This document shows, one piece after another, positions 1-39,377 of a stretch of DNA of 39,377 nt. Source of the DNA: a virus; the IMG/VR virus record IMGVR_UViG_3300038701_002047, positions 1 to 39,377 of that record; one strand, 5' to 3'. The notes under the pieces are model-generated. The model did not search any database. It worked only from the letters and a program-made list of their open reading frames with translations, and was not told the origin of the DNA. Positions within the stretch are counted from its first letter, which is position 1; each line of letters starts with the position of its first letter. The position numbers were made by a program, and so were the translations under genes.

Positions 1-2
1 AT

Positions 3-128
3 ATATCAAGTTCAAACCCCTACAGTTATACAATGCCTGCGGAAAATGTTTCCATAGAAGGGCAATTTACCGAAACACCACCCGACCCACCAACACCGGA
101 ACCAGAAACAGGTAAACGATGTGAAACA
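3..128. repeat. Terminal direct repeat, left copy
   Basis: These 126 bases are identical to 39252-39377. Bases 1-2 do not match the corresponding 39250-39251. The repeat lies inside one open reading frame that continues in phase across the junction, which fits an assembler overlap of a circular or circularly permuted genome better than a biological terminal repeat. Confidence 0.9.
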
Positions 129-185
129 TGGTTGAACGGTTTTTTTTTCGAGTATATTTGTGGATCACAGGAAAAAAACAGTAAC
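3..185 (+). CDS. C-terminal end of InlB-repeat beta-helix protein (continues from 37221-39377)
   Basis: This is the frame continuation, across the contig junction, of the gene starting at 37221. It encodes the end of an InlB/bacterial-repeat domain (SYTMPAENVSIEGQF), a proline-rich linker (TPPDPPTPEPETGK) and a short Cys-containing tail. No stop codon occurs before the ATG at 186, so the frame runs straight into the head-tail connector. A run of nine T at 140-148 lies in this tail. With one T fewer the frame would end at TGA 187-189, overlapping the connector ATG; with one more it would end at TAA 182-184. Either a sequencing indel, a translational slip or a true fusion could explain the open frame. 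Confidence 0.6.
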
Positions 186-677
186 ATGATTAGAGGGCTT
201 CAATATTACACAGTAACAGATTTGACAAGTGAACCTGTTACACTAACATTCTTCAAGAATCATTTGAGGGTAGATTTTGATACGGATGATTTGCTATTAA
301 CCAATTACCTAAAATCTGCTAGGATGGATTTGGAAAAGTATAGCCAGCTTTCATTTGGTGAAAAAAGAATGAAGGTGATGGCTTTGGAAATGCCTAAGAA
401 TTTTAGGTTAATGCATGGGCCAGTTCAGTCTATTATCGATGATAAATATACTTTGTTTGGCGACATTGTAACCGATGCCAATGGTAATAATATTGAATTT
501 GAATTTATTACCGGGTGGGTTCCTGAATTACCGGAACCTATTAAAATTGCCATTTGCCAGTATGGAGCAGGGTTGTATATTAACCGAGAAAACATTCTTT
601 CAGGTATAAGCGCAAACACGTATATTGATCAAGCAAAAAGAACTTTGGATCATTACAAAAATAATTTCGTAGTATGA
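186..677 (+). CDS. Head-tail connector protein (gp6-like adaptor)
   Basis: The 163 aa protein has the pattern of the phage gp6-like head-tail connector family: an N-terminal segment resembling 'VTLTFFKNHLRVD..DDLLLTNYLKSAR' (helical, short acidic loops), a middle beta section, and a C-terminal helix with 'PIKIAICQYGAGLYINRE'. In this family the protein forms a dodecameric ring under the portal. ATG 186 is chosen because homology to the family begins here; the frame is open upstream and joins the beta-helix protein. The end overlaps the next gene by ATGA (674-677), consistent with translational coupling. Its place just before head closure and gp10-like genes fits the standard order. Confidence 0.75.
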   Translation: MIRGLQYYTVTDLTSEPVTLTFFKNHLRVDFDTDDLLLTNYLKSARMDLEKYSQLSFGEKRMKVMALEMPKNFRLMHGPVQSIIDDKYTLFGDIVTDANGNNIEFEFITGWVPELPEPIKIAICQYGAGLYINRENILSGISANTYIDQAKRTLDHYKNNFVV

Positions 678-1069
678 TTAAGGCAGGGGAATTAAGAGAA
701 AAGATAGACTTCGAAAGAAAGACAGTTACCAAGCTTGATAATGGTGATTTAGCAAGCGAATGGAACCCTTTGCTTTCTACCTTTGCAAAAGTAACTGAAA
801 AGTCTGGCGGTTATTCTTATGAAACAGGAACGGTTAACGGCCGGTCAAGAATAGAAGTCATGATTCGATACCGGCCCGAAATATTTATAAAAATCGGTGA
901 TCGGGTAAAATGGAGGTATTTTACTTGGATAGTAGAAAATTCACCTGTAGTTGATCCTTTGCGTACTAAAATAACGTTTATGGCTACCATGGCTTTGGAT
1001 ACCTCGCAAAGATCAGAAGTTCCACCTAATGACGTTTTCCCTTATGTATTACCTTTTGAATTAGCATAA
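674..1069 (+). CDS. Head closure protein (SPP1 gp16 / DUF head-tail joining family)
   Basis: The 131 aa protein starts 'MIKAGELREKIDFERKT' and contains 'KVTEKSGGYSYETG...IEVMIRYRPEIFIKIGDRVKWRYFTWIVENSPVVDP', the typical pattern of phage head-tail joining/closure proteins: a small beta barrel in which an 'IRYR..I..GDRV...G..Y.I' strand set recurs. In the virion such proteins cap the connector ring and stop DNA leakage. It overlaps the connector stop by 4 nt and is followed after 1 nt by the second beta-helix gene. Function is inferred from family pattern and position. Confidence 0.75.
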   Translation: MIKAGELREKIDFERKTVTKLDNGDLASEWNPLLSTFAKVTEKSGGYSYETGTVNGRSRIEVMIRYRPEIFIKIGDRVKWRYFTWIVENSPVVDPLRTKITFMATMALDTSQRSEVPPNDVFPYVLPFELA

Positions 1070-1070
1070 A

Positions 1071-2684
1071 ATGAGTAGCAAACCAAATATACCAGACAAA
1101 GCAACAGGAGATAATTTAACGGCTATTGAATTAAATGAAATTGTTAATTATTTCTCCTTAAAAGTTGAAAATGCAGACGAACTTACAAGCGGTACTTTGC
1201 CTATTGCCCGTATTGGGGATGGAGAAATTACAGAGGCTAAGCTTGCTGTTGGTGTTCAGACTAAATTGAATGAACGGACAACGGATGCGAGTGATTTAAC
1301 ATCAGGGACATTACCGGTTGCACGTATTGGGGATGGTTCGATTGTTGAAGGTAAATTGGATGCATTGTCACAGGTTAAGTTAAACATAATACCTAAAGTA
1401 TATTATGTAAGACCGTCTGGAGGTTCTTATGGACTTGAAAATGGTATTAATTATGACAATGCATGGAATGGTTTTGAAAATATAAATTGGACGTTAATAA
1501 CAAAAGGAACCATTCTTTACGTGTGTGGAACACATAATGAAACATTAACTTTAGAAGCTAATTATTTTAACATTAGAGGGGATTATTATTTAGAAGCAGG
1601 CATTATAGATGTTAATAATTTACTGAATTACTGTATTTATGTTGGCTCTGAAAAAAATATAACAATAAATGGAATAGAAATAGCTAATTCAATAACATCA
1701 AATATTGACATAAGAGGTACAAGCATTGTTTATACATATGATTTAGTTACTCATGGATGTGGCAATCAAAATATACAACATTTAGACACAGCTAAAGGTT
1801 ATCATTACAGGTTAGAAACATACGATGGTGTTGATGATGGGGTTTCTCTGCATGATGATACCTACTGTGAAATACATGATTCATATATCCATGACAATAC
1901 ACAGGGTGTAAATAATATAGCAACATCAACATTAAAAGTCTATAATTCTATTTTTGAAAATAACTCTGAGTTTGATGCTTACGTAACTGCTGGAACATCG
2001 GCAATAGCAAAGGCATCAATGGAATTACATAATTGCTATTTACCTGGAACAATAAGTTCTAGGGCCTTTTCTGATTTCTATGCACAAAATTGCTATATTG
2101 GAGAATTTGCAACAGATACAACAAGTACAATTAACATGCTGTTAGAAAGGTGCTTTGTTAATAACATTGAATTAGATGCTCAGGCAAACGTTTCATTTTC
2201 CGCTAAGTATTGTATCTTAAAAAGTGATGGAACACCTTCATTTGGAATTATTTTTAGGGCTGGGTCTATACCCTTACTTGATAATTGCACGATTGTTGGG
2301 AATGGACTAAATAAAGGTATTTTCATTGGTGTTAATTGCACATTAAACAACAATATTGTATCTGGATTCACTACAGGTATTCAAGCAGTTGGAGCAGTTA
2401 CAGGAGTAATTAATAATACATGCTTCTTTGATAACGGAACTGATACATTAGGAACTGGTGGTGGTGTTATTACTAATAATAACCCTATCAATTCCGATCC
2501 TTTATTTGTAGATGATTTAACAGATGATTATGAATTGGAATTGTCCAGTCCTTGTATTAGTTCTGGAATACTAACAAATAATGATCTTGGAATTAAAACT
2601 GCAAATTGGGGTAGTGGAACAACACCTATAATTCGTGAAAAATCTAATGGAAAACCATTTGATGTAGGAGCCTTTGTTAAATAA
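1071..2684 (+). CDS. Tail spike/neck appendage-like protein with right-handed beta-helix
   Basis: The 537 aa protein opens with two copies of a fibre-type repeat near residues 35-65 and 65-105 ('ADELTSGTLPIARIGDGEITEAKL' and 'ASDLTSGTLPVARIGDGSIVEGKL'), a motif found in phage fibre shafts. A pectate-lyase-like region follows ('YYVRPSGGSYGLENGINYDNAWNGF' is a typical start), then many N/I/G-rich parallel beta-helix turns to the C-terminus ('GIKTANWGSGTTP...GKPFDVGAFVK'). Such folds are found in receptor-binding and polysaccharide-degrading spikes; catalytic residues cannot be picked out by eye. Its position between head closure and the gp10-like gene is unusual for a tail spike and suggests a neck-attached appendage. 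Confidence 0.65.
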   Translation: MSSKPNIPDKATGDNLTAIELNEIVNYFSLKVENADELTSGTLPIARIGDGEITEAKLAVGVQTKLNERTTDASDLTSGTLPVARIGDGSIVEGKLDALSQVKLNIIPKVYYVRPSGGSYGLENGINYDNAWNGFENINWTLITKGTILYVCGTHNETLTLEANYFNIRGDYYLEAGIIDVNNLLNYCIYVGSEKNITINGIEIANSITSNIDIRGTSIVYTYDLVTHGCGNQNIQHLDTAKGYHYRLETYDGVDDGVSLHDDTYCEIHDSYIHDNTQGVNNIATSTLKVYNSIFENNSEFDAYVTAGTSAIAKASMELHNCYLPGTISSRAFSDFYAQNCYIGEFATDTTSTINMLLERCFVNNIELDAQANVSFSAKYCILKSDGTPSFGIIFRAGSIPLLDNCTIVGNGLNKGIFIGVNCTLNNNIVSGFTTGIQAVGAVTGVINNTCFFDNGTDTLGTGGGVITNNNPINSDPLFVDDLTDDYELELSSPCISSGILTNNDLGIKTANWGSGTTPIIREKSNGKPFDVGAFVK

Positions 2685-2688
2685 TTCA

Positions 2689-3099
2689 ATGCCACTAAAA
2701 CTACAAGGAAATACCGCCCTAATTCAAAAGTTCAAAAAGCTATCGAATGAATCAAAGGAGATAGTACAGGAAGAGTTGAACGTAACCATTGACGACATTT
2801 ACAACCAATCGCAAACCAAAGCACCTGCTGACATGGGGGGCGGTGGAGGTATCCGTTCTTCAGCTTATAAGGACGTTGGACAGCTTACAGGGGTGGTGGG
2901 GTACCGGAACAGGTATGCTGCGTATCAGGAGTTTGGAACGGGTACTAAGGTCAAAATTCCAAAAGGTTTGGAAGATTATTCAATGACTTTCTACGTAAAC
3001 GGTAAAGGCCGGTTACCGGCTAACCCATTTCTATTCCCTGCATTTTTTGAGCAAACTAAGAAGTTTGTGGAAAGGATTGGGAAGGAATTGGTAAAATAA
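2689..3099 (+). CDS. HK97 gp10-like tail completion protein
   Basis: The 136 aa protein has the usual gp10-like layout: an N-terminal helix, 'NQSQTKAPADMGGGGGIRSSAYKDVG...GVVGYRNRYAAYQEFGTGTKV' (the A.Y.EFGTG loop is the family hallmark) and a C-terminal 'LPANPFLFPAFFEQTKKF' segment. Members act at the head-tail joint. ATG 2689 is preferred over the TTG at 2674; the stop of the preceding gene (2684) lies between the two. It is followed by about 60 bp holding a promoter for the tail genes. Confidence 0.75.
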   Translation: MPLKLQGNTALIQKFKKLSNESKEIVQEELNVTIDDIYNQSQTKAPADMGGGGGIRSSAYKDVGQLTGVVGYRNRYAAYQEFGTGTKVKIPKGLEDYSMTFYVNGKGRLPANPFLFPAFFEQTKKFVERIGKELVK

Positions 3100-3125
3100 C
3101 CTATTATATATAAAAAAATAGCATA

Positions 3126-3160
3126 TTTCACAAATAATTTTTTATAGTTACCTTTAAACG
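3126..3160 (+). promoter_or_regulatory. Bacteroidota-type promoter for tail genes
   Basis: TTTC at 3126-3129 (within TATTTCACAA) and TACCTTTA at 3149-3156 are separated by 19 nt, close to TTTG-N19-TAnnTTTG. Only 4 nt (AACG) lie between the -7 box and ATG 3161, so the transcript is probably leaderless. The same arrangement occurs before 7193 and 37221. Confidence 0.6.
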
Positions 3161-3580
3161 ATGGAAGTTTACGAGGCTATACGTTTGGGTTATCTACAGG
3201 CTTTAGTAGGAAATGTTAGCGTTCCGGTGTATTCTGAGGGGTCAATCCCTGAAAATGTAACAGGTAATTACGTTATCATTTCTGCTTTTACGATGGATCA
3301 AAGGTTTACTGATTCCTGTAAAGTGTTCGAGGTAACGCAAATGTTAGACATTGTAACGCAAAGCCTTTCGCCTTCCGGGTTTGGTACGGCTAATGCTATA
3401 GCTAACTTAGTTGAGAACATAGTTAACAATGATAATCGAGTAGATATTGATTTGACACCATACGGCTATAAGATAGGTAATACTTTCACAATTCAAACGA
3501 ATAATACAAGTCTAAAAGATAGTGATAAATACGTTTATCGAGTAATAAAAAGATACAGACACTTAATTTCTAAACAATAG
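3161..3580 (+). CDS. Tail terminator-like protein (DUF3168-like)
   Basis: The 139 aa protein has the layout of phage tail terminator/completion proteins: an N-terminal helix ('MEVYEAIRLGYLQALVG'), 'VPVYSEGSIPENVTGNYVIISAFT' (a proline-rich loop leading to a core strand), and a C-terminal beta hairpin ending in basic residues ('YVYRVIKRYRHLISKQ'). These proteins form a hexameric ring that ends tail-tube growth. Position directly before the tail tube gene agrees. It is the first gene downstream of the promoter at 3126-3156. Confidence 0.65.
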   Translation: MEVYEAIRLGYLQALVGNVSVPVYSEGSIPENVTGNYVIISAFTMDQRFTDSCKVFEVTQMLDIVTQSLSPSGFGTANAIANLVENIVNNDNRVDIDLTPYGYKIGNTFTIQTNNTSLKDSDKYVYRVIKRYRHLISKQ

Positions 3581-3584
3581 TAAA

Positions 3585-4019
3585 ATGGCAAATGAAATTT
3601 ATAGTAAGGATATAGCCGTCGAGGTAGACATGGGTTACCCTTCTACGGCTGATTGGAAACTAATAACTTGTATAACTTCTAAGGGGTTATCTAAGACCAC
3701 CAACACCACTACCATAAACACCGATTGCGAGCCGGATTTCGTAAGGCAGTTGCCTACGGATAGCCAATGGTCTGCAACATTTGATGGTCTGGTTAATTTG
3801 GTTCCTTCGGCTGGTGAAATTAGTGCAGAGGGGTTAAACACTATTCAGGATTCAAGGGCGGTAAAGCCTTTCAGGTTCCATAATGCAGATGATTCCTACT
3901 ACCGGGAAGGTTTAGGTTTTATTTCTCAGTTGGATGAAAACGGGTCTGCGGGGGAATACCTTAACTTCTCTATTTCAATAACCGGAAGTGCTGAATTAAC
4001 CTATGCCCCTGCAACTTAA
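3585..4019 (+). CDS. Major tail (tube) protein
   Basis: The 144 aa protein starts 'MANEIYSKDIAVEVDMGYPSTADWKLITCITSKGLSKTTNTTTINTDCEPD' and continues 'SWSATFDGLVNL'-like core strands, the pattern of TP901-1-type tail tube proteins with the S..ATFDG motif. It would polymerise as hexameric rings around the tape measure protein. No C-terminal Ig-like decoration domain is present. The stop TAA overlaps the following gene start (4019), typical of the tail tube/chaperone pair. Confidence 0.8.
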   Translation: MANEIYSKDIAVEVDMGYPSTADWKLITCITSKGLSKTTNTTTINTDCEPDFVRQLPTDSQWSATFDGLVNLVPSAGEISAEGLNTIQDSRAVKPFRFHNADDSYYREGLGFISQLDENGSAGEYLNFSISITGSAELTYAPAT

Positions 4020-4411
4020 TGAACGAACCTTTTAAAGTAAATATAGGAGGTGAATTAAGGTCTTTGAAGTTTAACAATTTCGCTCAACTTGAAATTGCTA
4101 AAATTCTATTCAAAGAGGATCCAATGTCATCAAATCCTGCTGAGGTCGTGAACAAACTTTATGAGATATCTGATAAAAACATTATGCTACTTATGAAGGT
4201 TTTGGTTTACGCTGGAATAATTGGGAACGATTATGAAAAAGGGTTTGATTCAGATGTTAGTCAGGAAATGGTAGGGGAATGGATTTCTAACGCTAACCTG
4301 GCTAATCTTGTGGGTGTATGGGAAACGTTCTTAAACTGGATGGGTGAAGGAATACCGGACGACTTAATGGAGGTGCCAACAGGTGATGGTGAAGGGCAAA
4401 AAAAAAGATAA
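4019..4411 (+). CDS. Tail assembly chaperone (G-like)
   Basis: A 130 aa acidic, mainly helical protein that starts at the last base of the tail tube gene. It ends 'GDGEGQKKR' in an A-rich codon run. Position between tube and tape measure, and the slippery run at its 3' end, match the lambda G / G-T arrangement in which a small fraction of ribosomes shift by -1 to make a longer chaperone. The product keeps the tape measure soluble and guides tube assembly. Confidence 0.75.
   Translation: MNEPFKVNIGGELRSLKFNNFAQLEIAKILFKEDPMSSNPAEVVNKLYEISDKNIMLLMKVLVYAGIIGNDYEKGFDSDVSQEMVGEWISNANLANLVGVWETFLNWMGEGIPDDLMEVPTGDGEGQKKR
4398..4406 (+). other. Slippery site for -1 ribosomal frameshift (A9)
   Basis: Nine A follow GGGC in the final codons of the chaperone (zero frame: GGG CAA AAA AAA AGA TAA). 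The -1 frame is open from here through AAG ATA ACT TAC to the stop at 4734, while the +1 frame stops soon (TAG). This is the expected geometry for the siphovirus G/G-T programmed frameshift. Confidence 0.75.
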
Positions 4412-4734
4412 CTTACAACCACATTCTTAGCCAAGCATTTGGAGAACTTGGGTTGAAACCATGGGAATTTTACCGGATGTCATACGGCGAATATAGGCTA
4501 ACGCTTATTGGTTACTGGCGTTCTTACTTTCAGGATTACGAAAAATTCAGGCGTGTAGCTTATCAGTCTTATTTGTCTCAACCATGGTCAAAGGATAAGA
4601 GCCCGTTACCAATTCACAAATATTTACATTTGCCTTTTGTTGATAGTCCTAATCAGGATGTTGACATTGAAAGACAGAAAAGCGTCAGGGATATTTTCAA
4701 GGCTAAATTGAAACAGGCCAAAGATGGAAAATGA
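4405..4734 (+). CDS. T domain of tail assembly chaperone, expressed by -1 frameshift
   Basis: The 109-codon -1 frame begins 'KITYNHILSQAFGELGLKPWEFYRMSYGEYRLTLIGYWRSYFQDYEKFRRVAYQ' and ends 'RDIFKAKLKQAKDGK'. The 'KPWEFYRMSYGEY' section is common after tail chaperones in Bacteroidota siphoviruses. There is no ATG near the start; only a TTG at 4453 could start it alone. I therefore read it as the C-terminal part of a 4019-4734 fusion made by frameshifting, about 238 aa. Its 3' end overlaps the tape measure start by 11 nt. Confidence 0.7.
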   Translation, partial: KITYNHILSQAFGELGLKPWEFYRMSYGEYRLTLIGYWRSYFQDYEKFRRVAYQSYLSQPWSKDKSPLPIHKYLHLPFVDSPNQDVDIERQKSVRDIFKAKLKQAKDGK

Positions 4735-6877
4735 ATTAAAAGTAATTGTAACCGCAGATATTAAGGGCTTACAGGCTGGGTTAAATCAGGCTGAAAAGAA
4801 CTTAAAGAATGCAGACAATATTTTTAAACAATCCTCCCGGTCTGTTTTTTCACTTGAAAACAGAATTGCTAAACTTGCTAAGGAATTTGAATACGGGTCT
4901 ATTACTGAGGCTAAATTTTTAAAAGAGACCAAAAGATTAAATGAAGAATTATTTAGGCAGAGGTCAAACGTTTCTGCCAGCGCAAAGGAAGTTCAAAGGC
5001 TTACTAGGGTACTTGATGCCAATAAGATAAAATCCGTTGCAAGTGCCACAACTTCTTTAGGATCATCTACAAGGAAAATGGGTGCCGAGGTCAAAGGCGC
5101 AAATACGGTTGCTTTGGAATTCAACCGTATTATCCAAGATGCTCCTTTCGGTATCATGGGAGTTGGTAACAACTTGCAACAATTAACAGCTAACTTTTCA
5201 AACTTATCAAAGAACGCGGGCGGAACCGGAAAGGCTTTAAAGGCTGCTTTCGCTTCATTGCTTACCGGGCCTAACGTGGCTTTATTGGCTATTTCCGCTT
5301 TGACTACGGGGTTGACTGTTTATTCTATGTGGGCTAATAAGTCTAAGGAAGCGACAAAAACATTAGCGGAGGAACTGGAAAAGTACAGAGAAACATTAGA
5401 TCAGGTAAACCAAGCACAATTAATTGGTTTGGTAAATGCTAGGAAAGAATCACAGTCATTTGAAAATCTAAGGTTACAAGCTGAAAACGCAAACATACCA
5501 TTAGAGGAAAGACGAAAAGCGGTTGAGGCTTTACAACAAAAATACCCTAAATACCTTTCCGATTTAAGTGAAGAACAAATTTTGACCGGTGAAGTTGGGA
5601 CGGCTTATAAATCACTTACTGAGGATATTATTGCCAATTCTAAGGCAAGGGCTGCAAGTGAATTGATCCAACAAAATAGCAATGACTTATTAACCTTAGA
5701 ATTACAGTTAAGGGAAAAACAGGAAGAAAGGCTTAATAAGGTTAGTCAGGCACAGGCGCAAGTTGATAAGCTAATATCTAAAAGGCAGGAAGATGGTTTT
5801 TTAACTCCTGGTGATTTACAAAGGTATGATTCTTTAATTTCAAGTATCAATAATGCCAATGATGGATTAATTGAAGAAGCGGAAATAAAGAAAGAAATTG
5901 AGAAACTCAATAAAACCAACGATGGTCTTGTTTCTCAAATTAGCGAAAACATAGAAAAAGGCGCAAGGTTTACAAAAGATACAGCCGAACAGGTAGAGCG
6001 TTCGGTTACGGCTGCCAAAGAATTAAAGGATAATTTCGCTGAAATATTTGATATTGATCCTGAGGAAATAAATAAAAGGATTTCCGATGCATTTAGTGGA
6101 GGTGATACCCAATTCAAGGACATAAAGGTAAAAGTTGATTTTGAACAGGAACAAGTTGATGAAGGCACCCAGGCGGTTATTGACAGCATGATTTTAATAG
6201 GTGACGAGGTAAACAAACTGGAAACTTCATTCAATGACCTAATAGAAAATAATTCAATTGGCATTCTTAATCAGTCCCTATCGGATTTAGGCAATCAGAT
6301 TGTTGATTCATTTGAAACTGGGAACGCTGTACTTGACAACTTCTTAAAATCCGTTCTTAAATCCGTTCCGCAAATAGTTTCAGCATTCAGTAAATTACAG
6401 GCTGCCAGGAAAGCACAGGCAAACGGGGCCGTGGCAAGTGCTACAAAAGAGGCAACCGCCGATGGTGTTGCTATAGGTACAAGTGCCGCAAAGGCTTTGG
6501 GTCCTATCGGATTGGCCGTGTTACCTGTTTTCATTGCTGGGGCATTGGCCATAATTTCCAGCGCATTTGGTAAAGGTTCAAGTTCGTCTGCTTCGGGTGC
6601 TGGCCAGTCTGCTCAAACGTTCGGGAATACACCTGGTAGGCAATTTGGTGGATCAGTTACCAAGGGTAGTGCCTATATTGTAGGTGAAAAAAGGCCGGAA
6701 TTATTCGTACCTAATACTAATGGTATGATTATTCCACAGGTACCACAAGCAAGCCCGGCACCATACGGAGGTAATGCCGGGCAAATGAATATTAAGGTAG
6801 AAGTAGAAGGATCTATTTCAGGCGAAACAATTCGACTTTCAAATAAAAGGGCTTCTAATAAGGTAGTTTCTACCTAG
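4724..6877 (+). CDS. Tail tape measure protein
   Basis: A 717 aa largely alpha-helical protein with long coiled-coil stretches (residues about 10-110 and 210-470), a hydrophobic Ala/Gly-rich stretch near 575-620 ('GPIGLAVLPVFIAGALAIISSAFGKG'-like), and a Gly/Ser-rich tail with 'GRQFGGSVTKGSAYIVGEKRPELFVPN', a motif seen repeatedly in phage tape measures. The family sets tail length and helps DNA ejection. At about 0.15 nm per residue it predicts a tail near 105-110 nm (inference). It starts inside the frameshift chaperone and its last codons overlap the end of the reverse gene at 6870. Confidence 0.85.
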   Translation: MENELKVIVTADIKGLQAGLNQAEKNLKNADNIFKQSSRSVFSLENRIAKLAKEFEYGSITEAKFLKETKRLNEELFRQRSNVSASAKEVQRLTRVLDANKIKSVASATTSLGSSTRKMGAEVKGANTVALEFNRIIQDAPFGIMGVGNNLQQLTANFSNLSKNAGGTGKALKAAFASLLTGPNVALLAISALTTGLTVYSMWANKSKEATKTLAEELEKYRETLDQVNQAQLIGLVNARKESQSFENLRLQAENANIPLEERRKAVEALQQKYPKYLSDLSEEQILTGEVGTAYKSLTEDIIANSKARAASELIQQNSNDLLTLELQLREKQEERLNKVSQAQAQVDKLISKRQEDGFLTPGDLQRYDSLISSINNANDGLIEEAEIKKEIEKLNKTNDGLVSQISENIEKGARFTKDTAEQVERSVTAAKELKDNFAEIFDIDPEEINKRISDAFSGGDTQFKDIKVKVDFEQEQVDEGTQAVIDSMILIGDEVNKLETSFNDLIENNSIGILNQSLSDLGNQIVDSFETGNAVLDNFLKSVLKSVPQIVSAFSKLQAARKAQANGAVASATKEATADGVAIGTSAAKALGPIGLAVLPVFIAGALAIISSAFGKGSSSSASGAGQSAQTFGNTPGRQFGGSVTKGSAYIVGEKRPELFVPNTNGMIIPQVPQASPAPYGGNAGQMNIKVEVEGSISGETIRLSNKRASNKVVST

Positions 6878-7130
6878 AAAAAAGGTGGTTTTTTTCAGAA
6901 ATACTTGTTATTTGTTTCATATAATTTTGAACACCACAATAAAATCCACTTATAAAATCACCATCAATAAAAATATGCTTAGAAGCCCTAATCATTTTAA
7001 CACCTTTATCGCTTATTTCATCTCTATAATCAATAGATAGATCAAAAAAGAAATCTAGTATTTTGTCAGCAGCTTTTTCCGGTGTTGAGCTTTCTTTAAT
7101 TAACTCTACTATAACCTGTTTATTTTCCAT
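6870..7130 (-). CDS. Small accessory (moron-like) protein, unknown
   Basis: An 86 aa protein on the opposite strand to the surrounding tail genes; family not recognised. It is mixed helix, with 'ELIKESSTPEKAADKILDFFFDLSIDYRDEISDKG' and 'HIFIDGDFISGFYCGVQNYMK'. It has its own promoter (TTTG-N20-TATATTTG, 7135-7166 on the minus strand) with just 4 nt between the -7 box and ATG, so it may be translated from a leaderless mRNA. Its end overlaps the tape measure stop. Orientation, own promoter and position are typical of an accessory insertion in a late operon. Confidence 0.65.
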   Translation of the reverse strand: MENKQVIVELIKESSTPEKAADKILDFFFDLSIDYRDEISDKGVKMIRASKHIFIDGDFISGFYCGVQNYMKQITSISEKNHLFSR

Positions 7131-7134
7131 ACTT

Positions 7135-7188
7135 CAAATATAGTATAAACTTATATATTTCACAAACAAATTAATATAATTAACTTTG
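7135..7188. promoter_or_regulatory. Divergent promoter pair sharing one -33 region
   Basis: Plus strand: TTTC 7158-7161, 19 nt, TAACTTTG 7181-7188, then 4 nt to ATG 7193. Minus strand: TTTG (7166-7163), 20 nt, TATATTTG (7142-7135), then 4 nt to ATG 7130. The two -33 boxes lie in one near-palindromic element TTTCACAAA. The arrangement is repeated at 37163-37216. Confidence 0.65.
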
Positions 7189-7192
7189 GTAA

Positions 7193-9412
7193 ATGGGTCA
7201 AAGGTTAAACGTATTTCTTAGTGGTGGAACTGGTCAAATAACATTAGACCCGGAACCGGATGCTGATGGGTTTTATAACTCCGTTGGTTCGGTAGATATT
7301 ACACTAACTTTGGATTCAGGGTTTACCTTTGTCAACTGGACCGAAAACGGGGTTGAAATTAGTACGTCAACTACTTTCACCTTTACATTTTCCCGTTCGG
7401 ATGCTACTATTGTAGCCAATGCAACAGGATCATCTACTGCGGATTATACGTACGGTCTTAGATTATGGGCTGAATACGTTGACGATCAAAATAGAAAAAG
7501 CCGATTAGAAATTGAGGAAAAGAATTGGGGGGGTAGTGATCAGGAAGTTGATGTAAAAAATGTTAGTTACCACATTGGAACCAATGACAATTTCCCGGAT
7601 GAAATATTCCTTACCTCCCGGCTGGAATGGGATTTTCAGATAATTAAAAACTTTCCTGCTTTAGATTTTCTCCTTACACTTGACCCTAGAAAATTCAGGG
7701 TTAAGTGGTATCGAAATTATACCAATTCTTCAACCTACGACTTTTACTGGGTCGGTTATTTAAAAACTGAATTCCTTGAAAGGGTCGAATACAGAACAAC
7801 TTATGATATTTCCGTCGTTGCTACGGATGGGATTAGTGATTTTAATGGCTATCTCACTCCTATTACTGCTATTCCTTTTGATAGTGCTATGAGCGTGATC
7901 GCTTCCATTATCAATAATTCATTTAAAGATGGCCTTCCTATTAGTGAATCGGTCAGGGTTTTTGAAACCAGAATGAATGATGGTGATAATGATAGCTTAT
8001 TCAATCAGTTTACGGTCAATCCTGAATGCCTTATCGAGGATGATGTAAGGTTTGAACAGGAAGGTTCATTGATAACATATAACCCTGGGAAACCTTTGTT
8101 AGGTGCCTTAGAAGTGATGCTTTCAAGTTGGATATGTAGGGTGTTTCAGTGGAATGGAGTTTGGTACATTATCCGGGTTTGGGAATATACAGGAAGTAAT
8201 ATTTACTTGGCTGATTACGACAATACCGGAACCAAAACAGGTAATACGGTTCTTTCAAACGATCAATTTTTTAGCTGTATCGGTAATCCTGTACGAAGGG
8301 GTGAAGCTGGTTTTACCCGTTTTAATACTTCTTTAAAACTTGGTTCTATTGCCAGACCTGAAAGCCGTACAATAATAGAAGATGATTTTGGTGTATTGAG
8401 TTGGGGCAATCCAAGGCCGGGAAGGCGGGCAAGTGATCCGGCCATTGTGGGGAATGTTCTGAAAAAATGGGATTACATTAACGCTATTGTTTTTGATGGC
8501 AGCCGAGGTTCTGAATATGCGGGAGTGGAACGGGCATTTGATGAAGGAACTACTAATTATTTCCCTCGTTTTTGGGGAACAGCTAATGGTGAAGCAGATC
8601 CTAATTTGTCTTGCATAAGTTGGCGAAGTAATCAATACAGAAGTGCGGTAGCTGATGCTGATACGATAAGTATTAACATGAAATTTAGGGTAAAGCGAAG
8701 AGGTAAAGATGATCCTGACTTTCCACCACCCGGTACACATTCAGTTCCTTTGCAAGTTAAAATAGGAACTCAATATCTAACCTGGGATGGAGACACAACT
8801 TTCACATGGTCAGGCACCCCAAGTTATATTTTCTTTCCTTCTGATAATGCAAACAAATGGAACATAGTTAATATTAAGGATATTGTTGCTCCTGAAAGTG
8901 CAGACGTGGAATTATCCTTATGTCAATTGGTCACAATATCAGGCGACAGACATAGATTTTGTTTAGATTGGGAGGATGTAAACATTAACCTATCCCGGAA
9001 TGATTCTCTTTCATACAAGGAAGTAAAAGCAAAGGCCGTAACCGATTCACCCCACTCTAAAGTTTTTGATCATAGAGAAACTTACATAGGTGATGCAATC
9101 ACTAATCTATCAAGTTCTGCAATCGTTCTAAAGGACGTGGCCGATGATCCTGTTTCTGAAAATTGGGGCCGGGACACAGTATTAGATGAATCAGAACCTT
9201 TGCTTTCAATTGTTCTTTCTGACTTGGTAAACATTTTCGGGAAAAACAATTATTCACTAACGGCTAAGATCAAAGAATCGGAGGCAGGTAAAGGGATTGA
9301 TTTTCGTAAAGGGTTATTGTATAGTGGTAAAGAATTTGTTCTTACCTCCGCTTCCCTCGATGATCGTTCCGGGATTTGGGAAATTCAAGCTTTTCAATTA
9401 GAAGAGGAATAA
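7193..9412 (+). CDS. Tail tip/baseplate protein with N-terminal InlB-like repeat
   Basis: The 739 aa protein begins with one bacterial (InlB B-type) repeat, residues about 5-80 ('LSGGTGQITLDPEPD...GFTFVNWTENGVEIS...ATIVANA'), like those at the end of the 37221 protein. The rest ('YVDDQNRKSRLEIEEKNWGG', 'SRLEWDFQIIKNFPALDFL', 'GYLKTEFLER', 'PLLGALEVMLSSWICRVFQWNGVWYIIRVWEY') resembles the large protein that usually follows the tape measure in Bacteroidota siphoviruses, likely a distal tail/baseplate hub component. Exact role is inferred from position. It starts 4 nt after a TAACTTTG box. Its stop overlaps the next ATG (TAATG at 9410-9414). Confidence 0.65.
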   Translation: MGQRLNVFLSGGTGQITLDPEPDADGFYNSVGSVDITLTLDSGFTFVNWTENGVEISTSTTFTFTFSRSDATIVANATGSSTADYTYGLRLWAEYVDDQNRKSRLEIEEKNWGGSDQEVDVKNVSYHIGTNDNFPDEIFLTSRLEWDFQIIKNFPALDFLLTLDPRKFRVKWYRNYTNSSTYDFYWVGYLKTEFLERVEYRTTYDISVVATDGISDFNGYLTPITAIPFDSAMSVIASIINNSFKDGLPISESVRVFETRMNDGDNDSLFNQFTVNPECLIEDDVRFEQEGSLITYNPGKPLLGALEVMLSSWICRVFQWNGVWYIIRVWEYTGSNIYLADYDNTGTKTGNTVLSNDQFFSCIGNPVRRGEAGFTRFNTSLKLGSIARPESRTIIEDDFGVLSWGNPRPGRRASDPAIVGNVLKKWDYINAIVFDGSRGSEYAGVERAFDEGTTNYFPRFWGTANGEADPNLSCISWRSNQYRSAVADADTISINMKFRVKRRGKDDPDFPPPGTHSVPLQVKIGTQYLTWDGDTTFTWSGTPSYIFFPSDNANKWNIVNIKDIVAPESADVELSLCQLVTISGDRHRFCLDWEDVNINLSRNDSLSYKEVKAKAVTDSPHSKVFDHRETYIGDAITNLSSSAIVLKDVADDPVSENWGRDTVLDESEPLLSIVLSDLVNIFGKNNYSLTAKIKESEAGKGIDFRKGLLYSGKEFVLTSASLDDRSGIWEIQAFQLEEE

Positions 9413-10788
9413 TGGCAGATATAGCTAATAAAAAATACTTTGCAATAATAGCCGATCCCGTTGCGCAACCAACATACCCAGCAACTTGGGAAACGGCAGA
9501 GTTTCCGGTAAACCCTCCATCGACTAACGGTGGCAACCTGGGGGGTATCGGCACGCCTCCTAAAATAGCTATTTGGACAAGTGAAAACACGCTGGGGGAT
9601 TCGGCCGCTTCCGATGATGGTAGTACGTTTTTTATCGATTCCAGGACATTAAGAATTAACAGTATTGATAATTTAGGTACTGAAGCTAGTAATTACCTGG
9701 TACCCGATGGTTCTGGAAATGTCAGGTTACGAACAGCGCAACAGGTTAAAAATGATTTAGGGGTAATTACCATACCTATTCCAGATGGAGTTGTCGTTAT
9801 CGGTACGGCCACGCAAACGGTTAATGATATTGAATATGGAACGGATTGGGTTTGGAGAATATCAGAAGTAGAATATTCTTTATCCGTTGCTGATACGATA
9901 AGTTTTCCGGCTGCTGCTTCCGGTGATGTAAGGATAGATTTAGTGGTAGGTGATAATACCGGGAACATTACAAGGGTTGCAGGTACTGAAGTTCCTTCAG
10001 GTGATCCGGTTGTCGCTCCTTCTGTGCCTGTTAATTCCGTAGGGTTGCAAGAAATATTGGTCGATGATACAGGGATAGATACAATAACTAATTTCGCATT
10101 AGCTAATTATGTGAGGTATGATATTGACGACCAGGGATTGTCTGGTGTTCAAAAATTAAACGCTATTGAAAATATTGGAATTGGTGATTATTTTCTAAGA
10201 AAAAATGAGGACGACGAAGGGACGATATCTTTAACCACTTCTGATTTTAAGCTAACATCCACAGGGCAAGGTAATACCTCTTCTTTTTTTAGATTGTTTG
10301 ATTCTTTAGGTCTAGAACTATTTAGGGTTAACAGGCGTGGTGATGTTACTATAAGAATGTCCAGGGTGGCTTCACGTTTTACAATCTACGATTTTACAAA
10401 TACAATAAACTTTGAAGTAAATCCAAATGGACAGGTATTTCATTTGCGGTCAACAGATTCGGATAAGTCAGTTAGAAGGGACGAACTTTATATGAATTAT
10501 TCTGAAACAAATGTTACCGATGGAACTATTAATAATCTTGACATTGATGCAGGAACAAAATTAATTAAATTTACGCAAGCCGATACATTAACTGGTGTGG
10601 TTGTTGGATCAGGTAATGAAGATAGGCTTTTACGTATTTATTCTGATGGTACTACATTAACGATTAAAGATGAAGATGCTAATTCTACTGCTGTTAATAG
10701 ATTTGATTTAGGTTCTGATTTAGTAGTAAGCGACAAAGAAATTTATTCATTCATCTATACCGATTCTCGTTGGAGGCGTGTTTTATAA
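9412..10788 (+). CDS. Putative tail fibre/appendage protein
   Basis: A 458 aa beta-rich protein coupled to the tail-tip gene by TAATG overlap. Residues about 1-60 are a P/G-rich beginning ('YPATWETAEFPVNPPSTNGGNLGGIGTPPK'); the middle has fibre-like sentences such as 'YLVPDGSGNVRLRTAQQVKNDLG', and the C-terminus ('IDAGTKLIKFTQADTLTGVVVGSGNEDRLLRIYSDGTTLTIKDEDANSTAVNRFDLGSD') resembles the terminal domain of many phage fibre and structural proteins. ATG 9412 is preferred to 9376 because of the overlap pattern. It probably contacts the cell surface; no catalytic motif was seen. Confidence 0.6.
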   Translation: MADIANKKYFAIIADPVAQPTYPATWETAEFPVNPPSTNGGNLGGIGTPPKIAIWTSENTLGDSAASDDGSTFFIDSRTLRINSIDNLGTEASNYLVPDGSGNVRLRTAQQVKNDLGVITIPIPDGVVVIGTATQTVNDIEYGTDWVWRISEVEYSLSVADTISFPAAASGDVRIDLVVGDNTGNITRVAGTEVPSGDPVVAPSVPVNSVGLQEILVDDTGIDTITNFALANYVRYDIDDQGLSGVQKLNAIENIGIGDYFLRKNEDDEGTISLTTSDFKLTSTGQGNTSSFFRLFDSLGLELFRVNRRGDVTIRMSRVASRFTIYDFTNTINFEVNPNGQVFHLRSTDSDKSVRRDELYMNYSETNVTDGTINNLDIDAGTKLIKFTQADTLTGVVVGSGNEDRLLRIYSDGTTLTIKDEDANSTAVNRFDLGSDLVVSDKEIYSFIYTDSRWRRVL

Positions 10789-11219
10789 TGGTAAAAACTC
10801 AAATTTCAGATAATCCAATTCTAAAAATTAGTAGATTTGTGGAGGTGCTACGGATTGAATACTTAGACTTTGTAAACAAAGAAGCTAAGATTCTCTTCAA
10901 ATTGTCGCATCAAAGTAAAGGAATTGATATTGGCCTAAATAAAGAAACATGGGTTACCATTTCCAATAAAAACAAGGTTACTGATTCCGGTATTGTAGTC
11001 AATACTAAAAATCTAAAACCGGTTAAAATAAAGGAAAAGGATAAGCCGGAACGGGAAGAAACACCACAGGAATACAAAGACCGGTTAAAGCAAATGGAAA
11101 AGGCCGGCCATAGTGAATTTGACTTTTGGTGGGAAAACGGAAAAGATCAGAATTTGGAACATGCCTTAACAAATGGTATATTATTACTGGACACTTTAAA
11201 GCACTTTGATAATGAGTAA
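10788..11219 (+). CDS. Hypothetical protein in tail operon
   Basis: The 143 aa product starts MVKTQISDNPILKISRF and contains a Lys/Glu-rich linker ('KIKEKDKPEREETPQEYKDRLKQMEK') and an acidic C-terminus. Family not recognised. It overlaps the fibre gene by one base (TAATG) and the next small gene by 8 nt, so it is part of the same late transcript and probably a virion or fibre-assembly protein. Confidence 0.55.
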   Translation: MVKTQISDNPILKISRFVEVLRIEYLDFVNKEAKILFKLSHQSKGIDIGLNKETWVTISNKNKVTDSGIVVNTKNLKPVKIKEKDKPEREETPQEYKDRLKQMEKAGHSEFDFWWENGKDQNLEHALTNGILLLDTLKHFDNE

Positions 11220-11382
11220 GCCAAAAATTATACTTGACGAAGTACAGCAGGAAGAAATTGAATTTTACCTTAATTCCATGCCAATTTCAGAACTTAGTAA
11301 GGTTCAACGGATTATAAAGGTCTTAAATAGAAGTCAGGCTTTACCTGATGTCGAACCTGAAAATAAAAATGAGGATGGATAG
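11212..11382 (+). CDS. Small hypothetical protein, 56 aa
   Basis: The frame starts MSKPKIILDEVQQEEIEFYL and ends ENKNEDG. It overlaps the preceding gene by 8 nt and the following membrane protein by 8-14 nt, a chain of overlaps that supports real translation. It appears helical and acidic; no function recognised. It is too short for a long-ORF scan. Confidence 0.5.
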   Translation: MSKPKIILDEVQQEEIEFYLNSMPISELSKVQRIIKVLNRSQALPDVEPENKNEDG

Positions 11383-11623
11383 TCTTATAGTTTGGTTATT
11401 ACAACAAGCGCCCGTTATAATTGTTATGGGAGTGGTGATTTATTGGTTATCAAACCGTTATTCTAAAAGCGAAGATCAAAAAAACGAACTTGCAAAAAAT
11501 GTTATTAAGTTAACGGTTGCTTATGAAAACAAGCTAGATAGGGATAACTTAAGTGATCAGGAAATCAAAGTATTGTTAATAGAAATTAGAGATGGAGTTA
11601 ATGCCTTACAGCATGAAAAATAA
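11369..11623 (+). CDS. Small membrane protein, holin candidate
   Basis: An 84 aa protein with one N-terminal transmembrane segment ('VWLLQQAPVIIVMGVVIYWL'), then a charged coiled-coil tail ('SNRYSKSEDQKNELAKNVIKLTVAYENKLDRDNLSDQE'). Size and layout resemble BhlA/UviB-type small membrane proteins annotated as holins in other phages. The start may be ATG 11369 or 11375; the latter overlaps the previous stop. Its position at the end of the tail operon is the usual place for lysis genes, but no endolysin lies next to it, so the holin role is a weak inference. Confidence 0.55.
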   Translation: MRMDSLIVWLLQQAPVIIVMGVVIYWLSNRYSKSEDQKNELAKNVIKLTVAYENKLDRDNLSDQEIKVLLIEIRDGVNALQHEK

Positions 11624-11990
11624 ATTATTCCAGGTAGCAATAGATAACGTAAGGGAACTTACGATTCGTATAAATTCGGAAAAAACCGATTTTAATACGC
11701 CTGCAAATAAATGGTGTAAGATAGTTCCTGATTCTGATTTTTCTCCGTGGGTGAAGAATATAGGTGAAAATGAACATTTAATTTATTTCCCTGAGGATTC
11801 CATAGAGTACACCCATAAAGCAGAAAACTTTTCCAAAAAAGCCACCATAAAAAGCGGTTCTATCTTAGAAAAGAATTCTGGAAAAGTGTATAATGAAGGT
11901 GATACTTTTTTGATACATCCAAACACTGAAGTTTGCCCAGTGTCGGTTGGTGGTGAAGCTTTTGCCATTGTTGATTATGTGAAGGGTTAA
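11613..11990 (+). CDS. Cupin-like small protein
   Basis: The 125 aa frame is taken from ATG 11613 (MKNKLFQVAI), overlapping the previous stop. The second half reads like a small beta-barrel: 'SIEYTHKAENFSKKATIKSGSILEKNSGKVYNEGDTFLIHPNTEVCPVSVGGEAFAIVDYV', resembling cupin-fold proteins. No complete metal-binding histidine set is visible. It is the last plus-strand gene before the convergent early region. Role in phage unknown. Confidence 0.5.
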   Translation: MKNKLFQVAIDNVRELTIRINSEKTDFNTPANKWCKIVPDSDFSPWVKNIGENEHLIYFPEDSIEYTHKAENFSKKATIKSGSILEKNSGKVYNEGDTFLIHPNTEVCPVSVGGEAFAIVDYVKG

Positions 11991-12077
11991 ACCACCCTAA
12001 AAAAAGTAAACATTTAAAAAATAATTACACTAATAATTTTAATTTACCTATTTGAATAATTGATTCTTTGCCTGTTT
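11991..12077. other. Convergent intergenic region
   Basis: Short AT-rich gap between the last late plus-strand gene and the minus-strand block. A 5-bp stem (AGGGT/ACCCT at about 11984-11999) followed by A7 is visible, but no convincing terminator with a T-tract on either strand. Confidence 0.35.
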
Positions 12078-12254
12078 CTAGTCGTTTTTTGGCTGATGGT
12101 TCTGAAATTTTTTCTCTTTTTGCGTATTCAGACTGAGTATATGGTTAAGTCTCTTAACCATATACTCAATAATTTCAAGTTCATCACCCATCATTATTTC
12201 CCCTTTCTCCAAACACTGGATAAACCTTTCTTTTATTTGAGTGCTTCTGTTCAT
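12078..12254 (-). CDS. Possible small protein, 58 aa
   Basis: The minus-strand frame starts MNRSTQIKERFIQCLEKGEI and is charged and helical ('MMGDELEIIEYMVKRLNHILS'). Family not recognised. A perfect 16-bp inverted repeat (12134-12168) lies inside it and a shorter copy of its core lies just upstream of the ATG (12265-12280), so the stretch could instead be a regulatory region. It is the last reading frame of the minus-strand block. Confidence 0.35.
   Translation of the reverse strand: MNRSTQIKERFIQCLEKGEIMMGDELEIIEYMVKRLNHILSLNTQKEKKFQNHQPKND
12134..12168. repeat. Perfect 16-bp inverted repeat, 3-nt loop
   Basis: Left arm TGAGTATATGGTTAAG (12134-12149), loop TCT, right arm CTTAACCATATACTCA (12153-12168). 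No T-tract follows on either strand, so it is not a classic terminator. The core GGTTAAGTCTCTTAAC recurs at 12265-12280, suggesting an operator or recombination signal. Confidence 0.7.
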
Positions 12255-12264
12255 GATTTTTGTT

Positions 12265-12280
12265 GGTTAAGTCTCTTAAC
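12265..12280. promoter_or_regulatory. Second copy of GGTTAAGTCTCTTAAC dyad
   Basis: Identical to 12143-12158. It lies 11 bp upstream of the minus-strand ATG at 12254, a position that would suit an operator or leader structure. Confidence 0.45.
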
Positions 12281-12295
12281 TGCGCTTAGTAAGTA

Positions 12296-12545
12296 GTTGT
12301 ACGCAATAAAAATTACTTAGTATCACGTTCCATTTGTTTACCTATTTCTATCCCAATTTGTATTAAATCACTTAAATCCCTTCCTAATGTTAAGTCCTCT
12401 GGATAATCAATATTTGCGTTCTCATCCCATTCCCCATATACTTTGCCATTATAAACTATCTCAACAGTTTCACAAGTAGCACAGTTTTTTATTTCTTTAT
12501 CTCTAAGTTCGTAGTTCATAAGTCGTAATTTTAAAAGCGTACAAC
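12296..12545. repeat. Inverted 9-bp repeats bounding a small-gene cassette
   Basis: GTTGTACGC at 12296-12304 and its exact complement GCGTACAAC at 12537-12545 flank the gene 12313-12519 and nothing else. In the gene's own direction the order is GTTGTACGC - gene - GCGTACAAC, as expected for the R' and R'' ends of attC-type sites on either side of an integron cassette. Confidence 0.5.
12313..12519 (-). CDS. Small cassette-type protein, unknown
   Basis: The 68 aa protein starts MNYELRDKEIKNCATCETVE and contains 'VYNGKVYGEWDENANIDYPEDLTLGRDLSDLIQIGIEIGKQMERDTK'. A CATC pair near residue 13 is the only motif. Family not recognised. It is enclosed by 9-bp inverted repeats, with a large imperfect hairpin just upstream (12549-12620), and reads in the same direction as two more small genes upstream, so it is probably one unit of a small-gene array. 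Confidence 0.55.
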   Translation of the reverse strand: MNYELRDKEIKNCATCETVEIVYNGKVYGEWDENANIDYPEDLTLGRDLSDLIQIGIEIGKQMERDTK

Positions 12546-12548
12546 ATT

Positions 12549-12620
12549 GTATAAAGTTAATACGCTTGTGATGGTCAGTACTTAATTTAAACGTTTGTGC
12601 AAAGCGTACTAACCTTATAC
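12549..12620 (-). repeat. attC-like long imperfect hairpin between small genes
   Basis: A 19-nt arm (12549-12567) pairs with 12602-12620 at 17 of 19 positions, with a 34-nt loop. On the minus strand both mismatches become G-T pairs, so the single-stranded or RNA form of that strand is fully paired. It spans most of the gap between the genes at 12313 and 12628. Confidence 0.55.
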
Positions 12621-12627
12621 TTTGCCG

Positions 12628-12831
12628 TTAAGGGCAAGCTTCAAAATGCGTTAAAATAGCAAAAGGATGGTTGTCATTATAACGGCAAATAGTCCCATCA
12701 TCAAATAAACATCTACAGTTTCTTGAAGAATATTTCGTAAATAAATCCGTATTATCATCAAAAGAAAGCCAGCCCTTAACAACAGGTATAGTGCATTGCT
12801 TGGTTTCCGCTTTTTTGTTATCTTTATTCAT
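12628..12831 (-). CDS. Small cassette-type protein with QCTIPV N-terminus
   Basis: A 67 aa protein with an N-terminus MNKDNKKAETKQCTIPVV, then an unrelated body with several cysteines ('SSRNCRCLFDDGTICRYNDNHPFAILTHFEACP'), possibly metal binding. The first part and upstream leader match the gene at 33335-33559: a 20-bp exact match encoding QCTIPV and a 35-bp exact match upstream of the start. The bodies differ. Function unknown; it looks like a modular accessory gene with a shared head. Confidence 0.6.
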   Translation of the reverse strand: MNKDNKKAETKQCTIPVVKGWLSFDDNTDLFTKYSSRNCRCLFDDGTICRYNDNHPFAILTHFEACP

Positions 12832-12848
12832 AATTAAAAATTTTAGTG

Positions 12849-12883
12849 TTATTAATTAAGTTCGTGCTGTAAGGTCGCAACGA
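12849..12883 (-). repeat. 35-bp exact repeat upstream of cassette gene (copy 1)
   Basis: Identical to 33577-33611, 20.7 kb away. Its central part (GTGCTGTAAGGTCGCAACG) is also related to 17303-17325. On the minus strand it contains a bulged hairpin TCGT(T)GC...GCACGA followed by an AT-rich leader to the ATG. Confidence 0.8.
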
Positions 12884-12900
12884 AATCATACAATTTGCCG

Positions 12901-13188
12901 TTAGCTCACATATTTAAAGCGAGCCTTAGTGATATGACCATATTTATCTTCCTCCAAAACTTCTTCAAGTTCATAGCCTGCTTCATCAAATAGATTGCCG
13001 TTTTCATATTCCCAACCCCAAGTTGACCATCCAGTTTTGTCGCCAGGATCTTCTTCCCATTGCTGAATAAGAATAATACGTGGGCTAACACCAAATAAAA
13101 GCAATATGGAGTCTATTGATTCATTAGTGTTTACTTCTTCTAATTTCCAGTCTCGGAGTATCTGATTTATTTTGTCTCTAATTTCCAT
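12901..13188 (-). CDS. Hypothetical protein, 95 aa
   Basis: A charged soluble protein: 'MEIRDKINQILRDWKLEEVNTNESIDSILLLFGVSPRIILIQQWEEDPGDKTGWSTWGWEYENGNLFDEAGYELEEVLEEDKYGHITKARFKYVS' style alternation of helix and strands. Not recognised. Its stop TAA is part of GCTAACGGCAAATTG, the start of the repeated boundary sequence shared with other small genes. It is the first of three small minus-strand genes after the RNA ligase. Confidence 0.55.
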   Translation of the reverse strand: MEIRDKINQILRDWKLEEVNTNESIDSILLLFGVSPRIILIQQWEEDPGDKTGWSTWGWEYENGNLFDEAGYELEEVLEEDKYGHITKARFKYVS

Positions 13189-13211
13189 ACTTCTTTTATT
13201 TGTGAACCGTT

Positions 13212-13289
13212 CTACACAATTACATTGGACGGCCTGCAGATGAATGATAGTAGGATTAGTGCGATTAGTGCGATTAGTGTGTATTTCAT
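13212..13289 (-). CDS. Possible 25-aa hydrophobic peptide
   Basis: The frame reads MKYTLIALIALILLSFICRP followed by SNVIV and stop. It begins 3 nt after the RNA ligase stop. Three tandem 9-bp repeats encode the LIALIALI core. It looks like a lone signal/membrane peptide with a cysteine at position 18; the residue before the Cys is Ile, so it is not a standard lipobox. It could be a lysis or toxin-like peptide, or a truncated lipoprotein. Confidence 0.35.
   Translation of the reverse strand: MKYTLIALIALILLSFICRPSNVIV
13254..13280. repeat. Tandem 9-bp repeat x3
   Basis: GATTAGTGC, GATTAGTGC, GATTAGTGT in direct succession. In the minus-strand frame starting at 13289 the repeat encodes repeated (L)IA units and is in phase. 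Confidence 0.75.
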
Positions 13290-13292
13290 TTT

Positions 13293-13853
13293 TTATCTTT
13301 TTATACCAAAATCTGATTTTCTTATTTTACACATTCTACCATCAGTCAAGTGATGAAATACGATTCCTTCAATATCATTTGAATTTAAAAAAGACTTTAT
13401 CCCCTCAAATGTATAATCATGAAGGTTTAAAACTTCGCCCCCATGTCTAATTAAAAAATGTCCATTTAATTTTTCAGGATTTCCATTTATTTTATTTCCG
13501 CATAATTCATACGTACCTTCCTTTAAGTCTCCAAAAACCTTTAAATTATCAAATGCTTGAAAATGGTATTTGTTAGACTTATCTGATCTTTCACAAAGTA
13601 CCCAATGAGGATGATGCCCTGTTATTTTATCTGGGCCTTGGCATGGAATACATTTAGTTTTCGGTAGCTTCCTGCCTTTTTTTAAGTCAAATCTTTTGTA
13701 AAGTTCACCATCAATAATAGCGCATGAAGTACCATCAAATTTACGAGTAGGAAATGAATACATTAAAGCCCATTCATTTTTTGGGTCAACTTCATTAATT
13801 ACAAGTCCTAAGTTTTCTGGATTCTTTTTAAATAGAGTGCTTATTTTTTTCAT
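13293..13853 (-). CDS. RNA ligase of the RLIG1/C12orf29 (DUF5565) type
   Basis: The 186 aa protein carries the nucleotidyltransferase ligase motifs: motif I KFDG at 38-41 (Lys38 expected to be adenylated), 'IEGIVFHH' at 161-168 (motif IV) and 'MCKIRKSDFG' at 174-183 (motif V). The segments 'GHHPHWVLCERSDKSNKYHF' and 'YELCGNKINGNP...HFLIRHG' match my memory of human C12orf29/RLIG1 ('HIPGWVPVE', 'ELIGTNINGNPYG', 'HLLIPHGA', 'IEGIVWH'). That family joins RNA 5'-phosphate and 3'-OH ends using ATP. A likely role is repair of tRNA or other RNA cut by host defence nucleases. It overlaps the upstream small gene by ATGA. Confidence 0.8.
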   Translation of the reverse strand: MKKISTLFKKNPENLGLVINEVDPKNEWALMYSFPTRKFDGTSCAIIDGELYKRFDLKKGRKLPKTKCIPCQGPDKITGHHPHWVLCERSDKSNKYHFQAFDNLKVFGDLKEGTYELCGNKINGNPEKLNGHFLIRHGGEVLNLHDYTFEGIKSFLNSNDIEGIVFHHLTDGRMCKIRKSDFGIKR

Positions 13854-14011
13854 AAGTGGTCATATTCAATTTCTTGCCAATTAATACCATCTCTGGTAAA
13901 TTTATTTGTCGATGTATCAATAACCATTAATCCTGTATGGTCAAAGTTATCTGGTTCATACCATTTGGTAAAATACGGTGGTGCGATTTCTTGAATTATT
14001 AGGTATCTCAT
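13850..14011 (-). CDS. Small hypothetical protein, 53 aa
   Basis: The minus-strand frame starts MRYLIIQEIAPPYFTKWYEP and ends IEYDHL. It overlaps its neighbours by ATGA at both ends (14008-14011 and 13850-13853), strong evidence of a translated operon member. No family recognised; it sits between a lipoprotein gene and the RNA ligase. Confidence 0.6.
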   Translation of the reverse strand: MRYLIIQEIAPPYFTKWYEPDNFDHTGLMVIDTSTNKFTRDGINWQEIEYDHL

Positions 14012-14259
14012 TCAAATATAATTTTAGCTTTGGTTCCGGTTTTAACGGTTGTATCTGGCACATAAAAGTAATCATACGAAGAATCATTTCCTTTGCTATG
14101 CCAAAATTCAATAAGCACTTTACTTCCTTCTCTACCCATTACCTCACCATTTAATCCTAACAGGTATGGTCTTGGGTTGCATGAGGTTAAAAATATTATG
14201 ATCCATATAATTAACCAATACAGGAACAGGGGTAAATATGCTTTCCTTAGGTCTTTCAT
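14008..14259 (-). CDS. Putative lipoprotein
   Basis: The 83 aa protein has a basic N-terminus, a hydrophobic segment ('LFLYWLIIWIIIFLTSC') and a lipobox LTSC with Cys27, then a short beta-rich soluble part ('VMGREGSKVLIEFWHSKGNDSSYDYFYVPDTTVKTGTKAKIIFE'). It should be lipid-anchored in the cell envelope. It is coupled by 4-nt overlaps to both neighbours. Phage lipoproteins of this size act in superinfection exclusion or as outer spanin-like lysis factors; neither can be chosen from sequence. Confidence 0.6.
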   Translation of the reverse strand: MKDLRKAYLPLFLYWLIIWIIIFLTSCNPRPYLLGLNGEVMGREGSKVLIEFWHSKGNDSSYDYFYVPDTTVKTGTKAKIIFE

Positions 14260-14474
14260 TTTTTTTTATCTCCTATAAATTCTCTAATAAACCACCATCT
14301 AAATTCAAGTCCGAAGAAATTAAAATATAATTCGTATTCAGTTGGGGAAAAAAATCTTATACCTATTCCAAAATATACCCAACTACCTGACCTACTATAA
14401 ATAGGTCTTTTCCATCGGTTATTAAGTACAAATCTATCAAATTTGTGTTTGTATTTTGATTTACGAAACCTCAT
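14256..14474 (-). CDS. Hypothetical aromatic-rich protein
   Basis: The 72 aa protein is basic at the N-terminus ('MRFRKSKYKHKFDRF') and rich in Phe, Tyr and Trp ('SWVYFGIGIRFFSPTEYELYFNFFGLEFRWWFIREFIGDKKK'). It resembles a small beta-strand membrane-associated peptide; not recognised. 4-nt overlaps with both flanking lipoprotein genes indicate co-expression, so it may form an envelope complex with them. Confidence 0.5.
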   Translation of the reverse strand: MRFRKSKYKHKFDRFVLNNRWKRPIYSRSGSWVYFGIGIRFFSPTEYELYFNFFGLEFRWWFIREFIGDKKK

Positions 14475-14623
14475 TTGTACCTAGGCCATTTTTGATTATT
14501 GTAATGCTTTTGGTAAGCCTTGGATGGACTTTGCCCAAATCCTATTCGATAAGGCTCTGTCCTGTACGTTGCGCAGCTTGAAACAAAAATTAACATTGCG
14601 AGTAATAATAATAGAGTTTTCAT
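14471..14623 (-). CDS. Small putative lipoprotein
   Basis: A 50 aa product from ATG 14623 (MKTLLLLLAMLIFVSSCATY), with a clear signal peptide and lipobox VSSC (Cys17), leaving a 34-residue basic mature peptide ending 'AYQKHYNNQKWPRYK'. The start at 14656 would put 11 polar residues before the signal peptide and is less likely. Small outer-membrane lipoproteins of this kind can serve as o-spanins or exclusion factors. Confidence 0.6.
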   Translation of the reverse strand: MKTLLLLLAMLIFVSSCATYRTEPYRIGFGQSPSKAYQKHYNNQKWPRYK

Positions 14624-14643
14624 CGTTTGTTTATTTGTATGGT

Positions 14644-14895
14644 TTAATAATCCCAAATTGAACCGTAAGATGCATTAGGGTAATGTCCTTCATTTATATG
14701 ATCTTCTGGCATAGTATCAGTTGATAGGCTAAATAAGTTTTGCCTTCTGATTGTTGAATTTTCAGGATCACTAAAAGGTGACGTAATACCCCAATGATTA
14801 ATATCTACAGTTAGCATCATTTTTACTGACCTGTTTGGCATCAATTCGGCTAAATTAGATACTTCAGCCCTATGGTTTATTCTTTCGTGTAACAT
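14644..14895 (-). CDS. Hypothetical protein, first gene of an early operon
   Basis: An 83 aa protein ('MLHERINHRAEVSNLAELMPNRSVKMMLTVDINHWGITSPF...'), family not recognised, no membrane segment. It follows a divergent intergenic region carrying a TACCTAAATATAGGTA dyad and appears to lead the operon that runs through the lipoproteins and RNA ligase. Confidence 0.5.
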   Translation of the reverse strand: MLHERINHRAEVSNLAELMPNRSVKMMLTVDINHWGITSPFSDPENSTIRRQNLFSLSTDTMPEDHINEGHYPNASYGSIWDY

Positions 14896-14923
14896 GGTTT
14901 CTATCTGTTTTAGTTTCTTTCAA

Positions 14924-14939
14924 TACCTAAATATAGGTA
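14924..14939. promoter_or_regulatory. Dyad TACCTA-AATA-TAGGTA, candidate operator
   Basis: Perfect 6-bp arms around AATA. On the minus strand it contains TATATTTA, a -7-like box for the operon starting at 14895, so a protein bound here would block that promoter. The region is shared with the divergent regulator-like gene at 15001. Confidence 0.5.
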
Positions 14940-14989
14940 GTAATAATTTACTAAACAAGTATTTTATACTATAATTGAAATTTTTTTTA

Positions 14990-14997
14990 TATCTTTA
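14990..14997 (+). promoter_or_regulatory. -7 box TATCTTTA, 3 nt before ATG
   Basis: TAnnTTTA box followed by CGT and the ATG at 15001. As with other genes of this phage, the distance is too short for a leader, implying a leaderless transcript. Confidence 0.45.
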
Positions 14998-15000
14998 CGT

Positions 15001-15240
15001 ATGGACTTTAGAAAAATAGTTAAATCTGCTGGTAAAACACATGCTGAGGCATCAAAAAAGATGTTCCCTGATACTAAATTTCCTTACCAGGCTTACACCC
15101 GTATCGCTTCACAAAACATTCCACTTAACGAAATTCAACTACAAGCCCTATCCGAAGTTACCGGGTATTCTGTTTGTCAGATAGTGGAGATGCGAACCGG
15201 TAACCAAGCCCACATCTCCAAAAATGAATTTACTTCCTAG
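15001..15240 (+). CDS. Putative small HTH regulator
   Basis: A 79 aa protein, 'MDFRKIVKSAGKTHAEASKKMFPDT...YTRIASQNIPLNEIQLQALSEVTGYSVCQIVEMRTGNQ'. The layout (helix, 'THAEASKKMFP', then 'LNEIQLQALSEVTGYSVCQI') resembles Cro/C1-like or phage XRE-fold regulators in which a second helix pair contacts DNA. It is the sole plus-strand gene in the early block and faces the minus-strand operon across a dyad, a classic switch layout. No repressor oligomerisation domain. Assignment is tentative. Confidence 0.5.
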   Translation: MDFRKIVKSAGKTHAEASKKMFPDTKFPYQAYTRIASQNIPLNEIQLQALSEVTGYSVCQIVEMRTGNQAHISKNEFTS

Positions 15241-15484
15241 TTTCTAACAGGATTGTTTTTCCAGTAACGTTCCCATTAAAGTCTAACAATTTGCCGTTAC
15301 ACTTTAATTCTATCTCTACGTCCTGCCGGGGCTTACCTGCTTTCAATGTCCTAATCTGTCTCTGAACAATAGCAAAATCAGTAAGGTACCCTGTGCCACA
15401 TTTAACCCAATCTTTTGGAGTTCCTACCTTGGTAAACGTCCGCATTCTGATAGTGTATTTATTTACTTTAGAAGGGGAGATCAT
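15230..15484 (-). CDS. Hypothetical protein coupled to SSB
   Basis: An 84 aa product from ATG 15484 (MISPSKVNKYTIRMRTFTKV), which overlaps the end of the ssb gene by 17 nt. It is basic and beta-rich; no family recognised. The overlap indicates it is translated from the ssb message, so a DNA-metabolism role is plausible. Its 3' end overlaps the end of the convergent gene at 15001. Confidence 0.55.
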   Translation of the reverse strand: MISPSKVNKYTIRMRTFTKVGTPKDWVKCGTGYLTDFAIVQRQIRTLKAGKPRQDVEIELKCNGKLLDFNGNVTGKTILLETRK

Positions 15485-15833
15485 TTTGTCCTTGTTTTGG
15501 TTCGTTATCTTTTGATTCTGTTTTAGTTCCACCTCCGGCAAACTCAAAGTCTTGCACTACCAATGACCAGTAGTATTTATCTTCGTGTTTCTGGCACTTC
15601 ATCTCACCTCTAACGGCAATTAAAGATCCTTTCTTTACGTAGTTCTCGAATACGTTTGCCAATGGGCCCCATACTTCCAATGAAAACCATGTGGTATTCT
15701 CTTTCTTTTCACCATCCTTGGTCTTATAACGTTTGGTTTCAGCTAATGGTAGTTTAGCCAGTTTACGGCCTCCATCAAATTCTCTAATTTCTGGGTCTTG
15801 ACCTACCCTACCTAATACTGTTATTGATTGCAT
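15468..15833 (-). CDS. ssb: Single-stranded DNA-binding protein
   Basis: The 121 aa protein has an OB-fold core of the bacterial SSB type: 'MQSITVLGRVGQDPEIREFDGGRKLAKLPLAETKRY', 'TTWFSLEVWGPLANVFENYVKKGSLIAVRGEMKCQKHED'. A short acidic linker leads to the tail DLPF, the usual C-terminal tip that binds partner proteins. It would coat single-stranded DNA during phage replication and recombination. It is adjacent to membrane and nuclease genes in the replication block. Confidence 0.9.
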   Translation of the reverse strand: MQSITVLGRVGQDPEIREFDGGRKLAKLPLAETKRYKTKDGEKKENTTWFSLEVWGPLANVFENYVKKGSLIAVRGEMKCQKHEDKYYWSLVVQDFEFAGGGTKTESKDNEPKQGQNDLPF

Positions 15834-15844
15834 ATTTGTTTTGT

Positions 15845-16114
15845 TTAAATTACCATTAAAAACACCAATAACCCTCCGGAAATCGTTACCATTAAGTCTA
15901 CTAAATTTTCCTGATCCAAATACCCATAGTTATTATAATCCCATGCTTCTTTGAATATGGCTATTACAATAGTTCCGGCCAATGCCAGATAAGCGTTTCC
16001 CGTTAACACGTATACACCAATGGCCATAATAAGACCGATTAAGAAATGTAATACCTTGTCCCTGTTATTGAATTCAGGGAGTAGGTTTAATAGAAAGTTA
16101 AATAGTTTTTTCAT
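15845..16114 (-). CDS. Membrane protein (VanZ/DUF2279-like)
   Basis: An 89 aa protein with two or three transmembrane segments ('VLHFLIGLIMAIGVYVLTGN', 'LALAGTIVIAIFKEAWDY', 'DLMVTISGGLLVFLMVI'). The pattern 'DKVLHFLIGLIM...KEAWDYNNYG' resembles small VanZ-like/DUF2279 proteins found in phages of Gram-negative hosts, sometimes near lysis genes. Possibly a holin, but located in the early block. It is followed by ssb. Confidence 0.55.
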   Translation of the reverse strand: MKKLFNFLLNLLPEFNNRDKVLHFLIGLIMAIGVYVLTGNAYLALAGTIVIAIFKEAWDYNNYGYLDQENLVDLMVTISGGLLVFLMVI

Positions 16115-16115
16115 G

Positions 16116-16328
16116 TTAAAGTTCTTTTAATGTGTCTTTAATAAATTTGTATATAAATGTAAATATTAACCAAATTAATAACCCTGTCAAGCCTACTTTC
16201 CATGCGATACTCCAACCATACCAAATCCATAAAACAGGTGATATTAAAAAAGACATGAATCCTAATAATAAAATTTTTCCAATTATAAGAATTATTTTTC
16301 TTTTTCTCTTTTCTAATTCGTTATCCAT
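16116..16328 (-). CDS. Small two-TM membrane protein
   Basis: A 70 aa protein with two hydrophobic segments ('IILIIGKILLLGFMSFLISPVLWIWY' and 'VGLTGLLIWLIFTFIY') between charged ends. No family recognised. It is tightly spaced with the membrane protein at 15845 and overlaps the zinc-ribbon-like gene upstream by 8 nt. Confidence 0.5.
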   Translation of the reverse strand: MDNELEKRKRKIILIIGKILLLGFMSFLISPVLWIWYGWSIAWKVGLTGLLIWLIFTFIYKFIKDTLKEL

Positions 16329-16503
16329 TATCTTGTCTTGTTTCTTTAATTAATGGGACATTTATTGTTTTGATTGTAATCCTGAATATTGGCAATATTT
16401 CATTGCAATCCTCACAAACTACATAATGACTAGCTACCTGTTGAATTTTGTCATCAGTTGGTATTTCATTAACTATAATTATGTTATGGTGATTACATTT
16501 CAT
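16321..16503 (-). CDS. Small zinc-ribbon-like protein
   Basis: A 60 aa protein with CNHH near the start and CEDC at about residues 31-34, spacing that could bind one zinc. Such minimal ribbons are common in phage early regions. No further function can be assigned. Confidence 0.5.
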   Translation of the reverse strand: MKCNHHNIIIVNEIPTDDKIQQVASHYVVCEDCNEILPIFRITIKTINVPLIKETRQDNG

Positions 16504-16519
16504 GCCTAAATATATTAAT

Positions 16520-16999
16520 TTATCCTATATAATCATAGTATTTTTGGTAAAAATCCTCGAAACTTTCAACGATCCAGTATTCACCTCCGGCTTTTTCTAT
16601 TCTTTCCTGTTCCTGTTCCTGGAATTCGCTTTGCCGGTCTTTACCTTTTTTGTATTTCCTTTTTAATTCTATGTCAATGCTTTTCCCTTGTATTGTGGCC
16701 TTAATATCAGCTATTCCTTTTCGCATGCCAGAACCAATCCACTCAACCGAACCAATTATATTCCTTTGGCCAATTACATCGGTGTACTGCTTCCTTTTGT
16801 CAATTCTCTGCCCTCTATTCTCTATCACTGTAGCGTAACACCCTACCAAGTTTAAAAACTTCTCTATCCGCTTTTTTTCCCGCTTTTCAGGCTTAAGTTT
16901 ATCAAAAGTGTTTATTGATCTTCCATAGTCAGGGACATGGGGCCAAAGTTCCTTACTTTCCTTCAGTAGGAGGTCTTTGAGGTGATCTAGTGGTTTCAT
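16520..16999 (-). CDS. VRR-NUC-type nuclease
   Basis: The 159 aa protein has the PD-(D/E)XK pattern of VRR-NUC proteins: 'GSGMRKGIADIKATIQGKSIDIELKRKYKKGKDRQSEFQEQEQERIEKAGGEYWIVESFEDF'. G..D (about residues 109-112), the E-L-K triad (IDIELKRK) and the Q..E..R...AGG.YW tail are all present. A long basic N-terminal region precedes. Family members cleave branched or single-ended DNA and assist recombination and packaging. It may pair with RecT and SSB encoded nearby. Confidence 0.75.
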   Translation of the reverse strand: MKPLDHLKDLLLKESKELWPHVPDYGRSINTFDKLKPEKREKKRIEKFLNLVGCYATVIENRGQRIDKRKQYTDVIGQRNIIGSVEWIGSGMRKGIADIKATIQGKSIDIELKRKYKKGKDRQSEFQEQEQERIEKAGGEYWIVESFEDFYQKYYDYIG

Positions 17000-17040
17000 A
17001 GAAAATATCTATTGAATTTAAAATATGATTTTTACTTGTT

Positions 17041-17088
17041 GATATTAACACAATTGGTTAATATCTGAGTTAGCGGTAATACAGTTCC
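17041..17088. repeat. Cassette 3' boundary stem-loop (copy A)
   Basis: GATATTAAC / GTTAATATC arms (17041-17049, 17057-17065) with loop ACAATTG, then TGAGTTAGCGGTAATACA. Twenty-four bases (17042-17065) are identical to 36086-36109, and 17057-17088 matches 33322-33353 at 29 of 32 positions. It directly follows the minus-strand gene at 17090. Confidence 0.75.
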
Positions 17089-17089
17089 A

Positions 17090-17275
17090 CTAACTATTAT
17101 ACATATCTTCATATATTTTTTCGCCACAATCTAAACACTCAAATTCGATATATGCATCAGGGTAGTCTCTCCATGTTTCTTTTGTGTGCAAATGCTTACA
17201 ACCCTTAGAAGTACTACCGCTAAAAATGCGTATAATCCATTTCTTACACTCTGATAATTTATTAAGTATCTTCAT
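17090..17275 (-). CDS. Small zinc-ribbon-like cassette protein
   Basis: A 61 aa protein, 'MKILNKLSECKKWIIRIF...GCKHLHTKETWRDYPDAYIEFECLDCGEKIYEDMYNS'. CKH.H and CLDCG form a probable zinc knuckle/ribbon. Flanked downstream by the repeated stem-loop and upstream by the repeated leader element, like the genes at 12628 and 33335. Function unknown. Confidence 0.6.
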   Translation of the reverse strand: MKILNKLSECKKWIIRIFSGSTSKGCKHLHTKETWRDYPDAYIEFECLDCGEKIYEDMYNS

Positions 17276-17302
17276 TTTATAATCTTTTGTTTGTTATTTA
17301 AA

Positions 17303-17345
17303 GTCCGTGCTATTAAGCGCAACGTATCATACGCTTAACGTTACC
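17303..17345 (-). repeat. Cassette 5' boundary element (divergent copy)
   Basis: GTCCGTGCTATTAAGCGCAACG followed by ATCATACGCTTAACGTTACC. It parallels 12861-12905 and 33589-33630 (CGTGCT-TA-G-CGCAACG, then ATACnn-nnCGTTA), with a similar bulged hairpin on the minus strand. Confidence 0.55.
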
Positions 17346-19593
17346 CTTTCAAATAATTATAAATAGTTTGCCTGGAAATATTCAGTATTTCTGCTACTTC
17401 CTTTTTATTGGCATCTGGGATAGCTTCGAAAACCTTTTTTACAATTACGTCAATCCTATTCCCTTTTAAGCTATCAATTACTTCCTTAATCTCATTGTTC
17501 TGCAAAGTGTTAATCTTAATTTTTTGAGACATCAATATAAAATAGTCGCTTAGCTTTTCCGCTTTATTGACTATGTTAGCATCAACAAAATTAAAATCCT
17601 TTTCTGAATCATAAGTCCACAAGCAATTTAACAAAAGGCAAAAACGAGGGATGTAAGATTTTTGCTTTGATAGCATCGATTTTACGTATTCGTTTTCCTT
17701 ATCGGAATTCTGCATTTTTGTGATCTTATTAAAAACCCTGATCCATTCTTTTTCCCCCGTTTCATCAAACCGAATAATTCTTGGATCAATATCCCCAAAC
17801 TCATTGATCTGAAGAATATGATTTCTAATATCGGAATAAAATTGATTAATATAACCTTCGTACCAATCATATACAGACTGATCTATTGATTTATCATTGT
17901 AGTACTCAATTTCCTTATCTGGGAAACTAACCAACAGCCGGTCCAAAAATCCGTTATCCTTATTTTCTTCTCCTGAAATTTGGGTAAATATTCCGGGTTG
18001 AATACCACCTAATACCGGAATCAAAGGTGATTCAATAAAACTACTCTTTGCAGTTTTCCTTGTAAGAATAGCTTCTTTATTTGACCAGCAAGAAAGCCAA
18101 AATTCTAAATCAGAACCGGGCTTGTACTTGTTCATGTCCTTTATCCATCCGTTTAGTTCATCTTTGAAGGCAGCTATACCCATGGTATTATCCTGGTGAA
18201 GGTCTGCCAATGCCTCCACTGTCACATCATTTACGATAAACTGTTTCCTGATAGGTTCCAATATTTCTTCATGGTCTTTTTTTTCCTTGGCCGTTAGCTT
18301 TTCGTATTCCTTGTATTTTCGGTACTCTTTTTGGAAGTGCTTAATTTCAAATGCATTCTTTTTGTCGATTGGAAATGTTACCGCAGAAATTGAAGGAGTC
18401 TTACCAAGTCCGGCCTTACCTATCAATCCGATCCAAATATTAGATGATTCTTTCCATCCGGTTTTAACTTCCATTTTACAGGAATTACCAACGATCAAAG
18501 CCAATAACCAAAGGAAAGAGGAACCCATGTAATCAATGGAATGGTTAAGCGTTTCTTGATTTTGGATCATGTAGTTTTGAATGTTTTCCGGGAATACATC
18601 AATAGGAAATATTATTTCTTCTTCAAGTATTTCCGGGCGTTCCACGGCTATTTTAGATACCTTCCTATCTCCATACCCTTCTTTATACAATTGGCTGGCA
18701 GCGGTAGAAAAATTACCTTGATGGTACTTGTATGCATAAATCTTGAAAGGGCTTAGTGCTGTTTCCGGTGGGTATATGGTGGCCGTTGAAAAAATGTAAC
18801 ATAGGCCGGTATCCCGGTAAACGTATCCATGTAGATGGTCTTTCGATCCTTTTTTGCGTAACGGTGTCCGGTCGCTTAATGGATTAAGTATTGTAAATTC
18901 ATCCTGGAGCAAATCAATAGCGGAATTCCTATTGTCGTAATCCTGCCAGGGGGTCAAGCCTGATTCGAAAGAGTTTACCTTAATTTCTTCCTTTACTGGT
19001 TCTTCCTTGTAATCAAAATACCTGCAAAGACCTATGAGAATGTCCCGTTCCTCTACTGAAATTTCCTGAATGTCCTCATATTGCAGATTGCCTACAAAGT
19101 TGTCATAAACGTAAATGTAACCGCCTTTACCACGGGTTTCAATTAATGCCCGGTTATCATCTTTTAGGCTGGCTAGCTTTTGGTTACCTCCTACCTTTTC
19201 ACATCGGTAAATAATATGGTACCCGGAGTTTACGGTCTTGGCAATTACAAAACGCTTTTCAAAATCATCTATGTAATCAGAAATGAAGTTTACGAATTCA
19301 TCAAAGAACCTTTTTCCCTCCGATACAGAAGGGTAAACCTTGGTATCAATGTCAATGCATTCTACATTGTTGTACCCGGTGACAATTCCAAAACCGACTG
19401 ATCCATCTATTTCCTTCCCAGACTTGGTTTTCTTGCCTCCATAGTATTGTGTATTCTTTTCAAGTTGTTCCTTGGTTAGCGGGGTTTTCTGATTCCGTTT
19501 CCATGAGAAATTTGGCTGCTTTCCTGAACCTATTGTAATTACTGAAAAACCAGCGTTCAATAGATTTAATGCCCTTCCGAGTGTAACAATCAT
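17341..19593 (-). CDS. Primase-polymerase / DUF3987 helicase fusion
   Basis: The 750 aa protein joins an N-terminal prim-pol (archaeo-eukaryotic primase) domain, residues about 1-200, with 'CIDIDTK' (D81, D83), 'SGYHIIY' and 'ETRGKGGYIYV', to a DUF3987 domain with Walker A GKAGLGKT at 392-399 and the typical 'FKDELNGWIKDMNKYKPGSDLEFWLSCW' and 'GGIQPGIF...DNGFLDRLL' blocks. The C-terminus (about 715-750) is a helix-turn-helix 'ANKKEVAEILNISRQTIYNYLKG'. It should prime and unwind phage DNA. It lies immediately downstream of the iteron region. A TATATTG box lies just upstream of its start. Confidence 0.8.
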   Translation of the reverse strand: MIVTLGRALNLLNAGFSVITIGSGKQPNFSWKRNQKTPLTKEQLEKNTQYYGGKKTKSGKEIDGSVGFGIVTGYNNVECIDIDTKVYPSVSEGKRFFDEFVNFISDYIDDFEKRFVIAKTVNSGYHIIYRCEKVGGNQKLASLKDDNRALIETRGKGGYIYVYDNFVGNLQYEDIQEISVEERDILIGLCRYFDYKEEPVKEEIKVNSFESGLTPWQDYDNRNSAIDLLQDEFTILNPLSDRTPLRKKGSKDHLHGYVYRDTGLCYIFSTATIYPPETALSPFKIYAYKYHQGNFSTAASQLYKEGYGDRKVSKIAVERPEILEEEIIFPIDVFPENIQNYMIQNQETLNHSIDYMGSSFLWLLALIVGNSCKMEVKTGWKESSNIWIGLIGKAGLGKTPSISAVTFPIDKKNAFEIKHFQKEYRKYKEYEKLTAKEKKDHEEILEPIRKQFIVNDVTVEALADLHQDNTMGIAAFKDELNGWIKDMNKYKPGSDLEFWLSCWSNKEAILTRKTAKSSFIESPLIPVLGGIQPGIFTQISGEENKDNGFLDRLLVSFPDKEIEYYNDKSIDQSVYDWYEGYINQFYSDIRNHILQINEFGDIDPRIIRFDETGEKEWIRVFNKITKMQNSDKENEYVKSMLSKQKSYIPRFCLLLNCLWTYDSEKDFNFVDANIVNKAEKLSDYFILMSQKIKINTLQNNEIKEVIDSLKGNRIDVIVKKVFEAIPDANKKEVAEILNISRQTIYNYLKG

Positions 19594-19639
19594 AGGTTTC
19601 TTGTTAATGGGATGTCAATATAGTAAAAATTAATAGTCA

Positions 19640-19960
19640 TTTGTCAATTTAGGCTGATTTTTTACACATTTTACACCAATTTTACACGACTTTTACACGC
19701 TACTGTAAACTTAGTTATATAGATATGTTATTGATAATCAATTAATTACAATTCAATATTTGCCAATTTTTACACTTTTACACGGTTTTTACAAACAAAA
19801 ATAAAATGGTAAGTGAAATTTTTTTTACTTTTATTTTTCGTGTAAAAGTGTAAAAGTAGTGTCAAAAACAGGCTAAAAACGGCCTATACTGGATTGAATC
19901 GCATATAACGGCTTTTACAGTTGAGTGTAAAAGTTGTGTAAAAATGTGTAAAAGTTTTAC
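19640..19960. other. Probable replication origin (iteron region)
   Basis: The gap of 363 bp between two replication genes holds eleven copies of an 8-mer: TTTTACAC at 19660, 19669, 19680, 19691, 19768, 19776 and its complement GTGTAAAA at 19840, 19848, 19925, 19936, 19946. The copies face a centre between 19784 and 19839, with perfect 13-bp arms ACACTTTTACACG (19772-19784) and CGTGTAAAAGTGT (19839-19851) around a very AT-rich core. Iterons plus an AT-rich core next to a primase-helicase gene are typical of an origin; the initiator is not identified. The same repeats could also serve as operators. Confidence 0.65.
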
Positions 19961-22122
19961 AGGAGTGAAAGCTGGCTTTTTTGAGAAACAGCAGCCTTTA
20001 AATTTGCTTTCGCTAAGTCGTAGTAGCTTTCTTTCAACTCAAAACCTACTCCTTTTCTTCCCATTTTAACAGCCTGATAAACTTCGCTACCTATACCCAT
20101 GAAAGGTGAAAAAATTGAATCTCCAGGATTGCTGTAAAGATGTATTAACCTTTCAATGGTATCTAGTTGTAATGGACAAATATGCTTTTCGTCATTATCT
20201 TCTCTTCCATTCCTAAAACCTTGTAATGTATTTGAATAATTAATATCCATCCATACAGGAGAAGCGTATTTTTGCCACAAGTCAACATTAATACCAGTAT
20301 TCATAACAGGATTATTCCTTTCTCCATCCTTCCTAAAAACTAAAACATAATCCGGAATACCTACCCTGCTCATGGTGCTATCTTTTTTTACTTGCTTGTG
20401 CAATAGTCCAAGTGCTTTTGTTCTTTGCATTTCAACAACAGGATCTTTCCAAATGGTTATTCTACTAGCATAGATAAAACCAGCATCCTGAAAAACTTTT
20501 AATATCATTCCAGAAAAATCCCTTAATCCAATAAAACCTTCCTTACCTTTTTGAATTGGTAAATCCATACAATGAACAGCAACATTTCTACCTGACATCA
20601 TAACCCGATAAAGTTCTTTAATCAAAAAACGAAACTGATTTAAAAACACCTTATAGTTCTTTGAATTCGCCATATCCTCTACATGATTAGAATAGGTGTA
20701 TAGTTCAGCAAATGGAGGACTAAAAACACTTAAACCTTGGCTTTCATCTTCAATGCTTTTAATAAGTTGTACTGAATCCCCACATTTAATATCAAACCAT
20801 TCATTTTGTTCACTATCAATAATATAGCTTTTTGATTCCATCATTTTACCGGAAAGATTCATATTAACTGCTTTTGCCATTTCATCCTGCATAATTTCAA
20901 ATTGTTTTTGTTTGTGATCAATAGCCTTTTTGACATTTGCCATTGTATCGGTTGTAATCAAATAAATGTTTACCTCATTCTTTTGGCCGAACCTGTAACT
21001 TCTCCTAATAGCCTGGTAAAGCCCCTCGAAAGAAAAATCTAATGAAGCAAATATCTGATTTCTGCAATTTTGATAATTCATACCAAAACTGGCTATTTTT
21101 GTTTTGGTGATTAATATCCTGAATTCATTATTAGCGAAACCCAATAGTTTTTCTTTTTTCCATTCATTGGAATCAGAACCTTTAACTTCTACTGCATCAG
21201 GAAGTAATTTCTTTAAAGATTGTCCTTCCTCATTTTGCTTAATCCAAATAATGAAGTTCTCATCAGGCTTATCATTAATGATAGAAACGACTTCTTCCAA
21301 CCTTTCTATTTTTGTTAGCCTTAACTCCGAATTGAAATTGGTTGCTGAAATTAGCGCATCATTGAAAAGTCTACCATTGTCCCGGTTAGGTGTAATTATC
21401 TGATTTTCTATCAGGTTTAGTTTTGGTAAGTCATATCCATTCATTTCAAACCCAATATCCATAGGCTTGTTAAGCATAATTGCCCATGTGCCAATCCATT
21501 GGTAGAAAATCTTTATTGCATGACCTTTAAGTCTCCATTTTGATGTTTCTCCTCCATCATGAACAAAATACATTGATAGCATTTCATTTCGGCCCATAAT
21601 GTCTAAGAATTCTGAATGGTTCCCTAATTCCATTGGATCGTTAGGGCTTGGGGTTGCAGTACATGCTAACTTGTAAGGAGTGTTTTTAAAATTGTCAATT
21701 ATTTTCTTTTTAATTGATCCCTCAAAGTTTTTCAGAATGCTACTTTCATCAAGAACAATACCGGAATAAATTGAGCAATCAATATTATCTAATTGCTCAT
21801 AATTCTGGACACTAATGTTGTCCATATTTATCCCAAACTTAGATCCCTCTTTAATCGTTTGCCCTACTACTGCAAGAGGTGCCAATATCAAAACATGTTT
21901 ACCAGTATTTATATTAACCTGGTTTGCCCATTCCAATTGCATCAATGTTTTTCCTAATCCACAATCCGCAAAAATAGCATACTTACCAGCCTTTAACGCT
22001 CGTTTAACTATGAATTTTTGGAAGTCAAACATATTACTGTTTAATTCCTTTTCGCTAATATCGAATCCTGAGAATACATGCTTTTTTTGCTTTGATTCCA
22101 GGAACTTTAAATAATCATCCAT
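19957..22122 (-). CDS. SNF2-like helicase fused to DNA methyltransferase
   Basis: The 721 aa protein has an N-terminal SF2/SNF2-type ATPase (about 30-400): Walker A DCGLGKT near 53-59, DES at 125-127, 'ACTATPSPNDPMELGNHSEFL' from 154, and 'ASLDFSFEGLYQAIRRSYRFGQ' (motif VI) near 359-380. The C-terminal half (about 440-721) is an N4/N6-type DNA methyltransferase with SPPF at 468-471 (motif IV) and 'FSPFMGIGSEVYQAVKMGRKGVGFELKESYY' (motif I) near the end, a permuted (beta-class) order. No nuclease domain is visible. Probably protects or modifies phage DNA; ATP-driven translocation may aid site scanning. Lies beside the iteron region. Confidence 0.8.
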   Translation of the reverse strand: MDDYLKFLESKQKKHVFSGFDISEKELNSNMFDFQKFIVKRALKAGKYAIFADCGLGKTLMQLEWANQVNINTGKHVLILAPLAVVGQTIKEGSKFGINMDNISVQNYEQLDNIDCSIYSGIVLDESSILKNFEGSIKKKIIDNFKNTPYKLACTATPSPNDPMELGNHSEFLDIMGRNEMLSMYFVHDGGETSKWRLKGHAIKIFYQWIGTWAIMLNKPMDIGFEMNGYDLPKLNLIENQIITPNRDNGRLFNDALISATNFNSELRLTKIERLEEVVSIINDKPDENFIIWIKQNEEGQSLKKLLPDAVEVKGSDSNEWKKEKLLGFANNEFRILITKTKIASFGMNYQNCRNQIFASLDFSFEGLYQAIRRSYRFGQKNEVNIYLITTDTMANVKKAIDHKQKQFEIMQDEMAKAVNMNLSGKMMESKSYIIDSEQNEWFDIKCGDSVQLIKSIEDESQGLSVFSPPFAELYTYSNHVEDMANSKNYKVFLNQFRFLIKELYRVMMSGRNVAVHCMDLPIQKGKEGFIGLRDFSGMILKVFQDAGFIYASRITIWKDPVVEMQRTKALGLLHKQVKKDSTMSRVGIPDYVLVFRKDGERNNPVMNTGINVDLWQKYASPVWMDINYSNTLQGFRNGREDNDEKHICPLQLDTIERLIHLYSNPGDSIFSPFMGIGSEVYQAVKMGRKGVGFELKESYYDLAKANLKAAVSQKSQLSLL

Positions 22123-22157
22123 TCTTAAGGTTTTTTGTTTAATTTGTAATATATAAA

Positions 22158-22499
22158 TTAATCCTCTATTATCGTAATTTTACCCTTCAAATATTCATCA
22201 ATCATGTTCAGAATATCGGTGAACTTTTGCAGATCGTCCAGTTTGGTAATCCTTTCAATAACGTTTACAACCTGGTGGTACTGTTTAATTACATCCTCGT
22301 TCCCGGGTGATTCCAGAAACTTGAATGTTTCCATGCTTTCCCGCCTCCAATCATTTAGTAGGTTGTGGTGCTTGATTTTAAGCGTGTGTCGGTACGTTGT
22401 TAGCATATTAGTATTACCATAGCTTTCAAGCATTAACTCCACTAAGGCACCGTAAATAATCTTGTTTATCGATTGCTTTACTTGAATATTCTTTCCCAT
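22158..22499 (-). CDS. Hypothetical helical protein
   Basis: A 113 aa, mainly helical protein ('MGKNIQVKQSINKIIYGALVELMLESYG...YHQVVNVIERITKLDDLQKFTDILNMIDEYLKG'). Family not recognised. It overlaps the next upstream gene (22478) by 22 nt and precedes the helicase-methyltransferase, so it belongs to the recombination/replication operon. Confidence 0.5.
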   Translation of the reverse strand: MGKNIQVKQSINKIIYGALVELMLESYGNTNMLTTYRHTLKIKHHNLLNDWRRESMETFKFLESPGNEDVIKQYHQVVNVIERITKLDDLQKFTDILNMIDEYLKGKITIIED

Positions 22500-22693
22500 A
22501 ATGGCATAGTTTTTCGTTGTTCCCTTTTTTGTGCGTTTAACCTACGTTTGATCTTAAATCTTTCCTCTATCAGGAAGTCAATCATCTGTTCGCAGTCGTC
22601 AACGCTTAAATTTGCGCTACCGTTAATCTTTATGTGATCCGATTCCGGTATAATCTCAAATGACATGTTGTCTTTAATTAGGATATTTTTCAT
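22478..22693 (-). CDS. Small hypothetical protein
   Basis: The 71 aa product has a beta-rich N-terminal half and a basic helical C-terminus ('IDFLIEERFKIKRRLNAQKREQRKTMPLWERIFK'). It overlaps recT by 4 nt (ATGA), implying co-translation. Not recognised. Confidence 0.5.
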   Translation of the reverse strand: MKNILIKDNMSFEIIPESDHIKINGSANLSVDDCEQMIDFLIEERFKIKRRLNAQKREQRKTMPLWERIFK

Positions 22694-23601
22694 TCTGTTG
22701 CCCTTTTAAATTGTTCGTCTAGTGACACTGGTTGATAGTCGTTTAAATATTTATCAAGCTTTTTTGCTTGCCACATAAATTTATAATCCGAAAGTTCATC
22801 TGCCAGTCTAGTTTTTTCATCATCCATCAAAGTTGAACGTTCAAGTTTAGATTCAATAAATGCCCAGTATCCATGTGTTAATGGTTCCTGAAACCCCATT
22901 GCTTCATGTGATAAATCAATAGCATTTTGTAAATGATTTGAATCTGTTGATTTAGGTAAATATTTAGTATGCCTCTTAACTACGGTCTTTCTAAACATTT
23001 CACCTTCATCAGTCACCCATGTACTGGATTTTACCTTTCCATCTAAATAGGCCTTGTACGATTCACTTCTTGCCCTTATTTCCAGAATATCCTGTTTAGA
23101 CATTATTTCAATATGCTCTGTATTATCCTTAGCAATAATTGCCCTGGAATAAACACCAATAATATCACCTCTATCTTTTCCCGTTAAAAAATATGGGGTA
23201 TGTTTTTTAATTGGCTTATCATATCCCAATGATATTTCAATGTCATCACCTTCATAAATTAACTGGCTACTTATTGATGAAACACCACCTGCATCAGTTA
23301 CCAATTTTATCAAACCTACATAGCTTGGATCAAGACAAACTTCCATCTGCCTTGATCCTGAGTTATACCTAGGAATTAAATAGGCTTCTTTCTTTACAGG
23401 GTTCAATGTTAATCCTACCTGAGCAACATTTAATATCGCTTTTAAAGCACTTTCAGGAGTGCATTTTTGAAGGTATGGGTTTTTTTGCGCTATTTGAACA
23501 GCAAACGAAACCTCTTTGTCAAAATGTTTTTCGTCTAATCCTGATTGGGACAAAAAAGATTGTTTTACGGTTTTTAAATGATCTTTACTTATAATGTTCA
23601 T
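22690..23601 (-). CDS. recT: RecT-family single-strand annealing protein
   Basis: The 303 aa protein shows the RecT pattern: 'FAVQIAQKNPYLQKCTPESALKAILNVAQVGLTLNPVKKEAYLIPRYNSGSRQMEVCLDPSYVGLIKLVTDAGGVSSI' with 'GL.L.P....AYL.P' followed by 'Y.G.I.L....G', and 'KTVVKRHTKYLPKS' in the last third. RecT anneals complementary single strands during phage recombination. No RecE-like exonuclease is adjacent; the VRR-NUC protein at 16520 may provide ends. It overlaps both neighbours by 4 nt. Confidence 0.85.
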   Translation of the reverse strand: MNIISKDHLKTVKQSFLSQSGLDEKHFDKEVSFAVQIAQKNPYLQKCTPESALKAILNVAQVGLTLNPVKKEAYLIPRYNSGSRQMEVCLDPSYVGLIKLVTDAGGVSSISSQLIYEGDDIEISLGYDKPIKKHTPYFLTGKDRGDIIGVYSRAIIAKDNTEHIEIMSKQDILEIRARSESYKAYLDGKVKSSTWVTDEGEMFRKTVVKRHTKYLPKSTDSNHLQNAIDLSHEAMGFQEPLTHGYWAFIESKLERSTLMDDEKTRLADELSDYKFMWQAKKLDKYLNDYQPVSLDEQFKRATE

Positions 23602-23879
23602 TTCGTCAAATATTTATTATCAATGTCGGTAATGATTTCCTTTAGTTTCTCCTGGAATTCTGTATAAGAGAAAGCCCATAAATCGCTAAGATCAATATCG
23701 TATTGATCGACCACTTCCCTAGATAGGAAGTTTACCGTTTCGTGAATGAAAAAGTTAATCCTTTCGGTTCCTGTGTTATAATCAAAGTATATCAATATAC
23801 CTTTTTTTAGCCTAGATTCAGACTTTATAATAAAATCCGATACCTCATTTAGTGCTTTAATCTTTTCGTTGCTTGTCAT
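23598..23879 (-). CDS. Hypothetical protein upstream of recT
   Basis: A 93 aa product from ATG 23879 (MTSNEKIKALNEVSDFIIKS); an upstream ATG at 23903 is less likely because the 23879 start already overlaps the previous gene by 23 nt. Helical, with 'YFDYNTGTERINFFIHETVNFLSREVVDQYDIDLSDLWAFSYTEFQEKLKEI'. Not recognised. Its 4-nt overlap with recT links it to recombination. Confidence 0.5.
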   Translation of the reverse strand: MTSNEKIKALNEVSDFIIKSESRLKKGILIYFDYNTGTERINFFIHETVNFLSREVVDQYDIDLSDLWAFSYTEFQEKLKEIITDIDNKYLTK

Positions 23880-24048
23880 CTTTCCAATTTTTAAGTACCT
23901 CAATCATGTAACTATTTCCAAATTTCTTATATGAAACCATACCTACCAGCATAGTCCCCTCCCTTAGCTTTTTTTGTACCCAGTTGCTTTCATAAGAGAA
24001 ACCGGATAGTCTGCAATACTCTTTAAGTGTGATTTGTTCTGTTACCAT
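23857..24048 (-). CDS. Small winged-helix/excisionase-like protein
   Basis: The 63 aa protein 'MVTEQITLKEYCRLSGFSYESNWVQKKLREGTMLVGMVSYKKFGNSYMIEVLKNWKDD' has the layout of MerR-type/helix-turn-helix-17 domains (helix, turn, helix, then a wing carrying a 'KFGNSYMIE' strand). Such proteins in phages act as excisionases or small regulators. There is no integrase here, so a regulatory role is more likely. Confidence 0.5.
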   Translation of the reverse strand: MVTEQITLKEYCRLSGFSYESNWVQKKLREGTMLVGMVSYKKFGNSYMIEVLKNWKDDKQRKD

Positions 24049-24302
24049 GCAGCATTATCTTTAGCGATTTCCAATAATTGATTTTCTGTTTTGGCGGTAA
24101 TTTTAGGCCAATCCGATTCGTCCATAAGGCTTATATCTGATATGTAGAAATCATCTACAATCTTATCTCCTTCCAAGTCGTAACCGTGATCGGTATATTT
24201 AACCGTGCATTCAATTACCGGCCGGCCATCAATAGGCCAGAAAGTTACATCAATTTCCTGGTACCGGTTTTCAAACGTGCAATCTTCTATTGTGATGTCC
24301 AT
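24042..24302 (-). CDS. Hypothetical protein, 86 aa
   Basis: An acidic beta-rich protein ('MDITIEDCTFENRYQEIDVTFWPIDGRPVIECTVKYTDHGYDLEGDKIVDDFYISDISLM'). Not recognised. It is translationally coupled to the small gene upstream through TAATG and overlaps the next gene by 7 nt. Confidence 0.5.
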   Translation of the reverse strand: MDITIEDCTFENRYQEIDVTFWPIDGRPVIECTVKYTDHGYDLEGDKIVDDFYISDISLMDESDWPKITAKTENQLLEIAKDNAAW

Positions 24303-24463
24303 TAGTCCTCAATTACAGTTACACTTGAAAACAGGCACCAACTTGATACCTTGCCGTGAAAATTGACCATTACCTTTTCGTTCCAATTGTCAATGTCCAA
24401 AATGGTTCCTTCGCTTTCCCGGCCTTTTTTGCTACTTACTTTTACTTTGTCTCCTATTTGCAT
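24302..24463 (-). CDS. Small KOW/SH3-barrel-like protein
   Basis: A 53 aa frame starting MQIGDKVKVSSKKGRESEGT and ending SSVTVIED. 'IGDKVKV...GRESEGTILDID...VMVNF' resembles a KOW/Tudor-type small beta barrel. Its stop overlaps the next ATG (TAATG at 24300-24304), strong evidence for translation. Too short for long-ORF scans. Confidence 0.55.
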   Translation of the reverse strand: MQIGDKVKVSSKKGRESEGTILDIDNWNEKVMVNFHGKVSSWCLFSSVTVIED

Positions 24464-24504
24464 AATAATAACCGGTTGACCACCACCGGAAGGTTTGGGG
24501 GTTA

Positions 24505-24708
24505 TTAATCTATACCTATAAACTTATTTAAATTGATAACATCAAATATTTTAACGACTTCGGACCTTCCAAAATCAGCCTTAACAATACCTTGTCCGCT
24601 AATCCAAAACTCGCAGGTTATGAAATTATCATACTGCTCAACAACTTTCAAAGATTTACCGTTTAAGTTGTTATAATTGCTTTTTGTGTTTACTATAGCC
24701 TTTGTCAT
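24505..24708 (-). CDS. Small hypothetical protein, first gene of minus-strand early operon
   Basis: A 67 aa product from ATG 24708 (MTKAIVNTKSNYNNLNGKSL). A longer frame from 24735 would begin at or upstream of the expected transcript start, because a TACATTTG box lies at 24733-24740. Beta-rich ('VVEQYDNFITCEFWISGQGIVKADFGRSEVVKIF'); not recognised. It leads the operon running down to the helicase-methyltransferase. Confidence 0.5.
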   Translation of the reverse strand: MTKAIVNTKSNYNNLNGKSLKVVEQYDNFITCEFWISGQGIVKADFGRSEVVKIFDVINLNKFIGID

Positions 24709-24732
24709 GATTCCTTGTGTTTGTTTGTTTAT

Positions 24733-24764
24733 CAAATGTAGTAATAAGTTTTATATATACCAAA
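24733..24764 (-). promoter_or_regulatory. Early minus-strand promoter (TTTG-N20-TACATTTG)
   Basis: On the minus strand TTTG (24764-24761) is 20 nt from TACATTTG (24740-24733), a good Bacteroidota consensus. It would drive the recombination/replication operon. Confidence 0.65.
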
Positions 24765-24796
24765 CAAAAGGTATTTTTTTTATTAAATAATTTTGA

Positions 24797-24809
24797 ATAA
24801 CTTTGGGGT
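24797..24809 (+). promoter_or_regulatory. TAACTTTG box before terminase
   Basis: TAACTTTG ends 4 nt before the ATG at 24810 (spacer GGGT), the same layout as at 7181 and 37209. No good -33 box was seen at the usual distance, only a T-rich run. It forms a divergent pair with the promoter at 24733-24764. Confidence 0.5.
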
Positions 24810-25169
24810 ATGGCAGGAGGTAGACCTAAATTATGGGATAGTCCGGAAATACTGGAAAAGTTGGTAGATGAATACTTTGATTCTACTAATAGACCTACTT
24901 TATCCGGTCTTGCTGTATTCCTTAATTGTGATCGACATACCATTTACAATTACAAGGAAAGGGACGAGTTTTTCCACATAATAAAAAAAGCCACTTCATT
25001 AGTTGAATCAATTTATGAAGAACGGGCCATCTACGAAAACAATCCTACAGGGGTAATATTCGCACTTAAAAATATGGGTTGGTCTGATAAAGTGGAGAAT
25101 AAAACAGATATGAAGGTATCAGGAATTAAGCCTATCGAGTGGGTAAAATCCAAGGATGTCGAAGATTAA
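24810..25169 (+). CDS. terS: Terminase small subunit
   Basis: The 119 aa protein begins 'MAGGRPKLWDSPEILEKLVDEYFDS...PTLSGLAVFLNCDRHTIYNYKERDEF', an N-terminal helix-turn-helix common to DNA-packaging small subunits, then 'ESIYEERAIYENNPTGVIFALKNMGWSDKVE', which is characteristic of the family in Gram-negative phages. It recognises phage DNA and recruits TerL. It overlaps terL by 14 nt. The start follows a TAACTTTG box by 4 nt. Confidence 0.8.
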   Translation: MAGGRPKLWDSPEILEKLVDEYFDSTNRPTLSGLAVFLNCDRHTIYNYKERDEFFHIIKKATSLVESIYEERAIYENNPTGVIFALKNMGWSDKVENKTDMKVSGIKPIEWVKSKDVED

Positions 25170-26367
25170 TGAAAAACATCAAATTCTTTATTCCTCTACT
25201 AATCGTTATGTTTATGAAAAAGGAGGTAGGGGTTCAGGTAAATCATTTGCAATTTCTAACTATGCATTAAGATTAACATACGATAATAATAGAGTTGTTC
25301 TTTTTCTGCGCTATACTATGGTAGCAGCCTCTATTTCTATTGTACCTGAGTTTGAAACTCAAATGGAAATTGAAGATTGTAAAGATGATTTCCACATATC
25401 AGGATCAGAAATAACCAACAAATTAACCGGGTCAAAGATAATTTTTAAAGGGGTAAAAACCTCTTCTCTTAACCAAACTGCAAACCTAAAATCTATCCAA
25501 GGTCTAACAGATGTCATTTATGATGAGTTTGAAGAACACCCGGACCAGGAAAGCTTTGATAAATTAGATGAATCAATTAGATCCGTAATAGCAAGCAATA
25601 AATTGGTATTAGTTTCTAATGCATTACATAAACAATCGTGGCAGCATAAAGAATTTTTTAAAAAGGATGGTCTTTACTATACAATGACTGATAGGGTGCT
25701 AACCACCTGGAGGGATAACGTAGAAAACCTTTCTGATTCATGGCACCAAAAAAGGAAGATTGTAAAGGAAAAGAATAAGAAAAAATATGACCGGGATTAT
25801 GAAGGTTTAGACTATGAAGATATTGAGGGAGCATTATGGAATTATGGTTTAATTTTTAGGACTGATAACCTACCAAAGATGAAAAAAATAGTTGTGGCAG
25901 TTGATCCGGCAGTAACTTCTAATCCTGATTCAGATGAACATGGAATTATTGTTTGTGGATTAGGGTATAATGATTATGGTTATGTTTTGGATGATGGTAG
26001 CGGTATCTACACACCTAATGGAATGGCAACAAAGGTCATTCAATTGTATGATAAATGGCAGGCTAATTTGGTGGTAGGAGAAACAAATAATGGAGGTGAT
26101 TTTATTGAGGCTGTTATTAAGAATATTGATAAATCAATAGCCTATAAATCAGTACATGCCAGCAGGGGAAAGGTAACTAGGGCCGAACCTATTGTAAGTA
26201 TTTACGAGCAATTAAAAGTGAGGCATTATGGTAATTTAAACGCTCTTGAAATAGAAATGACTTCATGGAATCCAGTATTAAGCACCTCTCCAAATAGGGT
26301 TGATGCTATGGTTTGGGGGTTTACTGAATTATTTTATAACTCAGGTGGTGGTTGGGTTATTGGATAG
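25156..26367 (+). CDS. terL: Terminase large subunit
   Basis: The 403 aa protein has the ATPase Walker A GGRGSGKS at 23-30, Walker B region 'VIYDEFEE', and the C-terminal RNase H-type nuclease starting 'VVAVDPAVTSNPDSDEHGIIV' with a later 'VVGETNNGGD' acidic strand and 'SPNRVDAMVWGFTEL' near the end. This is the packaging motor and cutting enzyme. It is followed by a short transcript-like segment and a strong terminator, so terminase is expressed separately from portal and capsid. Confidence 0.9.
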   Translation: MSKINEKHQILYSSTNRYVYEKGGRGSGKSFAISNYALRLTYDNNRVVLFLRYTMVAASISIVPEFETQMEIEDCKDDFHISGSEITNKLTGSKIIFKGVKTSSLNQTANLKSIQGLTDVIYDEFEEHPDQESFDKLDESIRSVIASNKLVLVSNALHKQSWQHKEFFKKDGLYYTMTDRVLTTWRDNVENLSDSWHQKRKIVKEKNKKKYDRDYEGLDYEDIEGALWNYGLIFRTDNLPKMKKIVVAVDPAVTSNPDSDEHGIIVCGLGYNDYGYVLDDGSGIYTPNGMATKVIQLYDKWQANLVVGETNNGGDFIEAVIKNIDKSIAYKSVHASRGKVTRAEPIVSIYEQLKVRHYGNLNALEIEMTSWNPVLSTSPNRVDAMVWGFTELFYNSGGGWVIG

Positions 26368-26390
26368 TAAATAAATTATTACTATATTTG
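26359..26390 (+). promoter_or_regulatory. Promoter between terL and terminator
   Basis: ATTG ending at 26362 is 20 nt from TATATTTG at 26383-26390. Expected start is near 26395, only about 30 nt before a strong terminator, so it would yield a roughly 70-nt RNA or an attenuated leader. Confidence 0.5.
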
Positions 26391-26424
26391 ATTAATTCTT
26401 TTATTCGTTGTGTAGTGTTGTTTT

Positions 26425-26464
26425 CAGGGACTGGTTTTGAGGGTTTTCCAGTCCCTGTTTTTTT
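26425..26464 (+). terminator. Intrinsic terminator after terL
   Basis: Perfect 10-bp arms CAGGGACTGG (26425-26434) and CCAGTCCCTG (26448-26457), 13-nt loop, followed by seven T. A clear intrinsic terminator separating terminase from portal. Confidence 0.85.
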
Positions 26465-26479
26465 AATTTTAACTTTTTA

Positions 26480-26508
26480 GCTAACTTTAGCCTAAATTGA
26501 CTACAAAT
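26480..26508 (+). promoter_or_regulatory. Candidate portal promoter/leader
   Basis: TAACTTTA lies at 26482-26489 in the sequence CTAACTTTAGCC, 19 nt before ATG 26509 and 7 nt before an in-frame TTG at 26497. An A-rich stretch precedes the ATG, as is usual for this phage. Confidence 0.45.
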
Positions 26509-27867
26509 ATGGACTTAATCAAAGGCTTCAAAAAAGCATTCCAAAAAAAAGAACTTGGGTACCCTTCAACATCCGGGTTTAATATCATCGGTGGTAGGTG
26601 GGTAATGTTAACTGATAATTACACAACATACATAGATGAAGGGTGGAAAAAGATCCCTTACGTATACGGAATAATTGACCATATTTGCCAAAAGTTTTCA
26701 GATCCTCCAAGGTTGCTATACAAAGAGAAAGACAGAAAAAAGGCTATGGGTATGCGGTCTTTACTCAATGGTTCCAGTTCAGGGGAACAATTTTTTAAGG
26801 CTAAAATGCTCAGGATTAAAGCCTTTGAACAAATAGATGAAGGGCATGAATACTATTCTTTAATGTCCGAACCTAACCCAATTTCTAACACCGAAAAGTC
26901 ATTCAATTACGAACGTTGCGGATACCTTGCCCTAACAGGTAATAGCTACGTTTATTCTGCAATCCCTGGTATAGGTTCCAACGCTGAAAAACCAAAACAA
27001 TTATGGAACATTCCAAGCCCTACATGCCAACCAATTGCAGGCTCGAATATGAATCCTATCTTAGGTTACAAGGTAAGTTATTACGAACCTGATAACGTGC
27101 CATTGGAAAGGATGCAACATGTTAAGCTTGCAAACTTCATTAGCCAATTTTCCTCACTTGATGAAATGCTGGTAGGTATTTCACCAATGAAAACTCTAAT
27201 TAATACCAATACGCAATTATTGGATGGTGATAATGCTAACGGGGTGGCCTTTCAGAATATGGCCCCGGCTGGTATTGTTAATGGTGAAAGTAATGCAGAT
27301 GGATTGACGCAAGAACAGGGATTGCAAATTCAGGAAGGGTTACAGCAAAGAGTAGAAAATAATGCCCTATACAAAAAGATGCTAGTAACTCCTGCCAGGG
27401 TTCATTGGACAAAGATAGGGTTTAGTCCGGTTGATTTGCAGATACTTGAGTTCATGGATCAGGCGGAAAAGAAAATAGCAAAGGTTTACCATTATCCTTT
27501 GGGATTGCTTAATGATATGGGTGAAGTAGCCAACCAGGAAATTAATTCGAAGCGGTTAATAACCGATGCTGTTATGCCTTATATCAGGCGGTTTGATGAT
27601 GCTGATACGCAATCAGTAAGACAATGGTATAATGATCCTACATTATCGGTAATGACCGATTTGCAATATTTCCCTGAACTGTCTGAGGACATGGAAAAGG
27701 TTGCAAGGTGGCTGAAAGATTGTTACTGGTTATCGATGGAAGAAAAGCGTAGGGTTATGGACTATGAAGAAGAATACCAGGGAACTGTTTTGGTTCCGGG
27801 TAATTTGGTACCGATCGAAGATTTATCCGGGTTGGATTTATCTGGTGGTGATGACTTGACTTTATAG
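26509..27867 (+). CDS. Portal protein
   Basis: A 452 aa protein with the HK97-type portal layout: N-terminal 'VYGIIDHICQKFSDPPRLLYKEKD', 'CGYLALTGNSYVYSAIPG', 'MQHVKLANFISQFSSLDEMLVGISPMKTLINTN', 'GLQIQEGLQQRV', and 'IGFSPVDLQILEFMDQAEKKIAKVYHYPLGLLND', the last matching the well-known 'FSP.D.Q.....' and 'I...FGVP..LL' stretch. It forms the dodecameric DNA gate at one capsid vertex. ATG 26509 is preferred over TTG 26497. Order terL-portal is standard. Confidence 0.85.
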   Translation: MDLIKGFKKAFQKKELGYPSTSGFNIIGGRWVMLTDNYTTYIDEGWKKIPYVYGIIDHICQKFSDPPRLLYKEKDRKKAMGMRSLLNGSSSGEQFFKAKMLRIKAFEQIDEGHEYYSLMSEPNPISNTEKSFNYERCGYLALTGNSYVYSAIPGIGSNAEKPKQLWNIPSPTCQPIAGSNMNPILGYKVSYYEPDNVPLERMQHVKLANFISQFSSLDEMLVGISPMKTLINTNTQLLDGDNANGVAFQNMAPAGIVNGESNADGLTQEQGLQIQEGLQQRVENNALYKKMLVTPARVHWTKIGFSPVDLQILEFMDQAEKKIAKVYHYPLGLLNDMGEVANQEINSKRLITDAVMPYIRRFDDADTQSVRQWYNDPTLSVMTDLQYFPELSEDMEKVARWLKDCYWLSMEEKRRVMDYEEEYQGTVLVPGNLVPIEDLSGLDLSGGDDLTL

Positions 27868-27885
27868 GATTTATTTGTATATTTG
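27856..27885 (+). promoter_or_regulatory. Promoter for 27907 operon
   Basis: TTG (27856-27858) and TATATTTG (27878-27885) are 19 nt apart, with a 21-nt A-rich leader to the ATG at 27907. It would drive the membrane and minor-head genes and the glycosyltransferase cassette. Confidence 0.55.
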
Positions 27886-27906
27886 TTGTGAAACAAAACA
27901 AAACTT

Positions 27907-28287
27907 ATGATGAAAGCAAATGAATTAAGGATTGGTAATTTGGTTGATTCTTATTGTGTAAGTGAAATAATAGTGCATTCAGTATGTAGTATTAATAATG
28001 AAGTATTTAATGAAGATATAGGTGAAATACCTTTGCATTCATTAACACCAATCCCAATAACAGAAGAATGGTTGGTTAGGTTTGGGTTTTTACCGGTTGG
28101 ATTACTATATATGCACCCTAATTGTGATTATATCAGTTTTGATCTTAAGAACAAAATAATTAAAATAGTCCACGTATGGTTTACTGAGGTAAAAATCGAA
28201 TACATACATCAAATCCAAAACCTATACTCTTCGCTAACAGGTGAGGAACTAACGATGAAGGAATATGCCAAGAACACACATGCCTAG
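27907..28287 (+). CDS. Conserved Bacteroidota-phage hypothetical protein
   Basis: The 126 aa protein follows a pattern recurring in Bacteroidota phages: 'MKANELRIGNLVDS...IPLHSLTPIPITEEWLVRFGF...YIHQIQNLYSSLTGEELTMKE'. The conserved 'ELRIGN', 'PIPITEEWL..FGF' and 'HQIQNLY..LTGEEL' segments identify the family, whose function is unknown. Here it sits between portal and minor head genes and is probably an accessory gene. The start may be 27907 or 27910. Confidence 0.65.
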   Translation: MMKANELRIGNLVDSYCVSEIIVHSVCSINNEVFNEDIGEIPLHSLTPIPITEEWLVRFGFLPVGLLYMHPNCDYISFDLKNKIIKIVHVWFTEVKIEYIHQIQNLYSSLTGEELTMKEYAKNTHA

Positions 28288-28519
28288 GCCGCCTAGATTC
28301 ACTAATTGGTCAATAGAACCAGAACCAAAACAACCTATGAACAAACTAAAATCATTCCTTAGCTTTCTATCAATCATATCTACAGCATTATGCATAATAA
28401 TTGGTATTGATTTTCTACTAATTAATTACCTTGCTTGGTGGTTAGCTGTTCCGGGGTTTGTTGCTGTTACATCATTAATTAGTTACTTTACTATTCAGTT
28501 AATTGATTACATGAAATGA
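28280..28519 (+). CDS. Small two-TM membrane protein
   Basis: A 79 aa product with a proline-rich N-terminus and two hydrophobic segments ('FLSIISTALCIIIGIDFLLINY' and 'WWLAVPGFVAVTSLISYFTI'). In-frame starts exist at 28265, 28280 and 28337; the middle one overlaps the previous stop. It overlaps the next membrane gene by 4 nt. Role unknown. Confidence 0.5.
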   Translation: MPRPPRFTNWSIEPEPKQPMNKLKSFLSFLSIISTALCIIIGIDFLLINYLAWWLAVPGFVAVTSLISYFTIQLIDYMK

Positions 28520-28701
28520 AAACACTAAGAAGAATCCTTTTTGTATTCTATAATATATTAATTGCCATAGGAACTATACTTTTATTTTTACCATACGCTG
28601 TTATGGTAGTTTTTTTATTCCTTGCAACAGGAAAGGATTATTTCGAAATATTATTTAATTACCTTGATGATTTAGGATTAAGAATATTAGGTGAAAGATG
28701 A
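28516..28701 (+). CDS. Small membrane protein
   Basis: A 61 aa protein with a long hydrophobic region ('ILFVFYNILIAIGTILLFLPYAVMVVFLFLATG') and an acidic tail. Overlaps both neighbours by ATGA, so it is co-translated with the minor head gene downstream. It could be an exclusion or inner-membrane protein; no family recognised. Confidence 0.5.
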   Translation: MKTLRRILFVFYNILIAIGTILLFLPYAVMVVFLFLATGKDYFEILFNYLDDLGLRILGER

Positions 28702-29501
28702 AAAGCTGGCTAAAAAGGGAAAAAGCATATACAAAAAAGTATTCAAGACTGTTCTATTTTCTACTTAACCGGATATGGAGAAGGTCTGCAAGGCAGTACA
28801 GGGAAACAGGATCATTCGAGATAACAGAACAGGATTTTTTTACTTTGTACTTGAAATTATACAGGACAATAGGAGGCCAAGAGGCTAAGATTGCATTACG
28901 TTCTATGCCACGGGAAAAGGACTTTTTTGATGCGCTGGCCAATATGTTCAACGGTGGCAATAATCCTGAGACAGTTACATTCTTACGGGAACTGATGGGG
29001 CAATACTTTAACGTTCACGTAATGGAACGGTTAAGGGAGGTGACTCAAAATACAAGGGAGCAAATACTTAGGATTATTCAGAAAGGATTTGATGAAGGGT
29101 TAGGAGCTAGGGAACGGGCAAAGCTAATAAGGGATTCAGCCCCGGAAATTAACCGTACAAGGTCAATCAGGATCGCAAGGACTGAAAGCGTAACGGCCGC
29201 CAATAAGGCGCAATTATTAGCACATGAAGCAAGTCCTTTCGAATATGAAAAAGCTTGGTTATCGGTTAAGCAACCTGATAGAACAAGGCCTTCTCATTTG
29301 GCAATGGATCAGAACTTTTTTATTCCTTTGTGGGATTACTTTAACGTGGCCAATTCAGATGGTGCCTTAGATCAAATGTTGGCACCAGGTGACACTAATG
29401 CAAGTGCTTCAAATGTAGTTAATTGCAGGTGTGTATTATTATTCAGAGCAAAAAGAGACGAAAATGGTCGACTAATAAGGAAAAACGATTTACAGATATG
29501 A
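28698..29501 (+). CDS. Minor head protein (Mu gpF / SPP1 gp7 family)
   Basis: The 267 aa protein carries the diagnostic C-terminal Mu-F pattern: 'RIARTESVTAANKAQLLAHEASP...KAWLSVKQPDRTRPSHLAMDQNFFIPLWDYF', 'LAPGDTNASASNVVNCRCVLLFRAKRDENG' (D.RTR..H and NCRC). The N-terminal half is helical and basic. In relatives it joins the procapsid and may be ejected with or guide DNA. It overlaps the next gene by ATGA; that and the next eight genes then interrupt the usual order before the protease. Confidence 0.85.
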   Translation: MKSWLKREKAYTKKYSRLFYFLLNRIWRRSARQYRETGSFEITEQDFFTLYLKLYRTIGGQEAKIALRSMPREKDFFDALANMFNGGNNPETVTFLRELMGQYFNVHVMERLREVTQNTREQILRIIQKGFDEGLGARERAKLIRDSAPEINRTRSIRIARTESVTAANKAQLLAHEASPFEYEKAWLSVKQPDRTRPSHLAMDQNFFIPLWDYFNVANSDGALDQMLAPGDTNASASNVVNCRCVLLFRAKRDENGRLIRKNDLQI

Positions 29502-30103
29502 CAAAGCAAGAAATTGAGAAACTAGAAAGAATTTGCAAGGAAAACGGGTTTGATATTAAACCCTATTATACAGAAACAGATTTATTCGTCATTGAACCGG
29601 CGAAAGATGAATGGGAGGGGGTTAAGTTTATAGAAGGAAGTAAAGGCAGGATTTATAAGGTTAAAAAATATGGTTCAGATGGATTATTTACTACGTGTGG
29701 AAAATTTTTTGATTGGCATTACGTGAAAGATTTGTCCAAGAAATCCACCGAACAGGCCTACAAAGACCAGTTGATTGACGAAGCTAAGAAAAGGTTTGGT
29801 GAGATTAGGTATGGTGCTTTATTTTTTAATCTTTATCAAAATGAATTTATAGAAAAAATATTTTTTCCTGAGGTTGGTTTTTCATATGAATATGATGATG
29901 ATTTGTTGTGTTTTGGTAATATAGCAATTTACCAAAATGGCAAATGGGCCAAACGAGTTGAGGAAATAAAAATTTGCAATTATACGCAATCTGTAAATGG
30001 GTTAGTTCTTTCTTATTCAAATCCATTATCAACGCTAATTAGCGAAAAAGATTTAGAGAAAATATTTTCACTCATAAAGAAGATAATCAATGAAAAGGAC
30101 TGA
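29498..30103 (+). CDS. Hypothetical protein, first of head-operon accessory cassette
   Basis: The 201 aa product is taken from ATG 29498 (MTKQEIEKLERICKENGFDI), overlapping the minor head stop by ATGA. It contains 'WEGVKFIEGSKGRIYKVKKYGSDGLFTTCGKFFDWHYVKDLSKKSTEQAYKDQLIDEAKKRFG', which reads like a soluble alpha/beta protein. Family not recognised. It overlaps the SAM methyltransferase gene by 14 nt. Confidence 0.5.
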   Translation: MTKQEIEKLERICKENGFDIKPYYTETDLFVIEPAKDEWEGVKFIEGSKGRIYKVKKYGSDGLFTTCGKFFDWHYVKDLSKKSTEQAYKDQLIDEAKKRFGEIRYGALFFNLYQNEFIEKIFFPEVGFSYEYDDDLLCFGNIAIYQNGKWAKRVEEIKICNYTQSVNGLVLSYSNPLSTLISEKDLEKIFSLIKKIINEKD

Positions 30104-30632
30104 AATAATTAACCAGAAAATAAAAGAAAAAGGGTATCAATCTTATTTGGAAATAGGATTGGGGAATGAAGCTAATTTTAACGCTGTTCAATGCAAGTAC
30201 AAAAAAGGTGTAGACCCTGAAGGAGCAATGAAAGATGGTAAATACCTTGGTCATTCCGATGATTTTTTTAACGATAATCCTGAAAAGTTCGACCTAATTT
30301 TCATTGATGGTCTTCATCATGCTGAACAGGTTGAAAAGGATATTGTAAACTCATGGAAATGCCTTAATCCTGGTGGTACTATTATCATACATGACATTAA
30401 GCCATTGGACGAGGTATGCCAACGGGTACCACGGGAAACAGTCGCATGGACTGGGAACGTATGGAGGGCTTGGATAGGTCTTAAAAACACTTATCCAAAA
30501 CTGAAAACAAGCTACATTGACGAACGTGTAGGACTTGGGGTAATTGAAAAGTCAAGGCACAAGATTGAACCGGGTTTTATTGATTGGGAAACCAGTTATG
30601 AAGATTATAACGAAATGGAGGGATGGGAATGA
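30090..30632 (+). CDS. Class I SAM-dependent methyltransferase
   Basis: The 180 aa protein shows the Methyltransf_24-like pattern: 'SYLEIGLGNEANFNAVQCKYKKGVDPEG' (motif I and acidic residue after the second strand), 'FDLIFIDGLHHAEQVEKDIVNSWKCLNPGGTIIIHDIKP' (IDG.H..E...D......L..GG....HD). This subgroup often acts on sugars or small molecules, not DNA. It lies directly upstream of three glycosyltransferase-like genes, which suggests O-methylation of a glycan. Confidence 0.75.
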   Translation: MKRTEIINQKIKEKGYQSYLEIGLGNEANFNAVQCKYKKGVDPEGAMKDGKYLGHSDDFFNDNPEKFDLIFIDGLHHAEQVEKDIVNSWKCLNPGGTIIIHDIKPLDEVCQRVPRETVAWTGNVWRAWIGLKNTYPKLKTSYIDERVGLGVIEKSRHKIEPGFIDWETSYEDYNEMEGWE

Positions 30633-30838
30633 AAAATATAATCTCATACGCTAAAATTCCGTTTTATGTTATGGTAGCAACTATGTATTTAATTTATTTA
30701 TTATTCATACATGGGCCAATGATCGTATATAATTTTCATGACATTGTTACAAAAGAGAAAGCTAATTTTGTAGGTCGTACTGCTGAAATTATGCTAATAC
30801 TATTTGTTTCAATACTTGTCTTGTACTTTATTAGTTAA
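30629..30838 (+). CDS. Small membrane protein
   Basis: A 69 aa protein from ATG 30629 with two transmembrane segments ('IPFYVMVATMYLIYLLFIHG' and 'AEIMLILFVSILVLYFIS') and a polar loop between. It overlaps the methyltransferase stop by ATGA. Not recognised; it could anchor or host the sugar-transfer machinery. Confidence 0.5.
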   Translation: MKNIISYAKIPFYVMVATMYLIYLLFIHGPMIVYNFHDIVTKEKANFVGRTAEIMLILFVSILVLYFIS

Positions 30839-30847
30839 TCTTTTGCA

Positions 30848-31468
30848 ATGAAAAAAGCCATCTACTCAGTAATAATTGGAGACTATGACCACCTGCACCC
30901 GGCACCAAAACAGGATGGGTGGGATTGTTACCTTTACACAGATCAGAACTTTACTGATTCAATGGGTTGGTGTGTTATTCCTGTTCCAGTGTCAAAGAAT
31001 CCTAAGTTAGATTCCAGGCGGTACAAGATTCTTTCGCACAACTATTTGAAGGATTACGATTTAGTTTGCTACATAGATGCCAATTATACGGTTATTGGTG
31101 AATTGCCATATTACCCTATGAGGTTTCTACATGGTCAAAGGAATTCTGTATATGATGAATGTGATCAGGTTTTGAAACTAAGGAAAGAAACCAGGGGGAA
31201 TATAGACTACCTTAAAGAATATATGGATACTATTAATTTCCCATTAAGCCCCCCTCCTTTTCTTTTTCAAAACGGTTTTTTTGTAAGGTTTCATGATCCA
31301 ATAAGTAACCAATTGCATGATTATTGGTTTTGGCTTACTCAATTGATTACATGCAGGGATCAGCTTACTTTGCCGGTCGCTATGCATAAGGTGCCATTTA
31401 CTGATTTATACCCATTAGAAAACTACCAACACAAAAGATACTTCAAAAAGCTTAGTAATCATAAATGA
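30848..31468 (+). CDS. Glycosyltransferase-like protein (DUF616/TOD1 type)
   Basis: The 206 aa protein matches the DUF616 glycosyltransferase pattern: 'AIYSVIIGDYDHLHPAPKQDGWDCYLYTDQNF', 'WCVIPVPVSKNPKLDSRRYKILSHNYLKDYDLVCYIDANYTV' (the R.YKI..H.YL.DYD...YID.N block, D77). DUF616 proteins are GT-A-like transferases found in bacterial glycan clusters. The next GT gene overlaps by 4 nt. Confidence 0.75.
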   Translation: MKKAIYSVIIGDYDHLHPAPKQDGWDCYLYTDQNFTDSMGWCVIPVPVSKNPKLDSRRYKILSHNYLKDYDLVCYIDANYTVIGELPYYPMRFLHGQRNSVYDECDQVLKLRKETRGNIDYLKEYMDTINFPLSPPPFLFQNGFFVRFHDPISNQLHDYWFWLTQLITCRDQLTLPVAMHKVPFTDLYPLENYQHKRYFKKLSNHK

Positions 31469-32058
31469 AACAAGTACACCACATTACCCCGGGAAGAACA
31501 GATAAAAACATAGGCAAAGCCATCAACCAATTGATAAAGGATTTGCCAGCTGAAGATTGGGTATGCCTCCGGGACATTGATACGATCCCAATGGATCATT
31601 TGAATTTTTTTAAACAATGCGAGACAATCGCTAATAGTTCTCAATTTGATATTGTTGGATGTATGACCAACCGTATAGGTATGACACATCAGTTGCACAT
31701 GGGAAGGATTTCAAATGATTTCAATATGCTTAACCATATAAAAATAGGTAAGCAACTTTCATCTATGCATGGATCGAGGGTTGAACCGTTGAATACCACT
31801 ATAGCCGGGTTCTTTATGCTGTTTTCGGTTGACATTTGGCGAAAGGCCGGTGGGTTCCGGGAAGGTAAGATTAGAATGGATTTAGATGGGTCGGATTACA
31901 TGAAGCACAAGTCTAAAGACAAGTTCTTTGATTGGCACTTTTGTAATGATGCAATTAAAGCCGGTGGTAAAATAGGTATAGCTAGGGGAATTTATGTTTT
32001 CCATTTATATCGGCCCTGGTCGAATAATCCTAAACGAGCAACAGAACATTTGAGGTAA
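31465..32058 (+). CDS. GT-A fold glycosyltransferase
   Basis: The 197 aa protein has an N-terminal nucleotide-sugar region ending in 'EDWVCLRDIDTIPMDHLNFF' (DID at 37-39, the DxD metal site), 'FDIVGCMTNRIGM', then 'AGFFMLFSVDIWRKAGGFREGKIRMDLDGSDYMKHKSKDKFFDWHFCNDAIKAGGKIGIARGIYVFHLYRP', a layout typical of GT2-like enzymes (acceptor Asp, ED-like, W/H tail). It overlaps neighbours by 4 and 1 nt. Confidence 0.75.
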   Translation: MKQVHHITPGRTDKNIGKAINQLIKDLPAEDWVCLRDIDTIPMDHLNFFKQCETIANSSQFDIVGCMTNRIGMTHQLHMGRISNDFNMLNHIKIGKQLSSMHGSRVEPLNTTIAGFFMLFSVDIWRKAGGFREGKIRMDLDGSDYMKHKSKDKFFDWHFCNDAIKAGGKIGIARGIYVFHLYRPWSNNPKRATEHLR

Positions 32059-32372
32059 TGGACACAGAAAAATATTTAAAAATAGCCGATTCTATTGAAA
32101 ATGAATTAACAAATCATATTCAAAAAGAAATAGTAAAAAAGCTAGATTATCTTGTTATAGAAGGTCTTAGAATTAAAGGATATGAATTTGATAATGAAGA
32201 AGATTTAATCGAGTTCATAAAAGAAAACTGTAATTCACATCAAAGTCAAAATGTAATTTTGTATTCTGTAAAAGGTGAGTTTTTTATGAAGCATGTTTAT
32301 AACATGGATTTTAATTTAAATCCTGAAAATGATTGTTTTTCTGTAGAATTTGGACACTACGAGTTTTTATGA
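32058..32372 (+). CDS. Hypothetical protein in glycosyltransferase cassette
   Basis: The 104 aa protein is charged and helical ('MDTEKYLKIADSIENELTNHIQKEIVKKLDYLVIEGLRIKGYEFDNEEDLIEFIKENC'), then beta strands. Not recognised. It joins the flanking GT genes by TAATG and ATGA overlaps. No enzymatic motif was seen, so it may be an unrelated accessory gene inserted in frame with the coupling. Confidence 0.5.
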   Translation: MDTEKYLKIADSIENELTNHIQKEIVKKLDYLVIEGLRIKGYEFDNEEDLIEFIKENCNSHQSQNVILYSVKGEFFMKHVYNMDFNLNPENDCFSVEFGHYEFL

Positions 32373-33064
32373 AATTCCTAACAACCGAAATAAACCACGT
32401 AAAAAACCCGATGTATGAACGGCTTCTGAATGCTTGGGAAAAGTCAGTAGTGGCCAATACACAATCAGAATACGAACGGGCTTATCTAAACCCTGAAGAT
32501 TACCCACAATGCCACCACTCAAAGAACAGCTACCTAGCTAATTCTGTAAAGCTTAATTATTGGGCAGAAAGGATTAAAAAGGAATCAGGTAACATTTGCC
32601 TTATAGATGGTGATACGGTTGTCTTGAAAGATGTCAGCCATGTATTTGATCAGGACTTTGATATTGCTTATACTCTTCGGTCTAAAGGGTCTGAAATGCC
32701 GGTAAACGGTGGCGTTATTTTCGTTAAGCCTTCAGAGTTGGTTAATGACTTCTTTGAAAAATGGGTACTTACCAATAATGAAATGCTAGTCAATCAGGCT
32801 TTGCATCGACATTGGTACGCAAGGTACAAGGGTATGAATCAGGCTTCTTTCGGGTACATGATGGAGCGGTATAAAACGGACTTGAAAATTATACCTGTTC
32901 CCTGTTCAAAGTACAATGCATGTGATCGATCAGATTGGATTAATATTAACCATGACACGCATATTCTACACGTTAAATCTGAATTACGGGTTGCATGCCT
33001 CCGAGATTCAGTACCAAAACAATACCGTAAAGCTTATGAAATTTGGAAACAATATGATTATTAA
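32369..33064 (+). CDS. Nucleotide-diphospho-sugar transferase-like protein
   Basis: The 231 aa protein taken from ATG 32369 has 'SVKLNYWAERIKKESGNICLIDGDTVVLKDVSHVFDQDFDIAYTLRSKG...MPVNGGVIFVKPSELVNDFFEKW' (DGD at 80-82; NGG at 113-115), which is the usual donor-binding and NGG signature of GT8/GT77-like transferases. A C-terminal 'HILHVKSELRV' contains the His of the metal site. The 32333 start is less likely because 32369 overlaps the previous stop. It probably adds a sugar after the two upstream GTs. Confidence 0.7.
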   Translation: MKFLTTEINHVKNPMYERLLNAWEKSVVANTQSEYERAYLNPEDYPQCHHSKNSYLANSVKLNYWAERIKKESGNICLIDGDTVVLKDVSHVFDQDFDIAYTLRSKGSEMPVNGGVIFVKPSELVNDFFEKWVLTNNEMLVNQALHRHWYARYKGMNQASFGYMMERYKTDLKIIPVPCSKYNACDRSDWININHDTHILHVKSELRVACLRDSVPKQYRKAYEIWKQYDY

Positions 33065-33278
33065 AATAGAATCAGCTGAACCTATTTTATCACGGAATTT
33101 CAATTCACATGATTATAGATTTTACGTTAAGTTCTGGCGTGTAAAAGGCTTTCATTGGGATGGTGATTGTATGTGTACTAAGAAAACATTTGATATTTTT
33201 ATTGGTGTTGACAATTTACACCTAAAAGAACATACGTTGATTAATTTGGTTAAGGGTAGGTTAATGGATGGTGAATAG
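33054..33278 (+). CDS. Small hypothetical protein
   Basis: A 74 aa product from ATG 33054, overlapping the GT gene by 11 nt. It is basic and beta-rich ('FNSHDYRFYVKFWRVKGFHWDGDCMCTKKTFDIFIGVDNLHLKEHTLINLVKGRLMDGE'). Not recognised. Last gene of the cassette, followed by the convergent small gene at 33335. Confidence 0.5.
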   Translation: MIIKIESAEPILSRNFNSHDYRFYVKFWRVKGFHWDGDCMCTKKTFDIFIGVDNLHLKEHTLINLVKGRLMDGE

Positions 33279-33308
33279 TTATTTACTCATTGATTTTTAC
33301 TTATGAGA

Positions 33309-33353
33309 ATTAACATAATATGTTAATATCTGAGTTAGTGGCAATACAATTCC
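33309..33353. repeat. Cassette 3' boundary stem-loop (copy B)
   Basis: ATTAACAT / ATGTTAAT arms (33309-33316, 33320-33327) with AAT loop, then GTTAATATCTGAGTTAG continuing as in copy A (3 differences in 32 over 33322-33353). It overlaps the 3' end of the minus-strand gene at 33335. Confidence 0.7.
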
Positions 33354-33559
33354 TTAATATCGTAAGTAAACGAACCATTACCATGTTTCTTTCTTAAAGA
33401 GCATATGTACTTATCAGCTTCTGTTTTGTTTTTAAACAATTTCATACTGCTTTCAAATATACCTTCATAATCAATTCTCATGAAAGCCAAGTAAGTAATG
33501 CCACTAATAACAGGTATAGTGCATTGCTCTTTTTCGTTATTTTTACTATCTGTATTCAT
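33335..33559 (-). CDS. Small cassette-type protein with QCTIPV N-terminus
   Basis: A 74 aa protein, MNTDSKNNEKEQCTIPVISG followed by 'ITYLAFMRIDYEGIFESSMKLFKNKTEADKYICSLRKKHGNGSFTYDIKELYCH'. The N-terminal segment and upstream leader are shared with the gene at 12628; the body is different. Its last codons lie in the repeated boundary, so the C-terminus 'KELYCH' is encoded by the repeat. It interrupts the head operon in reverse orientation. Confidence 0.6.
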   Translation of the reverse strand: MNTDSKNNEKEQCTIPVISGITYLAFMRIDYEGIFESSMKLFKNKTEADKYICSLRKKHGNGSFTYDIKELYCH

Positions 33560-33576
33560 AATTCAAGGTTTTTGTA

Positions 33577-33611
33577 TTATTAATTAAGTTCGTGCTGTAA
33601 GGTCGCAACGA
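33577..33611 (-). repeat. 35-bp exact repeat upstream of cassette gene (copy 2)
   Basis: Identical to 12849-12883 and in the same position relative to its gene (about 17-18 nt upstream of the ATG). Followed by CACCATACCCAAACCGTTAAAACC, which parallels the ATACnn..CGTTA end of the other copies. Confidence 0.8.
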
Positions 33612-33703
33612 CACCATACCCAAACCGTTAAAACCTCGTTCCCTGACTATATCTTCGCATTAGTTAAGGTAATATCCAAACCCTTACCAGGACTGGTACG
33701 TGG

Positions 33704-33925
33704 TTATTCAATATTAATATTATAAGCCCTATCATTGATAAAATCCGTTATCTGGTCAATAGTAGGGTCTAACATATCAATGTATCCTGAAAAATGGATC
33801 CTTAGACCTTCATTCACAGTAAGTAGTCCGTTGTCGTTAATTTTTATGGTGATCCATTCGTTTGCATCTGTTTTTGAGATAAAACGATCATCTACTTTTT
33901 TGATTGAATCTTTTATTATGACCAT
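33704..33925 (-). CDS. Small hypothetical protein
   Basis: A 73 aa protein, 'MVIIKDSIKKVDDRFISKTDANEWITIKINDNGLLTVNEGLRIHFSGYIDMLDPTIDQITDFINDRAYNINIE'. Beta-rich with an acidic helical end; not recognised. It stands alone in reverse orientation upstream of the protease gene. The minus-strand sequence just upstream contains TATATTTG-like bases (CGTATATTTGGGG, near 33930-33940), a likely own promoter. Confidence 0.5.
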   Translation of the reverse strand: MVIIKDSIKKVDDRFISKTDANEWITIKINDNGLLTVNEGLRIHFSGYIDMLDPTIDQITDFINDRAYNINIE

Positions 33926-34014
33926 ACCCCAAATATACGAAATTAAGTATAGAAATTAATGCCATATTGTAATTAATTTTAATTATTTGGATATTTGTGT
34001 AAACGATTATACAA
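33926..34014. other. Gap before protease gene
   Basis: AT-rich divergent gap between the minus-strand gene at 33704 and the protease. It holds TTGGATATTTG at about 33987-33997, a weak -7-like match, about 18 nt before the ATG. No terminator seen. Confidence 0.3.
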
Positions 34015-34698
34015 ATGTCAAAAGTCGATCCTAACAACTACAAGACGAAAGCAGCTTCCTTTCAGGTTAAAGAAATGGAGGATAAAGAGGGTATAGTAGT
34101 TGCTTATGCGAATTTGTATAATAATGAGGATTACGATGGTGACATTTCTTTACCTGGATCATTTGATAAAACGATCAATGAAAAGAATCTAAAGAAATTA
34201 AAGGTTCTAAAAGATCACAATAGGTTCATTACTCTTGGGGTACCTATTGAAAAGCCTAAAACGAACGATCCGATAGGATTATTGACCACTACCAAGTTCA
34301 ACCTAAATAAAGAGGTAGCTAGGGACATGTTTAGCGACATACAGCTAAACATGCAATACCAGAAAGAAGTAGACTTATCAATAGGGTTTAACGTTGTAAA
34401 AAGGGACGAAAAGGATTATAGAAAGATTAAAGAATATGCCTTGTGGGAATACACTTTTCTTTCTTCATGGGGTGCCAATCCGGGGGCAATCGTTCAAGGG
34501 GTAAAATCCTCCGATAAACTAGATTACATTAAAACATTCTTGGTTGATGCCTATAACCTGAATTATTCAGATAACAGGCTAATCCAAATTGAAACAATAT
34601 TAAAGTCACTTGATGGACAGGAGCCGGCCAAGCCACTTCTACCAAAGGAGCCGACAATTGAGGAAATAAAATCATTAATCATTTCAAAATTTAAGTGA
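34015..34698 (+). CDS. Prohead protease (HK97 U35 family)
   Basis: The 227 aa protein shows the U35 pattern: 'IVVAYANLYNNEDYDGDISLPGSFDKTI' (Y-A..FN..D.DGD...PGSF), 'LKVLKDHNRFITLGVPIE' with catalytic His68, and 'QYQKEVDLSIGFNVVKRDE' with catalytic Ser122 in LSIGF. It trims the capsid scaffold segment during prohead maturation. It overlaps the major capsid gene by one base (TGATG), the usual protease-capsid pairing. Confidence 0.9.
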   Translation: MSKVDPNNYKTKAASFQVKEMEDKEGIVVAYANLYNNEDYDGDISLPGSFDKTINEKNLKKLKVLKDHNRFITLGVPIEKPKTNDPIGLLTTTKFNLNKEVARDMFSDIQLNMQYQKEVDLSIGFNVVKRDEKDYRKIKEYALWEYTFLSSWGANPGAIVQGVKSSDKLDYIKTFLVDAYNLNYSDNRLIQIETILKSLDGQEPAKPLLPKEPTIEEIKSLIISKFK

Positions 34699-35981
34699 TG
34701 GACATTAAAGAAATTGAAGGCGTACTTGATGAAGCCACTAAAGGGCTTAAAGCCCAGGTAGAAGACGCAAATAAAAAGGCTGCTGAAGGGCTTACTCTTT
34801 ACGAAAAAGTTAAAGAAGAGCTTGAAAAATCAGCATCAAAGGATAAAGTTGAGGCTATGGAAATGAAGGTAAAAGCCCTTCAGGATATGGCTGATACGAT
34901 GGCAATTAAACTGCAGAATGGAGGCGGTTTACCACAGACAAAGAAGTCTGTAATTGATCAATTTGGAGAAGATTACAAAGCCAAAGCCGCACAAATAAAA
35001 GAGATTTCAGAATCTGGAACAGGGAAAATAACCCTTCAGGCAAAAGATGCTGTTACCGGATTAGGTGTATTTGGAACCGATGTTATTCGAGGTCTTAGGG
35101 AACCAGGAATTGACAGACCACAATTTAGGGACAACTTTATTTTCAACCTGATACAAACTGTAAACGGTGGAGTTGGTTCTAATCCATTAAATTGGATTGA
35201 ACAACAGCAAGTGTCAGGCGTTGGTATTGACGATGCGCCCGCATGGACTGCTGAAAGCGCCATTAAGCCTGTCATGAAATGGGAGTGGGTAGTGAATGAG
35301 GTTACTGCAAGGATGTTGCCAGCAACTGCCTATATTACGAGACAGGCGTTATTGAATTGGGCTATCCTTCAAAACACTATTCAAAATGAGTTGATCCGAG
35401 AATTGATGGACGTTTTGGATGATTCAGTTATTAATGGTGATGGTACCGGTCAGAACATTTACGGGATTAAGCATTATGCTAAAACATTTAGTGTTGGAGA
35501 TATTGAGGCTATTGCAGCTCCTTATGATGTTGACGTTATTAGAGCAGCCATTTCTCAGGTAAAAAGAGGTGGCGCACCTACAGATAGAAAAAGAGGAGGT
35601 TTTACACCTTCAGCAATTCTGGTATCAGTTGACCGTGGAGCAAACATGGATCTTTCCCGATCTTCAAGTGATGGTCATTATATACTACCTCCATTCGTAT
35701 CAAATGACAATACGGTAGTTAAGAATGTCCCGGTTATTGAAACAAACTTCTTAACAGGTGATGAATTTATTGTTGGTGATATGTCCAAATACCTTTTCAA
35801 CGTTGTAGACGGTGTTAAGGTCGACATGGGATACATTGACAAGCAATTTGTTCAGAACCAGGTAACACTACGTGCGGAAATGTACGGCATGGGACGAGTG
35901 AAAGCCAATGAAGCGTTTGCATTTGTTAAAGGTGACTTCACAAGTGCTAAAACTAAATTGGAAGCAGGCCCTGTAACTTGA
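34698..35981 (+). CDS. Major capsid protein (HK97 fold)
   Basis: The 427 aa protein begins with a coiled-coil scaffold-like delta domain (residues about 1-80, 'ATKGLKAQVEDANKKAAEGLTLYEKVKEELEKSASKDKVEAMEMKVKALQDMADTM'). The capsid core follows ('FIFNLIQTVNGGVGSNPLNWIEQQQVSGVGIDDAPAWTAESAIKPVMKWEWVVNEVTARMLPATAYITRQALLNW', 'VINGDGTGQNIYGIKHYA', 'GHYILPPFVSNDNTVVKNVPVIET', 'VTLRAEMYGMGRVKANEAFAFVKG'), all usual HK97-type segments. The delta domain is likely cut by the upstream protease. A strong terminator follows. Confidence 0.9.
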   Translation: MDIKEIEGVLDEATKGLKAQVEDANKKAAEGLTLYEKVKEELEKSASKDKVEAMEMKVKALQDMADTMAIKLQNGGGLPQTKKSVIDQFGEDYKAKAAQIKEISESGTGKITLQAKDAVTGLGVFGTDVIRGLREPGIDRPQFRDNFIFNLIQTVNGGVGSNPLNWIEQQQVSGVGIDDAPAWTAESAIKPVMKWEWVVNEVTARMLPATAYITRQALLNWAILQNTIQNELIRELMDVLDDSVINGDGTGQNIYGIKHYAKTFSVGDIEAIAAPYDVDVIRAAISQVKRGGAPTDRKRGGFTPSAILVSVDRGANMDLSRSSSDGHYILPPFVSNDNTVVKNVPVIETNFLTGDEFIVGDMSKYLFNVVDGVKVDMGYIDKQFVQNQVTLRAEMYGMGRVKANEAFAFVKGDFTSAKTKLEAGPVT

Positions 35982-36006
35982 TAATTCTAGGTTTTTTGTT
36001 TTGTTT

Positions 36007-36035
36007 AAAAGCCTCCTGTAATGGGAGGCTTTTTT
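36007..36035 (+). terminator. Intrinsic terminator after major capsid gene
   Basis: Arms AAAAGCCTCC (36007-36016) and GGAGGCTTTT (36024-36033), 7-nt loop, T-tract to 36035. Confidence 0.85.
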
Positions 36036-36085
36036 ATTGGTATAGATTTTATCTATTGAATTTTGAATTCTATTTTTTGGAGAGA

Positions 36086-36109
36086 ATATTAACACAATTG
36101 GTTAATATC
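36086..36109. repeat. Cassette 3' boundary stem-loop (copy C)
   Basis: ATATTAAC / GTTAATAT arms with ACAATTG loop; identical over 24 bases to 17042-17065. It is followed by ATAGTTGGCAGCAATTAAAG at the end of the minus-strand gene at 36124. Confidence 0.75.
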
Positions 36110-36123
36110 ATAGTTGGCAGCAA

Positions 36124-36537
36124 TTAAAGCGGACGTGCTACCAACCAAAATCCTCCATAATATCCGTTATGCTCGTTATGGTTTGCCATCTGAAATACTC
36201 CTTTGTCAGTTTTTACATCTAAGAATTGTATCTCGTGTACTTCACCATATTCGCCCTCTTGGTCGGGAGCGTCTTTTAGTTCCACATCCAAAAGTTTGGC
36301 ATCAACATATTCGGTCAAATCATCATCCGTTACCATATATCTATGTTCGCAACAGCTTTGACCATCATCAAACAAATACATTCCTGTACCGTCTGTGAAT
36401 TTAAAGTTTAACCTATCTGTTTCTTCATCAAGCCAAACTTTTTCAATCGTTTTGTTTAAGGAGCTTTTTACTGTGTTTACAGTTTCTTCATTTCCTCCCA
36501 AGATTCCGAGCATAACGCCCATTCCATTTTGTGACAT
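36124..36537 (-). CDS. Phage accessory protein (DUF7448-like)
   Basis: The 137 aa product from ATG 36537 reads 'LNFKFTDGTGMYLFDDGQSCCEHRYMVTDDDLTEYVDAKLLDVELKDAPDQEGEYGEVHEIQFLDVKTDKG'. The 'DGQSCCEHRYM.TDDDL' signature is a widespread small family in phages and bacteria with unknown role. The frame is open upstream to 36576, but that part coincides with the repeated boundary. It is bounded downstream by stem-loop copy C and upstream by CTAACGATTTGTATAAC, like the other cassette-type genes. Confidence 0.65.
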   Translation of the reverse strand: MSQNGMGVMLGILGGNEETVNTVKSSLNKTIEKVWLDEETDRLNFKFTDGTGMYLFDDGQSCCEHRYMVTDDDLTEYVDAKLLDVELKDAPDQEGEYGEVHEIQFLDVKTDKGVFQMANHNEHNGYYGGFWLVARPL

Positions 36538-36588
36538 AATGTTTAAATTTAAAATTCCGTTACTACTGTTATACAAATCGTTAGCACT

Positions 36589-36855
36589 TCAATTCAACCG
36601 ATCAATAACAGGATTACTTCCTGTTGTTTCAATCCATCTTTGCGCCTTTGATAGTTTTTTAAACCTTAAGGCAAGATGTGAATTAGTTATCTTTCCTTTG
36701 AAAAAAAGGAACCGGCCGTACTTGTCAACTTGTAAATACCTTTTGGTTTTAATAGTAAAATCCCAAAACAGGATACTTACAAGTTCATAGGTGTAATACA
36801 TCCTTTCAATGATGTACTCATTTTCATCTTTCAATATTCGGTATTCGGGTTTCAT
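36589..36855 (-). CDS. Hypothetical protein, 88 aa
   Basis: A basic mixed helix/strand protein ('MKPEYRILKDENEYIIERMYYTYELVSILFWDFTIKTKRYLQVDKYGRFLFFKGKITNSHLALRFKKLSKAQRWIETTGSNPVIDRLN'). Not recognised. It abuts the gene at 36856 with no gap, so they share a transcript driven by the promoter at 37163. Confidence 0.55.
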   Translation of the reverse strand: MKPEYRILKDENEYIIERMYYTYELVSILFWDFTIKTKRYLQVDKYGRFLFFKGKITNSHLALRFKKLSKAQRWIETTGSNPVIDRLN

Positions 36856-37140
36856 TTATTTTAACTTTTCTTGCATCCAGTTAACTGCTTTATACAAACC
36901 AAGGCTATTCCCATATACTTTCAGCAATTTAATTTGTCCCTCCTTGCTAAAATTACTTTCCCCCAAGTTCTTTGAGATAGACACGATATCCGAAGCAGTT
37001 AATAATTTCATTTTTTCTTGGTGGTAATCATCAAGTAGTTTTGCTAAACTTTCTTGGTTACCTTTATCAAACTTGATAATTAAATCTGTTTTGTTGTTGG
37101 CAACTATTTTTCTTTTTCTTAAAAACTCCGTTGGTCCCAT
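36856..37140 (-). CDS. Hypothetical accessory protein
   Basis: A 94 aa product from ATG 37140 (MGPTEFLRKRKIVANNKTDL). A longer frame from 37161 would begin at or before the expected transcript start, because the TATATTTG box lies at 37163-37170. Helical, with 'QESLAKLLDDYHQEKMKLLTASDIVSISKNLGES' and 'LLKVYGNSLGLYKAVNWMQEKLK'. Not recognised. First gene of a three-gene minus-strand accessory unit inserted between capsid and connector genes. Confidence 0.55.
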   Translation of the reverse strand: MGPTEFLRKRKIVANNKTDLIIKFDKGNQESLAKLLDDYHQEKMKLLTASDIVSISKNLGESNFSKEGQIKLLKVYGNSLGLYKAVNWMQEKLK

Positions 37141-37162
37141 TTGATTTCTATTTTTCTCCAAT

Positions 37163-37216
37163 CAAATATAGTAAACAATTGTATATTTCACAAGCGAGGT
37201 AAAATAATTAACTTTA
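37163..37216. promoter_or_regulatory. Divergent promoter pair sharing one -33 region (second copy)
   Basis: Plus: TTTC 37186-37189, 19 nt, TAACTTTA 37209-37216, 4 nt (AGGG), ATG 37221. Minus: TTG with 20 nt to TATATTTG (37170-37163). The element CAAATATAGTA and the segment TATATTTCACAA match the divergent region at 7135-7188 closely. Confidence 0.65.
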
Positions 37217-37220
37217 AGGG

Positions 37221-39377
37221 ATGGAAAAACACCCTATAGCTTTAGAAAATCAAAAGTTTTTTGTTCCCAGTGATGCGGTCACAGGTGATCAAATAGGGGA
37301 GGTAACCTATCTGTACACTTTTACAACGTTCTGGAATGAATATTATGGTACTTCATATACAGACAATGATTTTAGTTTTTCCTTAATTTCAGGTACTGGA
37401 TTTGCCGTTAATTCATCAACAGGCGATCTTTCAGTAACTTCTTTATCAGGATTATCAGGAACTGTAAACATTACCGTTAGGGTAACGATCGACACTATGT
37501 CAATAGATGTTGCCTGCGAGATAGTAATTCTTGATTCAAGTAATTGCTTTTACTTCGATCCTGATTATGATGGTTCTAACGGGATAAGTATAGGAACAAG
37601 GGAACGGCCATTTTTGAAATTCAATGGTTCAGGTCTAACGCCAACGGCCGGTAAAACCTATCTTTGGCGAAGGGGTAAAACATTTACCAGGGAATGGACT
37701 GTAATTGTAAACCCAGTTGTCGGTGGTAATTACCCGGACTGGATAACGTTCGATGCGTATGGTCAAGGAGCAAGGCCAATTATCAACGGAAACGACAACA
37801 TATTAGGGAACGCAAATAAAAGGTTTGTAGACGTTGGTGGGGCTGGACTATCGAATGATAATTTAGATCCTACACTGGTTGGTAATAAATTCAGAATAGC
37901 GAACATTGATACCACCCATGATAAAAGTAATTCATGGTATCCTTTTCAAATTAGGGGGCTTGGTGATTACTTAGAATTCAGGCGTATATCGATGGAAGAA
38001 ACTACTTTCTCAGATGGATTCATGTACTTTGCCGTTTATACAAGTCAGGAATATTATGATAGGCAAATTTACCTTGAATCAATCAAGACAAAAAATAGTG
38101 AGGAAAGATCCATAAAAATAGAAGCCGGGGGCGTAAGGGGTAATAATTTCTACTGTATCAATGAAGGGCCAACATTAACAGAACACCCGGCACCCGGTGC
38201 GGCAAATTGGCCAAATGTGACACTTAAATATATTTACGCCTCAGGTAATAATATTTCTACGTCTAATTTAGGATTACAATGTCGATCAGGATTTCACACC
38301 TATGAATTTTGTTACCTAAAAGGATTTGGGAACACCTTAGTAGTTTACATTCATCTTGCTTTGGATGGTAAGGGAGGTATTTACGATGTTAAAAATGGAG
38401 GATTTAAAAATATAATTGTCGATGGTGCGCAATCTACTGTATCCTATTTTGGAAGGCAGGGCGGTACTACTGGGATTGCCGATGGTATTTATTTCACCAA
38501 CATAAAGGCAATTAATTGTTCTGATGGTATGCAGGTTGCCGAAGGAGCTGTTAATACCTTAATAAATTATTGTGATATTTCAGACACCGGAAATGATGGG
38601 ATAAGAATTTTTTCTTCTGCTGGATCAGGAACAAAAATACATAATGTTACAGCATTTGGTAATAATTCCAATGACATAGAATTAAGCTTAGGAGGTGTAG
38701 AGGTAATAAATAGCAATTACGGGTCAATCGGTGGCACTCCAACCGGGTCAAACAATTCTAATTCACAAATAGAAGGCGATCTAATCAACGCTGGTATTTA
38801 CCTTGACTATACCCATGATTCAATCAATAATCCGGTACCTCCTGAATTCCCATCTATTGGGGCTTATGAATTCACAACCGAGCAGACATTGACGGTTACC
38901 GTTGATCCTGTTGCAAGCGGAACAACTAATGTAACAAGTGTTACCCATGGAGAAGATGAAGTTATTAATTTGGTGGCCACTCCGGCAAATGGATTTGGTT
39001 TTGTGAATTGGACTATTGATTCCGTTGAAATAGATGATAATGCTTCATTTGCTTATACGGCTCCATTTTCCAACCAAACTATCACAGCTAATTTCAGCGC
39101 AACAGACACCTATACATTAACATTAACAAGTGATGGAAATGGAACTGTAAGCGGTGGAGGGTCTTATGATGAAGGGGAAATTGTCGTATTAACCGCTGTT
39201 CCGGGAGTTGGATATGACTTTAGTGGATGGTTTCTTGATGGATCAACCTTAATATCAAGTTCAAACCCCTACAGTTATACAATGCCTGCGGAAAATGTTT
39301 CCATAGAAGGGCAATTTACCGAAACACCACCCGACCCACCAACACCGGAACCAGAAACAGGTAAACGATGTGAAACA
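37221..39377 (+). CDS. Beta-helix spike protein with InlB-like repeats (continues at base 3)
   Basis: The frame is open from ATG 37221 to the end (719 codons) and re-enters at base 3. The N-terminus (about 1-110) is a cadherin/Ig-like beta domain ('MEKHPIALENQKFFVPSDAV', later 'GFAVNSSTGDLSVTSLSG'). Residues about 115-560 form a pectate-lyase-type right-handed beta-helix ('FYFDPDYDGSNGISIGTRERPFLKF'). Two bacterial (InlB B) repeats then follow ('LTVTVDPVASGTTNVTSV' and 'TLTLTSDGNGTVSGGGSYDEGE'). It is probably a receptor-binding or glycan-degrading appendage; placed next to the connector genes, it may attach at the neck. It lies 4 nt downstream of a promoter box. Confidence 0.65.
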   Translation, partial: MEKHPIALENQKFFVPSDAVTGDQIGEVTYLYTFTTFWNEYYGTSYTDNDFSFSLISGTGFAVNSSTGDLSVTSLSGLSGTVNITVRVTIDTMSIDVACEIVILDSSNCFYFDPDYDGSNGISIGTRERPFLKFNGSGLTPTAGKTYLWRRGKTFTREWTVIVNPVVGGNYPDWITFDAYGQGARPIINGNDNILGNANKRFVDVGGAGLSNDNLDPTLVGNKFRIANIDTTHDKSNSWYPFQIRGLGDYLEFRRISMEETTFSDGFMYFAVYTSQEYYDRQIYLESIKTKNSEERSIKIEAGGVRGNNFYCINEGPTLTEHPAPGAANWPNVTLKYIYASGNNISTSNLGLQCRSGFHTYEFCYLKGFGNTLVVYIHLALDGKGGIYDVKNGGFKNIIVDGAQSTVSYFGRQGGTTGIADGIYFTNIKAINCSDGMQVAEGAVNTLINYCDISDTGNDGIRIFSSAGSGTKIHNVTAFGNNSNDIELSLGGVEVINSNYGSIGGTPTGSNNSNSQIEGDLINAGIYLDYTHDSINNPVPPEFPSIGAYEFTTEQTLTVTVDPVASGTTNVTSVTHGEDEVINLVATPANGFGFVNWTIDSVEIDDNASFAYTAPFSNQTITANFSATDTYTLTLTSDGNGTVSGGGSYDEGEIVVLTAVPGVGYDFSGWFLDGSTLISSSNPYSYTMPAENVSIEGQFTETPPDPPTPEPETGKRCET
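39252..39377. repeat. Terminal direct repeat, right copy
   Basis: Exact copy of bases 3-128. Joining the two copies gives a circle of about 39,249 bp and restores the reading frame of the beta-helix gene that starts at 37221. Confidence 0.9.

Follow-up and report, generated by a model that had tools for sequence, protein, structure and literature searches.

The question raised by this locus is whether three small minus-strand genes, which the first-pass annotation had compared with integron cassettes, are indeed mobile units of that kind and which enzyme would move them. The window, i.e., the whole stretch of DNA analysed, is a virus record of 39,377 bases. Its ends (1-130 and 39250-39377) encode the same peptide (..ISSSNPYSYTMPAENV..), so that the phage genome is probably circular or has terminal redundancy. 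Comparison with other phages and with bacterial genomes brings out, at the level of sequence, the units, their exact gain and loss, the exchange point, the polarity, in-frame fusions, and arrays with an adjacent recombinase. We consider it likely, with a probability of about 0.86, that the small genes are integron-type cassettes, which a tyrosine recombinase would mobilise in the form of folded single strands.

Architecture of the array

Three consecutive cassettes, each composed of an attC-like hairpin and a small gene, occupy 13211-12296 of the minus strand (Table 1). Along this strand, AACGG is followed by hairpin A, GTTAGCCCAC, body A, GTGAGCTAACGG, and hairpin B, and then by GTTAAGGGC, body B, GCCCTTAACGG, hairpin C, GTTGTACGC, gene C, and GCGTACAAC. 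In A, B, and C alike, the GTT.. start of the gene body is complementary to its own ..AAC end over 9-10 nt. An imperfect R''-L''-loop-L'-R' hairpin with GTT/AAC R boxes is present in each, strong in C and imperfect in A and B. A row of at least two attC-like sites without an integrase constitutes a CALIN; the three cassettes form one, called here without the standard software.

The boundaries described in the first-pass annotation were confirmed in detail: the exact 9-bp inverted repeats around one gene (GTTGTACGC/GCGTACAAC at 12545-12537 and 12304-12296), the 19-nt imperfect hairpin (12620-12602 / 12567-12549), both mismatches of which are G-T on the minus strand, and the boundary GCTAACGGCAAATTG, which overlaps the stop of the gene at 12901. 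What it missed is that genes A and B start inside the hairpins, with leaders lying between AACGG and GTT, and that there is another unit at 33629-33334, whose R' box is partly decayed (GTTATTAGTGGCA vs. TGCCACTAAC). The first 33 aa of gene A (MEIRDK..LLFG) are encoded within hairpin A, and its body begins with VSPRI; the 19-nt L'' arm of this hairpin is 89% complementary to 13092-13110 and is kept in another phage, L074. Neither gene A nor gene B belongs to a Pfam or PHROG family, proteins A, B, and C had no tblastn match in the named phages, and Rfam and ARAGORN gave no match in the window.

Table 1. Features of the cassettes in the window
Feature	Coordinates	Strand	Remarks
Cassette A, whole mobile unit from AAC to AAC	12900..13211	-	hairpin A, leader, and body
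Hairpin A, L'' arm CAAATAAAAGAAGTATGGA	13184..13202	-	ATG of gene A inside
Hairpin A, L' arm TCCATATTGCTTTTATTTG	13092..13110	-	coding
Cassette A, R' box GTTAGCCCAC	13080..13089	-	9/10 complementary to own R'' GTGAGCTAAC
Gene A, 95 aa	12901..13188	-	
Cassette A, R'' box GTGAGCTAAC	12900..12909	-	stop codon included; exchange point AA^C
Hairpin B, L'' arm GTATGATTTCGTTGC	12877..12891	-	homologous to GGTATGGTGTCGTTGC in many phages
Gene B, predicted attC-encoded start and leader MNKDNKKAETKQCTIPV	12781..12831	-	ends at G^TT junction
Hairpin B, L' arm GCAATGCACTATACC	12785..12799	-	coding
Cassette B, R' box GTTAAGGGC	12772..12780	-	9/9 complementary to R'' GCCCTTAAC
Gene B, 67 aa	12628..12831	-	leader and body VKGWLSF..
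Cassette B, R'' box GCCCTTAAC	12627..12635	-	stop codon included
Hairpin C, L'' arm GTATAAGGTTAGTACGCTT	12602..12620	-	
Hairpin C, L' arm AAGCGTATTAACTTTATAC	12549..12567	-	
Cassette C, R' box GTTGTACGC	12537..12545	-	exact complement of 12304-12296
Gene C, 68 aa	12313..12519	-	different gene between same flanks in Gundel_1
Cassette C, R'' box GCGTACAAC	12296..12304	-	array end; 9/9 with R'
Fourth unit, CTIP-type hairpin and gene 33335-33559	33334..33629	-	

Hairpin 12549-12620, with a score of 17.6, was the best in the window in our own hairpin detector, and shuffled windows gave 4-11 weaker hits per strand, mostly of about 10-11. Because it allows no gaps, the detector overlooks imperfect sites, A and B among them, and the site counts obtained with it are lower bounds. 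Only 7 of the 2,323 GTT..AAC pairs lying 140-300 nt apart in the window are complementary at 9/10 positions or more, and three of these seven are the three consecutive cassette genes. Folding of short stretches, which had been proposed as a check, did not single the sites out (minimum-energy z of −1.03 and −0.35, not exceptional); the evidence for the hairpins is comparative, not thermodynamic.

Several features lie around the array. Directly before the AACGG of hairpin A is the TAG stop of a 25-aa hydrophobic ORF (13289-13212, minus strand; MKYTLIALIALILLSFICRPSNVIV), possibly the gene of a preceding cassette. Past the last R box (12304-12283, minus strand), AAC-TACTTACTAAGCGC resembles both AAC-TACCCTATATACAC before the integrase of the phage locus L027 and AAC-TACTTTATAGTCGC in L074, and it is perhaps an attI-like array end without an integrase. 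A perfect 16-bp palindrome with a 3-nt loop (12134-12168) is located inside the ORF at 12078-12254, and its core (TGGTTAAGTCTCTTAAC) recurs as an exact 17-nt repeat at 12264-12280, just upstream of that ORF.

Shared boundaries and gain and loss of units among phages

When the region was compared with named phages by blastn, the matches fell precisely on the boundaries, and the genes were unmatched. Positions 12517-12637 are 94% identical to Tenacibaculum phage Gundel_1, in which the next gene is unrelated, and positions 12777-12902 are 79% identical to Polaribacter phage Freya_2. Hairpin C and the GTTGTACGC..TAATTTTTATTGCGTACAAC frame surround a different gene in Gundel_1, and the L'' arm of this hairpin is conserved there and in IMG/VR loci with other genes behind it. 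Pattern scans of IMG/VR recovered dozens of loci. At type-B and type-B-like phage sites, the 10 bases after GTT are complementary to the end of their own gene at 8.62/10 positions compared with 6.77 for cross pairings; none of 20,000 permutations reached the observed value (p<=5e-5), a p-value that is descriptive only because the sequences are related. The CTIP-type hairpin had no exact hit in 84,980 cellular genomes and none in plasmids; unlike the attC family, this type seems to be confined to phages. Of the five hits of a shorter pattern, four were due to chance and one, in a prophage-like region of Winogradskyella (L062), was genuine. In two loci (L020 4721, minus strand; L028 13112, plus strand), the CTIP leader and junction occur without the usual upstream hairpin half, as if that half had been replaced.

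Whole units can also be compared. The 312 bp of cassette A are 90.7% identical to positions 2978-3289 of L074, an unrelated phage. The identity runs from AACGG to GCTAAC (13211-12900 of the window), the sequences on both sides are unrelated, and blastn found nothing else in common. L029 and L031 are 100% identical in the flanks, and L029 has an extra 949 bp at TAA^C that comprise a hairpin, a DNA methyltransferase gene, and matching R boxes. Phages P12002L and P12002S, which are 99.6-99.9% identical in the array flanks, differ in the cassette regions; their junctions lie at or just beyond AAC(G), and at those that overshoot AAC by a few bases homologous recombination may have contributed. The clonal Freya isolates 2, 5, 8, and 10, which share one host, present all four combinations of two units (none, X, Y, and X plus Y, in this order; loci L040-L043 are Freya_2, 5, 10, and 8, respectively). 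Units X and Y, of 902 and 3,198 bp, each start with an attC hairpin, are joined at AAC, and lie directly before the phage integrase gene. Unit Y contains seven ORFs and for this reason may be more than one cassette. The isolation paper of these phages (PMC8776804) reported their size range and interpreted the integrase as pointing to lysogeny; its main text is silent on integrons. The idea that the size variation reflects an unrelated region was ruled out by comparison of the junctions, which identifies it as gain and loss of cassettes. Related phages with precise gain or loss, proposed in the first-pass annotation as a check, thus exist. Its reading of the boundaries as attC sites is upheld by the own-end complementarity, by the precise appearance and disappearance of units at the R box, and by the occurrence of these hairpins in host arrays beside an integrase.

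Reversed polarity and start codons within the hairpins

The recombination polarity that these sequences show is opposite to that suggested by gene direction, the attC being located 5' of the gene body. With both kinds of transition mismatch allowed, the arms of the phage hairpins contain 78 G-T pairs and 17 A-C pairs on the gene-sense strand, and the sense-strand fold is the more stable one at 44 of 48 phage sites. A Vibrio control, limited to two attC sites, leans the opposite way (1 G-T vs. 3 A-C on the gene-sense strand). Genes are sense to the folded strand in a ratio of 65:7 in phages, which are not a random sample of all phages because the sites were found through their similarity to the window, compared with 4:109 in host arrays. 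The classical antisense arrangement in 109 of these 113 host cases ruled out that host genes are reversed as well. A gene upstream of its own attC, the usual though not strictly defining polarity, is therefore not what the phages have. Since exchange would take place at AA^C beside the stop, the gene-sense strand would act as the bottom (gene-antisense) strand of classical integrons does.

The reversed arrangement places the beginnings of proteins in the hairpins. At 26 independent type-B or type-B-like phage sites, an ATG and a leader (typically MNTDSKKTETEQCTIPSV) lie in the hairpin and are in frame with a different body each time; gene A is built likewise with another hairpin. In 24 of the 57 phage hairpins with an ORF, as found by the automatic detector, the start codon is within the hairpin and the ORF crosses GTT. 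In P12002L, the whole 44-aa gene gp57 (39530-39664) is located in the loop of an attC-like hairpin (L044 39709) with the stem GTATATGATTAGTTGC / GCAATTAATTATATAC. Where codons of the type-B leader differ by one base, the fraction of synonymous differences is 0.32 compared with 0.20 expected, a weak sign of coding constraint. The leaders are predicted to be translated.

These observations have to be weighed against explanations that require no integron-type reaction. In DNA of such low GC content weak hairpins are common, and the folding z-scores are modest; chance inverted repeats would nevertheless have to account for the own-end pairing, the unit shared by L074 and the window, the L029/L031 difference, and the gain and loss in Freya, and this comparative evidence refutes them to the point that we give them practically no weight. 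Homologous recombination at the repeated boundaries might swap genes with no site-specific enzyme, as the length (up to about 150 bp) and good conservation of the boundaries would permit and as some P12002L/S breakpoints inside them suggest. However, the L029/L031 and Freya junctions share just 3-5 bp, always AAC, between different hairpins, and the unit common to L074 and the window is bounded by AAC and has flanks without homology, which makes this explanation very unlikely. Equally hard to sustain is the view that the hairpins are RNA elements (terminators, processing sites, or translational controls) and that boundaries were spread by ordinary mosaic exchange. The G-U pairs do favour the mRNA strand in phages, and the hairpins are intergenic and carry start codons, but hairpins of the same type in host arrays fold antisense to the genes, the complementarity is between the two ends of a gene body, which are separated by hundreds of bases and do not belong to the L stem, and the arrays adjoin a recombinase. 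Selection at the RNA level may contribute to the G-U bias of the phage sense strand.

Flavobacterial arrays and the recombinase beside them

Similar flanks were sought in hosts, as the first-pass annotation had advised, and hosts carry them. A DNA search of 400 Flavobacteriaceae genomes revealed chromosomal arrays of the same hairpins, with at least 41 on one strand within 62 kb of one chromosome. For 127 host cassettes, the own-end complementarity is 9.03/12 compared with 6.01 for cross pairings (permutation maximum of 6.61), and duplicated host cassettes break at |AACG. Large attC-like arrays are those of L107 and L119-L134 (G070:C1:537-599 kb, the chromosome end of G162, and G160:C1:1111-1137 kb and from 2131 kb onward).

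A relaxed TIGR02249 threshold in four array-bearing genomes exposed a divergent tyrosine recombinase: in these genomes, the first examined, the best IntI-profile hit, or one of the top hits, is a protein of 375-394 aa that adjoins an array. In 20 further genomes with the recombinase, the 3' side of its gene carries 82 hairpins on the opposite strand and 1 on the same strand, compared with 5 in all (2:3) on the 5' side; shuffled sequence yielded 6. At a distance of 24-128 bp after the recombinase stop lies a conserved motif, CATATAACCAG^TT or ..CAATTG^TT, which is followed by the first cassette, the start of which matches its own end at 10/12 or better in 16 of 20 cases (23% for cross pairings). 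By its sequence this site is attI-like. The attC array, tyrosine recombinase, and attI of a complete integron are thus all recognisable by sequence in Flavobacteriaceae.

At E<=1e-60, the recombinase was detected in 195 of the 301 Flavobacteriaceae genomes searched. At E<=1e-80, 73 of 248 Bacteroidota were positive; the N-terminal domain is often missing from the weaker Bacteroidota hits, which may represent other recombinases. An alignment of four members shows no variation in the catalytic residues, and NF040815 is the best profile match of the host protein. With TIGR02249, the host recombinases score 188-213 bits and the phage ones 97-108, below the cut-off of 265 that defines IntI, and the same search gave 465 bits in a Vibrio genome. 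A segment that takes up about 60 positions of the IntI model corresponds to about 17 aa in the recombinase. In an integrase tree, Vibrio IntI forms its own clade without flavobacterial proteins; the tree, in which one row (L154) was extracted wrongly and branches are long, supports no more than this. Related recombinases are encoded beside cassettes in Freya and L027. The window itself encodes no tyrosine recombinase (no PF00589 match, G000), in line with the statement of the first-pass annotation that no integron integrase is encoded, and is not a complete integron in cis, so that a recombinase must act in trans. Of the 40 further viral records with cassettes, many of which are fragments, 34 likewise have no tyrosine recombinase. 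The integrase expected from the host is likely not a classical IntI, and we suggest that the flavobacterial family, from hosts or from phages such as Freya, acts on the window phage.

It might instead be proposed that these are true attC cassettes and that classical IntI integrons elsewhere in the community move them. In the study of Qi et al. (2023, PMC9892861), P12002L_attC2, from a Polaribacter phage, was recombined by IntI1 in E. coli, and among the Vibrio relatives sampled classical IntI is common (17/31). However, TIGR02249 at E<=1e-60 found no IntI in any of the 400 Flavobacteriaceae genomes, the divergent recombinase is frequent there and abuts arrays of the same hairpins, and its relatives abut the cassettes of Freya and L027. 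We therefore regard classical IntI as an improbable, though not far-fetched, source of the activity.

With the flavobacterial recombinase as the enzyme, the reaction may be pictured as follows. A cassette would be [C-GG-L''-loop-L'-GTT-gene-AA]. During infection, the predicted time of the reaction, single-stranded phage DNA would expose the folded gene-sense strand, and a recombinase of this family, from the host or a co-infecting phage, would swap AA^C ends between a cassette and an attC or attI at the stop-overlapping R box (G^TT on the other strand). With the attC preceding its gene, opposite to the order in host arrays, and with the start codon and leader often inside the loop, the hairpin would land before the gene and bring an AT-rich leader, a start, and often an N-terminal peptide, because the phage cassettes are turned round; the far R box would supply the stop codon. 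DNA methyltransferases recur in sister arrays (L029, P12002L/S, and the Winogradskyella prophage-like L062), which suggests anti-restriction and host-interaction functions.

Cassette capture by phages is not as rarely described as the first-pass annotation had supposed: attC clusters (CALINs) in virulent phages, including P12002L, have been published (PMC9892861). Like the window, they comprise attC-bounded small genes without an integrase, and the L arms of the window are homologous to those of the P12002L attC family (GTATATGGTGCGTTT..AAATGCATTATATAC). The reversed polarity, the attC-encoded starts and leaders, the gain and loss, and the host recombinase are not described in the part of that paper considered here. 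The flavobacterial arrays share with Vibrio superintegrons the long one-directional series of attC and small genes, the attI by the integrase, the folded bottom strand, and the G^TT exchange. Unlike in Vibrio, the recombinase falls short of the IntI cut-off, is devoid of the IntI-type insert, has an extra N-terminal domain, and is co-directional with the array, with the attI on its 3' side, and the attC loops are often 70-145 nt long. In spirochaete integrons with reversed intI (PMC9668308), the integrase orientation is likewise flipped relative to the classical one, but those integrases are IntI with the IntI domain, which the flavobacterial ones lack. The best profile and structural relatives, judged by sequence, are XerA/XerC-type proteins (NF040815; PDB 4a8e and 5hxy; Vibrio IntI4, 2a3v), from which the recombinase differs in its N-terminal domain of ~95 aa and in its location beside attC arrays.

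Integrons have been listed for Bacteroidota (PMC8618304) and were considered almost absent, with integrases without cassettes known earlier and then one complete integron, from Salinibacter (IntegronFinder 2.0, PMC9024848); the definition in use rests on the IntI domain (PMC9668308). In the open-access literature that was searched, we found neither flavobacterial arrays nor this recombinase as an integrase, nor reversed phage cassettes or attC-encoded N termini. Two points appear to be new: the phage gene reversed relative to its attC, with the start and N-terminal leader often in the hairpin, and the Flavobacteriaceae integron arrays with an attI-like site beside a sub-cut-off recombinase without the IntI-type insert.

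On the whole, it seems probable, if less firmly so than the cassette nature of the genes, that Flavobacteriaceae harbour a widespread, unrecognised kind of integron whose recombinase lacks the IntI-specific domain, and that phages exploit it with reversed cassettes in which the hairpin supplies the start codon and N terminus, so that genes and protein beginnings are swapped. Whether the recombination of folded attC needs the IntI domain, how phage and host exchange cassettes, and whether an N terminus encoded by an attC is translated have become testable. If the arrays are integrons, a major marine bacterial group would have large gene-capture platforms that were missed because the tools require the IntI domain, and its phages would both carry and reshuffle the cassettes.

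Follow-up and report, generated by a model that had tools for sequence, protein, structure and literature searches.

On which molecules do sugar- and methyl-transferring enzymes act when their genes lie among the head genes of a phage? The question is raised by a viral stretch of 39,377 nucleotides (IMG/VR record IMGVR_UViG_3300038701_002047; this whole stretch is termed the window here), in which ORF calling and hmmscan place a gene block between the genes for a MuF-like minor head protein and the prohead protease (Table 1), bearing out an earlier note that had described a glycan-building cassette in this slot. The slot holds one SAM methyltransferase (MTase), three GT-A-like glycosyltransferases (GT-a, GT-b and GT-c), one small membrane protein and three small unknowns, with overlaps mostly of 1-14 nt. 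The previously given extent of the block, 29498-33278, stands, while the start of GT-c was corrected to the ATG at 32369 and the best start of the last gene to 33054. The answer we favor, at a probability of roughly 0.72, is that the cassette glycosylates and O-methylates virion proteins, with predicted chemistry, donors and acceptors.

Table 1. Genes in and around the cassette and candidate acceptor proteins (positions in the window)
Feature	Position	Strand	Evidence
MuF-like minor head/head morphogenesis protein, left border of slot	28698..29501	+	PF04233 2.3e-9, phrog_2468 2e-43
201-aa protein, 4-nt overlap with MuF	29498..30103	+	without Pfam/NCBIfam match
MTase, class I SAM methyltransferase, 14-nt overlap with 201-aa protein gene	30090..30632	+	PF13578 2.4e-11, above cut-off
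Small hydrophobic protein, ~2 TM, 10-nt overlap with MTase	30623..30838	+	sequence
GT-a, TOD1/DUF616-type GT-A-like glycosyltransferase	30848..31468	+	PF04765 1.8e-4, phrog_26101 N-half 4e-16
GT-b, GT2-like GT-A glycosyltransferase, 4-nt overlap with GT-a	31465..32058	+	phrog_14179 2e-42
104-aa protein, recurrent cassette partner, 1-nt overlap with GT-b	32058..32372	+	homologues in L081, L062/L069/L073
GT-c, putative GT8-like glycosyltransferase, 4-nt overlap with 104-aa protein gene	32369..33064	+	PF03407 5e-5, above cut-off
74-aa cassette-linked protein, 11-nt overlap with GT-c	33054..33278	+	homologue in L023
Small ORF between cassette and protease	33335..33559	-	ORF call
Small ORF between cassette and protease	33704..33925	-	ORF call
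Prohead protease, right border of slot	34015..34698	+	phrog_80 1.5e-27
Major capsid protein (MCP), C-terminus ...AGPVT, candidate acceptor	34695..35981	+	PF05065 1.7e-21; C-terminus analysis
Major tail (tube) protein, C-terminus ...TYAPAT, candidate acceptor	3585..4019	+	homologous to annotated Cellulophaga phi12:1 tail protein; C-terminus analysis

The overlaps had been taken to mean that the enzymes are made with the head proteins. They support one transcript with MuF, but protease and capsid genes are cut off by ~735 nt containing the two small reverse ORFs, and head genes and GT block run on opposite strands in some nine relatives. Co-expression of the cassette with head genes is thus not conserved, and co-production was rejected as a general rule. 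Close DNA-level relatives of the window were not found among phage records; neither did MuF as bait retrieve any from viral contigs, and conservation of the portal proved too low for its alignment to serve as bait. The block or parts of it recur in many phages, arguing against chance. A homologue of the 104-aa protein is encoded at 7385-7714 in locus L081 (1.3e-11), with weaker ones in L062, L069 and L073, each between MCP and GT-b, and a homologue of the 74-aa protein (6e-6) adjoins the MTase of a GT cassette in L023.

GT-a reaches PF04765 (TOD1/MUCI70, formerly DUF616) exactly at the cut-off in the window and above it in L050, and its YxDA and RDQ motifs are conserved. GT-b falls below the cut-off for PF13641 (GT2-like, 8e-5) and matches a PHROG annotated as 'glycosyltransferase'. 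These borderline or sub-threshold Pfam matches were counted against the main reading. D37xD39, NR, H180 and YR are invariant in 37 diverse GT-b homologues, and the GT-b model (pLDDT 91.7) combines the DxD motif with a predicted GT-A fold, its top PDB matches being GT-A enzymes almost throughout (best TM 0.51, to ppGalNAc-T2). By homology, GT-a corresponds to the N-terminal half and GT-b to the C-terminal half of a single protein of ~400 aa (phrog_26101; Cellulophaga phi12:1 gp40), and the two are fused in most relatives. The N-terminal half of a fused homologue (pLDDT ~90) yields a model resembling GT6 transferases and K4 chondroitin polymerase, and it is from this model, by homology, that the window's GT-a is assigned a GT-A fold in addition to its family score. 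Three different glycosyltransferases had been noted earlier; three GT-A-like genes are indeed present, but two of them form one functional pair, since they correspond to the halves of one protein. GT-c shares D80xD82, NGG and H.K motifs with L010-L014; compared with the GT8 motif set (DxD, NxG, HxxGxxKPW-like), D80xD82 and NGG are present and the last motif is degenerate (HVKS). Sequence searches of the PDB with MTase, GT-a, GT-b and GT-c returned nothing meaningful.

An alignment of seven MTase family members features the SAM motif YLEIG as well as IDGLHH, HD and WTGD; where DNA methyltransferases carry a DPPY/NPPF motif, FIDGLHH is found. Judged by these motifs, the window enzyme is probably a sugar O-methyltransferase. 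In Helsingorvirus the half of the MTase that bears SAM motif I is missing, and methylation may therefore have been lost there, a point against the reading favored here.

Relatives of GT-b were gathered by the GT-b sequence alone, without regard to neighbors. GT-b occurs on ~110 viral contigs as opposed to 2 contigs in the bacterial genome collection, and a head gene is located within 5 kb in 79 of 88 loci. When clustered at 50% identity, 10 of 12 clusters have a head gene at this distance by the window's HMMs; L092 and L018, missed by these HMMs, combine GT-b with the PF03864 capsid type, and in L096 GT-b lies 8.5 kb from an SU10-like capsid gene. Altogether, GT-b loci adjoin three different capsid-protein families, and the layouts vary (portal/MuF-GTab-protease; MCP-GTb-adaptor; between MCP and portal on the opposite strand), so that the linked genes do not form a single invariant block. 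The GTs usually have a methyltransferase as partner, which is not orthologous from group to group, being of the PF13578 type in Helsingorvirus, L055, L072, L085, L090 and L023, of the PF13489 type in 27 freshwater loci and of the FkbM type in the L006/L008/L068 group. The GT-c family, which is unrelated to GT-b, is flanked in L013 by an SU10 capsid gene and a gene for a virion structural protein, again with an FkbM MTase. Since similar gene sets accompany the head genes of relatives, these arrangements suggest that sugar decoration of the phage's own shell, and probably of the tail tube too, occurs in many aquatic phages.

Candidate acceptor sites are pointed at by the C-termini of structural proteins. 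The MCPs of GT-b phages end in Ser or Thr without exception (72/72 sequences, 17/17 clusters) and so do most of their tail tubes (41/50 sequences, 11/13 clusters), compared to 10 of 102 clusters in the remaining structural families pooled. Among 80 GT-less relatives of phage 11b, which represent a single clade, such ends were seen in 2 of 78 MCPs and in none of 74 tail tubes. By itself a Ser/Thr end is a weak signal, since generic PF05065 MCPs have it in 21 of 38 cases (55%), and the idea that any such end is diagnostic was rejected on this basis. A -TT end is present in 10 of 17 MCP clusters of GT-b phages vs. none of the generic MCPs when a GT-b-positive Serratia contig is set aside (Fisher 2e-6 against ~32 generic MCPs, near-copies removed by eye). 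Only this end and the contrast with other structural proteins hold up as acceptor signal. Tail tubes of some freshwater relatives end in ...ADTI, which counts against the acceptor idea.

In the picture we favor, GT-a and GT-b would work as a pair and GT-c as a further transferase. Drawing on host nucleotide-sugars in the cytoplasm of the infected cell, they would attach a short O-glycan to virion proteins during or after particle assembly, and the MTase would cap or mark one of its sugars via O-methylation. The likeliest acceptors would be Ser/Thr residues at the extreme C-terminus of MCP and tail-tube protein. Head-gene linkage, the recurrent MTase and the Corndog-cluster parallel (see below) make virion-protein glycosylation and O-methylation, already proposed in the earlier note, the best-supported reading, even though translational overlap lends it less weight than was claimed there. 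More tentatively, and at somewhat less than even odds, we propose a widespread head-cluster system, found with no fewer than three capsid types, for O-glycosylation and frequent methylation of the Ser/Thr at the C-termini of MCP and tail tube, two non-homologous substrates that would share a -TT or -GT/-S end as recognition tag.

It is rather unlikely that the GTs instead alter the sugars of the host surface late in infection, as the earlier note had allowed, leading to superinfection exclusion or receptor change. LPS and capsule loci often contain such GTs, the cassette includes a small membrane protein, and a 2025 paper on phi18:1 gives gp41 this role as an option (PMC11946311). Yet the GTs read as soluble proteins, the head-gene linkage is kept over three capsid families and several layouts, and the C-terminal bias of capsid and tube would be left unexplained. 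Nor was a gtrAB-like seroconversion set recognized beside the cassette, whose proteins lack family matches to the GtrA flippase and the GtrB bactoprenol GT, and the genome has no integrase match. Still less probable is unrelated cargo ('morons') in a permissive MuF/portal-protease slot, with a function not tied to the head. The slot does accept cargo, as it holds one small gene in phage 11b and, in phi10:1, which likewise has no GT, two tRNAs along with ~12 small genes, and opposite-strand copies occur, but the combination of GT and MTase recurs with non-orthologous parts, also in the MCP-adaptor slot and with other capsid types, and GT-b is almost exclusive to phage contigs. DNA hypermodification, in which the GTs would add sugars to modified bases and methylation of phage DNA would fall to the 'DNA methylase', was rejected as highly improbable, for although an MTase homologue is labeled DNA methyltransferase in GenBank and PHROGs and counted among four DNA MTases in PMC11946311, the genome has no thymidylate-synthase/dCMP-hydroxymethylase family match, the MTase carries IDGLHH/HD rather than DPPY, and an N6/N4 DNA MTase fused to a helicase is already encoded separately at 19957-22122.

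If the cassette indeed acts on virion proteins, virion glycosylation would be common in environmental phages, probably mostly those of Bacteroidota, and would have its own phage-specific GT family there, GT-b. To our knowledge, glycosylation of tailed-phage virions has been shown mainly for mycobacteriophages, with little evidence elsewhere. The acceptor prediction is testable in the cultured Cellulophaga phages phi12:1, phi17:1 and phi18:1; the predicted acceptor ends in phi18:1 or phi12:1 are ...LVSGT of the MCP and ...RTVGT of the tail protein. Action on virion proteins would also mean revising how the phi18:1 genes are read at present ('DNA methylase', LPS/DNA glycosylation) and would aid the annotation of many 'moron' glycosyltransferases.

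Among known systems, the four-GT cluster of Phapecoctavirus (E. coli phages) contains a GT-b homologue (36-37% identity) and differs from the window in its other partner GTs and in adjoining endolysin and helicase genes with no head gene recognized nearby, an observation that counts against the virion reading. Helsingorvirus (Cellulophaga phi12:1, phi18:1 and phi17:1; gp40/gp41-type genes) shares with the window the MuF-protease slot, the order MTase, GT-a, GT-b, homologous enzymes (MTase 42-44% identical, GT-b 37-38%) and a pair of small reverse ORFs after the cassette. Unlike in the window, GT-a and GT-b are fused, GT-c is missing and the MTase is devoid of the N-terminal SAM motif. A small hydrophobic ORF beside the MTase in Cellulophaga phages is a candidate homologue of the window's hydrophobic protein. 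The phi18:1 genes have been interpreted in terms of DNA methylation and LPS/DNA modification (PMC11946311). In the Corndog cluster, for which Firecracker, Dylan and Catdawg sequences were compared, the order is portal, O-MTase (PF13578), three GTs, protease and capsid, with overlapping genes, the MTase and GTs being Corndog gp35-38 and Firecracker gp33-36, and the window likewise encodes a probable O-MTase and several GTs between portal/MuF and capsid protease. No homology of the cluster's GTs (gp35 GT2-like, gp36 GT25) to those of the window is detectable, with no BLAST or profile match between the window GTs and Firecracker gp34-36, and the MTases have just PF13578 in common, being too distant for BLAST or window-profile alignment. 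As in the window, capsid and tail protein end in a hydroxyl residue, which is Ser in the Corndog cluster. Modification of the Corndog-cluster capsid was proposed by the authors on the basis of missing capsid peptides (PMC4351075), and mycobacteriophage capsid glycosylation has been reported by Freeman 2023, as cited in PMC12691614 and PMC11256854.

Virion-protein glycosylation with methylation is the function we consider most probable for the cassette (probability about 0.7). The window, a single IMG/VR virus record, is very probably a circular genome in full, about 39.25 kb long, because its ends share a 126-base direct terminal repeat, the 128-base end segments differing only at their first two bases; the record is listed without stated completeness. 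TerL, portal, MuF, protease and capsid genes follow each other in this order on the plus strand, and ORF calls and HMM searches bear out the location of the block between MuF and protease. It encodes, in order, an unknown protein, a methyltransferase, a small membrane protein, GT-a (TOD1/DUF616-like), GT-b (GT2-like), an unknown protein, GT-c (GT8-like) and a further unknown protein. All genes are joined by 1-14 nt overlaps except for the step into GT-a, a 9-nt gap, and about 735 nt holding two reverse ORFs lead to the protease. The earlier note took the cassette to be made together with the head proteins. Co-transcription is plausible in the window, but it is no conserved rule among relatives, in which opposite-strand layouts occur.

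Coordinates of features in the window and in related loci
Sequence	Position (strand)	Feature
Window	1-128, 39250-39377	direct terminal repeat
Window	37221-, across the junction to 33-677	open frame running from fibre-like protein into head-tail adaptor
Window	13293-13853 (-)	RNA ligase 1-like protein (PF17720, 1e-8), in a small phage
Window	19957-22122 (-)	helicase domain fused to N6/N4 DNA methyltransferase (PF01555)
Window	29498-33278	cassette
Window	32058-32372, 33054-33278	small unknowns with homologues in other such cassettes
L002 (Helsingorvirus)	13543-14010	methyltransferase homologue
L004 (Phapecoctavirus; also L005)	8004-11148	GT-b homologue in four-GT cluster between ter-like genes, endolysin and helicase
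L013 (marine SU10-type phage)	7774-10311	TPR protein, FkbM methyltransferase and GT-c between capsid and virion structural gene

The DxD motif of GT-b is invariant across 37 diverse homologues, and the PDB matches of its model (pLDDT 91.7) are almost all GT-A glycosyltransferases, with a top TM-score of 0.51 to polypeptide GalNAc-transferase T2. GT-a and GT-b form a single protein in most relatives (phrog_26101); the window and the viral loci L086 and L070 encode them as two genes overlapping by 4 nt. The model of a fused homologue, poor in its C-terminal half, has structural matches in GT6 transferases and in K4 chondroitin polymerase, a two-domain enzyme.

GT-b matches occurred in 110 viral contigs, against just 2 in the genome collection, a rough contrast given differing pattern sets. 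A head gene lies at most 5 kb away in 79 of 88 loci (near-copies included), and 10 of the 12 GT-b clusters at 50% identity are accompanied by head or tail genes detectable with the window's HMMs. PF03864 capsids accompany loci L018 and L092, and in L096 GT-b resides 8.5 kb upstream of an SU10-like capsid gene; the Phapecoctavirus type and L093 truly break the pattern. Record MG065650, named Campylobacter phage B15, resembles Phapecoctavirus in both GT-b sequence and size; its host label looks odd. Layouts vary: the block either shares the strand of the head genes, ahead of the protease or between capsid and adaptor, or occupies the opposite strand between capsid and portal. The Cellulophaga phages of the genus Helsingorvirus (phi12:1, phi17:1, phi18:1) harbor this module at the position it has in the window, between MuF and protease.

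A PF13578 methyltransferase gene overlaps or directly precedes that for GT-a/GT-b in Helsingorvirus and in L055, L085, L090 and L072, while a freshwater group combines GT-b with a PF13489 methyltransferase and another GT-like protein, and the opposite-strand group with an FkbM methyltransferase and four to five GTs. Marine locus L013, in which a GT-c family gene adjoins one for an FkbM methyltransferase, is a second head-linked cassette independent of GT-b; a GT8 gene is also present there upstream of TerL. Different enzymes of the same kinds thus repeatedly meet beside head genes.

Candidate acceptors emerge from the C-termini of structural proteins. In GT-b loci the capsid protein ends with Ser/Thr in all 72 complete sequences (17/17 clusters), and so does the tail-tube protein in 41/50 (11/13 clusters), as opposed to 10/102 clusters for the remaining structural families pooled. 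Among 80 GT-less phage 11b relatives, a single clade, the figures are 2/78 for capsid and 0/74 for tail tube. As 21 of 38 generic PF05065 capsid proteins from prophages also end with Ser/Thr, this signal alone is modest (Fisher 4e-4). Sharper is a -TT capsid end, seen in 10/17 GT-b clusters but in no generic capsid other than that of a Serratia contig itself bearing GT-b (Fisher 2e-6, post hoc, the motif having been noticed in the same data; about 32 controls were left after near-copies had been removed by eye). Capsid and tail-tube ends are often alike within one phage: TT/TT in L063, L070, L077, L085, L086 and L094, GT/GT in Helsingorvirus and L072, and VT/AT in the window. In Firecracker the capsid protein ends with GS and a tail protein with DS. 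Mycobacteriophage capsid and tail-tube proteins reportedly carry C-terminal O-glycans (Freeman 2023), with which the ends seen here agree. C-terminal acceptor sites are a reasoned but tentative prediction.

The possibility that the cassette is passenger cargo stays alive because its slot accepts other contents: that of phage 11b holds one small gene and that of phi10:1 about a dozen small genes and two tRNAs, both without a GT. A role in DNA methylation and in LPS or DNA modification, published for phi18:1 gp40/gp41 (PMC11946311), is less consistent with methyltransferase motifs and gene context. The window's enzyme belongs to PF13578 (2.4e-11, HMM search); seven aligned homologues share IDGLHH, HD and WTGD, all but the Helsingorvirus copies also SAM motif I, and none has the DPPY motif of DNA methyltransferases, a pattern suiting a sugar or small-molecule O-methyltransferase better than a DNA methylase. 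The homologues in L002 and other Helsingorvirus phages are annotated as DNA methylases, lack the N-terminal SAM-binding half and may be degenerate.

For virion-protein glycosylation, a parallel is the Corndog cluster, which runs from portal through an O-methyltransferase and three GTs to protease and capsid. Its GTs have no detectable relationship to those of the window, whereas the methyltransferases belong to the same Pfam family. Though no homologue of the Corndog cassette, the putative cassette of the window would be Corndog-like in its working.
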